From positions 1-52,606 of the forward strand of contig JAGGXI010000085.1 in assembly GCA_021163155.1 (NCBI GenBank): a DNA stretch of 52,606 nt, in the 5' to 3' direction. Below, piece after piece: positions 1 through 52,606 of this stretch. Made by a program: the position numbers and the translations under genes. Under the pieces are notes generated by a model. The model was not told the origin of the DNA. It saw nothing but the letters and a program-made list of their open reading frames with translations, and made no database searches. Every line of letters begins with the position of its first letter. Position 1 is the stretch's first letter. The stretch is from Candidatus Aerophobota bacterium. GTDB taxonomy: Bacteria; Aerophobota; Aerophobia; Aerophobales; JAGGXI01.

Positions 1-1
1 T

Positions 2-82
2 AAACATGATATTCCATTGGATTATACAGCTAAAGACCTTAAAGAAGATATGCAAACCTTTAAACAGGTATCCACCAAATGA
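2..82 (+). CDS. UPF0175 family antitoxin, C-terminal end (partial)
   Basis: The frame is open from the window edge and ends at a TGA (80-82) that overlaps the ATG of the next gene by 2 bases. It encodes 26 residues including IPLDYTAKDLKEDMQTF, which resembles the C-terminal tail of UPF0175 proteins (gIPvnYd.edLeeDl.tl). UPF0175 proteins are small putative DNA-binding antitoxins commonly encoded just upstream of a DUF3368 PIN-domain protein, which is exactly what follows. The N-terminal part lies outside the window. The assignment rests on a short tail plus context. Confidence 0.65.
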   Translation, partial: KHDIPLDYTAKDLKEDMQTFKQVSTK

Positions 83-579
83 CTGTTGTCTCAGATTCTA
101 CTACTCTTATCTCATTAGCTAAGATAGATCAGTTTGAATTACTTAGAGACCTTTTTACTGAAATTATAATCCCTGCTTCTGTATATGAAGAAGTAGTAAA
201 TAAAGGTAAAGGGAGACAGGGGCAACAACAAGTAAAAAATTCATCATGGATAAGGTTAAAACCAGTAAAAAATAGACTTGCTGTTCAAGCCTTAAAAACT
301 GTTTTAGGAGAAGGGGAAGCAGAAGCTATAGTGCTTGCTAAAGAAGAAAATGCTGATATTATTATTCTTGACGATGGAAAAGCTCGAAAAGAAGCAAAAA
401 GAATGGGTCTTAAAATAATGGGAACGGTTGGGATTTTGCTTGAGAGCTGCAAGAAAGGAAAACTTCATTTCAAGCTAAATCTTGACAGACTTCTAATTAG
501 TGGTTTTAGGTTGAGAAAGAGCGAATATTACAAGATACTTGAGATAGCAAAAAAAGAGTGTCCAAATTACGTTGAATAG
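79..579 (+). CDS. DUF3368 PIN-domain protein, probable toxin
   Basis: 166 residues, the usual size for DUF3368. The N-terminal VVSDSTTLISLAKI carries the first PIN acidic residue (D6). IPASVYEEVV (E37/E38) follows, then the GEGEAEA stretch at 77-83 and an ILDDGKARKEA segment (D98, D99), giving the acidic residues expected of a PIN nuclease. PIN toxins of this kind are predicted Mg-dependent RNases held in check by the partner antitoxin. The start codon overlaps the stop of the UPF0175-like gene, which implies translational coupling in a type II toxin-antitoxin operon. Toxicity is inferred from the family. Confidence 0.8.
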   Translation: MTVVSDSTTLISLAKIDQFELLRDLFTEIIIPASVYEEVVNKGKGRQGQQQVKNSSWIRLKPVKNRLAVQALKTVLGEGEAEAIVLAKEENADIIILDDGKARKEAKRMGLKIMGTVGILLESCKKGKLHFKLNLDRLLISGFRLRKSEYYKILEIAKKECPNYVE

Positions 580-659
580 AAATTTGATGTAGTCATTAAA
601 TTCATTTAATTGATCGGAGGACTCTGGATATTTTGCAGGGGCCTCGATGAAGAATTTCC

Positions 660-1400
660 TTATCCAAAATACATTCCTCCATTTACATTGATGGTCTGAC
701 CGGTAATATACGAAGCCTCATCAGATGCTAAAAATGCTACAACATTTGCAATCTCCTTAGCTGTTGCAATACGACCGATGGGGATGCTCGCCGCCTTCTT
801 TTTGCCTGCTTCTGTATTTAATTCATTCTGAGACATATCTGTAGCAACCAACCCAGGTGCAATGGCGTTAACGGTAATACCATCCTTGGAGTATATCCTT
901 GCCAGTGACTTAGTTAAATTTATCAATCCGGCCTTTGCTGCAGCATAATGTACCTGGTTATATCCTCCCCATTGACCACCAATTGAAGTGATATTTACAA
1001 TTCTTCCCCAACCCTGTTCTATCATATCAGGTATTACTTCTTGGGAAAGAATAAATGGTCCACGAAGATTAACTTCCATCATATTGTCCCAATCATTGTC
1101 AGTAATTGTTTCAAATGCTTTCTCCTGGGCAATTGCGGCATTATTCACCAGAATGTTTATCTTACCAAAACTTTCGTGCATTTCTTCAATAACTCTGCGA
1201 ATATTATTTCTATTTTTTTGGTCAAGTTCTATGCATAATGCTTTATCCCCATTATTCTCTATCTTCCTAACTACAGAGAGCGCCTTTTCTTTATCGGTTC
1301 TGTATGTTAATGCAACGTTTATTCCTTTCTTAGATAAGGCTATCGCTATGGCTTTCCCAATACCTCGACTTCCACCGGTAACTATCGCATTTTTTACCAT
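660..1400 (-). CDS. SDR-family NAD(P)-dependent oxidoreductase, FabG-like
   Basis: 246-residue classical short-chain dehydrogenase. The cofactor motif TGGSRGIG is at 8-15, NNAA at 86-89, N111 is present, and the catalytic residues S139, Y152 and K156 (YAAAK) are in place. PGLVATDM (182-189) and the C-terminal ASYITGQTINVNGG are typical of 3-oxoacyl-ACP reductases and related sugar or polyol dehydrogenases. It overlaps the end of the upstream ThDP-enzyme gene by 7 bases, so the two are probably translated together. Next to a ThDP carboligase in a surface-sugar cluster, reduction of a keto-sugar or of the carboligation product is as plausible as a role in fatty acid synthesis. Family assignment is firm; substrate is unknown. 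Confidence 0.85.
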   Translation of the reverse strand: MVKNAIVTGGSRGIGKAIAIALSKKGINVALTYRTDKEKALSVVRKIENNGDKALCIELDQKNRNNIRRVIEEMHESFGKINILVNNAAIAQEKAFETITDNDWDNMMEVNLRGPFILSQEVIPDMIEQGWGRIVNITSIGGQWGGYNQVHYAAAKAGLINLTKSLARIYSKDGITVNAIAPGLVATDMSQNELNTEAGKKKAASIPIGRIATAKEIANVVAFLASDEASYITGQTINVNGGMYFG

Positions 1401-3133
1401 GTTTCTTCTCTCTTAAAGGGATACATTTGATTCATCCTTTGACCTCCTAACAGCATAGGCAAAACATCTTCAGAAGAATCAATATGACAATGCACAACCC
1501 CAGGCGATAAATCTTCAAAAACTTCTTTCAGCACAGTTGGAATTTCTCTTTTCTCATATATATCAAATCCTTTTAAACCATAAGCCTCGCCAATTTTTGA
1601 AAATGAAGGATTGCTCTTGTTGCCTGTGCTTGGATCACTACCCCAGTTTAGAAGTTGAAATTGAGATACGATGCCTAATCTTTTGTTGTCAAGAACAAAT
1701 ATTTTTATTGGCAAATTGTATTCTTTTATTGTAGCTAATTCTTGAATATTCATTTGGAACGAGCCATCCCCAACAAATACAATACCTACTGTATTTTTCC
1801 CGGCACTTAACACTGCGCCAATATTTGTTGGGATGTCAAACCCCATTGTTCCATGTCCTGCAGAAGTGAGCCATCTACGCCATGGATAATCAAATGTAAA
1901 ATATCTGGCGACTATTTGCTGATGACTTCCAACCCCGGATGAAACAATTACTTTTCTGTCCCTGGTAACTTCATCAACTGCCTTGATTACATCATACATG
2001 CAAAGAGATAATTTTTTATAAAATTGCGATGAATGAAACTTATTTTTCCATGTATTTATTTTATCTATCCATTGAGGATATCTGCTTTCTGGAATCTTAA
2101 AATTAGATAAGAATTCAGTAAAAAACTGCTTCAAATCCATATTAATATTAATATCCCCTTTGATTTGTCCAAATTCTAACTCATTTTCATCAATATCTAC
2201 CCTTATAATAGTTTTATTCTTTTTAAAATCATTTATCTCAGTTCCTGTTTGCCGTAAGTCAAGCCTTGCTCCTAAAACAATTAAAAGGTCTGAATAATAA
2301 GCAGCTAAATTCGCAAAGTATTCCCCGGTATGCCCTATAAAACTAAAGCATAATGGATGACCAGAAGGAAAAGTTCCAACAGCTGGCATACTGCACACCA
2401 CAGGAATGTTGGATTTTTTTACAAAAGACCGAAATTTATTTATGCATCCTGAAATATAGATCCCATTGCCTGCTAAGATTAACGGCCTTTTGGACTTGGA
2501 AATTAATTCACTAATTTTTGAGAAAATACTACTCATATTTTTTGAGCTATTGCTATTTCTACTGATATTAGCTAAAAGTTTGTTTGAATTCTTATACTTT
2601 GTTTCACCTCTTTGAACATCCATTGGTAAATCAATAAGAACCGGTCCAGGTCTATCTTCTTTTGTTAACATAAAAGAATTAAAGATTATCCTTGAAATAT
2701 CTTCATTGAGACTCAAGATATGTGCTTTTTTAGTTACTGGTTTGAATATGTTAACTGTATCTGTCTCTTGAAATCCTGTTTGCCGGATTTTTTTCTCAAA
2801 ATTTATGTCTTTGGTTCCGACCTGACCTGTAAATACTAATAATGGAACAGAATCATAGTAAGCATCCGCAATAGGTGTCAACACATTTGTAACGCCTGGG
2901 CCCGAGGTAACTATAACAACTTGAGGAAATCCTGTTACTTTGGCTGCACCAACCGCAGCGTATCCTGCACCCTGCTCATTCCTTGCACAAATATAGTCTA
3001 TCCCTTCTTTTACTAAAGCGTCTAATAAAGGGGCAATAGTTCCTCCTGGAAAGAGAAACATCCTCTTTACTCCAATCGATTTCAGAGTTTTAGCAATAAT
3101 TTTAGCTCCTATGTGAGGGTCAGGTCTCAACAT
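1394..3133 (-). CDS. Thiamine-diphosphate enzyme, acetolactate-synthase-like
   Basis: 579 residues with the three-domain layout of the acetohydroxyacid synthase large-subunit superfamily. The N-terminal PYR domain has the cofactor-activating Glu (E53 in ARNEQGAGYAA) and SGPGVTN at 77-83. The central domain has AGNGIY and VLGARLD. The C-terminal PP domain has GDGSFQMN (455-462) with N483 completing the ThDP/Mg motif. No small regulatory subunit is adjacent and the neighbours are surface-sugar genes, so a YerE-like role (adding a two-carbon branch to a keto-sugar) is an alternative to branched-chain amino acid synthesis. The ATG and first codons (M-L-R-P-D-P) lie in the terminal repeat of a transposon remnant, so the native start may have been replaced. 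Confidence 0.8.
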   Translation of the reverse strand: MLRPDPHIGAKIIAKTLKSIGVKRMFLFPGGTIAPLLDALVKEGIDYICARNEQGAGYAAVGAAKVTGFPQVVIVTSGPGVTNVLTPIADAYYDSVPLLVFTGQVGTKDINFEKKIRQTGFQETDTVNIFKPVTKKAHILSLNEDISRIIFNSFMLTKEDRPGPVLIDLPMDVQRGETKYKNSNKLLANISRNSNSSKNMSSIFSKISELISKSKRPLILAGNGIYISGCINKFRSFVKKSNIPVVCSMPAVGTFPSGHPLCFSFIGHTGEYFANLAAYYSDLLIVLGARLDLRQTGTEINDFKKNKTIIRVDIDENELEFGQIKGDININMDLKQFFTEFLSNFKIPESRYPQWIDKINTWKNKFHSSQFYKKLSLCMYDVIKAVDEVTRDRKVIVSSGVGSHQQIVARYFTFDYPWRRWLTSAGHGTMGFDIPTNIGAVLSAGKNTVGIVFVGDGSFQMNIQELATIKEYNLPIKIFVLDNKRLGIVSQFQLLNWGSDPSTGNKSNPSFSKIGEAYGLKGFDIYEKREIPTVLKEVFEDLSPGVVHCHIDSSEDVLPMLLGGQRMNQMYPFKREETW

Positions 3134-3527
3134 TTGACATTATTCTCCTTTCAACAATAATTGATTTATATCTTCCTTGAAATATAGACCCTACAATTTT
3201 ATGTTTTGCTCTAATCCAGTTAGAATAAGATGTATTAAGGTAGTGCATACCGTCTGCTATATCAGCAAGAGGTTTCTTGATAAATAAATGATAATGATTG
3301 TCCATAAGACAATATGCATAACAGATAAAGAAGTATTTCTCTAATGTCTCCTTCATTTTATTCAAAAAATTTTTTTATCTTTATCTGAGTAAAATATCTT
3401 TTCTTTCCTGTTTCTTCTTGCAGTTATATGATAAATAGCATTTTCAAAAGATAGTCTTAAATGGCTTGCCATAGTGGGAATAAAATATTTTAATATTTTC
3501 TTAATGTCAAGTTTGAAGACCTGACCC
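3117..3527. mobile_element. RAYT-type element, copy 1 (411 bp, 11-bp terminal inverted repeats)
   Basis: The segment begins with GGGTCAGGTCT (3117-3127) and ends with its exact reverse complement AGACCTGACCC (3517-3527). It carries a broken IS200/Y1-type transposase on the minus strand. A shorter related copy lies at 4257-4459. The left end overlaps the start codon of the ThDP-enzyme gene and the right end overlaps the 3' end of the methyltransferase gene at 3490-4188. The boundaries are defined by the inverted repeats and the homology between copies; no target-site duplication was verified. Confidence 0.75.
3120..3472 (-). pseudogene. REP-associated (Y1/HUH) transposase, frameshifted and C-terminally truncated
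   Basis: Reading from an ATG at 3470-3472, the N-terminal part (MASHLRLSFENAIYHITARR) matches the start of IS200-like REP-associated tyrosine transposases. This frame hits a stop inside a run of T near 3366-3375. A one-base shift restores the rest, which has the HUH-type metal motif (MDNHYHLF), the helix ADGMHYLNTSYSNW and the FQGRYKS motif. The protein then jumps straight into the element's terminal repeat and stops, so the remaining C-terminal half is deleted. It is almost certainly inactive and could only move with a transposase supplied from elsewhere. Confidence 0.8.
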
Positions 3528-4188
3528 TATTTTTTTCTCCTACAACAAACCAATGTGCTATGACTCTGGAGAGATTACCCAAAATTGTTCTTGTTTTATG
3601 TCCATACAACAAATTTTTGAATCCTTTTAATAAAGGCGCTATCTCGTCTTTATTGTAATATTTGAATACCATTCCTTTACTTTCAGGAGCATCGGAGATA
3701 GACATGTCGTATTTATTTATGTCTTTTTTAAATTCAGAATCGATGGTTGATCTCAAAGTTAAGATTAAATATCCCCCTGGTTTAATTACTCGATAGAACT
3801 CAGATATTGCTTTATCGACTTCATCTGGGTTTAGATAATGTATAATACCCCAACACAGAACTGCATCAAAAAAGTCATTAGAATAAGGTATCTTAATTAT
3901 TGAAGCCTGTTTTAAATCTATTTTATGTCCGCTTTCTTTTGCCAGTGCTCTCGTTATTTCTAAACCAGTTCGGGAAGTATCTATGGCGAAAACCTTCAAA
4001 TTTTCTCTTAGCATATACAAAGAATGTCTTCCTGATCCGCAACCAGCATCTAATACTTTCTTCACTCCGTTTGGCAAAAAAATTTTCTTCACAATTCTGA
4101 CTACTTCTTCATCTGGATAGACCAGATAATTTTTGTTTTCTTTATTCCATTTATAAGTCTTTTCCCAGAGTCTAATGTTGGTTTTCAT
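3490..4188 (-). CDS. Class I SAM-dependent methyltransferase
   Basis: 232 residues. The SAM-binding motif VLDAGCGSGRHSL is at about 45-57, followed by VFAIDTS (motif II), FDAVLCWGIIHYL (motif IV region) and FYRVIKPGGYLIL (motif V), a typical Methyltransf_11/25 fold. Substrate is not evident; it could be a sugar, a lipid or a small molecule. It lies between two copies of the same transposon remnant. The last 14 or so codons (from NRVRSS onward) read through the terminal repeat of copy 1, so the native C-terminus has been replaced. The start is preceded by an AGGATAA sequence. Confidence 0.8.
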   Translation of the reverse strand: MKTNIRLWEKTYKWNKENKNYLVYPDEEVVRIVKKIFLPNGVKKVLDAGCGSGRHSLYMLRENLKVFAIDTSRTGLEITRALAKESGHKIDLKQASIIKIPYSNDFFDAVLCWGIIHYLNPDEVDKAISEFYRVIKPGGYLILTLRSTIDSEFKKDINKYDMSISDAPESKGMVFKYYNKDEIAPLLKGFKNLLYGHKTRTILGNLSRVIAHWFVVGEKNRVRSSNLTLRKY

Positions 4189-4256
4189 CTTATCCTCCCG
4201 CTAAAATAAACAAAGTATTGTTAAAATTTGTATAATAGATTAAAAATCTGCTCAGC

Positions 4257-4459
4257 GGGTTCAGGCCTCAATATTTAACATTATCTCTTTGTTGTTGGAA
4301 AAAATCCCCTTATCTGAGTAAAATATCTTCTTTTTTTCTATTTCTCCTTGCAGTTATACGATAGACAACATTCTTAAAAAGTAATCTTAAATAACTTGTC
4401 ATAGTATACATAAAGTCTTGCGAAGTTTTCTTAATATCAAATATTGAGACCTGAATCCC
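4257..4459. mobile_element. RAYT-type element, copy 2 (203-bp internal-deletion derivative)
   Basis: The ends GGGTTCAGGCCTC (4257-) and GAGACCTGAATCCC (-4459) are slightly degenerate versions of the copy 1 terminal repeats. About 160 bp (4300-4459) aligns with 3361-3527 of copy 1 and still encodes the start of the transposase from an ATG at 4400-4402 (minus strand, MTSYLRLLFKNVVYRITARR). That frame stops at once, and the central transposase domain is missing. This accounts for nearly all of the 300-base gap between 4189 and 4489. The rest shows nothing recognisable. Confidence 0.7.
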
Positions 4460-4489
4460 TATTTTTGCTTGTAGCTTCAATTACAGATT

Positions 4490-6787
4490 TTAAATTGTTC
4501 CCTCTGGATATAATTTAATTACTTTGATTTTACCTTGTCCCTCAAATTTCTTTATTCTTTTATACATTTCATCTTGATAACAACCAGAGCTAATCACTAC
4601 TATACCAACGTCTAAAAATTCTAATTGCTCCGGAGCTAAAACAGGCTTTCCTAAAAATTGGTTGCCTTGTTTGTGTATATTTGAATCCAAAAAACATAAT
4701 ATGTTATTTTTATTTAGAAAATTGATAGTATTTAATAGTTGAATTGTGTGATTTCCAGCACCGTAGACAGCAATTTTATTGTGGCAATTTCCATCAAAAA
4801 CGTTTTTTAGTCTCTCTTTTATTTCGTTTTCGAAAGCGGTTCTTTTTAATTTATACTCATTAACAACGTCTATTATCTTTAAATAATCAGATTTAGGTGG
4901 TATATTTTTTACTATCCGACGGCCTTTTCTTGCTATAATTCGTAGATTTGGAATTGAAGTGGCATTATCAATTGCAATTATCTTAAACCCTTCCAAGTTT
5001 AATAAATATTGTAAGTTGTTTAATGTAAATCCGCATAGATGCTCAAATGAATAAAACTCGCTAATTTTAATGGACGGCGTTAATGAATTTGGGATTTCTA
5101 AGAAGAGATATCCATCCTTGGCTAATAATTTGAATATCTTTTTTACAATAATCTTAGGATTTAGTAGGTGCTCCAATACGGATATACATGTAATTATATC
5201 AAACTTTTTCGAATAATTGAACTCTTCGATTCCGAGTTCAAAAACTTTAATACTTTTTTTAATTGCAGTTTTGCTTCCCTCTCCTGGTTCGACCATAACT
5301 TTGTTCCATAAAGTTCTATCAAATCCATCTAAAAAAAATCCGTCACCTCCTCCAATGTCTAAAATAGTCCCTTTATTAAAAGATATATTATCAAACAAGA
5401 ATTTTAATCGTTCTTTTCTTAATTTATTTGGGCGAGAGCCCTCTTCATAATTAATATATTGGGAACTGGATAGGAGATTGCCGCTATTTTTATATAATTG
5501 TAGATACTTCTCCCAATCCATAGTAGGATTTCTAAAAATGAAACCACAATTTTTACATACTACATTGGTATATTCTATATTTAACCATTCTGCTTTATGA
5601 TGGTATATTCCAACATAATTATTGCTGTTGCACAGAGGACAATTAATATATTTTAAATTTATATTTGAGTCCTCTTTTTTTAAAGAGTTTCTCTCCTCGT
5701 TCCACAAGTTTTCTTCTATTTCTCTTATTCTATTTATACATTCTTCATAACTATTAGCTTTTTCTGCTATATATTTCTTATTAACTTTTTTTGTGGTTCC
5801 ATTGGTGTTATATAAAAAGGCAAAATCTCTTTTATTAATATTGAAGTTAGGTTCTTTTCCGTTTAGCGAAAGAATTATTTCCTTTAAAATATCGAAATTT
5901 TTAGTACTCAAGGGAAGGAGGATATCCAGCAGATTATCACCGCCAAGATCACCGTTTACTTCTATTATTTTTTGCATATTTTTATTTACTCGAAAAGTAA
6001 TTCCCAAAATGCCATCTTCAATACCAAATTTTTCTATGAAAGAATTTGTTATTCTTTTTAGATTGTTTAATGTCTGAGGATTTGATTTTGAAGGAGTTAT
6101 ATGTACTTTATTAACAAAGTTAGAATTGCTGTTAACTTTTGTAATTTCGTCAATTGTTGCATAAATGTAAGGTTTCCTATTATAAACAATCAACATTAGA
6201 GTAACATCATACCCATCTATATATTCTTCTATATGTACCTGGCCATTGTAGGAAGTTTTCTGTGTATAATTAAAATTTTTTATTAGTTCTTCTTTGGAAT
6301 CTATATAAAAGACTCCTTTTTTACCTACCAATCCAATAGATGGTTTTATTACTACGGGATATCGAATGGAATCAAAATTTATCTTATTCAAATCATAAGT
6401 CGAAACACTCCAGGGAACGGAAATATTTCTTTTAAAGCACTCAGGTAAAAGCTTAGATTTATTAAATAATAGCTTAGCCACATCAGAAGGCAATCCTCTT
6501 AAATTGAATTCATCAGCTATTTTTGCTACGGTGAATACAGGGGGTCCCGAAGATCTACCAATAACTCCTTTAAATTCATATCTATTTTGTATTTTTTTTA
6601 GTTTGTCTATAATTCTATCCGGTTCATAAGTGCTCTCGTTTATACAAAAATCTGATAAGGAAAATCCTGGTGCATTGATATTTTTATCTACAGATATTAC
6701 TTTAAGACCAAGTTCTTTTATTTTTTTTATAACTAAAACTTGTTGTGAACCTGCGGCAATATTTATTATAGCTGATTGCCTTTTCAA
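4490..6787 (-). CDS. Fusion: ATP-grasp ligase + zinc-binding/SAM methyltransferase
   Basis: 765 residues in three parts. Residues about 1-335 form an ATP-grasp, carbamoyl-phosphate-synthase-like ligase with an N-terminal Rossmann start (AAGSQQVLVIKKIKELG), YPVVIKPSIG for ATP binding, and IEEYIDGYDVTLM and EVNGDLGGDN for the metal site. Residues about 360-410 carry CPLCNSN ... CKNCGFIFRNP, a four-cysteine zinc site like that at the head of sugar C-methyltransferases. A Methyltransf_23-type domain follows (ILDIGGGDGFF, CISVLEHLLNP). The C-terminal 110 residues (AVYGAGNHTIQLL ... ILCFLDSN) form the Rossmann-like tail of C-methyltransferases. Its ATG lies inside the end of the upstream gene (4-base overlap). 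Joining an acid-amine type ligase to a methyltransferase suggests sequential decoration of one sugar or aglycone; this is inference. Confidence 0.75.
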   Translation of the reverse strand: MKRQSAIINIAAGSQQVLVIKKIKELGLKVISVDKNINAPGFSLSDFCINESTYEPDRIIDKLKKIQNRYEFKGVIGRSSGPPVFTVAKIADEFNLRGLPSDVAKLLFNKSKLLPECFKRNISVPWSVSTYDLNKINFDSIRYPVVIKPSIGLVGKKGVFYIDSKEELIKNFNYTQKTSYNGQVHIEEYIDGYDVTLMLIVYNRKPYIYATIDEITKVNSNSNFVNKVHITPSKSNPQTLNNLKRITNSFIEKFGIEDGILGITFRVNKNMQKIIEVNGDLGGDNLLDILLPLSTKNFDILKEIILSLNGKEPNFNINKRDFAFLYNTNGTTKKVNKKYIAEKANSYEECINRIREIEENLWNEERNSLKKEDSNINLKYINCPLCNSNNYVGIYHHKAEWLNIEYTNVVCKNCGFIFRNPTMDWEKYLQLYKNSGNLLSSSQYINYEEGSRPNKLRKERLKFLFDNISFNKGTILDIGGGDGFFLDGFDRTLWNKVMVEPGEGSKTAIKKSIKVFELGIEEFNYSKKFDIITCISVLEHLLNPKIIVKKIFKLLAKDGYLFLEIPNSLTPSIKISEFYSFEHLCGFTLNNLQYLLNLEGFKIIAIDNATSIPNLRIIARKGRRIVKNIPPKSDYLKIIDVVNEYKLKRTAFENEIKERLKNVFDGNCHNKIAVYGAGNHTIQLLNTINFLNKNNILCFLDSNIHKQGNQFLGKPVLAPEQLEFLDVGIVVISSGCYQDEMYKRIKKFEGQGKIKVIKLYPEGTI

Positions 6788-8586
6788 TTTTGCGCTCCTG
6801 TTGTTACAATGCTTCTCTCTTCGCTATTGATGATAATTTTAGCTATCCTCTCGCTTTCTCTTCCATCAAGAAGCTCTCTACCTCTGATACTCATTTTTTT
6901 TCTTATCTCTTTGTTGCTCAGAAGCTTTCTAATAACAGAGCAAATTTTTTCTTTATTTACTTCTTTACAATATCCCAGACTAACGCAGGTGCCATGCTCG
7001 GCAAATCTTTCAGCGTTGAGTTTATCTTCCCTTGAATGAGCAATGACAATAGCAGGGATACCCATCTTTGCCAGTTCATAAGCGGTGACTCCAAAATAAG
7101 TTACAGCAAGGTCAGCCTTTGTCATTATCTCAGCCATATTTGTTACATCTTGATAAATAATAATGTTATTTCTTCCTCTAATCATTTGCCTTATTTTATT
7201 ATAATGAGCAAAGAATTTGCCAAGAATAATAGTAATGTGAATATCAGGAATAGGTAAAATTGCTGATAAAACCTTGCCGGTGAGATTTTCTGCATCGCTT
7301 CCCCCCATAGTAATTAGGATATTGGGAATACTATTATTGGGGTATGGATAATCTTTTTGAAACTCTCTTCTTAAGATGACATACTCGGGACCGTAGTAGA
7401 GTTTGCCTTTGTAATTTTCCCATTTTCTATCTGGTATAAAGTGAGCTACCGGGAAAATATTTATATCGGCAAAAAATGCTTCTTCACTATCATTATCAAT
7501 AGAGATAATGGGGATATTTAACTTCCTTAATTTTAAGATATATTCATTGGCTATTTTGTCTTTTAAATCAAGGATAATTCTATCTATTCCGTAGTCCTGG
7601 ACAAATTTCTCTATCTGGGAAAGTTCATCCTCTTTGGAGATATTTTTAGATAAAATTTCTACTTTAAAGCCCCTTTCCTTAATCATATCAGTAACGCTAT
7701 TACTACTTTTAATGATAAAGCTTATCCCGCAAAAATACCGTTCTTGAAGCTCGGAGGCTAAGGCAAGACATCTTATTAGATGACCCATTCCAATCTTTTG
7801 ATTTGCATCCATGCGAAAGAGAATTCTTTTACTCTTATCCTGCAACTTTTTCTGTCTAACGCGAGAATTTATTTCCATCAATTTCGGCTCTCTTTTAAGA
7901 AGTTTAATTGCTTCTTTTAAATCTACAATTTCCCCTGGCTTATAAAGTCTTTTATATACCTTACGCATGAAGTTAAGATCTGCCTGGGTATCTACGGAGA
8001 TACGATGGTTAAGTTCGTAAAAAATGGGCTCGTCATCAATTTCAACCTTTTTTAAAAGATGAGGGTAATCGAGGAGACAGGCTACTAAGTTTTCTCTCTG
8101 ATAAGACTTAGTGGAATTTTCTTCCACCTTTTGCCAGGCTTTTAGGGTACAAACGCCAATTCCTTCGTGAATAACTTTTTTCCCATTTTTCTTAGCGATA
8201 GATGCCATTTCAGCCTTATTTTTAATTAAAGCATCAATCAATCGCTCTATAGTTGGAGGATGAATTAAAGGACAATCGCCACTTATGTGAACTAAAATAT
8301 CTGCAGAAAAATATTCCCCTGCTTTTCTAATTCTTCCTACTACATCTTCTTTGTCACCATCATAAGCAAAGCTCTTAATCTTTTCTCTTTTGGCAAATTC
8401 AAGTAAAGGAATGTCTTCTTTTCTATTGGTTGTAGCAAGAACAATCTCATCAATGGATTTTACTTTTCTCAATCTATCAATAATATGTCCTAATAAGTCT
8501 CTACCACAGATATCTTTAAGCCCTTTTCCGGGAAGACGGGTAGAGGTCATTCTGGCTATAATTAAGGCTACTATTTTTTGGTTCAT
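6784..8586 (-). CDS. Fusion: SpsF/NeuA-like cytidylyltransferase + PseG-like UDP-sugar hydrolase
   Basis: 600 residues. Residues 1 to about 235 are a nucleotidyltransferase of the SpsF/PseF/NeuA group (IIARMTSTRLPGKGL for nucleotide binding, ISGDCPLIHP for the metal site), predicted to attach CMP to a nonulosonic acid. Residues about 253-590 match the PseG/SpsG hydrolase, which removes UDP from a 2,4-diacetamido sugar (FRMDANQKIGMGHLIRCLALA with the catalytic His, ITMGGSDAENLT for UDP binding, DLAVTYFGVTAYELA). The two activities sit at steps 4 and 6 of the pseudaminate pathway, on either side of the synthase encoded just upstream. It overlaps the next gene by 4 bases. Confidence 0.85.
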   Translation of the reverse strand: MNQKIVALIIARMTSTRLPGKGLKDICGRDLLGHIIDRLRKVKSIDEIVLATTNRKEDIPLLEFAKREKIKSFAYDGDKEDVVGRIRKAGEYFSADILVHISGDCPLIHPPTIERLIDALIKNKAEMASIAKKNGKKVIHEGIGVCTLKAWQKVEENSTKSYQRENLVACLLDYPHLLKKVEIDDEPIFYELNHRISVDTQADLNFMRKVYKRLYKPGEIVDLKEAIKLLKREPKLMEINSRVRQKKLQDKSKRILFRMDANQKIGMGHLIRCLALASELQERYFCGISFIIKSSNSVTDMIKERGFKVEILSKNISKEDELSQIEKFVQDYGIDRIILDLKDKIANEYILKLRKLNIPIISIDNDSEEAFFADINIFPVAHFIPDRKWENYKGKLYYGPEYVILRREFQKDYPYPNNSIPNILITMGGSDAENLTGKVLSAILPIPDIHITIILGKFFAHYNKIRQMIRGRNNIIIYQDVTNMAEIMTKADLAVTYFGVTAYELAKMGIPAIVIAHSREDKLNAERFAEHGTCVSLGYCKEVNKEKICSVIRKLLSNKEIRKKMSIRGRELLDGRESERIAKIIINSEERSIVTTGAQN

Positions 8587-8629
8587 TTTTTATCCTATAA
8601 ATATTATAGCTAACTTTTGCACGAAGAAA

Positions 8630-8763
8630 CGGTAGTCGCAAGGCTCAGAGCCTGCGTAAAACAGCGCAACCTGAAGGTTGCGGCTACCATTCATAGTAGA
8701 GCGCAGGCTCTGAGCCTCGCGGATACCGGTTATGTATAAATACAGGCTCTGAGCCTTACGGTT
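8630..8763. repeat. REP-like palindromic repeat cluster (three units)
   Basis: This intergenic spacer is made almost wholly of short palindromes: AAGGCTCAGAGCCTGCG (8640-8656), GCGCAACCTGAAGGTTGCGGC, then CGCAGGCTCTGAGCCTCGCGG (8702-) and CAGGCTCTGAGCC (8743-). GGTAGTCGC and GGCTACC flank the first unit. The same core recurs at 11090-11150, 13400-13435, 34690-34720, 34890-34915 and 50797-50870. The sequence to its left (GCTAACTTTTGCACGAA) recurs in inverted form beside the 50797 copy, so the repeat extends beyond the palindrome. Confidence 0.8.
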
Positions 8764-9781
8764 ATTGAGTTTGAATTTTCTCTAAAGTAATAGATTCATC
8801 TTTTACAATTTCCATTATCGCTTTTTTGTCTATTACTTCTTGTATATCCCTGGGGCTATTCTCATAAGATGGTCTTACCATTTTTATCATCTCTTCTTTT
8901 AAGATAACTCCTTTGGAAATATCAGATTTTGCATAAAGTCCTCTTCGGGCAAACTTTCGTTCAGGTAACTCTTCTAATACAGGTCTTTTTTTACCGTCTC
9001 CCAGGGCTTTCTCAAGTTCTCTTATTTTTTTAATCATTTCAGAAAATTCCTCTACTTCTAAGGCAAATGGATGGTCTGGACCTTTTAAATTTCTATTAAA
9101 TGTAATATGTTTTTCAATTACAGAGGCTCCTAAGGCAACTGCTCCCAGGGGAACTATATAACCCGGTGAGTGGTCCGAGTATCCTACAGGCAAATTGAAG
9201 GTATTTTGCATAGTTACCATAGCTCTAATGTTGGCATCCTTTAATTTTGATGGGTAATTACTAACGCAGTGAAGTAAAATAATTTCTCTATTTCCAACGG
9301 AGTTTACTATTTTTATAGCTTTTTTAACTTCTTCGAGAGTAGCCATTCCTGTAGAGAGTATTATTGGCTTTTTCTTTTGAGCAATGTATTTTAAAAAAGA
9401 ATAACAAGTCAGGTCTCCTGAGGCAACCTTGAAAGCAGGTACATTAATTTTTTCTAAAAGATCTACCTTTTCTTCATCAAAAGGGGTAGAGAGAAAGATA
9501 ATTTTTTCCTTTTGGGCATATTCAGCTAATTCAGAATACCACTTTATAGGTAATTCTATTCTTGAGACTGCCTCATACACTTGAGGGAGTTTCTTTTTAT
9601 TTACCAATTTATCTGCTGTAAATGATTGGAATTTTACAGCATCAGCTCCTGCCTCTTTAGCTGCTTTAGTTAATCTTTTAGCTTGATCCAGTTTTCCATC
9701 ATGATTTGAGCCAATTTCAGCAATGATAAAGCAAGGCTCTCCTTTTCCTATTAAATGGCTTCCTATTTTTATTTTTCTCAT
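8762..9781 (-). CDS. NeuB/PseI-family nonulosonic acid synthase
   Basis: 339 residues, the normal length for the sialic/pseudaminic/legionaminic acid synthase family. These enzymes condense phosphoenolpyruvate with a six-carbon amino sugar. The N-terminal TIM barrel shows IIAEIGSNHDGKL, AGADAVKFQ, FLSTPFDEE, KVASGDL, ILSTGMAT, LLHCVSNYPS and GYSDHSPG. The C-terminal 60 residues form the SAF/antifreeze-like lid (RRGLYAKSDISKG). In context it acts between the PseG and cytidylyltransferase steps. The start is preceded by AGGAAG at a good distance. Whether the product is pseudaminic or legionaminic acid cannot be decided from motifs alone. Confidence 0.88.
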   Translation of the reverse strand: MRKIKIGSHLIGKGEPCFIIAEIGSNHDGKLDQAKRLTKAAKEAGADAVKFQSFTADKLVNKKKLPQVYEAVSRIELPIKWYSELAEYAQKEKIIFLSTPFDEEKVDLLEKINVPAFKVASGDLTCYSFLKYIAQKKKPIILSTGMATLEEVKKAIKIVNSVGNREIILLHCVSNYPSKLKDANIRAMVTMQNTFNLPVGYSDHSPGYIVPLGAVALGASVIEKHITFNRNLKGPDHPFALEVEEFSEMIKKIRELEKALGDGKKRPVLEELPERKFARRGLYAKSDISKGVILKEEMIKMVRPSYENSPRDIQEVIDKKAIMEIVKDESITLEKIQTQ

Positions 9782-11027
9782 TTTTCTTCCTATAATGCAT
9801 TATTATACTTTTTACGGCATTTATCACGGACCCAACATCTTTTTCTTTCATTCCAGGAAACAGAGGCAAAGTAATTGCCTCCTCATAATATTTTTCTGCT
9901 TTAGGACAGATACCCTTTTTGTAACCTAATTTTTCATAATATGGCTGATAGTAGATTGGTATATAGTGAACCTGCACACCAATATTTTTTTTCCGTAATG
10001 TTTCAAAGATTTCTCTACGGCTTGCCTTTAATTTATTTAGCTTAAGCCTTATTACATAAATATGCCAGGCAGATTTGACATCAGGCTTTTCGTAGGGGAT
10101 AATTATCTCTTCTACTTCCTTAAAGGCTCTATTATATTTTTTTACAATTTGCTTTCTTTTTTCTAAGAATTTATTTAGTTTCTTTAATTGAGATATTCCT
10201 AATACACATTGAAAATCAGTTAGACGGTAGTTATATCCAAGCTCCTGCATCTCGTAATACCAGGGAGGTGAGAGGTGAGAGGTGAGACGTGAAACGTGAG
10301 ACGTGAGACGTAAGACGTAAGAGGTAAAACCAAAGGCTAAATCCTTATTGATAAATCTATCTGGATTCTTGGTTATCCCATGATTTCTGAATAAAAGGAG
10401 TTTTTCGTAAAACTCTTCATTGTTGGTGGTTACTGCACCTCCCTCACCAGTAGTGATATTTTTTACTGGATGAAAACTGAAAGTAGTCATATCAGAGTGA
10501 GCGCAGCTTCCCACCTTAACCCATTTTCCCATTAACCTATATTTTGCTCCTAAGGCATGGGAAGCGTCTTCAATTACTACTGAACTATGCTTTTTTGCAA
10601 TTTGATAAATTCTCTCTAAATTAACGGGCTGCCCGGTAAAATCTACAGGGATTATTGCTTTTGTTTTAGAAGTAATTTTTTTCTCAATCTCTTCAGGGTT
10701 TATGTTGTAGGTATCCTCTTTAATATCGGCAAAGACAGGTTTCCCTTGTAAATATAAGATGCAATTGCTACTGGCAACGAAACTGATAGGTGCAGTGATT
10801 GCCTCATTGCCTTTCTTAATTCCTGCAGCAAAAGAAGCTGCGTGCAGAGCTGCTGTTCCGCTGTTAAGAACCACCGCATACTTTGCTCCTACATAATTAG
10901 ATAAGGCTTCTTCAAATTCTCTTACCTTTGAGCCCTGTGTTATCCAATCGCTCTTTAAAACCTTTACTACCTCTTTTATATCCTCATCATCTATTGATTG
11001 ATGTCCATAAGGAAGATAAGTTGGCAT
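9717..11027 (-). CDS. pseC: PseC-like UDP-4-amino-sugar transaminase, with array-encoded insertion
   Basis: 436 residues of the DegT/DnrJ/EryC1 PLP aminotransferase family. Visible motifs are NSGTAALHAA (55-64), IEDASHALGA (152-161) and the PLP lysine K189 in SFHPVKNITTGEGG. The best match is PseC, which aminates C4 of the 4-keto sugar made by PseB. Residues about 233-254 (SYVLRLTSHVSRLTSHL) come from nine 7-bp tandem units and interrupt the otherwise conserved run from GFT to PWYYEMQELGYNYRLTDFQ. The last 22 residues read through the start of the synthase gene (65-base overlap), which looks like a lost stop codon. A GGAGAAATAAAATG start supports the N-terminus. Confidence 0.85.
   Translation of the reverse strand: MPTYLPYGHQSIDDEDIKEVVKVLKSDWITQGSKVREFEEALSNYVGAKYAVVLNSGTAALHAASFAAGIKKGNEAITAPISFVASSNCILYLQGKPVFADIKEDTYNINPEEIEKKITSKTKAIIPVDFTGQPVNLERIYQIAKKHSSVVIEDASHALGAKYRLMGKWVKVGSCAHSDMTTFSFHPVKNITTGEGGAVTTNNEEFYEKLLLFRNHGITKNPDRFINKDLAFGFTSYVLRLTSHVSRLTSHLSPPWYYEMQELGYNYRLTDFQCVLGISQLKKLNKFLEKRKQIVKKYNRAFKEVEEIIIPYEKPDVKSAWHIYVIRLKLNKLKASRREIFETLRKKNIGVQVHYIPIYYQPYYEKLGYKKGICPKAEKYYEEAITLPLFPGMKEKDVGSVINAVKSIIMHYRKKNEKNKNRKPFNRKRRALLYHC
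10268..10330. repeat. In-gene heptamer tandem array (9 x 7 bp)
   Basis: Nine units of the form GTGAGAC/GTGAGAG/GTAAGAC in direct tandem inside pseC. The total length of 63 bp is a multiple of three, so the reading frame survives and 21 extra residues are encoded. Units differ by one or two bases. Confidence 0.9.
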
Positions 11028-11055
11028 TTTATTTCTCCTTATCTATAAATAAGCT

Positions 11056-11155
11056 ACTACCGAGTAAATTCGGTAGTATTTAAGTAAACGAAGGCTCTGA
11101 GCCTTGCGGCTACCATCCCACTTCTGCGCAGGCTAAAGCCTGCGGCTACCGGTTA
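11056..11155. repeat. Intergenic palindromes including two REP-like units
   Basis: There is a perfect 8-bp inverted repeat ACTACCGA (11056-11063) / TCGGTAGT (11070-11077), then AAGGCTCTGAGCCTTGCGG (11091-) and CGCAGGCTAAAGCCTGCGG (11127-) followed by CTACCGG. It lies between the epimerase and pseC genes and could form hairpins in the operon mRNA. Confidence 0.75.
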
Positions 11156-12091
11156 TAACTGTTTTCTTATCCATTCCCTCGTTTTAGCTATTCCCTTCCT
11201 TAATGAAGTTTTTGGTTTCCACCCCAAAAGAGATTCTGCTCTGCTATAGTCACAACAAAGTTTGGATATCTCACTTTGAGGGTGAATATGTGGAATATGG
11301 TGAATACAATCACCATCATGAGCTATCAATTTAGCCAGTTCATTTATAGAGATATCTTTTCCTGTTCCTGCATTTATGATTTTTCCTGTTGTTTTATCTG
11401 ATAAACCTGCTTTTACAATAAAATTAGCGCAATCCTCTACATATAAAAAATCTCGTGTTTGTGTTCCTTCTCCATAAATATTTAAAGCTTCTCTTTTTAA
11501 ATTTTGCTTTATAAAAATAGAGATTACCCCTCCTTCGCTATTCCCTTTTTGATAAGGACCGTAGGTGTTAAAAGGACGAAGGATTACCACAGGAAGATTG
11601 TAAGCATAATAATAAGATAGAATAAGATTTTCCGCGGATAATTTACTTGCAGCATAAGGAGAGAGGGGGGAAATAGGATAGTTTTCATCAATAGGTTTTA
11701 AATTTCCCTTTTTATATACCATACAGGTACTTATAAAGACAATTTTACTATTTTTTCTCCTTGCTTCTTCTAACATATTAAAAGTTCCTTTAATGTTTAC
11801 TTTGAAAGTTTCCAGAGGATTATCAAGACTTTCTTGAACGCTAATGGTAGATGCTAAATGAAAACAGATATCGAAATTTTCTTCCTCAAAAATTACCCGA
11901 AGGAGATCTCTTTGAAGAATGTCTCCCCTTACGAATCCTTTAAAATAGGGATGTTGTTTAAATTCAGCTATATTTTTCTCCTCTCCGTTAGAAAGGTTAT
12001 CCAAAACATAAACATCGTATTTTTCTTTAAGAAGATATTTCACTGTCCATCTTCCTATAAATCCTGCTCCTCCAGTAACTAAAGTCTTCAT
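11153..12091 (-). CDS. NAD-dependent nucleotide-sugar epimerase/dehydratase
   Basis: 312-residue extended SDR. The NAD motif GGAGFIG is at 7-13, FHLAST near 78-82, and the catalytic Y146/K150 in PYAASK are present. VILRPFNTYGPYQ and TRDFLYVEDCANFIVKA are typical of the UDP-glucose/UDP-GlcNAc 4-epimerase and dTDP-glucose dehydratase family. The ATG overlaps the end of the MerR-PseB gene (4 bases), so the two are co-translated. Position in a nonulosonate operon suggests it supplies an epimerised UDP-amino-sugar. The precise substrate is not visible. Confidence 0.82.
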   Translation of the reverse strand: MKTLVTGGAGFIGRWTVKYLLKEKYDVYVLDNLSNGEEKNIAEFKQHPYFKGFVRGDILQRDLLRVIFEEENFDICFHLASTISVQESLDNPLETFKVNIKGTFNMLEEARRKNSKIVFISTCMVYKKGNLKPIDENYPISPLSPYAASKLSAENLILSYYYAYNLPVVILRPFNTYGPYQKGNSEGGVISIFIKQNLKREALNIYGEGTQTRDFLYVEDCANFIVKAGLSDKTTGKIINAGTGKDISINELAKLIAHDGDCIHHIPHIHPQSEISKLCCDYSRAESLLGWKPKTSLRKGIAKTREWIRKQL

Positions 12092-13368
12092 TTTATTAAG
12101 TTTTCTCTTATTAAAAATTTTTTTATCTCTTCCTGAGTAAGAGAAGGAATTTTTGCTGAAATATAATGTCCATTATTTTCTGGTATATAACTTCCTGGAT
12201 AGGAATGCCTAACATTTTTCCCTATAGCAGGCAAAATAATATACATATCGTCTCTTTCCAGAGCTCTTCTTTCTTCATCTTTAGTCATTAGCTCCTCATA
12301 AATTTTTTCTCCTGGTTTAATGCCTACTTCCTTTATATTATTATGAAAACCAAGTGAATTCTCAATAGCCTCTACAAGGTCCAAAATTTTGATTACAGAC
12401 ATCTTCATAACAAAGATTTCTCCTCCCTTAGCTAAAAGAGTAGCCTTAAAGATAAATTCTGCTGCCTCTCTTAAAAACATAATAAATCTTGTCATCTTTT
12501 TGCTGGTTATAGTAATAGATTTTCCCTTTATCAATTGTTCCTTAAATAGGGGAATAACAGAGCCTCTCGAGCCGAGGACATTACCAAATCGGACGCTGGC
12601 AAAGATTACTCTCCGCTTTCCTTTATAATGATTGGCAGAGGTAAAAAGCTTCTCTGCCATTAGCTTTGTTGCTCCCATTGTGCTGGTGGGATTTACTGCC
12701 TTATCTGTTGAGGTAAAGATAACCTTCTCCACATCCACCTTTAAGGCTGCCTTAATTACATTTTGTGAACCATATACATTAGTGTTTACTGCTTCAAAAG
12801 GGTTGTATTCACAGGAGGCAACATGCTTTAGAGCAGCAGTATGAAAGACAATATCTACATCCTCCATAGCCATTTCCAATCTTTTAGCATCCCTTACATC
12901 ACCAATAAAATACCTAAGATTTTTTTCATCCTTAAATTCTTCCTGCATATTGAATTGTTTGGTTTCATCTCTACTATAGATACGAATTACCATGGGGTCG
13001 AGTGGGAGGAGTTGCCGCACGATCTCCTTGCCTATTGTTCCTGTGCCCCCAGTAATTAGTATTCTTTTTCCTTTAAAATATTTATAGTCGTTATTTTGAG
13101 GGAAATTTTTGCTTTTTCGGGAGGCAAGATTTTCCTGATTACTTTCAAGTATTTTCTTTGCTCCCTTTATGGTATATCCTTCATTTTTAATTAATCTTTT
13201 AATCTCTAAAGCATTTCTTAAGTCGTTTTTATCGTATCTTCTATGTCCTCCTTTACTCCGATAAGGTTGGAGAAAATCATTAAACTCCTTCTCCCAGTAT
13301 CTTAATGTATACTCCTTTATCCCTATCTTTTGACAAACCTCTCTTATGTTTAGAAAGCCGTTATTCAT
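12088..13368 (-). CDS. Fusion: MerR-type HTH + PseB-like UDP-GlcNAc 4,6-dehydratase
   Basis: 426 residues from the chosen ATG at 13368, which has a GAGGATAAA Shine-Dalgarno. The frame extends another 31 codons upstream, but those read through a REP-like repeat. Residues 6-75 are a MerR-family winged helix (LNIREVCQKIGIKEYTLRYWE, YRSKGGHRRYDKNDL). After a linker, a PseB/CapD-type short-chain dehydratase begins (ILITGGTGTIG, 102-113; FHTAALKHV; STDKAVNPTSTMGATK, 220-235). The expected catalytic Tyr is Met (M231), as in WbpM/PglF/CapD enzymes rather than H. pylori-type PseB. It is the first gene of the sugar operon, so the HTH could let the first pathway enzyme regulate its own operon; this is inference. 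Confidence 0.8.
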   Translation of the reverse strand: MNNGFLNIREVCQKIGIKEYTLRYWEKEFNDFLQPYRSKGGHRRYDKNDLRNALEIKRLIKNEGYTIKGAKKILESNQENLASRKSKNFPQNNDYKYFKGKRILITGGTGTIGKEIVRQLLPLDPMVIRIYSRDETKQFNMQEEFKDEKNLRYFIGDVRDAKRLEMAMEDVDIVFHTAALKHVASCEYNPFEAVNTNVYGSQNVIKAALKVDVEKVIFTSTDKAVNPTSTMGATKLMAEKLFTSANHYKGKRRVIFASVRFGNVLGSRGSVIPLFKEQLIKGKSITITSKKMTRFIMFLREAAEFIFKATLLAKGGEIFVMKMSVIKILDLVEAIENSLGFHNNIKEVGIKPGEKIYEELMTKDEERRALERDDMYIILPAIGKNVRHSYPGSYIPENNGHYISAKIPSLTQEEIKKFLIRENLIK

Positions 13369-13394
13369 TTTATCCTCGCTTTGATAATATAGGT

Positions 13395-13440
13395 GGACGC
13401 ATAAGCGCAGGCTCTGATCCTCGCGGCTACCGGTTGCCAA
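13395..13440. repeat. REP-like unit upstream of the sugar operon
   Basis: GCGCAGGCTCTGATCCTCGCGG then CTACCGG, the same core as at 8702 and 34694. It sits in the 5' leader of the MerR-PseB gene and would be transcribed with it. Confidence 0.7.
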
Positions 13441-13512
13441 CCCCATATTTATTATCGGCATATTAAGAAAATACTTTAATTTTATAAGGCAAAATTTATA
13501 CCAAATTATAGA

Positions 13513-13560
13513 TTAGCAAACTTTGTGAAATATTGCTAAAATTTAAACAAAGTGTATAAT
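13513..13560 (+). promoter_or_regulatory. Predicted promoter with interleaved inverted repeats
   Basis: TTGCTA (13533-13538), a 16-bp spacer and a perfect TATAAT (13555-13560). The -35 box is one arm of an inverted repeat TTAGCAA (13513-13519)/TTGCTAA (13533-13539). A second pair, ACTTTGT (13520-13526)/ACAAAGT (13547-13553), is interleaved with it. No ORF follows on the plus strand before the tRNA genes. Between 13561 and 13755 the only recognisable content is a repeat at 13631-13702. The site lies directly upstream of the divergent MerR-PseB operon and could be its operator. Confidence 0.5.
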
Positions 13561-13630
13561 ATACTAATGAGGGGAAAATAGAATAAGGATTAAAAAAGGG
13601 TGGCTATTGATTTTTCTCACAAAAGACCTC

Positions 13631-13702
13631 TGATTACATAGATATTACATAGATAAGTTATTGTAAATCGGTGCAATCATTTTTAATAATCTGCGTAAGC
13701 AG
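13631..13702. repeat. Dispersed repeat (TAAATCGGTG...CTGCGTAA type), copy 1
   Basis: The core at 13664-13702 (TAAATCGGTGCAATCAT... ending AATCTGCGTAAGCAG) matches 36627-36665 with a few substitutions. Both copies are intergenic. Confidence 0.6.
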
Positions 13703-13755
13703 GGGACCATATAGATTTTTCAGAAATCTTTACAAAAAGCGATGACAAAATGGGG

Positions 13756-13783
13756 TTGACAGATTATATTGTTATGATATATC
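13756..13783 (+). promoter_or_regulatory. Promoter of the tRNA cluster
   Basis: A perfect -35 TTGACA (13756-13761), 16-bp spacer and TATATC -10 (13778-13783). The first tRNA starts 22 bases downstream at 13805. It probably also serves the protein genes that follow. Confidence 0.6.
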
Positions 13784-13804
13784 TATTAAAACTTTTAAAA
13801 CTCT

Positions 13805-13877
13805 GGGCCGTTAGCTCAGTTGGTAGAGCATCGCCCTTTTAAGGCGAGGGTCGCAGGTTCGAATCCTGCACGGCTCA
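13805..13877 (+). tRNA. tRNA-Lys (anticodon TTT)
   Basis: 73 nt with a full cloverleaf: acceptor GGGCCGT/ACGGCTC (one G-U pair), D-arm GCTC...GAGC, anticodon stem TCGCC/GGCGA with loop CTTTTAA, and T-arm GCAGG-TTCGAAT-CCTGC. The discriminator is A and the 3' CCA is not encoded. First of three tRNAs separated by a few bases. Confidence 0.95.
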
Positions 13878-13879
13878 TT

Positions 13880-13951
13880 GCCCCCATCGTCTAGTGGTTA
13901 GGACACCGCTCTTTCAAGGCGGCAACGGGGGTTCAATTCTCCCTGGGGGCA
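13880..13951 (+). tRNA. tRNA-Glu (anticodon TTC)
   Basis: 72 nt. Acceptor GCCCCCA/TGGGGGC, anticodon stem CCGCT/GGCGG with loop CTTTCAA, T-loop TTCAATT. CCA is not encoded; 2-base spacer after tRNA-Lys. Confidence 0.95.
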
Positions 13952-13953
13952 TT

Positions 13954-14025
13954 GCGGGGTTAGCTCAGTGGAAGAGCGCTTGCCTTACAAGCAAGAGGTC
14001 GTTGGTTCAAGCCCATCACCCCGCA
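13954..14025 (+). tRNA. tRNA-Val (anticodon TAC)
   Basis: 72 nt. Acceptor GCGGGGT/ACCCCGC, anticodon stem CTTGC/GCAAG with loop CTTACAA, T-loop TTCAAGC. CCA is not encoded; the next gene starts 58 bases later. Confidence 0.93.
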
Positions 14026-14083
14026 CTAAACTCTACAGGGTAGAAAATGAATCAGTTTATAGATAAGAGAAGGAGAGTGCTTG

Positions 14084-14797
14084 GTGAATAAAGACTTATC
14101 TCTACTTATTAAATTGCAGTCTTTAGATACAGAGATAAGCAAAAAAGAGAAAAAGAAAGATGTATTTTCTCAGCAAATTGAAGAAATAGAAGGAAAAATA
14201 GAAATACTGGAAAAAGAATTAGTTTCCAGAGAAAAAGAACTAAAACAAATTAAAAAAGAGAAAAGGAAAAAGGAAAGAGAAATAGAAGATATCGACCTGC
14301 TTTTATCTAAATATGAAGGGGAGAAATACAAAGTTAAATCACAAGGAGAGTTTGCTGCTTTAGAAAAGGAGATTAACGAAGCCAAGAAAAATAAGACGAA
14401 AATAGAGGATATTTTATTGGAATTGATGGAAAAAGAGGAAAAAGATATGGTTGATTTCCCTTCTTTTAAAAAAGGGGCAGCAGAAAAGAAAGAGAATTTA
14501 AAAAAAAAGAGGGATATTGTAGTAATAAATTTAGAAAATACTACTAAAGAAGAAAAAGATTTAAAGAATGAGCGAGTAAAATTGACTTCTCAGTTAAATT
14601 TTGTCTTATTAAATCAGTATACGCAATTATCCAAGGGTAAGAAAGGACCCATTGTTGTTCCTATGGAAGATGGAGTATGTGAAGGATGTAATATGAGAGT
14701 TTCTCCTTCTTTAATGGGCAAAATTAAGAAGGGGGAAGAGATTGTATATTGTGAGAATTGCAGCCGAATATTGTATACCCTGGATAATATTCGATAA
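14084..14797 (+). CDS. Coiled-coil protein with C-terminal C4 zinc ribbon
   Basis: About 237 residues from GTG 14084, which AGGAGAG (14071-14077) places better than the in-frame TTG at 14081. Residues 1 to about 190 are strongly charged, Lys/Glu-rich and predicted to form a long antiparallel coiled coil. The C-terminus holds a zinc ribbon, CEGC ... CENC. This is the zf-RING_7/DUF164 family (H. pylori HP0958, Chlamydia CT398), whose members act as adaptors in flagellar or secretion regulation in some bacteria. No flagellar genes are present here, and it sits just upstream of ruvX. Function in this organism is unknown. Confidence 0.75.
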   Translation: MNKDLSLLIKLQSLDTEISKKEKKKDVFSQQIEEIEGKIEILEKELVSREKELKQIKKEKRKKEREIEDIDLLLSKYEGEKYKVKSQGEFAALEKEINEAKKNKTKIEDILLELMEKEEKDMVDFPSFKKGAAEKKENLKKKRDIVVINLENTTKEEKDLKNERVKLTSQLNFVLLNQYTQLSKGKKGPIVVPMEDGVCEGCNMRVSPSLMGKIKKGEEIVYCENCSRILYTLDNIR

Positions 14798-14820
14798 TCT
14801 GTAAAATAGATATTAATAAA

Positions 14821-15234
14821 ATGCATATTTTATGTTTAGATGTAGGGGATAGAAAGATAGGAGTAGCTGTAAGCGATCCTTTGGAGATTATAGCTCAAGG
14901 AGTAGATCAGATAAAACGGAATAAATTATTTCCGGAAGAGACTATTTATCACATTCAAAAGTTAATTTTTAAGTATAAAGCGAAGAAGATAGTAGTGGGC
15001 TTGCCTAAAACTATGGGAGGAGAAGAAGGATTTCAGGCAAAGAAAGTGCGAGAATTTGTAAAATACTTATCTCCAAAGATAGATATACCTTTAATTTTAG
15101 TTGATGAGAGATTATCTACAGCGATCGCAAAAAGAGTATTAAAAGAGACAAAAACTACTTTTTCTAAACGAAAAAAAAGCGAAGATAAAATAGCAGCATC
15201 CGTAATTTTACAGACTTACCTTGATAGTAAATAA
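14821..15234 (+). CDS. ruvX: RuvX/YqgF-family Holliday-junction resolvase-like protein
   Basis: 137 residues, standard length. The RNase H-like fold shows the N-terminal acidic motif CLDVGDRKIGVAVSD, IVVGLPKTMGGEEG in the middle, LVDERLSTAIA (conserved DERLST), and the C-terminal KSEDKIAASVILQTYL with the last acidic residue. Family members act in pre-16S rRNA 5' processing and have been proposed as junction resolvases. It is encoded 23 bases after the zinc-ribbon gene. Its stop codon is the first TAA of a tandem array that follows. Confidence 0.88.
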   Translation: MHILCLDVGDRKIGVAVSDPLEIIAQGVDQIKRNKLFPEETIYHIQKLIFKYKAKKIVVGLPKTMGGEEGFQAKKVREFVKYLSPKIDIPLILVDERLSTAIAKRVLKETKTTFSKRKKSEDKIAASVILQTYLDSK

Positions 15235-15360
15235 GGAAAATAAGGAAAATAAGTAAATAAGTAAATAAGTAAATAAGTTAAATAAGTAGATAAGGAAAAT
15301 AAGTAAATAAGTTAAATAAGTTAAATAAGTTAAATAAGTAGATAAGGAAAATAAGGAAAA
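15229..15360. repeat. Intergenic octamer tandem array
   Basis: About 15 imperfect copies of AAGTAAAT/AAGTTAAAT/AAGGAAAAT in direct tandem. The array starts at the ruvX stop codon. No ORF or promoter can be read in it. With the next repeat it fills the 279-base gap before mltG. Confidence 0.85.
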
Positions 15361-15433
15361 TGGGGAGTAAGAGAAAAGATGAAGGAACTACAAGAAATAG
15401 TACAAAATTTATCTAATTAACTCATCAACCCAT

Positions 15434-15512
15434 TATCCCATTTACCCATTTACTCTAAACAGCGACGGAGGGGAAAAGTCCCGAGATATCCTTGATTCCC
15501 AAAAGGTTTAAA
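15434..15512. repeat. Dispersed repeat (ACAGCGAC...GTCCCGAGATAT type), copy 1
   Basis: CATTTACTC, ACAGCGACGGAGGGG, AAAAGTCCCGAGATAT and CCTTG recur at 46825-46876. In both copies one frame reads SD(G/R)GEKSRDIL with synonymous differences, so it may descend from a protein-coding segment. Here that frame ends at TAA 15510-15512, immediately before mltG. Confidence 0.6.
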
Positions 15513-15513
15513 T

Positions 15514-16506
15514 ATGATTTTCAGAAAATTATGGTGGAAAAACTTAATAGTAATAGGTATATTTTTTTTGGTAATTATGCTTATTTCTTCTCTCTTTTTG
15601 CCTTCCTATAATAATCAAGAAAAGGTGACTGTAATTATTCCTAAAGGAAAGGGCTCCTTCCAAATCGCCCAGGACTTATCTCAAAAAAAACTTATAAAAA
15701 GTAAAGTTTTATTTTTGCTTCTTTCTAAAATTTTATGTTTAGAAAAGAATTTAAAAGCAGGAAGTTATGAATTTTCTTCTTCTAATATGCTTAAGATTTT
15801 AGATAAATTAAAGAAAGGCGAGGTAAAGACCTATCGTGTTACTATTCCTGAGGGATTAACCAAATGGGATATTGCGGACATTTTAGACAAAAGAGGTATT
15901 ATAGAAAAAGATAAGTTTTTAACTGTCGTAAATAACCCTTCTTCTATTTTTAAAAAGGAGTCTTTTTTACCTGAATCTAATTTAGAGGGATATCTTTATC
16001 CAGATACCTATTATTTTACTAAAGGGGAGGATACTGAGGAAGTAGTAAAAAAATTTGTTTTCAGATTCAAGAAAATGATTTTTCTTCCCTATCAGGAGTT
16101 AAAAGAGAAAAATACTTTCCCTTTAAGAGACATAGTAATTATGGCTTCAATTATCGAAAAGGAAGCCCAACTTTCATCAGAGAAACCTATTATTGCTGCT
16201 GTGTTTTATAATCGTCTAAAAAAGGGGATGAGACTTAGAGCAGACCCTACAATCAAATATGCTTTGGGTAGTTTTCGAATAAGATTGACTCGTAGTGAAC
16301 TCCTGACTCCTTCTTTTTATAATACTTATCTTTATAATGGACTGCCTCCGGGCCCCATCTGTAATCCTGGAAAAGATAGTATCTATGCTGCATTATATCC
16401 TGCAAATGCAGATTATTTCTATTTTGTAGCTAAGGGTGACGGGAGTCATAAATTTAGCAAGACCTATAAAGAACATTTAGAAGCAGTTTATAAATATCGG
16501 AAGTGA
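15514..16506 (+). CDS. mltG: MltG endolytic murein transglycosylase
   Basis: 330 residues. An N-terminal membrane anchor (about 11-30, LIVIGIFFLVIMLISSLFL) is followed by the LysM-like part and the YceG catalytic domain. ASIIEKEAQ at 211-219 contains the catalytic Glu (E215), and AVFYNRLKKGMRL and DPTIKYALG are the family signatures. MltG cuts nascent glycan strands at the membrane and so sets peptidoglycan chain length. The gene is close to ruvX, as in many bacteria, and 4 bases upstream of hisS. Confidence 0.9.
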   Translation: MIFRKLWWKNLIVIGIFFLVIMLISSLFLPSYNNQEKVTVIIPKGKGSFQIAQDLSQKKLIKSKVLFLLLSKILCLEKNLKAGSYEFSSSNMLKILDKLKKGEVKTYRVTIPEGLTKWDIADILDKRGIIEKDKFLTVVNNPSSIFKKESFLPESNLEGYLYPDTYYFTKGEDTEEVVKKFVFRFKKMIFLPYQELKEKNTFPLRDIVIMASIIEKEAQLSSEKPIIAAVFYNRLKKGMRLRADPTIKYALGSFRIRLTRSELLTPSFYNTYLYNGLPPGPICNPGKDSIYAALYPANADYFYFVAKGDGSHKFSKTYKEHLEAVYKYRK

Positions 16507-16510
16507 TAAT

Positions 16511-17797
16511 ATGATGATTCAGACACCTCGAGGAGTGGAAGATATACTCCCCCATCAAATCTCAAAATATCAGTGGATAGAAAAAAAAGCCTCTTCTCTC
16601 TTTCATTTATATGGATATGAAGAGATAAGAATTCCTACTTTCGAAAATGCAGAGCTTTTTCTACGAAGCGTGGGTAAAGAGACAGATGTTGGTAAACAGA
16701 TGTACATTTTTAAGGATAAAAAAGGAAGAAATTTATCTCTTCGCCCAGAGGCTACGGCTTCCGTTGCCAGAGCTTACATCCAGCATAGATTATATGAGAA
16801 ACCGGGAGACTGGAGAGTCTATTATATTGGTCCTATGTTTAGATACGAAAGGCCACAGGCAGGCAGGCTTCGAGAATTTCGACAGATAGGAGTGGAGGTT
16901 TTAGGAGAAGCAGCCCCTCAATTGGATGTAGAAGTTATAGAGATGGTGTGTCAATTTTTTAAAAGATTAGGATTGGCCAATTTCAATGTTCAGCTTAACA
17001 GTATTGGGTGTAAAAAATGTAGACCTGATTATGAAAAAAGACTAAAGGAATATTTTAAGAGAAATATAAGTTCTCTTTGCCCTGTTTGTCAGAAACGGTA
17101 TGAATATAATGTTTTACGTATTTTAGATTGTAAAAAAGAGAGTTGCCAAAAGGTAGTAGAAAAGGCGCCTTTTTTAAAAGATCATTTATGCGAAGATTGT
17201 AAGATTCACTTTGAAAAAGTGAAAATGGGTTTAGAGGATATGGGTATAAAGTTTAATCTCGACCCTTACCTGGTGAGGGGTCTTGATTATTATACAAGAA
17301 CTACCTTTGAAATAACTATTCCTTCGTTAGGAGCTCAAAATGCTATTTGCGGAGGAGGAAGATACGATGGTTTAGTGAAAGAACTGGGAGGTCCCTATAC
17401 TCCTGGGATAGGTTTCTCTATAGGGGTAGAGAGGCTATTGATTGCTCTTGAAAAAGATGAAATGAATTTTTTTCCTAAAAATTCTCCTGGCGTTTATGTA
17501 ATTACTTTAGATAAAAAAAGTCAAAAAATGGGCTATTATTTAGTTAATTTACTTCGCTCTAAGGGCATAAAGACGTGGATGAGTTTTTCAGGAGATAACC
17601 TTTCTTCTCAGTTAAGATTGGCTAACAGAAAGGGAGTTTGTTGGGCAATAATTATAGGTGAAGAAGAGGTCAACAAGGAGATATTAATTCTTAAAGATAT
17701 GGAGTCTGGCAAGCAAAGGGAGATAGAATGGAGAAGATTGGAGGAATTTAGTCAGAATTTAAATTTTCAATTAAAAAGGAGTAGAGATTGCGACTAA
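16511..17797 (+). CDS. hisS: Histidyl-tRNA synthetase
   Basis: 428 residues, typical bacterial HisRS. Class II motifs are visible: motif 2 (FRYERPQAGRLREFRQIGVE), the HisRS signature LVRGLDYYTRTTFE and GGGRYDGLV, and motif 3 GFSIGVERLL. The C-terminal anticodon-binding domain covers about 330-420. An extra cysteine cluster in the insertion region (CKKCRPDY, CPVCQKR, CEDCK) suggests a structural zinc site. There are two ATGs at the start (16511, 16514) with a weak Shine-Dalgarno in the end of mltG. The 3' end overlaps aspS by 10 bases. Confidence 0.95.
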   Translation: MMIQTPRGVEDILPHQISKYQWIEKKASSLFHLYGYEEIRIPTFENAELFLRSVGKETDVGKQMYIFKDKKGRNLSLRPEATASVARAYIQHRLYEKPGDWRVYYIGPMFRYERPQAGRLREFRQIGVEVLGEAAPQLDVEVIEMVCQFFKRLGLANFNVQLNSIGCKKCRPDYEKRLKEYFKRNISSLCPVCQKRYEYNVLRILDCKKESCQKVVEKAPFLKDHLCEDCKIHFEKVKMGLEDMGIKFNLDPYLVRGLDYYTRTTFEITIPSLGAQNAICGGGRYDGLVKELGGPYTPGIGFSIGVERLLIALEKDEMNFFPKNSPGVYVITLDKKSQKMGYYLVNLLRSKGIKTWMSFSGDNLSSQLRLANRKGVCWAIIIGEEEVNKEILILKDMESGKQREIEWRRLEEFSQNLNFQLKRSRDCD

Positions 17798-19551
17798 AAC
17801 GAACTTCTATGTGTAGTCTTTTAAGGGGAAAAGATAAAGATAAAGATGTTGTTTTAGCTGGTTGGGTAAAAAAAAGACGTGATCATGGAGGATTAATTTT
17901 TATTGATTTGGGAGATAAATCGGGAATTATTCAATTAGTATTTAATCCAATAATAGATAAAGATAGCCATACGCAAGCTCACTCTATAAGGGAAGGATGG
18001 GTAATTGCTGTAAAAGGAAAGGTAAAAATGCGGGCCGAGGATTCAATAAATCCAAAGCTGAAAACAGGTAAAATAGAAATAATAGTAAAAGAGCTAAAAA
18101 TATTAAATACTTCTCAGCCTCTCCCTTTCCCTATTGAAGATAAGATAGAGACAAATGAAGAGGTGAGGTTAAGATATAGATATTTAGACCTGCGAAGACC
18201 GATTATGCAAAGGAATATCTATTTAAAATATAGAATAAATAAACAGGTGCGAGATTTTCTTCATAAGAGAGGGTTTACAGAGATAGAGACTCCTTTTCTT
18301 ACTCAAAGTACTCCTGAAGGAGCAAGAGACTATCTGGTTCCCTCAAGGTTAAGTCCAGGAGAATTTTATGCTCTTCCTCAGTCTCCTCAATTATTTAAAC
18401 AGCTTCTTATGGTAGCCGGTTTTGACAAATATTTTCAGATAGTTAGGTGTTTTCGAGATGAAGATTTGAGAGCGGATAGACAGCCAGAGCACACTCAAAT
18501 AGACATAGAACTCTCTTTTATAGAAGAAGAGGATATATATGATCTTATTGAGAAAATGTTTTCCTTTGTATTTAACGAAGTTTTAGGAATCTCGCTTGAA
18601 ACTCCTTTTCCCCGTTTTAGCTATGAAGAGGTGGTGAGTCGATACGGCACTGATAAACCTGATATTAGATTTGGGTTGGAATTAAAGAATATCTCATCTC
18701 TGGTTAGTTCCTGTAAATTTGAGGTATTTCGTAAGGTTTTAGAGAAAGGAGGAAAAGTTAAAGGATTACGAGTTCCCAGAGGAAGTTCTCTTTCTCGAAA
18801 TGATATAGAGAAATTAATTAGGGAGATAACCTTCTACGGAGCTAAAGGATTGAGCTGGATTATCTTTGCTTCAAAAGAAAAAATAAGATCTCCATTAGTC
18901 AAGTTTTTTAGTAAATCTGAGCTTTTAAAAATAGTAGAATATATGGAAGGTGAAGAAGGAGATGCTTTCTTTTTTATAGCTGATGAAAAAACAGTAGTAA
19001 ATGAGGCTTTATCCCATCTTCGTCTCTACTTAGCAAAAAAGTTTCATCTTATCCCTGAGAAAACTCACAGATTATTATGGGTTATAAATTTTCCTTTATT
19101 TGAATACGATAAAGAGGGAAAGTTGGCTCCCTGTCATCATCCCTTTACCTCGCCGCGAGAGGAAGATTTGCCATTATTGGAGGAAAGTCCTGAAAAGGTA
19201 AAGGCTCGTTCTTACGATATTGTTATGGATGGAGAGGAAGTTGGAGGAGGAAGCATAAGGATTCATAGAAGAGGAATCCAGGAGAGGGTTTTAGAAATTT
19301 TAGGGATGACTTCTCTTCAAGCAAGGGAGAAATTTGGTTTTCTCCTTGAAGCTCTCTCTTTTGGAGCTCCTCCTCATGGAGGAATTGCCATAGGATTAGA
19401 CCGCTTAACAATGATATTAGCTGGAGAAAAATCTATAAGAGAGGTTATTCCTTTCCCTAAAACTCAGAAAGCGGTTTGTCTTTTAACTCAGGCTCCCTGT
19501 CCTGTAAATGAAGAGCAGCTTAAAGAGTTGCATTTAAAGGTAGAGGAGTGA
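17788..19551 (+). CDS. aspS: Aspartyl-tRNA synthetase
   Basis: 587 residues of bacterial type with the N-terminal OB-fold anticodon domain (VVLAGWVKKRRDHGGLIFIDLGD), class II motif 1/2 (ETPFLTQSTPEGARDYLVPSR, QSPQLFKQLLMVAGFDKYFQIVRCFRDEDLRADRQPE), a GAD insertion at about 280-400, and motif 3 (GIAIGLDRLTMIL). The start is a TTG at 17788 preceded by AAGGAG at 17776-17781. The first ATG (17809) would remove conserved N-terminal residues. Whether it is discriminating (Asp only) or also charges tRNA-Asn cannot be decided without knowing if asnS or gatCAB exists. Confidence 0.95.
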   Translation: MRLKRTSMCSLLRGKDKDKDVVLAGWVKKRRDHGGLIFIDLGDKSGIIQLVFNPIIDKDSHTQAHSIREGWVIAVKGKVKMRAEDSINPKLKTGKIEIIVKELKILNTSQPLPFPIEDKIETNEEVRLRYRYLDLRRPIMQRNIYLKYRINKQVRDFLHKRGFTEIETPFLTQSTPEGARDYLVPSRLSPGEFYALPQSPQLFKQLLMVAGFDKYFQIVRCFRDEDLRADRQPEHTQIDIELSFIEEEDIYDLIEKMFSFVFNEVLGISLETPFPRFSYEEVVSRYGTDKPDIRFGLELKNISSLVSSCKFEVFRKVLEKGGKVKGLRVPRGSSLSRNDIEKLIREITFYGAKGLSWIIFASKEKIRSPLVKFFSKSELLKIVEYMEGEEGDAFFFIADEKTVVNEALSHLRLYLAKKFHLIPEKTHRLLWVINFPLFEYDKEGKLAPCHHPFTSPREEDLPLLEESPEKVKARSYDIVMDGEEVGGGSIRIHRRGIQERVLEILGMTSLQAREKFGFLLEALSFGAPPHGGIAIGLDRLTMILAGEKSIREVIPFPKTQKAVCLLTQAPCPVNEEQLKELHLKVEE

Positions 19552-21464
19552 AGTATATTAAGGTAGCCTTAAATCTTCCTTTAAATCAGCTTTTTTATTA
19601 CAAGGTTCCTCCAGAACTTATGGATAGAATTAAGATAGGCAAAAGAGTAATTGTTCCTTTTAAAAGAAAAAACTTAACTGGTTTTGTAATAGAAGAGACA
19701 AAAAGAGGGAAACCAGGGAAAAGATTAAAAGAGATAATTAAAGTAGATGATTTCCCCTTTTTAGATACCAATCTTCTTCGATTAGGAGAGTGGATAAGTG
19801 ATTATTATTTTTGTTCTTTAGGACAGACCCTCCATTTTATGCTTCCTATCCAATCCAGTTTAAAGATTGGCAAAGAAGAGAAAATAAAAATTAGTGATTC
19901 TTTTGCCTTTTTTAACAAAACTCAATATAATGAAGCTATTTCCCTGGTAGAAGAAGGAAACTTTTTATTTAGGCCAAAGAATAATGAGGAGAAAATATCT
20001 TTTTACCTTTTATTAATAGAAAAAATAGTGGAAGAGAAAGGAAAGAATGTTATTCTCATTATTCCTGAAATTAGTTATATACCTTTTTTAAAGAAGGTAA
20101 TTCGCTATTATTTTCCCCAGGAGATAGCTATTTTCCACAGTAGACTTTCCCTAAAAGAAAAGTATAATCAATGGCTGAAAATGAGAGAGGGGAAGGTAAA
20201 TTTGGCTATAGGAACACGCTCTCTTATATTCGCCCCTTTCCCCCAAATAGGTTTAGTTATAATTGAAGAAGAAGAAAATACCTCCTATAAGCAGATAGAA
20301 GCTCCTCGCTACCATGTTCGGGAAGTAGCTATAAAACGGAGAGAGATAGAAAGATTTCCTTTAATTTTAACTACCCAAAGTCCCTCTTTGGAGTCCTGGT
20401 ATAATGTGAAAAAAGGGAATTATAAATTAATTGAGCTTTCTCAGAATAGTAGACGTTTTTTAGTAGAAATTGTAGACCTTCGTGAGGAAAAAACTAAAAT
20501 TCTCTCCTCCTCTTTAGAAGAAGGAATTAAAGAAAGTTTAAATAAAAATAAGCTTATGCTCCTTTTTATAAATAAGCGAGGTTTTGCTAACTTTATTCTC
20601 TGCAGGGAATGTGGAGGAGTTATTAGATGCCCTAATTGTAATATAGGTCTTACTTTTCACCTGGGTGATGATTTGGTTTGTCACTATTGCAATTATCGAA
20701 CGAGGGTTCCTCGTATCTGCCCTTTTTGTAAAGGGAGGGAACTTCGAAGAGTAGGAGCAGGAACACAACGGGTAGAAAGAGAGATAAGGAAAAAATTTCA
20801 AACAGCTCGCATAAAACGGGTAGATAAAGATGCCATTAATTCATCATCGGCTTATAAAAAATTATTACAGGATCTTGAAGATAAAAAGATTGACATACTG
20901 GTAGGGACACAGCTGGTGATCAAAGAGGAAATTTTAAAAAGAATAGATTTAGTAGGAATTGTTCTTGTTGATACTTTGTTGAATTTGCCAGATTTTAGAG
21001 CGACTGAACGTCTCTTCCAGCTTCTTACAAGAATTAAAGGGCATATTAAAGAAAGAGGAAAGATTATCATTCAAACTTATAATCCTTCTCATTATGCTTT
21101 AAAAGCATTTAAAGAAGGCAAAGATGAAGATTTTTATAATGAGGAGATGAGAATAAGAAAAGAGTTAGATTATCCACCTTATTTACACTGGATAAGAATT
21201 TTATTGGAAGGAAAGATAAAAAATGAAGTAGAGGAGGCAGGAAAAATGATTGAAGAAAAATTGAAGAAAGAGAGTTTAAGGTTTTTAGGTCCTTCCTCTT
21301 GCCCTTTTAGCAAAATTAGGGGAAAGTATCGCTATCATTTAATTTTAAGAGATGAAGATTTATCCTGGATAAAAAAAATATTGGATGAAAAATTAAAGCC
21401 TTTGTTTACTCATTTTAAGGGAATTAGGACAACCGTGGATGTAGAGCCTTTAAGGACGATGTAA
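19548..21464 (+). CDS. priA: PriA-like primosomal protein N' with degenerate helicase motifs
   Basis: 638 residues (E. coli PriA has 732). The start is GTG overlapping the aspS TGA. The N-terminal 3'-DNA-binding domain (1-100), IIPEISYIP, IGTRSLIFAPF, the complete cysteine set (C352, C355, C361, C364, C379, C382, C391, C394) and LLNLPDFRATERLFQLL mark it clearly as PriA. The Walker A position (about 141-150), normally GVTGSGKTE, reads RPKNNEEKIS. Motif II DEEH reads EEEEN (240-244), SATPS reads TQSPS, and the motif VI GRAGR region reads GHIKERG. ATP binding and helicase activity are therefore predicted lost, with the scaffold for DNA and primosome binding kept, as known for actinobacterial PriA. 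Confidence 0.88.
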   Translation: MKYIKVALNLPLNQLFYYKVPPELMDRIKIGKRVIVPFKRKNLTGFVIEETKRGKPGKRLKEIIKVDDFPFLDTNLLRLGEWISDYYFCSLGQTLHFMLPIQSSLKIGKEEKIKISDSFAFFNKTQYNEAISLVEEGNFLFRPKNNEEKISFYLLLIEKIVEEKGKNVILIIPEISYIPFLKKVIRYYFPQEIAIFHSRLSLKEKYNQWLKMREGKVNLAIGTRSLIFAPFPQIGLVIIEEEENTSYKQIEAPRYHVREVAIKRREIERFPLILTTQSPSLESWYNVKKGNYKLIELSQNSRRFLVEIVDLREEKTKILSSSLEEGIKESLNKNKLMLLFINKRGFANFILCRECGGVIRCPNCNIGLTFHLGDDLVCHYCNYRTRVPRICPFCKGRELRRVGAGTQRVEREIRKKFQTARIKRVDKDAINSSSAYKKLLQDLEDKKIDILVGTQLVIKEEILKRIDLVGIVLVDTLLNLPDFRATERLFQLLTRIKGHIKERGKIIIQTYNPSHYALKAFKEGKDEDFYNEEMRIRKELDYPPYLHWIRILLEGKIKNEVEEAGKMIEEKLKKESLRFLGPSSCPFSKIRGKYRYHLILRDEDLSWIKKILDEKLKPLFTHFKGIRTTVDVEPLRTM

Positions 21465-21468
21465 TAAG

Positions 21469-22371
21469 ATGCTAAAGAAAAATTTAGATGTTGGAGGGCA
21501 GGCTGTTATAGAGGGAGTCATGATGCGTTCTCCGGAATATATTACTGTTGCTGTTAGAAAAAGTAGTGGAGAAATAGTAGTGAAGAAAGAACATTATATT
21601 TCCCTTAGTAAAAGATTCAAGTTACTTAATCTTCCTATTGTTAGAGGGATTGTAACATTAGGAGAGACATTATATATTGGAATAAAAGCTTTGGCTTTCT
21701 CTGCAGAAGAAGCTGTAGAATCTATAGAAGAGGAAGATACCTCTAAAGAGAAAAAAGAAAAGAGAGGGATATTTACCAGTTTATGGTTAATAGGTACAAT
21801 TATCTTTGCCTTTATCCTAGCTTTTCTTCTATTTTTTTATCTTCCTTTAATGATAGCTACCTTTTTGAATATTAAAGGAGGATTTTTATTTAATTTTGTA
21901 GATGGGATAATAAGAGTAGCTATTTTTTTAATTTATATTTGGGCAATTACACTCTGGAAGGATATGAGAAGAATATTTGAATATCATGGTGCAGAACATA
22001 AAAGTATCTACACTCTTGAGGCAGGTGATGATTTATTGCCTGCAAATGCAAAAAAGTATTCCACCCTTCATCCTCGATGTGGAACAAGTTTTCTCTTAAT
22101 TGTGATGATAGTAAGTATTATTGTTTTTATGTTTCTTGGTAGACCCCATACTTTAAGCGACAGATTGGTAAGATTTTTGTTCATTCCCTTGATTGCTGGC
22201 ATATCTTATGAACTATTAAAATTATCAGGAAAAAAGAGAGAGAGTAAAATCACTAAAGTTTTAATAGCACCAGGATTATGGCTTCAAAAAATAACTACAA
22301 AAGAGCCAGATGAAAAACAACTAGAGGTAGCCATAGCTGCTTTGAAAGAAGCGTTAGATTTAAGTCCGTAG
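21469..22371 (+). CDS. DUF1385 (YqhQ-like) membrane protein
   Basis: 300 residues. DUF1385 is marked by the N-terminal GGQAVIEGVMMRSPEYITVAVR, FEYHGAEHKSIYTLEAG and HPRCGTSFLL. Hydrophobic segments at about 104-130, 140-165, 205-225 and 230-248 suggest four membrane helices. The conserved EYHGAEHK and HPRCGT motifs next to membrane helices look like a metal or active site, but the biochemical role is not established. It begins 5 bases after priA. Confidence 0.82.
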   Translation: MLKKNLDVGGQAVIEGVMMRSPEYITVAVRKSSGEIVVKKEHYISLSKRFKLLNLPIVRGIVTLGETLYIGIKALAFSAEEAVESIEEEDTSKEKKEKRGIFTSLWLIGTIIFAFILAFLLFFYLPLMIATFLNIKGGFLFNFVDGIIRVAIFLIYIWAITLWKDMRRIFEYHGAEHKSIYTLEAGDDLLPANAKKYSTLHPRCGTSFLLIVMIVSIIVFMFLGRPHTLSDRLVRFLFIPLIAGISYELLKLSGKKRESKITKVLIAPGLWLQKITTKEPDEKQLEVAIAALKEALDLSP

Positions 22372-22432
22372 ACTGTAAATAGTAAATAGTGAATGGTAAG
22401 AAGAGGTTAAGCCTAAATTAGGTAAATTTATT

Positions 22433-22515
22433 AACCCGGCCTTTAGGGTAGGGGAGGCTTTAGCCTCCCAATTACCTCTAACTCTTGTTTTACAAAGGGC
22501 GATTAGTCTCTATCA
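22433..22515. repeat. MITE-like family F2, copy a
   Basis: AACCCGG, then GGGTAGGGGAGGCTTTAGCCTCCC (hairpin), then TCTAACTCTTGTTTTACAAAGGGCGA. It aligns with 25229-25300 and the reverse complement of 45362-45440. The upstream 22372-22432 stretch is an AGTAAATAGTGAAT-type short array. Together they fill the gap between the DUF1385 gene and alaS. Confidence 0.7.
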
Positions 22516-22544
22516 CCTTTACTCGCTAAGAAGAAGAGAAAAAA

Positions 22545-25169
22545 ATGGAAAGTAATGAAATTAGAAGAAGATTTCTCGATTTTTTTGAGCAGAAAGGACA
22601 TCTTATTCAACCTTCTGCGCCTTTATCTGTAAATGACCCGGAATTACTCTTCACCATTGCGGGGATGGTTCCCTTTAAAAAATTTTTCTTAGGAAAAAGT
22701 AGGCCCCCGGCTAGTCGTTTATCTTCTTGCCAGCTATGCTTTCGCACGAACGATCTGGAGAGGGTAGGGGAGACTTCTTATCATCATACTCTTTTTGAGA
22801 TGTTAGGTAATTTCTCTTTTGGTGATTATTTTAAAGAAGAGGCTTGTCAATGGGGATGGGAATTTATAACAAAAGAGTTAAATCTTCCAGGAGAAAAACT
22901 ATGGGTTACTATATTCAAGGACGATGAAGAAACTTATCATATATGGAAAAAGATAGGCATTCCCTCTTCAAGGATAGTAAAAAAGAATGAAGAGGAAAAT
23001 TTCTGGTCTTCAGCTGAGGTGGGTCCCTGTGGTCCGGATACAGAGATATTTTTGGATAGAGGGGAAAAATTTGGTTGTGGAAGAAAAAATTGTGTTCCTG
23101 GCTGTGATTGTCAACGATGGATTGAGATATGGAATTTAGTATTTATGCAGTTTAACAGGGATGAAGAGGGAAAACTTTCTCCTCTCCCCTCAAAAAATAT
23201 TGATACAGGAATGGGGTTGGAAAGAATAACCTCTATCTTACAGAATGTAACTGATGACTATTTCACGGATCTTTTCCGTCCTCTTATGGATTGGTTAAAA
23301 GACATTTCTTCTTCAAAAAAAGAAAAACCCTTCAGGGTTATCTGTGACCATTTGCGGGCTCTTACATTTCTTTTAGGGGAAGGGATTTTACCTTCAAATA
23401 CTGGAAGAGGTTATGTATTAAGAAGAGTTCTTAGACGTGCTTTTTTATATGGAAGAAAATTGGGATTAGAGAAGCCTTTTCTCTATAAAGGAGTCCCTCT
23501 AATAACAGAAATGATGAGAGAACCCTATCCTCATCTAAAAAGAGAAAAAGAAAAAATAGTGAGGGTAATTAAAGATGAAGAAGAGAATTTTCAGAATACT
23601 TTAACTCGAGGGATAGGAATACTGGAAGGATTGATAGAAGATTTAAAGAGAAAGGGGGATAAAATTGTTCCCTCTAAGGATGTATTTAAGTTATACGATA
23701 CCTATGGCTTTCCCATAGAACTGACAGAAGAAATAACTAAAGAGGAAGGGTTAAGCATAGATAAACAGGCAAGTGAAATATTTTTAGCTGAACAGAGGGA
23801 AAGAGGGAGAAAAAAATTTAAAGAAAAAATTGGAGCAACATTAAAGGATATATATAATATAGTGCATATAGACGATGAAGCAAAATTGAAAGTAAAAGTA
23901 AAGTTTGAAGGGTATGAAAAGTTAAAACTAAAGACAACTATTGAAGGAATTATTAAAGGAGAAAAGCTGGTAAGTGAGATAAAAGAAGGAGAGGAGGGAA
24001 AATTTATTTTAACCTCTACACCATTTTATCCCGAAAGGGGAGGCCAAGTAGGGGATAGAGGTAAGATCTTTAATTCTACCTCTCAATCTACAGTTGTTGA
24101 CACAAAAAAAATAAATGAGGGAATAATTCTTCATTATGTTAAAGTAATTAAAGGAAAACTTAAAAAAGGAGACGAAGTAATAGCCGAGGTTAATAAAAAA
24201 AGAAGAGAAAGTATCTGCCGAGCTCATACAGCAACTCATCTTTTACAGGCGAGTCTAAGAAAGATTTTAGGAGAAACTGTTAAACAGAGCGGTTCTTTGG
24301 TGGATGAAGATAGACTTCGTTTCGATTTTACCTATTCTTCGTCTATAAATAAAGAAAACCTTGAAAGGCTTTCTATCTTACTTAATGAAAAGGTGAGAGA
24401 AGATCTTCCTATAAATATAGAAGAGATGGGATTGGATGAGGCAAGGCAGAGAGGAGCTATAGCTCTTTTTGAAGAAAGATACAAAGAAAGAGTTCGTGTA
24501 GTAAATATTGGAAATTTTAGTATGGAAGTTTGTGGGGGGACCCATCTTTCCAGAACAGGAGAAATAGGTTTAATAAAAATAGTAAATGACTTATCTGTGG
24601 CTTCAGGAATAAGAAGAATAGAAGCTCTTACAGGTGAGAGAGCTTTGAGATGGATGGAGAAGAAAGGAGATATGTTAAAGGGGATTGTCTTTAAATTAAA
24701 TATCTCTGAAGATAAAATATTACCTTATATAGAAGAAATAGAAAAAGATTTAAGAGAGAAAGAAGAGGAATTAAAGAAATGGCAAAGAAGGTTTATAGAT
24801 TCTCATATAGAAGGACTGATAAAGAAAGCTTCTCAAATTGGTAAAGTAAAAGTGATAAAAGAAAGATGGGAGGGTATATCTTTAGAAGTACTTAGAGAAG
24901 GAGCAGAAAAGATAAAAAATAGATTAGAAGAGGGAATAGTAGTTTTAGCCTCTGTTAGTAGAAATAAAGCATTTTTGGTGGCTGCTTCCACCAAGAAAAG
25001 CCTACCTGCAAACAAGATAATAAAAGAAGTAGCCTCTCTTGCTGATGGAAATGGAGGAGGAAGATGGGATTTTGCTCAAGGAGGAACCTCTCACCCCTCA
25101 AAAGTGAGCTCAGCTTTAGAAAAGTTGCCTCTTATTGTAAAAAAACTTTTGCATCAAGAGAATCGGTAG
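22545..25169 (+). CDS. alaS: Alanyl-tRNA synthetase
   Basis: 874 residues, full length. The class II catalytic core begins FLDFFEQKGHLIQPSAPL, with FTIAGMVPFKKFFLG, SCQLCFRTNDLERVGETSYHHTLFEMLGNFSFGDYFK, and DTGMGLERI for motif 3. The editing domain has the zinc ligands HTATHLL and CGGTH. The C-terminal C-Ala domain ends with the Gly-rich DGNGGGRWDFAQGG. No T-box is seen upstream; the leader holds repeats instead. The stop TAG lies in a CGGTAGCCGCAG fragment that matches the REP-like repeats. Confidence 0.96.
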   Translation: MESNEIRRRFLDFFEQKGHLIQPSAPLSVNDPELLFTIAGMVPFKKFFLGKSRPPASRLSSCQLCFRTNDLERVGETSYHHTLFEMLGNFSFGDYFKEEACQWGWEFITKELNLPGEKLWVTIFKDDEETYHIWKKIGIPSSRIVKKNEEENFWSSAEVGPCGPDTEIFLDRGEKFGCGRKNCVPGCDCQRWIEIWNLVFMQFNRDEEGKLSPLPSKNIDTGMGLERITSILQNVTDDYFTDLFRPLMDWLKDISSSKKEKPFRVICDHLRALTFLLGEGILPSNTGRGYVLRRVLRRAFLYGRKLGLEKPFLYKGVPLITEMMREPYPHLKREKEKIVRVIKDEEENFQNTLTRGIGILEGLIEDLKRKGDKIVPSKDVFKLYDTYGFPIELTEEITKEEGLSIDKQASEIFLAEQRERGRKKFKEKIGATLKDIYNIVHIDDEAKLKVKVKFEGYEKLKLKTTIEGIIKGEKLVSEIKEGEEGKFILTSTPFYPERGGQVGDRGKIFNSTSQSTVVDTKKINEGIILHYVKVIKGKLKKGDEVIAEVNKKRRESICRAHTATHLLQASLRKILGETVKQSGSLVDEDRLRFDFTYSSSINKENLERLSILLNEKVREDLPINIEEMGLDEARQRGAIALFEERYKERVRVVNIGNFSMEVCGGTHLSRTGEIGLIKIVNDLSVASGIRRIEALTGERALRWMEKKGDMLKGIVFKLNISEDKILPYIEEIEKDLREKEEELKKWQRRFIDSHIEGLIKKASQIGKVKVIKERWEGISLEVLREGAEKIKNRLEEGIVVLASVSRNKAFLVAASTKKSLPANKIIKEVASLADGNGGGRWDFAQGGTSHPSKVSSALEKLPLIVKKLLHQENR

Positions 25170-25195
25170 CCGCAGATTATATAGCTCATAGTTTT

Positions 25196-25310
25196 AACCC
25201 GAATTCGGTAAACCATTAATTCAATTGCTTGGGTAGGGGAGGCTTTAGTCTCCCAATTTCCTTTAGCTCTTGCTTTGCAAAAGGCGACTAATCTTGTCTC
25301 TCTACCCAAA
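25196..25310. repeat. MITE-like family F2, copy b
   Basis: AACCCGAATTCGGTAAAC (left end) is followed 20 bases later by GGGTAGGGGAGGCTTTAGTCTCCC, a linker TTTAGCTCTTGCTTTGCAAA, then AGGCGACTAATCTTGTCTCTCTACCC. The first and last bases of the core (GGGTAG/CTACCC) pair, and two internal arms give a three-way-junction fold. The right terminal repeat present in copy c is not seen here. Confidence 0.75.
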
Positions 25311-25427
25311 AAGGGGAAACTTTCTACCACAATCCTTTTCTTTCTGACTCCCATAAGGTCTGAAACACTTCATTTAGCGAAACAACTTCAAACCTCTATA
25401 AATTAAAAATACGCTGGGCAATTTTTT

Positions 25428-25455
25428 TTGCAAATTATTTTGGATGTGGTATAAT
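25428..25455 (+). promoter_or_regulatory. Promoter of the restriction-modification locus
   Basis: TTGCAA (25428-25433), 16-bp spacer and a perfect TATAAT (25450-25455). A leader of about 160 bases follows before the first methyltransferase gene at 25625. It contains a 13-codon ORF at 25492 (MTSQEKPIFFIPL) with an AAAGGA upstream, and in another frame about 35 open codons of uncertain meaning (around 25530-25636). Confidence 0.6.
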
Positions 25456-25624
25456 TATTCTAGTTTCGAAAGAAAAAAGGATTTACATAAAATGACCTCG
25501 CAAGAAAAGCCGATATTCTTTATACCACTTTAGTAAATGCTATTTTAAAAAACCTTTTATTTGAACTGCCGCAAAGATACAAAGGGATTAGATATAAATG
25601 TGGAGGAATTAATAAAATAAATTT

Positions 25625-27214
25625 ATGGCAAACGTAACAATCAACAAAAATATAGAGCAGGGGGAAATAGTAGTTGTTTTTTCTTCGTATGATCCTAAAT
25701 TTGTGACTAAAGTTAAATCTATTGAGGGTCATAGGTGGCACCCGGATAAGAAGTATTGGAGTTTTCCCTACTCAGAAGATATTATTAAAAGGATTTTATC
25801 GGTTTTTAAGGGTGAAAATATCCATGTAGATTCTACTTTACAAGTTTCTTTTAATCAAAATGCCGATAAGCGAGTACCGAATCAAGCTCAAATCACGAAG
25901 ATAGCAAAAAAAGAGAAAGAACTTTCTATTAATCTTAATCATGAAGATATGATAAAAGTGAGTGAAAATAGAGAATTTTATAAATTGCCTTCGCTTTTAC
26001 AAAGTTTGTTTGAAGACAGAGTAGAATTATTACCATCAGTTAATGAATTATTTGAGCTAGAATTAGCCTATTTGGAGTATAATTGTTTACCAAAAGAAAA
26101 TTTGTTGGATAGGTTAGCCTATTTTAAATCTGTTGATAGTAAATTTACAAAGCACTTTTTAATGTACAATCATCCTACGAAAGCACTTACAGATAACCGA
26201 TTAGCAAATACAAAAGCTTATTTTGAAAATGGATTATTTTCCACAGGGTATGCGACGCATGGACTATTTCCTTATCGTGGAAAGTTTCATCCTCAGTTAA
26301 TTAAAGCTTTGATTAATACCATTGGAATAAAAAAGGGAGAGACTATTTTAGACCCAATGTGCGGGAGTGGAACAACAAACATTGAATCCGCATTAATGGG
26401 TATAAATTCTTACGCGATTGATTTAAGCCCCTTTTGTCAGTTTATGATCAAAGTAAAGTACAATAGTTTATCTATAAACATTGAACTATTAAAAGGAATT
26501 TCCAATAAATCAGAACAGCTATTTAATTTCTTTAGCATTAACGAACCACAAAAACAGTTACAAGAAATTAAAGATATTGAAAAATTAAAAGTTTATGAAT
26601 TGGCTCTACTTGCTTTTTTAGATTCTCTTGGATATTCTAAGAGAGTGGTTAAATCCAGTCATAAACAGCTTTTTACAAAAGTTCTAAAAAGATATGAAAG
26701 AACAGTTATTGATTTTATATTAAATAGCTCTCAATATATAAGTGAATTAGGAACCGTTAACATTTTAGAAGATGCTACTGCAAAGAAGATACCGTTAGAA
26801 GATAGCTCAATTGATGGGGTAATTACATCTCCACCGTATTCATTCGCTATTGATTATGTAAAAAATGATGAAGCTCAATTAAAGTTTCTGGGGTATAATG
26901 TTGACGATATTAGGAATGAAATGGTTGGTTTAATTGGCAAAAATAAAAATGAGCGATTAGAAAATTATTTTAAAGATATGGAATCTGTATGTTCAGAAGT
27001 ATCAAGGGTGCTAAAAAAAGATAAATATTTTGTGATGATTATAGGGTCTAATACAAATCAAACTGGCGGTATCAGGTTGGAAAGTAAGATAATAGAGTCT
27101 TGCAAAAAACATAATTTAACATTGGTTAAAAGCATTTTAAAGCCCATAAAAGGTATGAGAAACACGATGAAGGATGAATATATATTATTTTTTAAGAAAC
27201 AAGGAGGGAAATAA
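25625..27214 (+). CDS. DNA methyltransferase (TSPPY type) with HARP-like N-terminal domain
   Basis: 529 residues. Residues about 10-65 (IVVVFSSYDPKFVTKVKSIE, RWHPDKKYWSFP) resemble the HARP-like DNA-binding module found in annealing helicases and some recombinases. The SAM motif DPMCGSGTTNIESA is at 243-256 and the catalytic motif TSPPYS at 401-406. This order (SAM motif first) and the Ser-Pro-Pro-Tyr form suggest N4-cytosine methylation, though N6-adenine is possible. It opens the locus that also encodes a nuclease and a second methyltransferase. The Shine-Dalgarno is poor (GGAGG about 20 bases from the ATG). Confidence 0.75.
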   Translation: MANVTINKNIEQGEIVVVFSSYDPKFVTKVKSIEGHRWHPDKKYWSFPYSEDIIKRILSVFKGENIHVDSTLQVSFNQNADKRVPNQAQITKIAKKEKELSINLNHEDMIKVSENREFYKLPSLLQSLFEDRVELLPSVNELFELELAYLEYNCLPKENLLDRLAYFKSVDSKFTKHFLMYNHPTKALTDNRLANTKAYFENGLFSTGYATHGLFPYRGKFHPQLIKALINTIGIKKGETILDPMCGSGTTNIESALMGINSYAIDLSPFCQFMIKVKYNSLSINIELLKGISNKSEQLFNFFSINEPQKQLQEIKDIEKLKVYELALLAFLDSLGYSKRVVKSSHKQLFTKVLKRYERTVIDFILNSSQYISELGTVNILEDATAKKIPLEDSSIDGVITSPPYSFAIDYVKNDEAQLKFLGYNVDDIRNEMVGLIGKNKNERLENYFKDMESVCSEVSRVLKKDKYFVMIIGSNTNQTGGIRLESKIIESCKKHNLTLVKSILKPIKGMRNTMKDEYILFFKKQGGK

Positions 27215-27517
27215 AATGCTAGATATTATGGAAAAAATACCTTCTGAAATAGAAGATCAGGAAATGGAAGTATAGTTTATAAAATCGCTAATTATCCTGC
27301 AGATTTCACCTTACAGGGTTTATACGATAAACAGGAACATGAAAATATACTACAAAAAATTGATACAAAAAGTATAGATGGATTAAATAGTATAGTTAAT
27401 AACAAAAATAATATTGCACATGGTAAAGTATCAAATGCTACTGTTGGAGATATTATGGGCTATCATCAAAATGCGTTAAAAATTTTTGAGGTGTTGGAAA
27501 AAATATTATTATCTTAA
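27215..27517 (+). pseudogene. HEPN-type nuclease remnant (MAE_28990/RiboL-PSP-HEPN-like)
   Basis: An ATG at 27215 gives 19 codons (MLDIMEKIPSEIEDQEMEV) and a stop. A second open stretch, shifted by one frame (about 27262-27517), continues with YKIANYPADFTLQGLY, then NNKNNIAHGKVSNATVGDIM and a leucine-rich end. NxxAHG plus flanking helices is the C-terminal signature of HEPN RNases in the RiboL-PSP/MAE_28990 group. Most of the central domain is missing. Such genes are common in defence islands. Placement inside this locus is as expected; activity is not. Confidence 0.6.
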
Positions 27518-27545
27518 TTATTAAAATGAAACGGAGAGGATTAAG

Positions 27546-28535
27546 TTGAGTTATCTATCATTAGACAAAAAATTCAATACTGTTATTACAAAAAACACCT
27601 TTTATTTTTACAATAAAGAATTTGAGGAAGCATACGAAGGATATGTTAATTCAATCAAAGAAACTTTACTTGTTTTAAAGAATCAAGTCCAAAATAAAGG
27701 GTTGAGAAAAGAATTATTTGAGGACTTAATTCATAAAAAAAAGAATGGATTGAGGGCTTTACTTGCATTAACAGGTTTTTCAAATGAGAGCCTAAAAAGA
27801 CTTATAACCTTTATACGAATAATTGATGATCCGGAATTAAACGTTCTTATTTATAAAGAAAAATGGATAACAGAAGCAGAAATAAATGATAAGGAGAATA
27901 TTAAGGAATGGTCAGATAAGAAAATTGGGAAGAGAATACGAGAAAGCGAGTTTTTTAGAAAAGGTTTAGTAAATATCTTTTTTGAAGGTTCTACAATTCC
28001 AATTCTTTCTAATGTTTTGCCGCTCTTTGAACTTAAAAAATTGAGTATTTCGAAGCTAAATTTTGAAATAGATGCATTAATTGATACATTGATTCGTTAT
28101 AAAGAAAAAGGTTCCTATTCAGGCAAGAAAGAGAATAATCCAGAAGTAGTTATCGAGGATATGCTTGATGAACTGGGGATTAGATTTGAGAAGGGAGATT
28201 TGGGAGAGTTGATAAACAATGCTCCAGATACAAAAAGAACAATGGATTTTATTATTCCTGATAAAAAAAGCCCAAAAATAATTATTGAGTGTTCATATTT
28301 AGTTACGACCTCCTCAGGCCAAGGAGATAAGTCAAAAACAGAGATTTCAATTGATTCCTTAATTAAAGAACATTATCCTGATGCTCATTTTTGGGGCTTC
28401 GTTGATGGAATTGGTTGGTATGTAAGAAAAAACGACCTAAAAAGAATGGTTGTTGCTTATGAGGATGTTTTTACATTCCACCAGGGGGAATTAGAGCGAT
28501 TTAAACAATTACTGAAAGAAGTTTTTGGCAGATGA
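27546..28535 (+). CDS. Type II restriction endonuclease, DpnII-like
   Basis: 329 residues from a TTG start with a strong GGAGAGGA 5 bases upstream. The C-terminal third carries a PD-(D/E)xK-type core: D234 in TMDFII, then E248-C-S250 in KIIIECSY, followed by a Ser/Gly-rich loop and KTEISIDSLIK, as in the DpnII family where a polar residue replaces the Lys. The N-terminal 200 residues are helical with no recognised domain. Its end overlaps the next methyltransferase by 4 bases, a typical restriction-modification arrangement. Family assignment is from motif pattern and context; recognition site unknown. Confidence 0.65.
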   Translation: MSYLSLDKKFNTVITKNTFYFYNKEFEEAYEGYVNSIKETLLVLKNQVQNKGLRKELFEDLIHKKKNGLRALLALTGFSNESLKRLITFIRIIDDPELNVLIYKEKWITEAEINDKENIKEWSDKKIGKRIRESEFFRKGLVNIFFEGSTIPILSNVLPLFELKKLSISKLNFEIDALIDTLIRYKEKGSYSGKKENNPEVVIEDMLDELGIRFEKGDLGELINNAPDTKRTMDFIIPDKKSPKIIIECSYLVTTSSGQGDKSKTEISIDSLIKEHYPDAHFWGFVDGIGWYVRKNDLKRMVVAYEDVFTFHQGELERFKQLLKEVFGR

Positions 28536-29452
28536 TAGGTAAATATATTAATAGTGTGATTCAGGGAGATTGTTTAAAAGTTATGCGAGATATTCCGGAT
28601 AATAGTGTAGATATAACATTCGCTGACCCTCCTTTTAATTTAAAGAAAAAATATAATGGATATAAGGATAATAAAGAATTTAGCGCATATTTGGATTGGT
28701 GTAAGCAGTGGATTTATGAAATGGTTAGAATTACAAAGCCTAACGGTTCTATATTTGTCCACAATATTCCGAAATGGCTAACATATTATGCAGGTTTTTT
28801 GAATAAAAATGCTTATTTTAAACACTGGATTGCGTGGGATGCACCAACCGCACCAATGGGGAAAAGCTTGCAACCTTCTCATTATGGCATTTTATATTAT
28901 GCGAAGGATTTAAAACAGAATAAATTTTATGAAATCCGTTATCCGCATAAGCGATGTAGAAAGTGTGGCTATCTTCTAAAAGATTATGGTGGGAAAAAAG
29001 CCGGGTTGCATCCGTTTGGACCATTAGTATCTGATGTGTGGACTGATATCCATCGAATTAAACACAATAAATATAGAAACGAACATCCGTGTCAGTTGCC
29101 GATACATTTATTAGAAAGGATAGTTCTGATGAGTACAAATGAAAATGATATTGTATTAGATCCTTTTGTTGGAACTGGAACAACTGTTATTGCTGCAAAG
29201 AGATTGGGACGAAGATTTATTGGGATTGATATTGATGAAAAGTATGCAAATATCACAAAAGATAAACTATCCAGAGAATCATCCAACTCTAAGATTGGTG
29301 ATGTTTGGGTTAGCTTTTACCTGGATGAGATAGCAACAATTAGAGATATAGACTGGGTAAAATTGGCGCAATATTTCTTGATTCCTGAGAATATTAAAGA
29401 TATTGACTTTACAAAAATAAAATTTGGTAGGCAAATAACATTATTAAAATAA
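28532..29452 (+). CDS. Type II DNA methyltransferase, DPPF type (beta order)
   Basis: 306 residues. The catalytic motif ADPPFNLKKKYNG (31-43) precedes the SAM-binding motif LDPFVGTGTTVIAA (209-222), the beta-class order. DPPF suggests N6-adenine methylation. A CRKCGYLL pair (142-145) in the target-recognition region may bind zinc. The C-terminal 60 residues after GIDIDEKYANIT are an extra tail. Translationally coupled to the nuclease gene, so it most likely protects the nuclease's site. Confidence 0.85.
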   Translation: MIGKYINSVIQGDCLKVMRDIPDNSVDITFADPPFNLKKKYNGYKDNKEFSAYLDWCKQWIYEMVRITKPNGSIFVHNIPKWLTYYAGFLNKNAYFKHWIAWDAPTAPMGKSLQPSHYGILYYAKDLKQNKFYEIRYPHKRCRKCGYLLKDYGGKKAGLHPFGPLVSDVWTDIHRIKHNKYRNEHPCQLPIHLLERIVLMSTNENDIVLDPFVGTGTTVIAAKRLGRRFIGIDIDEKYANITKDKLSRESSNSKIGDVWVSFYLDEIATIRDIDWVKLAQYFLIPENIKDIDFTKIKFGRQITLLK

Positions 29453-29510
29453 GGATGAGGAAAAAGGAAGATTGGACTCTATTATTCTTTTTTCAACCTG
29501 CATATTACCC

Positions 29511-29726
29511 TTAGATAAGTAAATTCTCGTAGAGTTCTTTCAATCTTAAAGCATCTCCCGTAAGCTTACTTTTATCAATTTTCTTATAATATTCAAAAAA
29601 ATGTATTATATGCAAACATAAATCCTGTAAACTATCCTCAGGTGTATCTCCAGTGCCGCAAATAACAAAATTTTCATTCTCAGCAAAAAATAAATCATCT
29701 TTACGATAAATCTTTACTAATCTCAC
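29511..29726 (-). CDS. Small HicB-like protein
   Basis: 71 residues from a GTG start with AGGGAG overlapping the start region. VKIYRKDDLFFAENENFVICG followed by GDTPEDSLQDLCLHIIHFF resembles the beta-alpha core of HicB-like antitoxins (usually ... GDT.eEAl.nl...), but no HicA-like partner and no DNA-binding domain are visible. It could be a solitary antitoxin or an unrelated small protein. Confidence 0.45.
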   Translation of the reverse strand: MRLVKIYRKDDLFFAENENFVICGTGDTPEDSLQDLCLHIIHFFEYYKKIDKSKLTGDALRLKELYENLLI

Positions 29727-29792
29727 TCCCTCTTTTTTTTGATTTTTAACCCTCTATCCCTATAATCCTTTAATCCTGTCTTTCATTGAGTC

Positions 29793-29868
29793 TGGAGCTG
29801 GCGAAGGGATTCGAACCCCCGACCTGATGATTACAAATCATCTGCTCTACCAATTGAGCTACGCCAGC
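29793..29868 (-). tRNA. tRNA-Thr (anticodon TGT)
   Basis: Cloverleaf on the minus strand: acceptor GCTGGCG/CGCCAGC, anticodon stem GATGA/TCATC with loop TTTGTAA, T-arm GGGGG-TTCGAAT-CCCTT. An encoded CCA (29793-29795) follows discriminator T, unlike the three plus-strand tRNAs at 13805-14025. It lies just 3' of cysS. Confidence 0.95.
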
Positions 29869-29875
29869 CTAATTT

Positions 29876-31324
29876 TTATTTTTTTACCTTCCATATAGTC
29901 TCTGTTTCTTCGTCTTCTAACTCAATTCCTAAATTATCCAGTTTTTCTCTTATTTTGTCGGCTAAAGCCCAGTTTTTCTCTTTTCTCAGCTCATTTCTTA
30001 TATTCAATAAAATTTTTATTAAATCTTCCTCTTTACCTTGCAGGTTTTCTCTTTTTTCTTCCTGGAAAAGTCCTAATATTTTCCCCATCTTCTTAATCTT
30101 TTCCTTTGTCTTTAAAAGAAGCTCATAGGAAAGATTGTCTAAGTAATCTGTCTTATTGAGAAGTAAATTTGCTCTTTTAATTCCCTCAAAGATAATAGAT
30201 AGAACAACCGGAGTATCAAAGTCATCATCCATAGCCAGGGTAAATTTTTCTTCTACCTCTTTAAGATAAAGAGAAAGTTCACTCACTTCTTTTTCTATTT
30301 TAGTTTTGTTGGGAGAAGATTTTTTATCCTTTTTCTCTATCCTTTCTATCTTTTGTAGAGTGTTATAAACCCTTTTTAAAGAAGAAGCGGCTTTTTTTAG
30401 ACTCGTCTCTTCATAGCTTAAAGGACTTCTGTAATGGGCAGAGAGTAAAAAATACCTTATTGTTTCTCCGTTATATTTTTTAAGAGCATTGGATAAAGTA
30501 AAGACATTGCCAATAGATTTTGACATTTTCTGTTTTCCCATAATAAGCAGTCCGTTATGCAACCAGTATTTGGCAAACTCTTTATGCGTAGCTCCTTCTG
30601 ATTGAGCAATTTCATTTTCATGATGGGGAAAAATAAGGTCATTTCCTCCGCCATGAATATCTATACTTTCCCCTAAGTATTTCATTGCCATAGCTGAGCA
30701 CTCTATATGCCAACCAGGCCTTCCTTCTCCCCAGGGGCTATCCCAGGAAGGCTCTTCCTTTTTTTTCTTTTTCCATAAAGCAAAATCAAGTGGGTCTTCC
30801 TTTTTCTTATTTTCTTCCACTCTTACAGCTACCGAAAGGTCTTTAATGTTTTGATGAGAGAGTTTTCCGTATGAGGAAAATTTTCTTACTTTAAAGAAAA
30901 CATCCCCGTCCTTATCATAAGCAAAGCCATTATTCTCTAATTGTTTAATTAATTTTATTATTTCCTTTATATGTTCAGTAGCACGAGGATAATAATTTGC
31001 TTTTTTCACGCCTAAAAGTTCTATTTGTTGAAAATATTCTTTTGTAAACTTTTTTGCTAAATCAAAAATGGATGTTCCTAAAACTTTAGCTCTATTAATC
31101 ATTTTGTCATCTACATCAGTAAAGTTAGTCACGTATTTTACTTTATAGCCCTTATATTCCAAATAACGATTAATTACATCAAAGATTATTACTGCTCTGG
31201 CATGTCCTAAATGCATATGGTCGTAAAGAGTTACCCCACATACATATATCTTAACGCAGTTTTTATCCAGGGGAATAAATTTTTCTTTTCTTCTTGTTAA
31301 TGTGTTATATACTTTAAGAGGCAT
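29876..31324 (-). CDS. cysS: Cysteinyl-tRNA synthetase
   Basis: 482 residues, class [21 protein letters not shown] holds the zinc Cys and the HIGH-type motif, [15 protein letters not shown] and [13 protein letters not shown] the other zinc ligands, and [10 protein letters not shown] the KMSKS loop. A C-terminal DALR domain follows. It overlaps ispF by 11 bases, extending the radA-disA-yacL-ispDF-cysS order known from Firmicutes. Confidence 0.95.
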
Positions 31325-31802
31325 TTTTTTCTCCAGATACTAAACTTGCTACTGCCCAGCAGGCAATTCCTTTTTTCTCACCCAGAAAGCCGAGTCCTTC
31401 CGAGGTTGTAGCTTTAATTCCTACTTGCTCTAATTTTAGTTGTAAAGTTTGAGTAATGTTTTTTTTCATTTGATGAATATAGGGAGAAAGTTTTGGTTCC
31501 TCTGCTACAAGAGTAGCATCTATATTGTTTATTTTAAATTTATCCTCTTTGATGATTTTAAGAATTTCCTTTAATAAATTTAAACTCGAAACCCCTTTAT
31601 ATTTAATGTCGTTATTGGGGAAGAAAAAACCAATATCTCTTTTTCCTGCCGCTCCCAAAAGAGCATCTCCTATACTATGAGCAAGGACATCAGCATCAGA
31701 ATATCCGTCTAAACCCATCTTATAGGGAATGTCGACTCCTCCGATGATTAATTTTCTCCCTTTTGTTAAAGGATGCACATCATAGCCTATCCCTACACGC
31801 AT
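31314..31802 (-). CDS. ispF: 2-C-methyl-D-erythritol 2,4-cyclodiphosphate synthase
   Basis: 162 residues, full length. The zinc site GYDVHPL (D8, H10) is followed by DGYSDADVLAHSIGDALLGAAGKRDIG and FFPNNDIKYKG. The C-terminal TTSEGLGFLGEKKGIACWAVASL is the family end. It makes MEcPP in the non-mevalonate isoprenoid pathway. It starts directly after the ispD stop codon, so the two steps are coupled. Confidence 0.95.
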   Translation of the reverse strand: MRVGIGYDVHPLTKGRKLIIGGVDIPYKMGLDGYSDADVLAHSIGDALLGAAGKRDIGFFFPNNDIKYKGVSSLNLLKEILKIIKEDKFKINNIDATLVAEEPKLSPYIHQMKKNITQTLQLKLEQVGIKATTSEGLGFLGEKKGIACWAVASLVSGEKNAS

Positions 31803-32483
31803 CTATTGTATCTCTTCTAAAAGAAACTCAGCAAGTTTTAAATCTTGAGGAGTGGTAATTTTTATATTTCTTTCATCTCCAATAATTACCCTTACCCTTC
31901 CCCCCAATCTTTCTACTAATAAGGCATCATCGCTTGCTTTTTTCTTTGAACCTTCTCTTTTTACGTAAGCTTCCCAGATCATATCTCTTTTAAATCCCTG
32001 GGGAGTCTGAATAGAGTAAAGATTCTCTCTTTTTAGAGTTTTAATCACTAAATTATTTTTGTCAACTCTCTTAACCGTTTCTTTTATAGGAATACCTAAA
32101 CTTACTGCTCCCTCTTTTTCTGTCTGATGGATGACTTTTTCTATCAAATGAGAGGAAATCAAGGGACGCACTCCATCATGGATAACTACAATGTCTGTAT
32201 CTTTGTCTACTATTTTTAAACCCTGGAAGACGGAATCCTCCCTCTCTTTGCCTCCTTCTACCAATTCTTTTACTTTCTTATATTCAAAAAAAACTTTTTT
32301 TACATAATCTTTCATTCCTGGCGGAATAACTACAATAATTTCGTCTATCATCCTACATTCTTCAAATCTCTTTACTACCCACCAGATTATAGGTTTTCCT
32401 CTTAAAAGATGAAATTGTTTATATTTGTTTTTACTGAACCTTTCTCCTTTTCCAGCAGCTACAATAATAACTTCAGCTCTCAC
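31803..32483 (-). CDS. ispD: 2-C-methyl-D-erythritol 4-phosphate cytidylyltransferase
   Basis: 226 residues. VIIVAAGKGERFSKNKYKQF is the CTP-binding loop with its Lys/Arg, followed by GGKEREDSVFQGL, VVIHDGVRPLIS and IKETVKRV, then SIQTPQGF. It transfers CMP to MEP in the isoprenoid pathway. Encoded between yacL and ispF with a 13-base gap to the yacL stop. Confidence 0.95.
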   Translation of the reverse strand: MRAEVIIVAAGKGERFSKNKYKQFHLLRGKPIIWWVVKRFEECRMIDEIIVVIPPGMKDYVKKVFFEYKKVKELVEGGKEREDSVFQGLKIVDKDTDIVVIHDGVRPLISSHLIEKVIHQTEKEGAVSLGIPIKETVKRVDKNNLVIKTLKRENLYSIQTPQGFKRDMIWEAYVKREGSKKKASDDALLVERLGGRVRVIIGDERNIKITTPQDLKLAEFLLEEIQ

Positions 32484-32496
32484 TACGTTTTCTCTC

Positions 32497-33531
32497 TTAT
32501 CTCTTTTTTTTGTTCTTTTTCTTATTTGTTTCGTTTTTTACTGCCTCTGTAAATATCATTTTTCCTGTAGAAGTTTGGAGAACAGAAGTAACAGAAACCT
32601 CCATTTTTTTGCCAATATAGTTTTTCCCTCCCTCTACCACCACCATAGTTCCATCTTCAAGGTAAGCTACCCCCTGATTAGGGTTTTCTCCTTCCTTGAG
32701 AACATTAATTGTTAAATTTTCTCCTGGTAGGAGAATGGGCTTAAGGGCTGTAGCTATCTCATTGATATTTAAAACTTTCACGTCCTGAATTTTAGCTACT
32801 TTTTTTAAGTTATGGTCATTGGTAACTATCTCTCCTCCTATTGATTTAGCTAACTGGATAAGTTTTGCATCTACTTCCTGTGTTTCAGGAAAGTCCTTAT
32901 CCAGAATTTCTACAGGAATAATCCCTTGATCTTGAAGTTTTTTTACTATATCTAACCCCCTCCTACCTCGGATTCGTTTAGTAGAAGAAGAGGAATCAGC
33001 TATTTGTTGGAGTTCTGCAAGAACAAAACGAGGAATAACTAAAGTCCCTCCAATAAAACCATTTTCACAAAGATCAGCTATTCTCCCATCAATTATTACT
33101 GAAGTATCCAGGATTTTATATTTTTTTTCTTCAATATAAAATTTTTTACCGCTGATATGAGCGATGAAATCGCTTATCTCATCATCCCTTTTAAGGAAAA
33201 CTGTAAACCCTATACCGGCGAATATTATATTAATTGAAATGAGAAGAAAAGATGCGAATGGCTTTAAAAAAGGAACTAATAAAATAGGGTAAGCTATGAG
33301 ATTACCCAGAAGAGCTCCTCCTCCAAAACCTATTCCTCCAACTACAAGTTTTCTTACAGAAAGTTGATTAAGTCTTTGCTTGACAATAATTATTAAGGTA
33401 GTTATCCCTCCTCCTACTACAGCAGGCATTAAAGGACTAAAACCTAATTTCTTTGCTATATCATAGCATGCAATACCGACTAATATAATAGATGCTATTT
33501 TATATAATATGTATATTTTTTTTGTTTTCAT
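32497..33531 (-). CDS. yacL: YacL-like membrane PIN/TRAM protein
   Basis: 344 residues. Four hydrophobic segments (about 10-25, 30-48, 62-85, 90-112) anchor it. A PIN domain follows with the acidic residues ILDTSVIIDGRI, FVLAELQQIADS, GRRGLDIV and EIVTNDHNLKKVA. A TRAM domain ends it (ENLTINVLKEGENPNQGVAYLEDGTMVVVEGG). Family members in Firmicutes are membrane-linked nucleases of uncertain target, with the gene always near disA. Same here. Confidence 0.88.
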   Translation of the reverse strand: MKTKKIYILYKIASIILVGIACYDIAKKLGFSPLMPAVVGGGITTLIIIVKQRLNQLSVRKLVVGGIGFGGGALLGNLIAYPILLVPFLKPFASFLLISINIIFAGIGFTVFLKRDDEISDFIAHISGKKFYIEEKKYKILDTSVIIDGRIADLCENGFIGGTLVIPRFVLAELQQIADSSSSTKRIRGRRGLDIVKKLQDQGIIPVEILDKDFPETQEVDAKLIQLAKSIGGEIVTNDHNLKKVAKIQDVKVLNINEIATALKPILLPGENLTINVLKEGENPNQGVAYLEDGTMVVVEGGKNYIGKKMEVSVTSVLQTSTGKMIFTEAVKNETNKKKNKKKR

Positions 33532-33560
33532 AATTTTTTTAATCTCCTATTATCTATAAC

Positions 33561-34628
33561 TCAAGATTTTTCTATCAATGCTTTATTTTTTAGGCGCTGC
33601 AATTCTTTTCTAATTATATGTGCTCTTTTTTCACCCACTTCACTAATTTCCATTAACTGGTTTGTATTGGAATTTACAATATTTGGTAAATCTTCTAATG
33701 CTTTTATTACATTTTTTATTACAATATGAGGCAAACGGGGAATTTTTGAGAGAACTCGGTATCCCCGCGGAAAAACAAGTAAATCTAAACTCTCAGTTTT
33801 TGCTTCGTATCCCAAAATACGCACAATATTAATTGGCTCCAAAAGTTCATTCATCTCTATATTTTCCAATTCAAAACAGACTTTTTTATAATCTTTTCTG
33901 GAATAGTCCTGTATTATCTGCAGAACCTCATCCAAAGTATCTCCTATTATCTCTTTTAGTTGCATCTTTATTAACCTTGCTTCTTCGCCCAATTCTGTAA
34001 TATATCTATCTATTTCCCTCTTTATTCTTTTTATCATTTGGCCTCTTTGAATAATCTTTATTACATTAAATAACCTCACTTCATCCTGAAACTCTAAAAT
34101 CTCTAATTCTTTTAATATTTCATCAAAGACCACTCGATGCTTTTCTAGAGTCTGCAGAGCTTGATTAGCTCTGCTTATGAGCTCAAGTAGGGTTTTTAAC
34201 ACATATTTTGTCTCTCCCTGATAAAGGCTTATTGTCCTTCGAGCTCTAGAGATAGCAATAACAGGGCAGCCTGTTTGCTTAGCCATTCGTTCAGCTGCTC
34301 TGTGGCGAGTTCCTCTCTCGTTAGTGGAGATAAGATAATCAGGAATCAATTGAGTATTAGCGTATAGAATTGTTTTTACGTCTTTGGATATAATAATCGC
34401 TCCGTCCATTTTAGCTAATTCTGCCAAAGCAGCCGGAGTAAGAGGGCAATCTATTTTAAATCCTCCGTCTATGGTTTTAAGGACTTCCTCTGTATCTCCT
34501 ATAACAATCAAAGCACCTGTACTTGCCTGGAGGATTATTTCTAATCCTTGCTTAAGAGTAGTTCCAGGAGATACAAGATTAAGCAGGTTTGATAAATTTT
34601 TTTCTTCGTTTTCTAAATTATTAGACAT
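33561..34628 (-). CDS. disA: DNA integrity scanning diadenylate cyclase DisA
   Basis: 355 residues. The DAC domain shows DGAIII (75-80) and GTRHRAAERMAKQTG with the RHR motif at 108-110, the two catalytic signatures for making c-di-AMP. A central helical spine and a C-terminal HhH domain (VIKALEDLPNIVN, ISEVGEKRAHIIRKEL) bind branched DNA. In Bacillus DisA pauses at damage and coordinates with RadA, whose gene lies just upstream here. The presence of disA implies c-di-AMP signalling in this organism. Confidence 0.95.
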   Translation of the reverse strand: MSNNLENEEKNLSNLLNLVSPGTTLKQGLEIILQASTGALIVIGDTEEVLKTIDGGFKIDCPLTPAALAELAKMDGAIIISKDVKTILYANTQLIPDYLISTNERGTRHRAAERMAKQTGCPVIAISRARRTISLYQGETKYVLKTLLELISRANQALQTLEKHRVVFDEILKELEILEFQDEVRLFNVIKIIQRGQMIKRIKREIDRYITELGEEARLIKMQLKEIIGDTLDEVLQIIQDYSRKDYKKVCFELENIEMNELLEPINIVRILGYEAKTESLDLLVFPRGYRVLSKIPRLPHIVIKNVIKALEDLPNIVNSNTNQLMEISEVGEKRAHIIRKELQRLKNKALIEKS

Positions 34629-34660
34629 CTTTAATCCTCTGAAAATCAGTGAATAGTAAC

Positions 34661-34991
34661 CCCTCTAATCCTGTTTTTTCACTCCTGCTTTTACGCAGGC
34701 TCTGAGCCTCGCGGCTACCAGTTTACTTCTCACTGTTTTGTTTTCCCTTTAATCCTTTAATCCTTTAATCCTTTAATCCTGTTTTTTTGCCTTTGTTTTC
34801 TCTTTATTTTCTTGTTTTTCCCTCTAATCCTCTAATCCTTTAATCCTTTAATCCTGTTTTTTCACTCCTGCTTTTTCACTCCTGCTTTTACGCAGGCTCT
34901 GAGCCTCGCGGCTACCAGTTTACTTCTCACTGTTTTGTTTTCCCTTTAATCCTTTAATCCTTTAATCCTTTAATCCTTTAATCCTGTTTTT
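34661..34991. repeat. Tandem duplication with REP-like unit and TAATCCTT octamer array
   Basis: A 112-bp block (34675-34786) recurs as 120 bp at 34872-34991; the copies differ by one extra TAATCCTT octamer. Each block holds a REP-like unit (CGCAGGCTCTGAGCCTCGCGG then CTACC), CACTGTTTTGTTTTCC, and four or five TAATCCTT units. The spacing between them (34787-34871) is another degenerate TAATCCTT region. The right copy supplies the end of radA (the last codons T-G-L-K-D-stop). It fills the 340-base disA-radA gap. No promoter for disA is recognisable in it. Confidence 0.85.
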
Positions 34992-36331
34992 ATCGCCTCT
35001 CTAACATTCCTTATTCCCGTTATCTTCATTTTGGAAAAATTCTTTATCTTTCTTAAAGATGACTGGGGAACAAGACTTTGAGTAAATCCCAGTTTAGCTG
35101 CTTCTTTTAACTTTCTTTCAATAAATCCCACCGCATGCATTTCTCCCCCCAAACCTATCTCTCCTATGGCTACAGCCTTTTTTAGAAAAGGCTTATTATT
35201 AAGACTTGAAGCAATAGATAAAGCTATTCCTAAATCACAGGAAGGTTCGCTCACTTTCATTCCCCCAGCTACATTTATGTAGACATCTTGATTGTAAAGA
35301 TGTAATCCCGCTCTTTTTTCAAGCACAGCCAGGAGCAGGCAAAGCCTGTTGTAGCTTATTCCTTGAGATATCCTGCGAGGAATGGGTAAATTTGAATTAG
35401 TTACCAGAGCCTGAATTTCTACTAAAAAAGAACGACTTCCCTCCATTGCGGGGACTATAATCCTACCTGGCAGATTTTCTTCTGGATAATAATCACTTAA
35501 AAATAGTTCTGAAGGATTGACAACCTCCTTTAATCCATCCTCTTCCATCTTAAATACTCCAATTTCTGAAGATGCTCCAAATCTATTTTTTACTGCTCGT
35601 AATATTCTATATTGATAACTCTTCTCTGATTCAAAATAGAGAACAGTGTCCACAATATGCTCTAATACTTTGGGACCAGCAATAGCTCCTTCTTTAGTAA
35701 CATGGCCTATTAAAAATATGGCTGTTTTTTCTTGTTTAGCTAATCTCATAAGATAGGTAGCAGATTCTCTTATCTGAGAGACAGAACCAGGGGAAGAAGT
35801 ATAGTCTTCTGTGAACATAGTTTGTATAGAATCTATAATTGCTACACCGGGTTTCAAATTATCAATCTGTTGAGCGATTGTCTCTATCTTAGTCTCAGAT
35901 GAGAGATAGAGATATGGGGAGTTTATTCCCAGGCGTGAAGCTCGCAATTTTGTTTGTTCTAATGATTCTTCTCCTGAGATATAAAGGACAGAAAAATTTG
36001 AAGAGCTCAATTTATCTCCCACTTCAAGTAAAAGCGTAGATTTTCCTATACCTGGTTCTCCTCCAATTAGTACAAGAGAGCCGGGAACCACCCCTCCTCC
36101 TAATATACGGTCAAATTCTTTTATATGAGTAGGATATCTTTTGCAGGCAGACTCCCCGATTTCAGTGATAGATTTAGGAATAGTTAAGGAAGAATCCATA
36201 GAAATATTCTTTTCTTTAATTCTTTCTTCTAAGAAACTATCCCATCTGCCGCATTCAGGACAGCGTCCTAACCATTTAAAGGATGAATAACCACAATTCT
36301 GACAGACAAATCTAATTTTTTCTTTTCCCAT
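34970..36331 (-). CDS. radA: DNA repair protein RadA
   Basis: 453 residues. The N-terminal zinc finger CQNCGYSSFKWLGRCPECGRW, Walker A GGEPGIGKSTLLLE, Walker B VAIIDSIQTM, RadA signature KNRFG (in LRAVKNRFGASSEIG) and the C-terminal Lon-protease-like domain (GGMKVSEPSCDLGIALSIASS, VAIGEIGLGGEMHAV) are all in place. RadA processes recombination intermediates as a hexameric branch-migration motor. The C-terminal TGLKD derives from the adjacent repeat array. The gene leads the minus-strand block down to cysS. Confidence 0.95.
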   Translation of the reverse strand: MGKEKIRFVCQNCGYSSFKWLGRCPECGRWDSFLEERIKEKNISMDSSLTIPKSITEIGESACKRYPTHIKEFDRILGGGVVPGSLVLIGGEPGIGKSTLLLEVGDKLSSSNFSVLYISGEESLEQTKLRASRLGINSPYLYLSSETKIETIAQQIDNLKPGVAIIDSIQTMFTEDYTSSPGSVSQIRESATYLMRLAKQEKTAIFLIGHVTKEGAIAGPKVLEHIVDTVLYFESEKSYQYRILRAVKNRFGASSEIGVFKMEEDGLKEVVNPSELFLSDYYPEENLPGRIIVPAMEGSRSFLVEIQALVTNSNLPIPRRISQGISYNRLCLLLAVLEKRAGLHLYNQDVYINVAGGMKVSEPSCDLGIALSIASSLNNKPFLKKAVAIGEIGLGGEMHAVGFIERKLKEAAKLGFTQSLVPQSSLRKIKNFSKMKITGIRNVREAIKTGLKD

Positions 36332-36507
36332 AGTGGTCTCTGATTTGAGGCGATTTAAGAACTCCTCTTCTTGTATTTTTAATCTATTTCAACCCACTTA
36401 TAGTTGTAATATTTATAGACAAATATTACTTTTGCCTACCTCAGGGACCAATAACCTCCTGAGTTTACACCATTCAACCTCAATATTTTGAGGTGTAGGG
36501 CTTAAAT

Positions 36508-36526
36508 TAGCCTACACGGTAGGCTA
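36508..36526. other. Perfect 8-bp hairpin
   Basis: TAGCCTAC (36508-36515), loop ACG, then GTAGGCTA (36519-36526). It lies in the radA-mreB intergenic region with no T-run on either side, so a terminator call is weak. A related imperfect arm, GTAGGGCTTAAATTAGCCTAC, overlaps it upstream. Confidence 0.5.
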
Positions 36527-36570
36527 TAAATGGTTATATTTGCCAATAGTTATGGTAAAGTTTTATTATA

Positions 36571-36667
36571 CGTAGGAGCGACTTTAGCCGTCATTTGCGT
36601 AGGGAATGATCGCGACCGTTCCCTGCTAAATCGGTGTAATCATTTTAAGAATCTGTGTAATCAGAGT
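36571..36667. repeat. Intergenic repeats (GTAGGAGCGACTTTAGCCG type and TAAATCGGTG copy 2)
   Basis: CGTAGGAGCGACTTTAGCCGTC, then an inverted pair AGGGAA (36601-36606)/TTCCCT (36619-36624) around ATCGCGAC. 36627-36665 matches the repeat at 13664-13702. With the hairpin at 36508 this accounts for much of the 336-base radA-mreB gap; the 36332-36507 stretch is AT-rich leader of radA with no sure promoter. Confidence 0.6.
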
Positions 36668-37660
36668 CTATTTTAATAGTTCTATGCTTTGCAAAGCTCT
36701 TCCTGCCCCAATAACTACACAGGTTGAAGGGTCATCAGCTAAGCAAGTGGTAATACTCGTTGTCTTTTCAATTAAACGGTCAAAATTTTTCAATAAGCTC
36801 CCGCCCCCTGTCATTACAATCCCTTTATTAATTATATCTGCTGCTAATTCAGGAGGTGTCTTTTCTAAAACTATTTTTACACCTTCTGTAATTGAAGATA
36901 AAGACTCAGATAAAGTTTTGCATATCTCTTCTGCTCTTATTTTTATTTTACGAGGCAGCCCGCTTACCAGGTCCCTTCCCTTTACCTCCATCTCCTCATT
37001 TTCAGAAGGAAAAATAGCATAACCTATTTTTTGTTTTATAGACTCAGCAGTATTGTCGCCTATAGCTAAATTGTAACATTTCCTCATATACCTTTGAATG
37101 GCTTCATCAAACTCATTACTTCCTACACGGAGAGATTCTCCTACTACAATTTTTCCTAATGAGAGAACAGCAATATCAGTTGTCCCTCCTCCTACATCTA
37201 TAATCATATTCCCTTCAGGTATTGCGATATCTATATTTGCTCCTATTGCTGCTGCTTTAGGCTCCTCGATAAGGAAAACTTTTTTACATCCAATTCGCAA
37301 AGCACATCTTTTAATAGCTCTTCTTTCTACAGAAGTTGCTGTTGTGGGAACGCATATCATAAGATAAGGTGGAAAAAAGGTCCATCTTCCATAAATTTTA
37401 TTAATATAAAATTTAAGCATACTTTCTATAATATCATAATCAGCAATTACCCCATCCTTCATGGGTTTCACAGCAACGATGCTGGACGGTGTCTTGCCCA
37501 GCATTTTTTTAGCCTCTTCTCCAATGGCTAAGACTTTATTGTTCTCCTTGTTTATAGATACTACAGAAGGTTCATTAAATACAACTCCTTTTCCTTCAAC
37601 ATAAACTAATATGGTTGTTGTTCCTAAATCTATTCCTACTTTCTTAGATACAGAAAACAT
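36668..37660 (-). CDS. mreB: Rod-shape determining protein MreB
   Basis: 330 residues, actin/Hsp70 fold. Phosphate 1 loop KVGIDLGTTTILVYVEGKGVV, the MreB sequence NEPSVVSI, PMKDGVIADYD, phosphate 2 loop MIIDVGGGTTDIAVLS, and GGGSLLKNFDRLI for the adenosine site are clear. MreB forms membrane filaments that guide elongation. No mreC/mreD follow; the gene is 1 base after murA, so the cluster is for wall synthesis. Confidence 0.93.
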   Translation of the reverse strand: MFSVSKKVGIDLGTTTILVYVEGKGVVFNEPSVVSINKENNKVLAIGEEAKKMLGKTPSSIVAVKPMKDGVIADYDIIESMLKFYINKIYGRWTFFPPYLMICVPTTATSVERRAIKRCALRIGCKKVFLIEEPKAAAIGANIDIAIPEGNMIIDVGGGTTDIAVLSLGKIVVGESLRVGSNEFDEAIQRYMRKCYNLAIGDNTAESIKQKIGYAIFPSENEEMEVKGRDLVSGLPRKIKIRAEEICKTLSESLSSITEGVKIVLEKTPPELAADIINKGIVMTGGGSLLKNFDRLIEKTTSITTCLADDPSTCVVIGAGRALQSIELLK

Positions 37661-37661
37661 T

Positions 37662-38918
37662 TTATTCTTTCATCCTGAAAATATTTGCTCCCAATTTAGA
37701 TAATCTCTCTTCAATTCTTTCATGACCTCTGTCGATATGGTAAATATTATGAACTTCGGTTACTCCTTTAGCAGCTAATCCAGCTAAAATAAGGGCTGTT
37801 CCTCCTCTTATATCAGAAGCTACAATAGAGGTTCCTTGCAAGAAAGAAGCTCCTTTTATTAGGACTACATCTTTTTTTCTTTCAATATCTGCTCCCATTT
37901 TCCGCAACTCAGAGATATGAGTAAATCTATTCTTAAAGATAGTTTCTACGATTACACTAACTCCTTGAGCTAAACAAGCAAGAGTAGTTATTTGAGGTTG
38001 AATGTCCGTAGGAAAACCAGGATATGGAAGAGTCTTTATTTTTATTGGTTTCCATACGTTCTCTTTTTTAATCTTTACCTCATTATCGCTAACTTCTATA
38101 TTTACACCCATCTCTCTTAATTTTGCAAGAGGCGTTTTTAAGTGATCTGCACGAATTCCTTCTATTGTTACCTCTCCTCTGGTTATAATGCCTGCTATTA
38201 TAAAAGTTCCCGCTTCTATACGATCAGGAATTATAGAGTAAATTACCGGATAGAGCTCTTTTACCCCTTCAACTTTAATTAATTTATCCCCTATCCTTTC
38301 TATCTTTGCTCCCATTTTTTTTAAAAAATTAATTAAATCAATCACTTCTGGAGAACAAGAAGCATTGTTAATCAAGGTTATTCCTTTCGCTAAGGATGCA
38401 GCAAGTAGTAAATTTTCCGTAGCACCTACACTGGGAAGATTTAAAGAGATATTATTTCCTTTAAGTCCTTTTTTAGCGTGAGCCTCAATATATCCGTTCT
38501 TTGTCTCTATTTCAGCTCCTAATTTTTTCAACCCTTCAAGGTGTAAATTTACCGGCCTTGTGCCTATATTGCAACCTCCAGGAAGAGGAACTCGAACATA
38601 TCCAAAACGAGCCAACATTGGGCCTAATATTAAAATGGAAGCTCTCAGCCTTTTAGCTAAATCGTAAGGAGCTTCATGGCAGGAAAGTTTTTCTGTGTTA
38701 ATCTCTAAAACAGCATCTTCCCTTTTTACCTCGGCTCCCAATTTTTCTAATACTTCTGCCATAGCTGTAATATCTGTTAGACGAGGAATATTTTTGAGTC
38801 GAGAACTTCCTTTTGTTAATAGGCACCCAGCCATTAAAGGAAGAGCTGAATTTTTTGCTCCCTGCACTCGAATCTTTCCTTTTAGAGGAACTCCTCCCTG
38901 AATAATAAATTTTTCCAC
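37662..38918 (-). CDS. murA: UDP-N-acetylglucosamine 1-carboxyvinyltransferase
   Basis: 418 residues. N-terminal QGAKNSALPLMAGCLL, catalytic Cys C116 in LPGGCNIGTRPVNLH (so the enzyme is expected to be sensitive to fosfomycin), GATENLLLAASLAKG, and PDRIEAGTFIIAG. It commits UDP-GlcNAc to peptidoglycan. It is encoded 9 bases after the SurA-like gene and 1 base before mreB. Confidence 0.95.
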   Translation of the reverse strand: MEKFIIQGGVPLKGKIRVQGAKNSALPLMAGCLLTKGSSRLKNIPRLTDITAMAEVLEKLGAEVKREDAVLEINTEKLSCHEAPYDLAKRLRASILILGPMLARFGYVRVPLPGGCNIGTRPVNLHLEGLKKLGAEIETKNGYIEAHAKKGLKGNNISLNLPSVGATENLLLAASLAKGITLINNASCSPEVIDLINFLKKMGAKIERIGDKLIKVEGVKELYPVIYSIIPDRIEAGTFIIAGIITRGEVTIEGIRADHLKTPLAKLREMGVNIEVSDNEVKIKKENVWKPIKIKTLPYPGFPTDIQPQITTLACLAQGVSVIVETIFKNRFTHISELRKMGADIERKKDVVLIKGASFLQGTSIVASDIRGGTALILAGLAAKGVTEVHNIYHIDRGHERIEERLSKLGANIFRMKE

Positions 38919-38927
38919 TTTCTCCCC

Positions 38928-39848
38928 TTATTTTGCGATAATTCTTATCTCTGCTTTAGATTTTACCTCTTTTAGCCACCTCTTTAAATGTTCTTTGATT
39001 TTCTCTCTTTTTAGATAATCTTCTATTCTCTTTTCCCATTCGGCAAAAAGAAGTTTTTTTGTTCCTTTTAATTGAATAATTCGATAAGAATCCCCCCTTT
39101 CTTTTATAATTTTTATTCCTCCATTTTTTAAAGAGAGCATCTCCTCTCTTAAGTCGGGTTTTATATCTCTAAGACTAAGCCAAATGCCTTCTTCATTTCT
39201 TTCACTTAAGGAAGAGAGAGTGTCCTTTAACTGATTTTCACTCTTTACTATAATCTGGACTATTTTAACCTTTTCTGTTTTCTCTAACTCATCTTGATAT
39301 TCTTGATAAAAGTCTTCGATTCCTTTTTTATCTCCTTCTCCCTGTAAATACTGTTTTAATTTAAAGTAAAAAATTTTTATATCTTCTTTCTTTATATTTA
39401 TATTTTTTTCTATCTCTTTTTTATGGCGAGAGAGCACTCCATTTGAGAGAACTATATTCCCCCATACTCTTTTAATCTCATCTACAGATATATGTTTTTT
39501 AATCTCTTTAAATTCCTCTTCTGAAAATCGTCTTTTAAAGTCAGAGAAAATTTTCTCTTTTATATCAGAGGTTAAAGTTAATCCTTCCTTTTCTGCTTCC
39601 TGTAGAAGTAAATTCTCTTCTATCATCTGTTCTAAAGCTATCCTTCTTAAATTCTCTTTATTCTTTAGTTCCCATTCGCTTTTTCTAAGGAATATTTCGT
39701 TTTCCAGTTCTTTTTCCGTGATAATTTTTCCATTAACCGAGGCTATAACCTTATCTATAATTTCTTCAGAATTACCCATAATGAAAGTTATGCCTATTAA
39801 AAGAGAGCTAACTATCCCTATTGTTACTATCTTCTGCTTTATTTTCAT
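38928..39848 (-). CDS. SurA-N-type periplasmic chaperone without a clear PPIase domain
   Basis: 306 residues from the ATG at 39848 (the frame opens at TTG 39866, but ATG has AGG 8 bases upstream). A signal/membrane segment (KIVTIGIVSSLLIGITFIM) without a lipobox Cys comes first. A SurA N-terminal domain follows (IIDKVIASVNGKIITEKELENE, LEQMIEENLLLQEAEKEGL). The place of the parvulin PPIase domain (about 185-275) shows only a loose match (KVKIVQIIVKSENQLKDTL, GGIKIIKERGDSYRIIQLKG). It probably escorts envelope proteins. Confidence 0.75.
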   Translation of the reverse strand: MKIKQKIVTIGIVSSLLIGITFIMGNSEEIIDKVIASVNGKIITEKELENEIFLRKSEWELKNKENLRRIALEQMIEENLLLQEAEKEGLTLTSDIKEKIFSDFKRRFSEEEFKEIKKHISVDEIKRVWGNIVLSNGVLSRHKKEIEKNINIKKEDIKIFYFKLKQYLQGEGDKKGIEDFYQEYQDELEKTEKVKIVQIIVKSENQLKDTLSSLSERNEEGIWLSLRDIKPDLREEMLSLKNGGIKIIKERGDSYRIIQLKGTKKLLFAEWEKRIEDYLKREKIKEHLKRWLKEVKSKAEIRIIAK

Positions 39849-39904
39849 AATTGAACCTATATTCAACGATTTGGGTCCTGTGCGTTGAGGTTGTCCTTTC
39901 TTAG

Positions 39905-39990
39905 TGAATAGTGAGTGGTAAATGGTGAGTAGAAAAATATTGAGTTCAGCCTCTTTTTGCTATTCACTGTTCACTTTTTGCTATTCACTG
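39905..39990. repeat. Short purine-rich repeats between mfd and the SurA-like gene
   Basis: On the minus strand CAGTGAATAGCAAAAAGTGAA is directly repeated (about 39953-39993), and GTGAATAGTGAGTGGTAAATGG occurs at 39905-39926. They begin at the mfd stop codon. Nothing else is seen in this 125-base gap. Confidence 0.6.
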
Positions 39991-39991
39991 T

Positions 39992-42900
39992 CTATAATAC
40001 TACATTTTTTAACTTTTGTAAAACTCTTCTTAAAGAGATAAATAATTCCCTTCCTTCTCCTTGTTTAAGAATAATTAGATTTCTTTCATCAAAAGGTAAA
40101 GGTTGCACTTCAGGCCAAAGGCTTTTTTTTATTTTTTCCCGTCTATCTCTTGTGAGAGGATTAAATGAGGAAAAATTAGCCCAAATTTTAGAACCATCAC
40201 TTCTTAAGGAAGTGATACCTAAACTTTTTACTATAATTTTTATGTTTAGTAGTTCAACTAAATTGTTGACTTCTTCAGGCAGAGGCCCATAGCAATCACG
40301 CATTCTTTCCTTAAATTTTAAAATCTCTTCTTCGTTTTTTATTTCTCCTATTGTTCGATAGAGCTCAAATCTTTGCTCTTCATAGGGAACATAGGAAGAA
40401 GGAATCCTGGCTTCTATCCCCAAATTCAAATTTACAGGGAAGGATGGATGTATCTTCTCTCCTTTTAATTTTTTAATCTCTTCAGATAAAAGTTGTGAAT
40501 AAAGAGTAAATCCTACAGCTACTATATGACCATGCTGCTCTTTCCCAAGGAGGTTCCCTGCTCCTCTCATTTCAAGGTCCTGCATAGCTATATGAAACCC
40601 AGAACCTGCTTCCTTGAATTGACTGATAATCTCTAACCTTTTTTTAGCTTCTTCAGTAAGCACTTTTGCTGGGTTGAATAGAAAATAAGCGTATCCTTTT
40701 AGTTTGCCTCTGCCTACTCTTCCTCTTAATTGATAAAGTTCAGCTAAACCAAATTGTTCTGCATTTTCTACAATAAGGGTATTGACATTAGGCATATCAA
40801 TGCCTGATTCAATGATGGTAGTGCAAACTAATATATCGAACTTTTTTTCTAAAAAATCTCTGGTAACCTTTTCCAGTTGTTTTGTGGGCATCCTTCCGTG
40901 AGAGATAGCTATAGAGGCCTCAGGGATTAATGTTCTTATTTTTTCAGCAATTTTGTAAATATTATTTATTCTGTTATAAAGATAGAAGACTTGACCATGA
41001 CGTTCCAATTCTTTGTATATTGCCTCTTTTATTAATTCATCATCGTATTCCCTGACCAAGATTCCTATATTTTTTCTCTCTTGCGGTGGAGTAAGCATCA
41101 TACTTACCGGTCTTATACCCATCAGAGACATATAAAGGGAACGGGGAATAGGGGTAGCGCTAAGGGTTAATACATCTACCGATTTTTTAAATTCTCTTAG
41201 TCTCTTTTTATGAAGAACACCAAATTTTTGTTCCTCATCAATGATTATTAGCCCTAAATCCTTGAAATTTATATCTTTTTGGATTAATCTATGTGTCCCA
41301 ATTACGATATCTACTTTCCCCTTCTTTAGATTCTCAATAATTTCCTTCTGTTTTAGAGGAGTTTGAAAACGTGAAAGCATCTCTATATTTATAGGATAAG
41401 CGGCCATTCTTTCGGTAAAAGTCCGATAATGCTGTTCCACAAGAATAGTAGTAGGAGCAAGAATAGCCACCTGTTTATTATCCATTACTGCTTTAAAAGA
41501 TGCTCGTAGAGCCACTTCTGTTTTTCCATATCCAGCATCTCCACAAAGGAGTCTATCCATAGGATGAGGATCTTCCATATCCCGCTTTATTTCCTGGATA
41601 GACTTTAGCTGGTCTGATGTCTCCATATAAGGAAAAGAGGCTTCAAATTTTAGTTGCCAGCTTGTATCAAGAGAAAAAGAATGTCCAGAAACCACTTTTC
41701 GGGCAGAGTAAAGCTTTAGAAGAGAAGAAGCAATTTCTTGGACTGCTTTTTTTATCCCTTGCTTAGTTTGACGCCATCGCCCTCCCTCTAAGCTATAAAT
41801 AGGAGGAGGAGAGTTAGAGTCTCCCATATATTTATGAAGACGGTCTAATTGATCTATAGGAACATAAAGACGATCAGACCCTTTGTAATTAATTTGGAAA
41901 TAATCACATTTTTTTTCTTCTACTTTTAATGTCTTAATTCCGTTAAATTTTCCTATTCCATAATCGATGTGCACTACATAATCACCCTTTTGAAGTTCTC
42001 CCCATTTTTTTATCTTCTTCTCTTCCGGATAAGTCCATCTTTTTCTTCTCTCCTTGTATCGTTTAAAAATATCTTCATCAGTAATAAAAATCTGTTTTGT
42101 TTCTTTAATAATAAATCCTTCTCTTATATCTCCTAAAGTAATAACAGGAGAAGGAAAATCCTTAAGTATAGAGAAGTTTCCCAATAAAGGTATTTTTATT
42201 CCTTCTTCTTCAAATAATTCCTTTAGTCTTTCTCCTTGTCCTTGATTGGAGGTTAATAGAACAATTTTATATCCTACAGCTACCCATTTTTTAATATCTT
42301 GAGCTAATAATTCAAAATGTCCTTGATAAGAGGGTATAGAAGAACAGGATAAAGAAAGAATGCGTTGCGGTCTCATCCATGAAGTTTTTTGAAAAAGTGT
42401 AGAAAGATAAAGATGAGGTCTCTTCAAAAGAGAATTAAATTCTTCAATCTCTGTGCCTTTCCAGTTTTTTATCTCATTATCGATGTTTTTTGGTTCATTG
42501 AAAATGATAATTGTAGATGAGGGAAGAATTTGAGATAAAAGAAAGGGTTTTTCTTCTTCATTAATTAAAAGTTTATCGTCGCGAGAAGATAAAATAACCT
42601 CGTCTCTTTTTTTAATAGAATATTGGCTTAATGGGTCAAACTCACGAATAGATTCTATTCTTTCTCCAAAGAGTTCAATTCTTATAGGATGAGGATAAAA
42701 AAATGAATAAAAATCTATAATTCCTCCTCTGTAAGAATAATCTCCTTGCTCTTCAACTAAGGGAGAAAAAGTGTATCCCTTTTTTACCAACTGTTGAAGT
42801 AAAGCATCTCGAGAAATTATCTGATGATTGGAGAGAAGAAAGGAACTCTTATCTAAAATAGAAGGGGAGGGTATTCTTTGACGAAGAGCATTAATAGAAG

Positions 42901-43210
42901 TTACTATTAAGATATTATCTTTCTTACTATTTAATTGACGTAGAAGAACAAGACGTTTTCCTTCTTTATCTTTTTCTCTTAAGGGGAAAAGATAAATATT
43001 TTTATCTTTTGGCAAAAAAGTATTTAAATCTTGTTGAATATCTTCTGCCTCATCCTGAGTGGAAGTAATAAATAATAAAAAATTCCCCTTCTTTCTTAAT
43101 AAAGCTACCTCAAATACTGCAACCTCTTTTGTTAACCCATATACCCAGAGAGATAAATTCTTTTCTCCCGGTTGTTTCCCAAAAAAGACATTAAATTTAT
43201 TTTTTAACAC
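39992..43210 (-). CDS. mfd: Transcription-repair coupling factor Mfd
   Basis: 1072 residues from a GTG start. It contains the N-terminal UvrB-homology part (QGDYSYRGGIIDFYSFFYPHPIRIELFG), the RNA-polymerase-interacting CarD-like RID (GDYVVHIDYGIGKFNGI), the helicase domains with Walker A CGDAGYGKTEVALRA, DEEQ (motif II), TLSATPIPRSLYMSLMGIR, GRVGRGKLKGYAYFLF (motif VI), and a C-terminal TRCF domain. It moves stalled RNA polymerase off damaged templates and recruits UvrA. It overlaps prfA by 14 bases. No unusual features except moderate length. Confidence 0.96.
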   Translation of the reverse strand: MLKNKFNVFFGKQPGEKNLSLWVYGLTKEVAVFEVALLRKKGNFLLFITSTQDEAEDIQQDLNTFLPKDKNIYLFPLREKDKEGKRLVLLRQLNSKKDNILIVTSINALRQRIPSPSILDKSSFLLSNHQIISRDALLQQLVKKGYTFSPLVEEQGDYSYRGGIIDFYSFFYPHPIRIELFGERIESIREFDPLSQYSIKKRDEVILSSRDDKLLINEEEKPFLLSQILPSSTIIIFNEPKNIDNEIKNWKGTEIEEFNSLLKRPHLYLSTLFQKTSWMRPQRILSLSCSSIPSYQGHFELLAQDIKKWVAVGYKIVLLTSNQGQGERLKELFEEEGIKIPLLGNFSILKDFPSPVITLGDIREGFIIKETKQIFITDEDIFKRYKERRKRWTYPEEKKIKKWGELQKGDYVVHIDYGIGKFNGIKTLKVEEKKCDYFQINYKGSDRLYVPIDQLDRLHKYMGDSNSPPPIYSLEGGRWRQTKQGIKKAVQEIASSLLKLYSARKVVSGHSFSLDTSWQLKFEASFPYMETSDQLKSIQEIKRDMEDPHPMDRLLCGDAGYGKTEVALRASFKAVMDNKQVAILAPTTILVEQHYRTFTERMAAYPINIEMLSRFQTPLKQKEIIENLKKGKVDIVIGTHRLIQKDINFKDLGLIIIDEEQKFGVLHKKRLREFKKSVDVLTLSATPIPRSLYMSLMGIRPVSMMLTPPQERKNIGILVREYDDELIKEAIYKELERHGQVFYLYNRINNIYKIAEKIRTLIPEASIAISHGRMPTKQLEKVTRDFLEKKFDILVCTTIIESGIDMPNVNTLIVENAEQFGLAELYQLRGRVGRGKLKGYAYFLFNPAKVLTEEAKKRLEIISQFKEAGSGFHIAMQDLEMRGAGNLLGKEQHGHIVAVGFTLYSQLLSEEIKKLKGEKIHPSFPVNLNLGIEARIPSSYVPYEEQRFELYRTIGEIKNEEEILKFKERMRDCYGPLPEEVNNLVELLNIKIIVKSLGITSLRSDGSKIWANFSSFNPLTRDRREKIKKSLWPEVQPLPFDERNLIILKQGEGRELFISLRRVLQKLKNVVL

Positions 43211-44273
43211 TTACAGTTTTTTTCTCTTTTAGCCCCCTCTGGAGAGATTGAACTAAATTATCCATATCTCCATTTAATATATTCTCTAAATTATGTAAAG
43301 TTAAATGAATACGATGGTCAGTTACTCTCCCTTGAGGAAAGTTATATGTTCTGATACGCTCTGCTCTTTCTCCTTTTCCAATTTGAGTTTTTCTTTGTTC
43401 AGAGATTTTCTTTTGTTGTTCAAACTCTTTATTTTGAAGGAGTTTAGCTCGCAAGAAACGCATAGCTTTAGCTTTATTTTGGTGTTGGGATCGCTCATCC
43501 TGACATTGAACTACAATTCCTGTAGGCTGATGGGTGATTCTTATTGCTGAATCGGTAACATTCACATGCTGGCCCCCTGCTCCTTGAGAATGAAATGTAT
43601 CTATCCGTAAATCTTCAGGATTCACTTCTACTTCTATTTCCTTTGGCTCAGGAAGAACAGCTACAGTAACAGTGGAGGTGTGAATTCGTCCGCTGGATTC
43701 AGTTATGGGAACTCTCTGTACTCGATGCACTCCACTTTCATGGCAAAGGTTTTTAAATACATCTTTTCCTTCCACAGCAAAGATAATTTCTCGAAAGCCC
43801 CCCCTCTCAGTAGGGCGAAGAGTAATATTTTCTGTTCTCCATTTCTTTTTCTCTCCAAAACGAATATACATTTTATAGAGATCCGCTGCAAACAAGGATG
43901 CTTCTTCACCTCCTGTTCCTGCTCTAATTTCCATAATTACATTCCTTTTAGAGTATTTGTCTTCTTCAGCAAAAGATTCTTCTAACTCTTTTTTTATCTT
44001 TTTTAGCTCTTCATTTAACCTGTTTTTTTCTTCTTTAGCTAACTCTTTAACCTCATCTTCTTCTTCTTCATCTTTAAGAATCTCGTCCATTTTTTTCATT
44101 TCTTCAGCGATTTCTTTATCTTTTCTCCAGAGAAAGACTATTTTTTCAAGTTTCTTATATTCTTTACTATATTTCTCTAGTAAATGAGTATTCTTGAGGG
44201 TTTCAGCCTGCAATAACAGATTTTTTAACTCTTTGTATCTGCTTTCTATTTTATCTAATTTTTCATTATCCAT
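43197..44273 (-). CDS. prfA: Peptide chain release factor 1
   Basis: 358 residues. The stop-codon recognition loop reads VPITESSGRIHTS; the tripeptide is P-I-T (consensus P-x-T, usually PAT or PVT), marking RF1 (UAA/UAG) rather than RF2. The catalytic GGQ is in DTFHSQGAGGQHVNVTDSAIR. The N-terminal Lys/Glu-rich coiled coil is typical. A strong promoter lies 21 bases upstream, so the transcript leader is very short (about 14 nt), with AAGGA as Shine-Dalgarno. Confidence 0.95.
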   Translation of the reverse strand: MDNEKLDKIESRYKELKNLLLQAETLKNTHLLEKYSKEYKKLEKIVFLWRKDKEIAEEMKKMDEILKDEEEEDEVKELAKEEKNRLNEELKKIKKELEESFAEEDKYSKRNVIMEIRAGTGGEEASLFAADLYKMYIRFGEKKKWRTENITLRPTERGGFREIIFAVEGKDVFKNLCHESGVHRVQRVPITESSGRIHTSTVTVAVLPEPKEIEVEVNPEDLRIDTFHSQGAGGQHVNVTDSAIRITHQPTGIVVQCQDERSQHQNKAKAMRFLRAKLLQNKEFEQQKKISEQRKTQIGKGERAERIRTYNFPQGRVTDHRIHLTLHNLENILNGDMDNLVQSLQRGLKEKKTVSVKK

Positions 44274-44293
44274 AGCTTCTTTTTCCTTAATTA

Positions 44294-44322
44294 AATATAC
44301 ATTTATTTTTTACTTATGTCAA
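44294..44322 (-). promoter_or_regulatory. Promoter of the prfA-mfd-surA-murA-mreB block
   Basis: On the minus strand a perfect TTGACA (44317-44322), 17-bp spacer and TATATT (44294-44299). The start codon of prfA is at 44271-44273, so transcription should begin about 14 bases before it. Confidence 0.8.
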
Positions 44323-44326
44323 TTGG

Positions 44327-44453
44327 AGAGTGAATGGGTAAATGAGTGAATGAGTTAAATGAGTGAATGAGTAAATGAGTAAATGGGTAAATGAGTGAAT
44401 GAGTGAATGAGTTAAGAAAATGAGGAAAATAAGTTAAATAAGAGAAATGAGGA
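44327..44453. repeat. Intergenic octamer array (GAGTGAAT/GAGTAAAT)
   Basis: About 15 imperfect tandem copies of GAGTGAAT, GAGTAAAT, GAGTTAAAT and GGGTAAAT, then related GAGGAAAAT and AAGTTAAAT units. It separates the divergent promoters of prfA and of the AbrB gene. Confidence 0.85.
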
Positions 44454-44487
44454 AACACCAACACATAAAGAGAATCATCCCATTTCG

Positions 44488-44518
44488 TTGACTTCTTAAA
44501 AAATTTCATTACTATAAA
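44488..44518 (+). promoter_or_regulatory. Candidate promoter of the AbrB/VapC pair
   Basis: TTGACT (44488-44493) and TATAAA (44513-44518) with a 19-bp spacer, longer than ideal. It is 48 bases upstream of the chosen start and typical of an autoregulated toxin-antitoxin promoter. Confidence 0.45.
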
Positions 44519-44565
44519 TAAAAGTAATACTGAAAAATAAAATAATGAGGAAGGGGGGGACTAAA

Positions 44566-44826
44566 ATGCCTCTCAAAACAGATGTAACAACTTTAACTAC
44601 AAAAGGACAGATAACCATCCCTAAAAAAATAAGGAAATACTTAGGGATAAAACCAAAAGACCGAATTAAGTTTGAAGTTAAAGAAGGGGTAGTTAAAATA
44701 AGGCCAGCTAAAGATTTGGATTTAAATTTTGGAAGAGTAAAGCCCCCAAAAAAACCCGAAGATTTCAAAAAGGTAAGAAAACTTTTTGAGGAAAAAGTAG
44801 GAGAAGAATTAGGTAAGAAGATTTAA
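44566..44826 (+). CDS. AbrB/SpoVT-family antitoxin
   Basis: 86 residues from the ATG at 44566, which has a GGGGGGA Shine-Dalgarno; the upstream ATG at 44545 has none and would place that site within the coding region. The swapped-hairpin DNA-binding domain reads VTTLTTKGQITIPKKIRKYLGIKPKDRIKFEV. The C-terminal Lys/Glu-rich tail (KPPKKPEDFKKVRKLFEEKV) is expected to wrap around the toxin. Its stop is 3 bases before the PIN gene. Likely the VapB-type partner. Confidence 0.82.
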   Translation: MPLKTDVTTLTTKGQITIPKKIRKYLGIKPKDRIKFEVKEGVVKIRPAKDLDLNFGRVKPPKKPEDFKKVRKLFEEKVGEELGKKI

Positions 44827-44829
44827 ATT

Positions 44830-45231
44830 ATGCGTTTTTTAGACACCAACCTTTTAATTCACTACTTTACTCGAGATGACGAAGGGAAAGCACAGAAAGT
44901 CTTAGGCCTTTTAAAAAGAGTGGAGAGAAACGAGGAAAGAGTTATAACATCTTCTCTTGTCATATTTGAGACAGTTTTTACCTTGCAAAGTTTCTATAAG
45001 GTTTCGAGAAAAAAGATAAAAAAGCTTGTATCTCCTATTCTTGAACTAAGGGGGCTAAAACTTTTAGATAAGGAGATATATCAATTAGCATTGGACATTT
45101 ATGTAAAAAAGAATATCTCTTTTGCTGATGCTTTTAATACAGCTTTTATTCTTAAGAAAGAAATTAAAGAGATTTACAGTTATGATGAGGATTTCGACAG
45201 GATAGAGGAAATTAGAAGAATGCTTCCCTAA
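44830..45231 (+). CDS. PIN-domain toxin, VapC type
   Basis: 133 residues, usual for VapC. MRFLDTNLLIHYFTRDD (D5), SSLVIFETVFTL (E near 47), ISFADAFNTAFI (D near 100) and IYSYDEDFDRIEEI (acidic end) give the PIN active site. It is predicted to cleave RNA when not bound by the AbrB-type antitoxin encoded 3 bases upstream. The locus is not visibly damaged. Confidence 0.85.
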   Translation: MRFLDTNLLIHYFTRDDEGKAQKVLGLLKRVERNEERVITSSLVIFETVFTLQSFYKVSRKKIKKLVSPILELRGLKLLDKEIYQLALDIYVKKNISFADAFNTAFILKKEIKEIYSYDEDFDRIEEIRRMLP

Positions 45232-45249
45232 AAAAGAATGATAAGTTTC

Positions 45250-45473
45250 AACCCGGATTCGGCAATTTAAATAATGACCATTAAGTTTATCCTAAAATGT
45301 TGTTCTGAGTCTAATCTTTATGAAGATTAAATTTTTTAGGAGCAAAAAATATTTTTCTTCTTTGGGTAGGGCGAGTTCAGTCGCCCTTTGCAAAATAAGA
45401 GCTAAAGTCTATTGGGAGGCTAAAGCCTCCCCTACCCAGGCCAGGCACTCTAACAGTTTGCCGAATCTGGGTT
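45250..45473. mobile_element. MITE-like element F2, copy c (224 bp, inverted orientation)
   Basis: Terminal inverted repeats AACCCGGATTCGGCAA (45250-45265) and TTGCCGAATCTGGGTT (45458-45473) match at 15 of 16 positions. The core at 45362-45440 folds as two hairpins, GGGCGAGTTCAGTCGCCC and GGGAGGCTAAAGCCTCCC, closed by GGGTAG/CTACCC. It is inserted just upstream of the M16 peptidase gene and encodes no protein. Confidence 0.75.
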
Positions 45474-45497
45474 CAATTAAAGATGGAGGTTATCTAT

Positions 45498-46763
45498 ATG
45501 TTTAAAAAAACTATTTTAGAAAATGGATTAAGAATCATAACTTCTCCGATGAAGGGGACAAGAACAGTAACTGTTTTAGCGATGGTGGGCACGGGTTCAA
45601 AATATGAGATTAAACAAATAAACGGAGCTTCTCATTTTTTGGAACATATGTTTTTCAAAGGAACAGAGAAAAGGCCGACTGCTTTAGATATTGCGGAAAC
45701 AATTGATAGGATAGGTGGAGAATACAATGCTTTTACTTCTAAGGAATTTACTGGCTATTATGCTAAAGTCAGCTCTAAACACAAAAAATTAGCTATGGAT
45801 GTAATTTCTGATATATTATTAAATTCAAAATTTGATGCTAAAGAAATTGAGCGAGAAAAAGGAGTAATTATTGAAGAATTAAATATGTACTTAGATACTC
45901 CTACTTCTTATATAAAGGACCTTTTTGAGGTGTTGCTCTACGGTGATCAACCAGCAGGATGGCTGGTTATAGGTGCTAAAGAAAACATTAAAGCAATGAA
46001 TCGTGAGAAATTGTTGGACTATTTCAAAAGGCAGTATGTAGCTTCCAACACTACTATTTTAGTAACGGGCGATATTGATGAGGTAGAAACAATAAGAGAA
46101 GTGGAAAAATACTTTAAAGATATAAATAAAAATAAATATACAAAAAAAATTTCTGTTAAAGAGGCGCAAGATAAACCTTTAAGTTTGATCCATTATAAAA
46201 AAACGGACCAAACACATTTTTGCCTGGGGACAAGGTCGTACGATTTTAACTCTCGGGATTATTTTGTTTTGCAGGTTTTAGCTTCAATTCTTGGCGGAGG
46301 AATGAGTTCGCGACTTTTTATAGAAGTTAGAGAAAAAAGAGGATTAGCTTATCGTATTCAATGTTCATCAGAAAATTATACAGATAGTGGTTATTTAGTT
46401 GTTCAAGCAGGGGTTGGCAATGATAGAGTTGATGAGAGTATAAAAGTTATCTTAGATGAGTTTTGCAAGATAAGAGATAAAAAAGTGTTGGATAAAGAAT
46501 TAAACAAAGCTAAAGAATATATTAAAGGAAAACTCTTGTTGGGGTTAGAATCATCAGACGAAGTAGCATTTTGGTTGGGACATCAAGAAGTTCTTAAAAA
46601 GCAGATATTGACTGTGAATGAAGTATTTGAGAAGGTTGATGCAGTAACTGCAGAAGATATTCAAAGAGTGGGCAAAGATATATTCCAAAATAATAAATTA
46701 AATCTTACTGCAATTGGACCTTTTAAGGATAAAAATAGATTTGATAAGATGCTGAGAGTGTAA
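45498..46763 (+). CDS. M16-family zinc metallopeptidase
   Basis: 421 residues from ATG 45498, chosen because GGAGG (45485-45489) is 8 bases upstream; a weaker ATG at 45483 would include that site. The inverted zinc motif HFLEHMFFKGT (H46, E49, H50), downstream IEREKGVIIEELNMYLD (the third ligand), and the LGGGMSSRLF and REKRGLAYRI signatures of the second domain are present. It is of the YmxG/PqqL/mitochondrial-processing-peptidase type. It has no signal peptide, so a cytoplasmic role is likely. Confidence 0.88.
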   Translation: MFKKTILENGLRIITSPMKGTRTVTVLAMVGTGSKYEIKQINGASHFLEHMFFKGTEKRPTALDIAETIDRIGGEYNAFTSKEFTGYYAKVSSKHKKLAMDVISDILLNSKFDAKEIEREKGVIIEELNMYLDTPTSYIKDLFEVLLYGDQPAGWLVIGAKENIKAMNREKLLDYFKRQYVASNTTILVTGDIDEVETIREVEKYFKDINKNKYTKKISVKEAQDKPLSLIHYKKTDQTHFCLGTRSYDFNSRDYFVLQVLASILGGGMSSRLFIEVREKRGLAYRIQCSSENYTDSGYLVVQAGVGNDRVDESIKVILDEFCKIRDKKVLDKELNKAKEYIKGKLLLGLESSDEVAFWLGHQEVLKKQILTVNEVFEKVDAVTAEDIQRVGKDIFQNNKLNLTAIGPFKDKNRFDKMLRV

Positions 46764-46824
46764 AATGAAGGGGTCAGGGTTATGAGGGATAACAAAAAAT
46801 CTGTGGAACTAATCCCTCTCATCC

Positions 46825-47004
46825 CATTTACTCGTAATATACAGCGACAGAGGGGAAAAGTCCCGAGATATTCTTGGCAGTTGTAGAAAAAAACCTGACA
46901 GAGGGTGGATAGGCTGTAATTTATCTAAGTTTGCCATTAAAGTTACGAGAAAAAGATTATTGGATATTTATAATTCTAAGAATTTGATGGAAGGTAAGAG
47001 ATGA
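46825..47004 (+). repeat. Dispersed repeat copy 2 (ACAGCGAC type) leading into an open frame
   Basis: 46825-46876 matches 15434-15495. The frame reading SDRGEKSRDILG stays open downstream through KFAIKVTRKRLLDIYNSKNL and stops at a TGA (47002-47004) that overlaps the ATG of the next gene. It may be the tail of a lost gene; the product is not recognised. Confidence 0.45.
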
Positions 47005-47282
47005 AGGTTGAGGATATAAAGAAAAAGATATTACCGATACTGAAAAAGTATGGGGTAACGAGAGCAGGAATATTCGGTTCTGTAGTGAGGGGAGAAGCGA
47101 AGGAAGATAGCGATGTTGATATTTTAGTAGAGATAGAAAAAAGAATGAGTTTACTTGATTTTGTTGGATTGAAGTTAGAACTTGAAGAAGCCCTTGGTAG
47201 AAGGGTCGATTTGGGGGAGTATTCTACAATCAAGCCAATTATCCGCAAACAAATATTGAGTGAGGAGATGCCCATCCTATGA
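47001..47282 (+). CDS. mntA: MntA-type minimal nucleotidyltransferase antitoxin
   Basis: 93 residues. The nucleotidyltransferase signature is in AGIFGSVVRGEAKEDSDVDILVE (GSx10DxD), followed by LEEALGRRVDLGEYSTIKP. MntA proteins neutralise HepT toxins by adding AMP to a Tyr beside the HEPN active site. The ATG overlaps an upstream frame's stop and the 3' end overlaps the hepT start. Motifs are intact. Confidence 0.85.
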   Translation: MKVEDIKKKILPILKKYGVTRAGIFGSVVRGEAKEDSDVDILVEIEKRMSLLDFVGLKLELEEALGRRVDLGEYSTIKPIIRKQILSEEMPIL

Positions 47283-47626
47283 AAAGAAATACACGACTTT
47301 ATTTGCAGGATATATGGGATAGCATCCTGGCAATAGAGGAATATACTCAGAATCTTACTGAGGAGGAATTCTACTCAAACCGACAGGTTTAAGATGCCAT
47401 TGTGAGAAGATTAGAGATAATTGGAGAAGCAGTAAGAAATATAGATGATGATTTTAGAGATGAACATTCTGAAATACCGTGGAGGAAGATTGCTGGCATG
47501 AGAGATATTATCGCACACGAATATTTCGGGATAAAGCTTGAAAGAGTATGGGACATTGTAAGAAAAGATTTCCCAAATCTGAGACAACAAATGTATTGGA
47601 TAATGGAGGCAGAGAATGGCAAATAA
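47279..47626 (+). pseudogene. hepT: HepT-type HEPN toxin interrupted by an in-frame TAA
   Basis: ATG 47279 overlaps the mntA stop. The frame reads 37 codons (MKRNTRLYLQDIWDSILAIE ...) to a TAA at 47390-47392, then stays open with DAIVRRLEIIGEAVRNIDDDF, RDIIAHEYFGIKLERVWDIV and a stop at 47624-47626. The family (DUF86) has Gln or similar at the stop position, so one base change (C to T) fits. RDIIAHEY preserves the RX4HXY active site and the Tyr targeted by MntA. A GTG at 47402 could in principle restart a 74-residue product. Confidence 0.8.
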
Positions 47627-47808
47627 AAAATATGGTAAGCTTACCCGTCCCTTTGAACTTCTGAATATCGGTAACTATGAAACCATTTACTGGTAAAAAA
47701 GAGAAGATGAGTCCCTCGCCTTTATGCTTATAAATTATATCAATCTCAGCCTTTAACTGGATTCAGATATTTACATGGAAGAAAAGGTGATGGGGTAGGT
47801 AAGGTTAC

Positions 47809-48129
47809 ATGAAAAGTATGAAAAACATTCTAAAATTTGATAGACCTCGCGAGAAAATGGATAAAAATGGGACTCAAGCCCTTTCAGATATTGAACTTCT
47901 GGCTATTTTGCTTGGTAGCGGCATTAAAGGCAAAGATGTATTTAAAGTTGCCCGAGATATATTAAGACTGGCGTAAAAAGATTTTAATGGTATTAATTTA
48001 GAAACTTTAAAAGGTATCGACGGCGTTGGCCGCCTGGCTAAAGCATCACAAATAATGGCAGCTGTAGAATTTTCAAAGAGATTTTTGATTAAAGATGGAA
48101 TAAAAATCACATGTGCAAAGGAATACTGA
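47809..48129 (+). pseudogene. RadC (UPF0758) N-terminal remnant
   Basis: The frame from ATG 47809 reads REKMDKNGTQALSDIELLAI followed by LLGSGIKGKDVFKVARDIL, the start of RadC proteins, to a TAA at 47974-47976. It then continues in the same frame with LETLKGIDGVGRLAKASQIM (HhH motif) and AAVEFSKR to a TGA at 48127. The C-terminal JAB/MPN metalloprotease-like domain is absent. RadC genes commonly travel on mobile islands. The preceding 47627-47808 stretch includes a 26-codon frame at 47616 (start MANKKYGKLTRPF) with nothing recognised. Confidence 0.78.
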
Positions 48130-48146
48130 ATAAATGAGGTGGAAAA

Positions 48147-48536
48147 ATGGGGAACTTTCAAGAAAAGATCAGTTTTATCTGGGACCTGGCGGATTTATTG
48201 AGAAGTGTATATAAAAGAAATGAATATCAAAAAGTAATCCTTCCTTTCACGGTTCTTAAAAGATTTGATTGTGTTTTAAGTGATTCCAGAAAAGCAGTCC
48301 TTGAAACCTACAACAAATATAAAGGTCAATTCGAAAATATGGAACCTATTCTTCTAAATGCCGCAAAAGATAAAAATGGAAGAGAATTAAAATTTTATAA
48401 TTACTCAAAATATGATTTTAAGGCCCCAATTGAAGACGCTGAACATATCAGTGTTTTACAGGATGTAGATATTGATTCATCTAAAATTGTAAAGAAAGGT
48501 AAAAAAGAAATTCATTTAACATCATCTGAAGAATAA
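48147..48536 (+). pseudogene. Type I restriction methylase HsdM, N-terminal fragment
   Basis: 129 codons. NFQEKISFIWDLADLLRSVY and ILPFTVLKRFDCVL are the HsdM N-terminal helical domain. After about residue 100 the similarity stops, and SILQ-like sequence leads to a short charged tail (KKGKKEIHLTSSEE). The SAM-binding and NPPF motifs are missing, so it cannot methylate DNA. No hsdS or hsdR is nearby. The end lies against a promoter for the next gene. Confidence 0.78.
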
Positions 48537-48564
48537 TTGACAAAATATTTTTTAAAATTATAAT
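48537..48564 (+). promoter_or_regulatory. Promoter of the Rrf2 regulator gene
   Basis: A perfect TTGACA (48537-48542), 16-bp spacer and a perfect TATAAT (48559-48564). It follows the HsdM remnant's stop directly. AT-rich sequence to 48590 overlaps the expected start site and could be an autoregulatory operator. Confidence 0.75.
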
Positions 48565-48609
48565 TTATATAATTTCGATAGATTTAGTAGAGAAAAGAAA
48601 GGCGTTTAT

Positions 48610-49098
48610 ATGAAACTTTCCACCAAAGGACGCTATGGAACAAGGGCAATGATAGACCTCGCCCTTCATTATGGTCAAGGTCCTATTCTCTTAAAAGATA
48701 TAGCAAAAAGGCAAAAAATTTCTGATAAATACCTAGAACATATGATTACCTCTCTCAGGATAGCTGGTTTAATAAACAGTATTCGGGGGGCACACGGGGG
48801 ATATATTTTAGCTAAACCCCCTGCTCAAATAAAGCTCAGTCAGGTAATCAAAGCGTTAGAGGGTTCGATAGCTCCTGTGGAGTGTGTCGATGATCCTAAA
48901 ACCTGCTCACAAGCAAATCTTTGTATAACCAGAGGTATTTGGACAGAAATAAAAAGAGCGATGGATAGGATATTAGAATCTGTAAGTTTACAGGATTTGG
49001 TTAAGCAACAAAAGAGAAAAAGAATAGGAAAAGAAAGAGACAATCGAACGAGGAAAGAAAATGCAAAAGGTTATAATGGCAATGAATGGGAGGATTAA
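48610..49098 (+). CDS. Rrf2-family transcriptional regulator, IscR-like
   Basis: 162 residues. The winged helix is MKLSTKGRYGTRAMIDLALH, ILLKDIAKRQKISDKYLEHM and IRGAHGGYILAKPP. Three cysteines, C92, C99 and C105, align with the Fe-S ligands of IscR (92, 98, 104) with one extra residue in the first interval, so it likely senses iron-sulfur or redox status. The C-terminal tail (130-162) is unusually charged. No isc/suf genes follow; the next genes are for pterin cofactors. Confidence 0.85.
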   Translation: MKLSTKGRYGTRAMIDLALHYGQGPILLKDIAKRQKISDKYLEHMITSLRIAGLINSIRGAHGGYILAKPPAQIKLSQVIKALEGSIAPVECVDDPKTCSQANLCITRGIWTEIKRAMDRILESVSLQDLVKQQKRKRIGKERDNRTRKENAKGYNGNEWED

Positions 49099-49261
49099 TT
49101 TCTCAGCTGCCGCATATTTATTAAAATTTAGAAAGCCTCAAAGAGCAATAATACCACGATAATTTGTAATATTCTATGAAAGAGATAAAGTTCTTAATAG
49201 TGTATGAATGAAGAAGATTTATAAGTAGGAGGAACAATTACTCTCAAAAGAGGAGTGTTAA

Positions 49262-49531
49262 GTGAGGATAAAAGTCAAATTTTCCACTGTTTTCCAGGGA
49301 TTAAGTGGCGTAGATGAAATCGAGTTTTCACTACATCAAGATATGACAGTGAAGGATGCCCTGGAGAAAATAGTTGAGGGTTTTCCCAAATTTAAAAAAT
49401 GGATACCCCAAAATGGCAAAGTAAGTAACTATGTTTATGCATCAGTTAATGGAAAGTTTCCAAGTTCAGAAACTCAACTAAAAAATAATGACGAAATAGT
49501 CTTATTCCTCGTCCCCATGGGAGGAGGATGA
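49262..49531 (+). CDS. MoaD/ThiS-family sulfur carrier (first of three)
   Basis: 89 residues from a GTG with AGAGGAG upstream. The beta-grasp fold reads KVKFSTVFQGLSGVDEIEF and TVKDALEKIVEGFP, and the C-terminus ends -GG. The usual PPVxGG is LVPMGGG here. It closely resembles the protein at 51478-51744 (same length, shared KKWIPQNG). Such proteins carry a thiocarboxylate that donates sulfur for molybdopterin or related cofactors after activation by a MoeB/ThiF enzyme. Confidence 0.85.
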   Translation: MRIKVKFSTVFQGLSGVDEIEFSLHQDMTVKDALEKIVEGFPKFKKWIPQNGKVSNYVYASVNGKFPSSETQLKNNDEIVLFLVPMGGG

Positions 49532-49659
49532 AAGAAAAAGAAATGAGAAAAGTATCTTTAGGAGAGGAGAGAATGAAAGAACTCGGTTTTACAAAAGTTT
49601 ATAACATGTTGGGAAGAATTACTCAATGGGAAGCCGAAGGATTGCCGACTATAAAATAG
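49528..49659 (+). pseudogene. Rhodanese C-terminal scrap
   Basis: 43 codons. RMKELGFTKVYNMLGRITQW and EAEGLPTIK match the last part of a rhodanese domain (LkelGFknVynl.GGi..We.aGlP). The active-site Cys loop and N-terminal half are missing. It overlaps the preceding MoaD stop (ATGA), so it may still be translated. After it, 49660-49880 has nothing recognisable. Confidence 0.7.
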
Positions 49660-49880
49660 GGTTACATAAAATTGTACTCTGTTGTTGCGGGGATTGGAAC
49701 TTTATATCCTTTTGTTCCTTTTCTTTTATCCGTTATCAGGCTTTGTCCTCGCTCCTTTTTTTACCTGTGCGTTGCATGCAGGCAAGGGAGAATATTCTTT
49801 TTATTTCTCTTATTCCTCCTTTGATCTAGTCAAAATGGAAAGAAACCCAAAATATCCAGGTTGTGGGAGATATATACAAA

Positions 49881-50126
49881 ATGAAAGTTAAGGTAAAATT
49901 CTTTGCATTACAAAGAAAAGCAATAGGTAAGAATGAGCTTGAAATTAAGTCAGAGGAAAAAATAACGATTAACAGGTTACTGGAAATGCTAATGAGTGAG
50001 CACCCTGAATTAAAGAAATTAGCCAAATTCACAATAGTGTCACTTAATCACAACTTTGCAAATGGAAGCGAATTGCTAAAAGATGGCGATGAAGTTGCAC
50101 TATTTCCGCCTGTGGGAGGTGGCTGA
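49881..50126 (+). CDS. moaD: MoaD-family molybdopterin synthase small subunit
   Basis: 81 residues from ATG 49881 (a GTG at 49863 is less likely). It begins VKVKFFALQRKAIGKNELEI and ends DGDEVALFPPVGGG, the full MoaD signature. It is directly followed, 1 base later, by moaE, so it is the best candidate for the true MPT-synthase partner among the three MoaD-like proteins. Confidence 0.88.
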   Translation: MKVKVKFFALQRKAIGKNELEIKSEEKITINRLLEMLMSEHPELKKLAKFTIVSLNHNFANGSELLKDGDEVALFPPVGGG

Positions 50127-50127
50127 A

Positions 50128-50580
50128 ATGATTGAAATTACAAATGAAGATTTTTCAATTAATGAAATAGTTAAAAAGATGAAGTCCTCAGAAATTGGGT
50201 GTATAGTAACTTTTGTAGGCACAGTTAGAAGCCTATCTCCACAGGGTACTGTAGAGACCATAGAGATCGAATCGTATACAGAAATGGCCAAAGAAAAATT
50301 ATCAGAATTAGTAGAGTATACAAAAAAACATTTTGAGATTGCCGATGTGTCTATAATTCACCGTGTAGGAAAATTGGAACCTTCTGAAAATATAGTTTGT
50401 ATCGCAGTCTCTGCGGCACATAGGAAAGATGCATTCAAAGCGTGTGAGTGGTTGATTGATGAGTTAAAGAAATGTGTACCTATTTGGAAAACTGAAACTT
50501 TTGCTAAAATTGCAGAAAATACGACATTAGCCGAAATTCTAAAGTCCCCTGGGGGCAAGCAGAATCCTTTCAAAACATAA
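50128..50580 (+). CDS. moaE: Molybdopterin synthase large subunit MoaE
   Basis: 150 residues from ATG 50128, preceded by GGGAGGTGG within the end of moaD; the longer frame from 50083 lies inside moaD. IGCIVTFVGTVRSLSPQG, IADVSIIHRVGKLEPSENIV, SAAHRKDAFKACEWLIDELK and VPIWKTETF are the family signatures including the active-site Lys. With MoaD it inserts the dithiolene sulfurs into precursor Z (cPMP). Confidence 0.93.
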   Translation: MIEITNEDFSINEIVKKMKSSEIGCIVTFVGTVRSLSPQGTVETIEIESYTEMAKEKLSELVEYTKKHFEIADVSIIHRVGKLEPSENIVCIAVSAAHRKDAFKACEWLIDELKKCVPIWKTETFAKIAENTTLAEILKSPGGKQNPFKT

Positions 50581-50602
50581 TTTACATTGCTTACAGTGCC
50601 CG

Positions 50603-50776
50603 ATGGCTGCTTATGAGATAGGTATGCTAAAAATTGGAGAAGTTGCAAAAATGTATGAAATTAAAATCAAAAAATTGTTGAAAATGCCATTAAATCTCAG
50701 GTTCCTCAAATTCAGAGGGTTGAAGCTATATAAGAGAGATTTACTTTATTTGAGTTATATTCTACCTAAGGTTTAG
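50603..50776 (+). CDS. Small ORF with MerR/excisionase-like start (uncertain)
   Basis: 57 codons. MLKIGEVAKMYEIKIKKLLK resembles the first helices of MerR or excisionase proteins (LKIGEVAk.tGvs...), but the recognition helix and wing are not convincing. It is preceded by no clear Shine-Dalgarno and followed by a REP-like repeat. It may be a gene remnant. Confidence 0.3.
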   Translation: MAAYEIGMLKIGEVAKMYEIKIKKLLKMPLNLRFLKFRGLKLYKRDLLYLSYILPKV

Positions 50777-50796
50777 GATAAGTGGAGAAGTTTTTT

Positions 50797-50893
50797 AAAG
50801 GACGGTAGCCGCAACCTTTAAGTTGCGCAAAAACGCAGGCTAAAGCCTGCGGCTACCGGTTGTGCTGTTTTTTCGTACAAAAGTTAGCTGTGG
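50797..50893. repeat. REP-like palindrome cluster
   Basis: GGTAGCCGCAACCTTTAAGTTGCG then CGCAGGCTAAAGCCTGCGGC and CTACCGG. It is the inverted counterpart of the 8607-8690 copy, including the outer GCTAACTTTTGxACGAA flank (here as its reverse complement, ending 50891). Confidence 0.8.
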
Positions 50894-50911
50894 AATGTGT
50901 CGATGAACCTG

Positions 50912-50986
50912 ATGAGAGAAGATGGAGTTACGGCAATGCATGATGCTACAGAATGCGGTATCTGGGGTGGGCTATTGGATGCATAA
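50912..50986 (+). pseudogene. AIR-synthase/HypE-like scrap
   Basis: 24 codons. REDGVTAMHDATECGIWGGL matches the conserved GV.AMHDaTEgGv.GgL motif of the AIR-synthase-related (PurM/HypE-like) C-terminal domain, then stops. The rest of the gene is absent. It is embedded between the REP-like repeat and a P-type ATPase fragment. Confidence 0.6.
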
Positions 50987-51387
50987 ATTCTTTTTACTGG
51001 CTCGTTTTATCTCTCATATTAACCGTTTTTTTAACAGAGATTGAGATTCATCCTGGAGCAGTGAGAAAAGCGAGAGAAGAAGATATTGAATTGAAAGAAA
51101 GTAAAGATTTCGACACCTTTGAAGGAAAAGGTGTAGTAGCAAACATTGAGGGACAAAAGCTCCTTATAGGCAGTAAAGTATTTTTAAAAGAGATAAACCT
51201 TTTTTATCCAAAAGAGGCTAAAGAAAAGGTATCTCAACTTGAAAATGAAGGGAAAACAGTAATACTCATAGCTTCCTCCAATTCTCCCCATAAGATATAC
51301 GGCATAATTGCTGTTGCTGATTCATTGAAAAGAACAACAAGAGATGCTATTGAAGAGTTAAAAAAGATGAAACTCAATTGTTTGTAA
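50953..51387 (+). pseudogene. P-type (metal-transporting) ATPase internal fragment
   Basis: 144 codons. From about 51037 the sequence EIHPGAVRKAREEDIELKES, FDTFEGKGVVANIEGQKLLIG and IYGIIAVADSLKRTTRDAI matches the nucleotide-binding domain of CopA/ZntA-type ATPases (E-HPL, GxGV, D.lR..a..ai..Lk). It stops before the GDG hinge. The DKTGT phosphorylation site and membrane domain are missing. Residues 12-29 form an unrelated hydrophobic stretch. Confidence 0.75.
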
Positions 51388-51477
51388 AGTATATAAGGTT
51401 AACTATGAACGGAATTTGTTTAGGACTTTGGATTAATAATTTAAGAAGGCTAAACCATCACGAAAAAAGGAGAGTTA

Positions 51478-51744
51478 ATGAAGGTAAAAGTAAAATTTTC
51501 CACTATTTTCAGGGAATTAAGTGGGGTAGATAAGACTGAGTTTTCCTTTCCTCAAAGCGCTACAGTAGGGGATACCCTGAAAAAAATAGTTGAGGATTTT
51601 CCCAGGCTTAAAAAATGGATACCTCAAAATGGCGAAGTAAGTGACTATGTTTATGTATTACTTAATGGAAAGTATGCGCCGTCGCAAACCCAACTAAAAA
51701 ATGATGATGAAATAGTCCTATTTCCTCCTGTAGCGGGGGGATGA
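51478..51744 (+). CDS. MoaD/ThiS-family sulfur carrier (third copy)
   Basis: 88 residues. KVKVKFSTIFRELSGVDKTE, KKWIPQNGEVSDYVYVLLNG and DDEIVLFPPVAGG make a complete MoaD-like protein with the proper PPVxGG tail. It is a paralogue of the 49262 gene and differs from the moaE-linked moaD. The next gene, a MoeB/ThiF enzyme, starts 1 base later and is the probable activator. Confidence 0.88.
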   Translation: MKVKVKFSTIFRELSGVDKTEFSFPQSATVGDTLKKIVEDFPRLKKWIPQNGEVSDYVYVLLNGKYAPSQTQLKNDDEIVLFPPVAGG

Positions 51745-51745
51745 A

Positions 51746-52489
51746 ATGCTAAGTGAGAGGGAATTAATAAGGTATGACCGTCAGATAATGATATTTGGAA
51801 AAAATGCACAGGAGAAGCTGAAGAAAGCAAAAGTAGCTATAGCAGGAATAGGAGGATTGGGATCGCCTGTTAGTATATACCTGACAGCAGCGGGGATAGG
51901 GCACCTACTTTTAATTGATGAGCAGAAGCCGGAGTTGAGCAATTTAAATAGACAGATTGTTCATGGAGAAGAAGATGTGGAGAAAAAAACAAAAACTCTT
52001 TCTGCTAAAGAGAAGCTTAATCAATTGAATTCAGAGGTAAAAATAGAAACATACTCCAAAAGAATTTCCAGAGAAAATATAGAAGAACTGCTGAATGGCG
52101 TAAATATAGTTGTAGATGCACTCGATAATTTTGAAACAAGATATTTATTAAACGAATTTTGTGTTAAAAGTGGAATACCACTCATACACAGTGCTGTTGA
52201 GGGATTATATGGTCAAATTACAACTATAATACCAGGAAAAACGCCCTGCCTGAAGTGTCTATTTCCTAATCCACCTAAAAAAATAAAATTTCCTATAATT
52301 GGGGTAACTGCTGGGTTTTTTGGAGTTTTAGAAGCGAATGAGGTTTTAAAATTAATTACTGGATATGGGAATAACTTAATAGGCAAACTTTTTATTTACG
52401 ATTTATCTCGTAATGAAGGAGAGTGGATAGATGTCAAGCCAAATCCCTCCTGCCCTGTATGTAGTGATAAATTGTTAGCTAAAATTTAA
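51746..52489 (+). CDS. MoeB/ThiF/HesA-family adenylyltransferase
   Basis: 247 residues. The ATP site is GIGGLG (34-39) with D58, R69 and K82 or K84 in the expected region and D127 in DALDN. The zinc site is C168xxC171 and C236xxC239. The position of the catalytic Cys in ThiF is not occupied (IIGVTAG), which fits MoeB-like adenylation alone. It activates a MoaD-type C-terminal Gly-Gly. Coupled to the upstream MoaD-like gene. Confidence 0.88.
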   Translation: MLSERELIRYDRQIMIFGKNAQEKLKKAKVAIAGIGGLGSPVSIYLTAAGIGHLLLIDEQKPELSNLNRQIVHGEEDVEKKTKTLSAKEKLNQLNSEVKIETYSKRISRENIEELLNGVNIVVDALDNFETRYLLNEFCVKSGIPLIHSAVEGLYGQITTIIPGKTPCLKCLFPNPPKKIKFPIIGVTAGFFGVLEANEVLKLITGYGNNLIGKLFIYDLSRNEGEWIDVKPNPSCPVCSDKLLAKI

Positions 52490-52605
52490 AAGTGGACTAT
52501 GTTAAGGTTAGAATTTTTAACCGGGTAGACATCACAAAGTATATCTTTATACCAGATTCTAACCTCTGCTAGGCCTGTTTTCTCATCAGGGGCAATACGA
52601 AGTTC
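52486..52605 (-). CDS. Probable transposase C-terminal end (partial)
   Basis: 39 codons open to the right edge on the minus strand, ending with TAA (52486-52488) and overlapping the end of the MoeB gene by 4 bases. ELRIAPDEKTGLAEVRIWYK resembles the small beta-barrel C-terminal domain of Mu/IS481-type DDE transposases (..yDp.dls.veVwy.g). The body lies outside the window. Confidence is modest because only the tail is visible. Confidence 0.45.
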   Translation of the reverse strand, partial: ELRIAPDEKTGLAEVRIWYKDILCDVYPVKNSNLNIVHF

Positions 52606-52606
52606 A

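Follow-up and report, generated by a model that had tools for sequence, protein, structure and literature searches.

We are largely confident that the PriA protein encoded in the window, i.e. the whole stretch of 52,606 nucleotides from a Candidatus Aerophobota bacterium analysed here, is an ATP-independent pseudohelicase, that it is the sole PriA found in its genome and is fixed in the order, and that it would recognise abandoned forks and help DnaB and DciA to reload. Within this reading, the analysis shows what the protein is, that its motifs are lost, that it is under selection and fixed, how it is predicted to fold and that most of the order's genomes have DciA and DnaB, while we infer the lack of ATPase activity, the binding to forks and the reloading with DnaB and DciA.

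The gene product belongs to the PriA family over its whole length. It scores 473 bits with the TIGR00595 model (E 9.2e-142; cut-off 230), matches the PRK05580 model with an E-value of 2e-169 and, in a phmmer search against the PDB, matches the Klebsiella and E. coli PriA structures (E 1e-86). The Pfam models for the 3'-binding domain (3'BD), the cysteine-rich region (CRR) and the C-terminal domain (CTD) match the protein, and those for DEAD and Helicase_C do not. In other words, the parts that define a PriA, i.e. the 3'BD, the CRR with its eight zinc cysteines and the PriA CTD, are all present, and the GKT of Walker A, DEEH, SATP and GRxGR, by which an active PriA helicase (SF2 ATPase) is recognised, are missing. 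By sequence, the protein qualifies as a PriA pseudohelicase, i.e. a PriA ortholog that is the sole copy and has lost the catalytic motifs.

Alignment of the window PriA with about 76 intact ones shows changes in each of its five catalytic motif regions (I, II, III, V and VI; Table 1). This confirms the initial annotation, in which Walker A, DEEH and the GRAGR region were described as altered, and adds motifs III and V. Seventeen intact PriAs share 143 near-invariant positions; the order has kept 88 of these and lost 55, and the lost positions cluster at residues 141-153 (motif I), 171-189, 240/243 (motif II), 275-278 (motif III), 460-464 (motif V) and 495-506 (motif VI). Over the motif I region, pairwise identity within the order is 28% and conservation is half of that among intact PriAs; the P-loop residues vary freely among members of the order. 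At the former motif V, new order-specific conserved residues (KEEI) are found, and the former motif VI is a basic patch. Judged from these changes, the window PriA most likely neither binds nor hydrolyses ATP in the canonical manner and, as a consequence, would not unwind the nascent lagging strand. It is highly improbable that ATP is still used via a rewired pocket or via a partner ATPase acting in trans. An acidic EEEE and KR/KK near the old P-loop remain, and the sister-like G053 and G198 keep a GPPxxGKTE loop, but the P-loop has lost its glycines and GKT, little is left of motif III, the arginines of motif VI have disappeared, and members of the order differ freely in their P-loop residues.

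Table 1. Features of the window and of the PriA protein that it encodes. Positions are those of the window; residues are those of the PriA protein.
Feature	Position	Strand	Description
ATP-grasp + methyltransferase fusion	4490-6787	-	nonulosonic acid cluster
CMP-sugar transferase + GT28-C domain fusion	6784-8586	-	nonulosonic acid cluster
NeuB	8762-9781	-	nonulosonic acid cluster
DegT aminotransferase	9717-11027	-	nonulosonic acid cluster
MerR-type/CapD-PseB-like fusion	12088-13461	-	PF13411 + PF02719
aspS	17788-19551	+	operon partner upstream of priA; conserved in order
priA pseudohelicase gene	19548-21464	+	638 aa; GTG start; 4-nt overlap with aspS stop codon
3'-binding domain	19548-19847	+	residues 1-100; PF17764, E 2.6e-28; 52% mean pairwise identity in order
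Short disordered linker at usual winged-helix site	19848-19916	+	residues 101-123; pLDDT <50 at 105-121; length comparison
Motif I / Walker A, degenerate	19971-19997	+	residues 142-150; RPKNNEEKI for HGVTGSGKT
GTRS, kept	20211-20222	+	residues 222-225
Motif II / Walker B, degenerate	20265-20276	+	residues 240-243; EEEE for DEEH
Lobe-1 loop after motif II, kept	20286-20321	+	residues 247-258; YKQxExPRYHxR
Motif III, degenerate	20370-20384	+	residues 275-279; TTQSP for GSATP (TTQSPS for GSATPS)
Cysteine-rich region	20601-20729	+	residues 352-394; PF18319; eight zinc ligands: 352, 355, 361, 364, 378, 381, 391, 394
Motif V, changed	20904-20933	+	residues 453-462; GTQLVIKEEI for GTQMxAKGxD
LLNLPDFRA, kept	20976-21002	+	residues 477-485
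Motif VI / arginine fingers, degenerate	21030-21059	+	residues 495-504; RIKGHIKERG for QVAGRAGR
PriA C-terminal domain	21177-21449	+	residues 544-634; PF18074, E 9e-16
DUF1385 gene	21469-22371		between priA and alaS in the window
alaS	22545-25169	+	operon partner downstream of priA; conserved in order
Restriction-modification island	25625-29452	+	DpnII-like endonuclease at 27546-28535
RadA/Sms	34970-36331	-	
Mfd	39992-43210	-	

Several parts outside these motifs are kept. All eight zinc cysteines, PEIS (residues 173-176), GTRS and LLNLPDFRA are present, so that the earlier description of the zinc cysteines, IIPEIS/GTRS and LLNLPDFRA as kept was borne out. The 3'BD, CRR and CTD are 1.5-1.8 times more conserved in the order than among intact PriAs; for the CTD, mean pairwise identity is 51% in the order and 28% among intact PriAs. 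In the lobe-1 loop that follows motif II, K248, Q249, E251, P253 and Y255 are invariant in the order, and this loop is taken to be the counterpart of the loop that, in the structure of E. coli PriA, forms a wedge at the fork junction (PMC10175261). The winged-helix domain, which the initial annotation did not mention, is missing: residue 100 and the motif I strand are separated by 40 residues, compared with approximately 85-250 in most intact PriAs. Because 11 of the 76 PriAs with intact motifs also have no winged helix, this domain is not a family-defining feature. Position 17, which we take to be the Asp of the E. coli pocket, was dropped as an informative site; it is Thr in most of the intact PriAs compared.

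The predicted fold supports that the window protein is built as a PriA. An AlphaFold2 model reached a pLDDT of 88.3 and a pTM of 0.88, and, when compared with the PDB, five PriA entries lead with Z-scores of 32.0-34.8 followed by Mfd as the next family (Z 18.8). The top match is the winged-helix deletion of E. coli PriA (6dcr; Z 34.8, 606 residues, rmsd 3.0). Because the model was built from 33 alignment rows with intact PriAs among them, the fold in part follows from homology.

The loss of the motifs is fixed in the order. In the order sample of 17 genomes, 14 PriAs including that of the window are well readable; the other 13 share 44-59% identity with the window protein, and all 14 are without the GKT of motif I, an intact DEEH and GRxGR. 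A profile search revealed no second PriA in the window's own genome (G000; 1.83 Mb, 93% complete, 119 contigs) or in any of the 17 genomes of the order. Thus, the two observations that were named in advance as speaking against a kept role, i.e. a second complete priA in the same genome and relatives with intact motifs indicative of a local pseudogene, were looked for in these genomes and neither was made. The loss of the motifs itself and the divergence of the motif I region could also mean that PriA is no longer needed and that the gene is a decaying pseudogene on its way out. However, we regard this as exceedingly improbable: the reading frames are intact with 600-700 aa in 13 genomes and one more is cut by a contig end, dN/dS is 0.15-0.27 (NG86, seven close pairs) and 0.25-0.38 (YN00, pairs where computable), the eight cysteines are kept, the aspS-priA-alaS synteny is conserved in the order, and the state is fixed across an order as deep as the identities above indicate. 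Purifying selection, conserved synteny and the fact that the domains for DNA and zinc binding were selectively retained speak for a role that was preserved without helicase activity, as originally proposed, with the role itself being deduced.

What this role would be is suggested by the parts that are kept. A PriA that has lost unwinding could have gained a different, non-restart role, e.g. as a repair scaffold bound to SSB or DNA, and the order-specific KEEI and the basic patch at the former motifs V and VI, respectively, would fit such a change. We consider this unlikely, since the elements by which PriA binds forks (3'BD, CRR, CTD and the fork-wedge loop) are all retained and no second PriA was found that could take care of restart. 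Instead, we suggest a model in which the ATP-independent PriA acts in restart. In this model, abandoned forks and D-loops would be recognised by their structure via the 3'BD, the fork-wedge loop of lobe 1, the zinc-bearing CRR and the CTD. The window PriA would hold the lagging-strand ssDNA and serve as a platform for the reloading of DnaB, which would be brought by DciA. Forks with a duplex lagging strand would either need another helicase (RecG, RadA or UvrD-type) or be unusable.

The presence of DciA in 16 and of DnaB in 15 of the 17 genomes of the order is consistent with this model. Searches for a loader of the DnaC/DnaI type gave only IS21-type IstB, DnaA-like and other AAA matches, a judgement based on their length and weak scores. 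Neither DnaB nor RecG had a match in the window's own assembly, which reflects either assembly gaps or real loss; the missing DnaB match counts against the model. RecG was also without a match in family f6 (G005, G008, G010). It was rejected as a general compensating helicase, since only 8 of the 17 genomes have it at full or almost full length and 2 others have a partial copy. The window itself carries genes for RadA/Sms and Mfd (Table 1).

PriA pseudohelicases as a kind are already known. The purified PriA of D. radiodurans has no ATPase or helicase activity, binds ssDNA, forks and its DnaB, and was named a pseudohelicase; in PriAs of Deinococcus-Thermus, the lysine of the Walker A GKT is replaced by arginine (PMC4504706). 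The D. radiodurans and window proteins are alike in that Walker A and B are ruined and the DNA-binding parts are kept, and ATPase activity and unwinding would not be expected in the latter either. Moreover, the Deinococcus-Thermus control genomes carry DciA as does the window's order. By contrast, none of motifs I, II, III, V and VI survives in the window PriA, which also has no winged helix. The initial annotation referred to actinobacteria as the precedent. The clearest precedent, however, is in Deinococcus-Thermus (PMC4504706), and the actinobacterial PriA is described only as smaller and very divergent (PMC1193525). The window PriA is likewise short, but PRK14873 is not its best model (E 2.5e-47 as opposed to 2e-169 for PRK05580); because it scores far better with the canonical models, it represents a case separate from the actinobacterial PriA. 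With canonical PriA (E. coli and Klebsiella; 6dcr, 4nl4, 8fak), it shares the fold, 3'BD, CRR, CTD, fork-wedge loop and DFRA, while the ATPase motifs and the winged helix are not shared. ATPase-deficient variants of E. coli PriA (K230 variants) can still assemble primosomes although they do not unwind DNA, as cited in PMC4504706 and PMC10175261. This is the behaviour that would be expected of the window PriA; however, the variants are laboratory point mutants whereas the order has reached its state naturally and lineage-wide.

The additions made here to this known kind are a case that spans a whole lineage and is distant from the actinobacterial PriA, the joint loss of the winged helix and the ATPase, a sister-like group that has lost the motifs in part and is a possible intermediate, and a census of recurrence across bacteria. 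E. coli with an ATPase-dead PriA is reportedly viable, and since then it has been an open question how important the helicase activity of PriA is outside the laboratory. Because the helicase is gone from a whole lineage in which the fork-binding, zinc and C-terminal parts remain under selection, our data indicate that recognition and loading are the essential part of PriA. The PriAs of the order are also natural separation-of-function proteins with which restart could be reconstituted with DciA instead of DnaC/DnaT.

The loss of ATPase motifs is not confined to this order. In the census of 74 unselected representatives of other families, which are related to the window's genome at the domain level, motifs I, II and VI are all lost in eight, including the only weakly PriA-like G051 and G097, and lost in part in two. 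Further cases (G100, G124, G137, G139, G140, G157 and G207) were taken from genomes that scored low in a wider search and do not form an unbiased sample. Because the pattern is seen in many unrelated lineages, it is less striking than initially claimed; the Firmicutes-like gene context that was part of this claim was unsupported, the order having no relatives short of the domain level in the comparison set. PriAs without ATPase motifs were also seen in families far from the order (L035, L044, L101, L112, L114, L118, L119, L120 and L123). In two loci of one family (L079 and L103 in G026 and G174), GKT is changed to GKM and DEEH to DEEQ while GRAGR is kept, and these PriAs are possibly another, minimally changed pseudohelicase.

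The PriAs of the order form one clade (support 100). In G053 and G198, the Walker A loop is kept, DEEH is changed to DGEE or ESEE and GRxGR is gone; in G080, all key motifs are lost. The order, G080 and G053/G198 group together in both trees, with a support of 95 with the motif columns included and 41 without. A common origin of the loss in these lineages is therefore only possible, because the support drops to 41 once the motif columns are removed. The tree of the better-aligned rows requires at least five state changes without motif columns, and the tree with motif columns and the longest rows eight. In the unselected subset, the winged helix is missing in 5 of 9 PriAs with ATPase loss and in 8 of 64 intact PriAs (p 0.007), a comparison in which descent is not accounted for and phylogeny-aware pairs are few. 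One may speculate that ATPase loss is a recurrent end point tied to the loss of the winged helix, with both forming one fork-unwinding module, and that the order and G053/G198 record the sequence of decay to an ATP-free loading platform for DnaB and DciA, but we hold this broader reading to be rather doubtful. DciA was also tried as the factor that permits ATPase loss and rejected: it is present in 8 of 11 representatives with a dead or partial PriA and in 53 of 64 with an intact one (Fisher p 0.42).

Outside the priA locus, three other features of the window were observed (Table 1). A cluster for nonulosonic acid (4490-11027, minus strand) contains two fusion proteins in addition to NeuB and a DegT aminotransferase. 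In an unusual fusion, a MerR-type helix-turn-helix is joined N-terminally to a CapD/PseB-like nucleotide-sugar dehydratase/epimerase. Finally, directly downstream of alaS lies a restriction-modification island in which the DpnII-like endonuclease is encoded between two DNA methylases.
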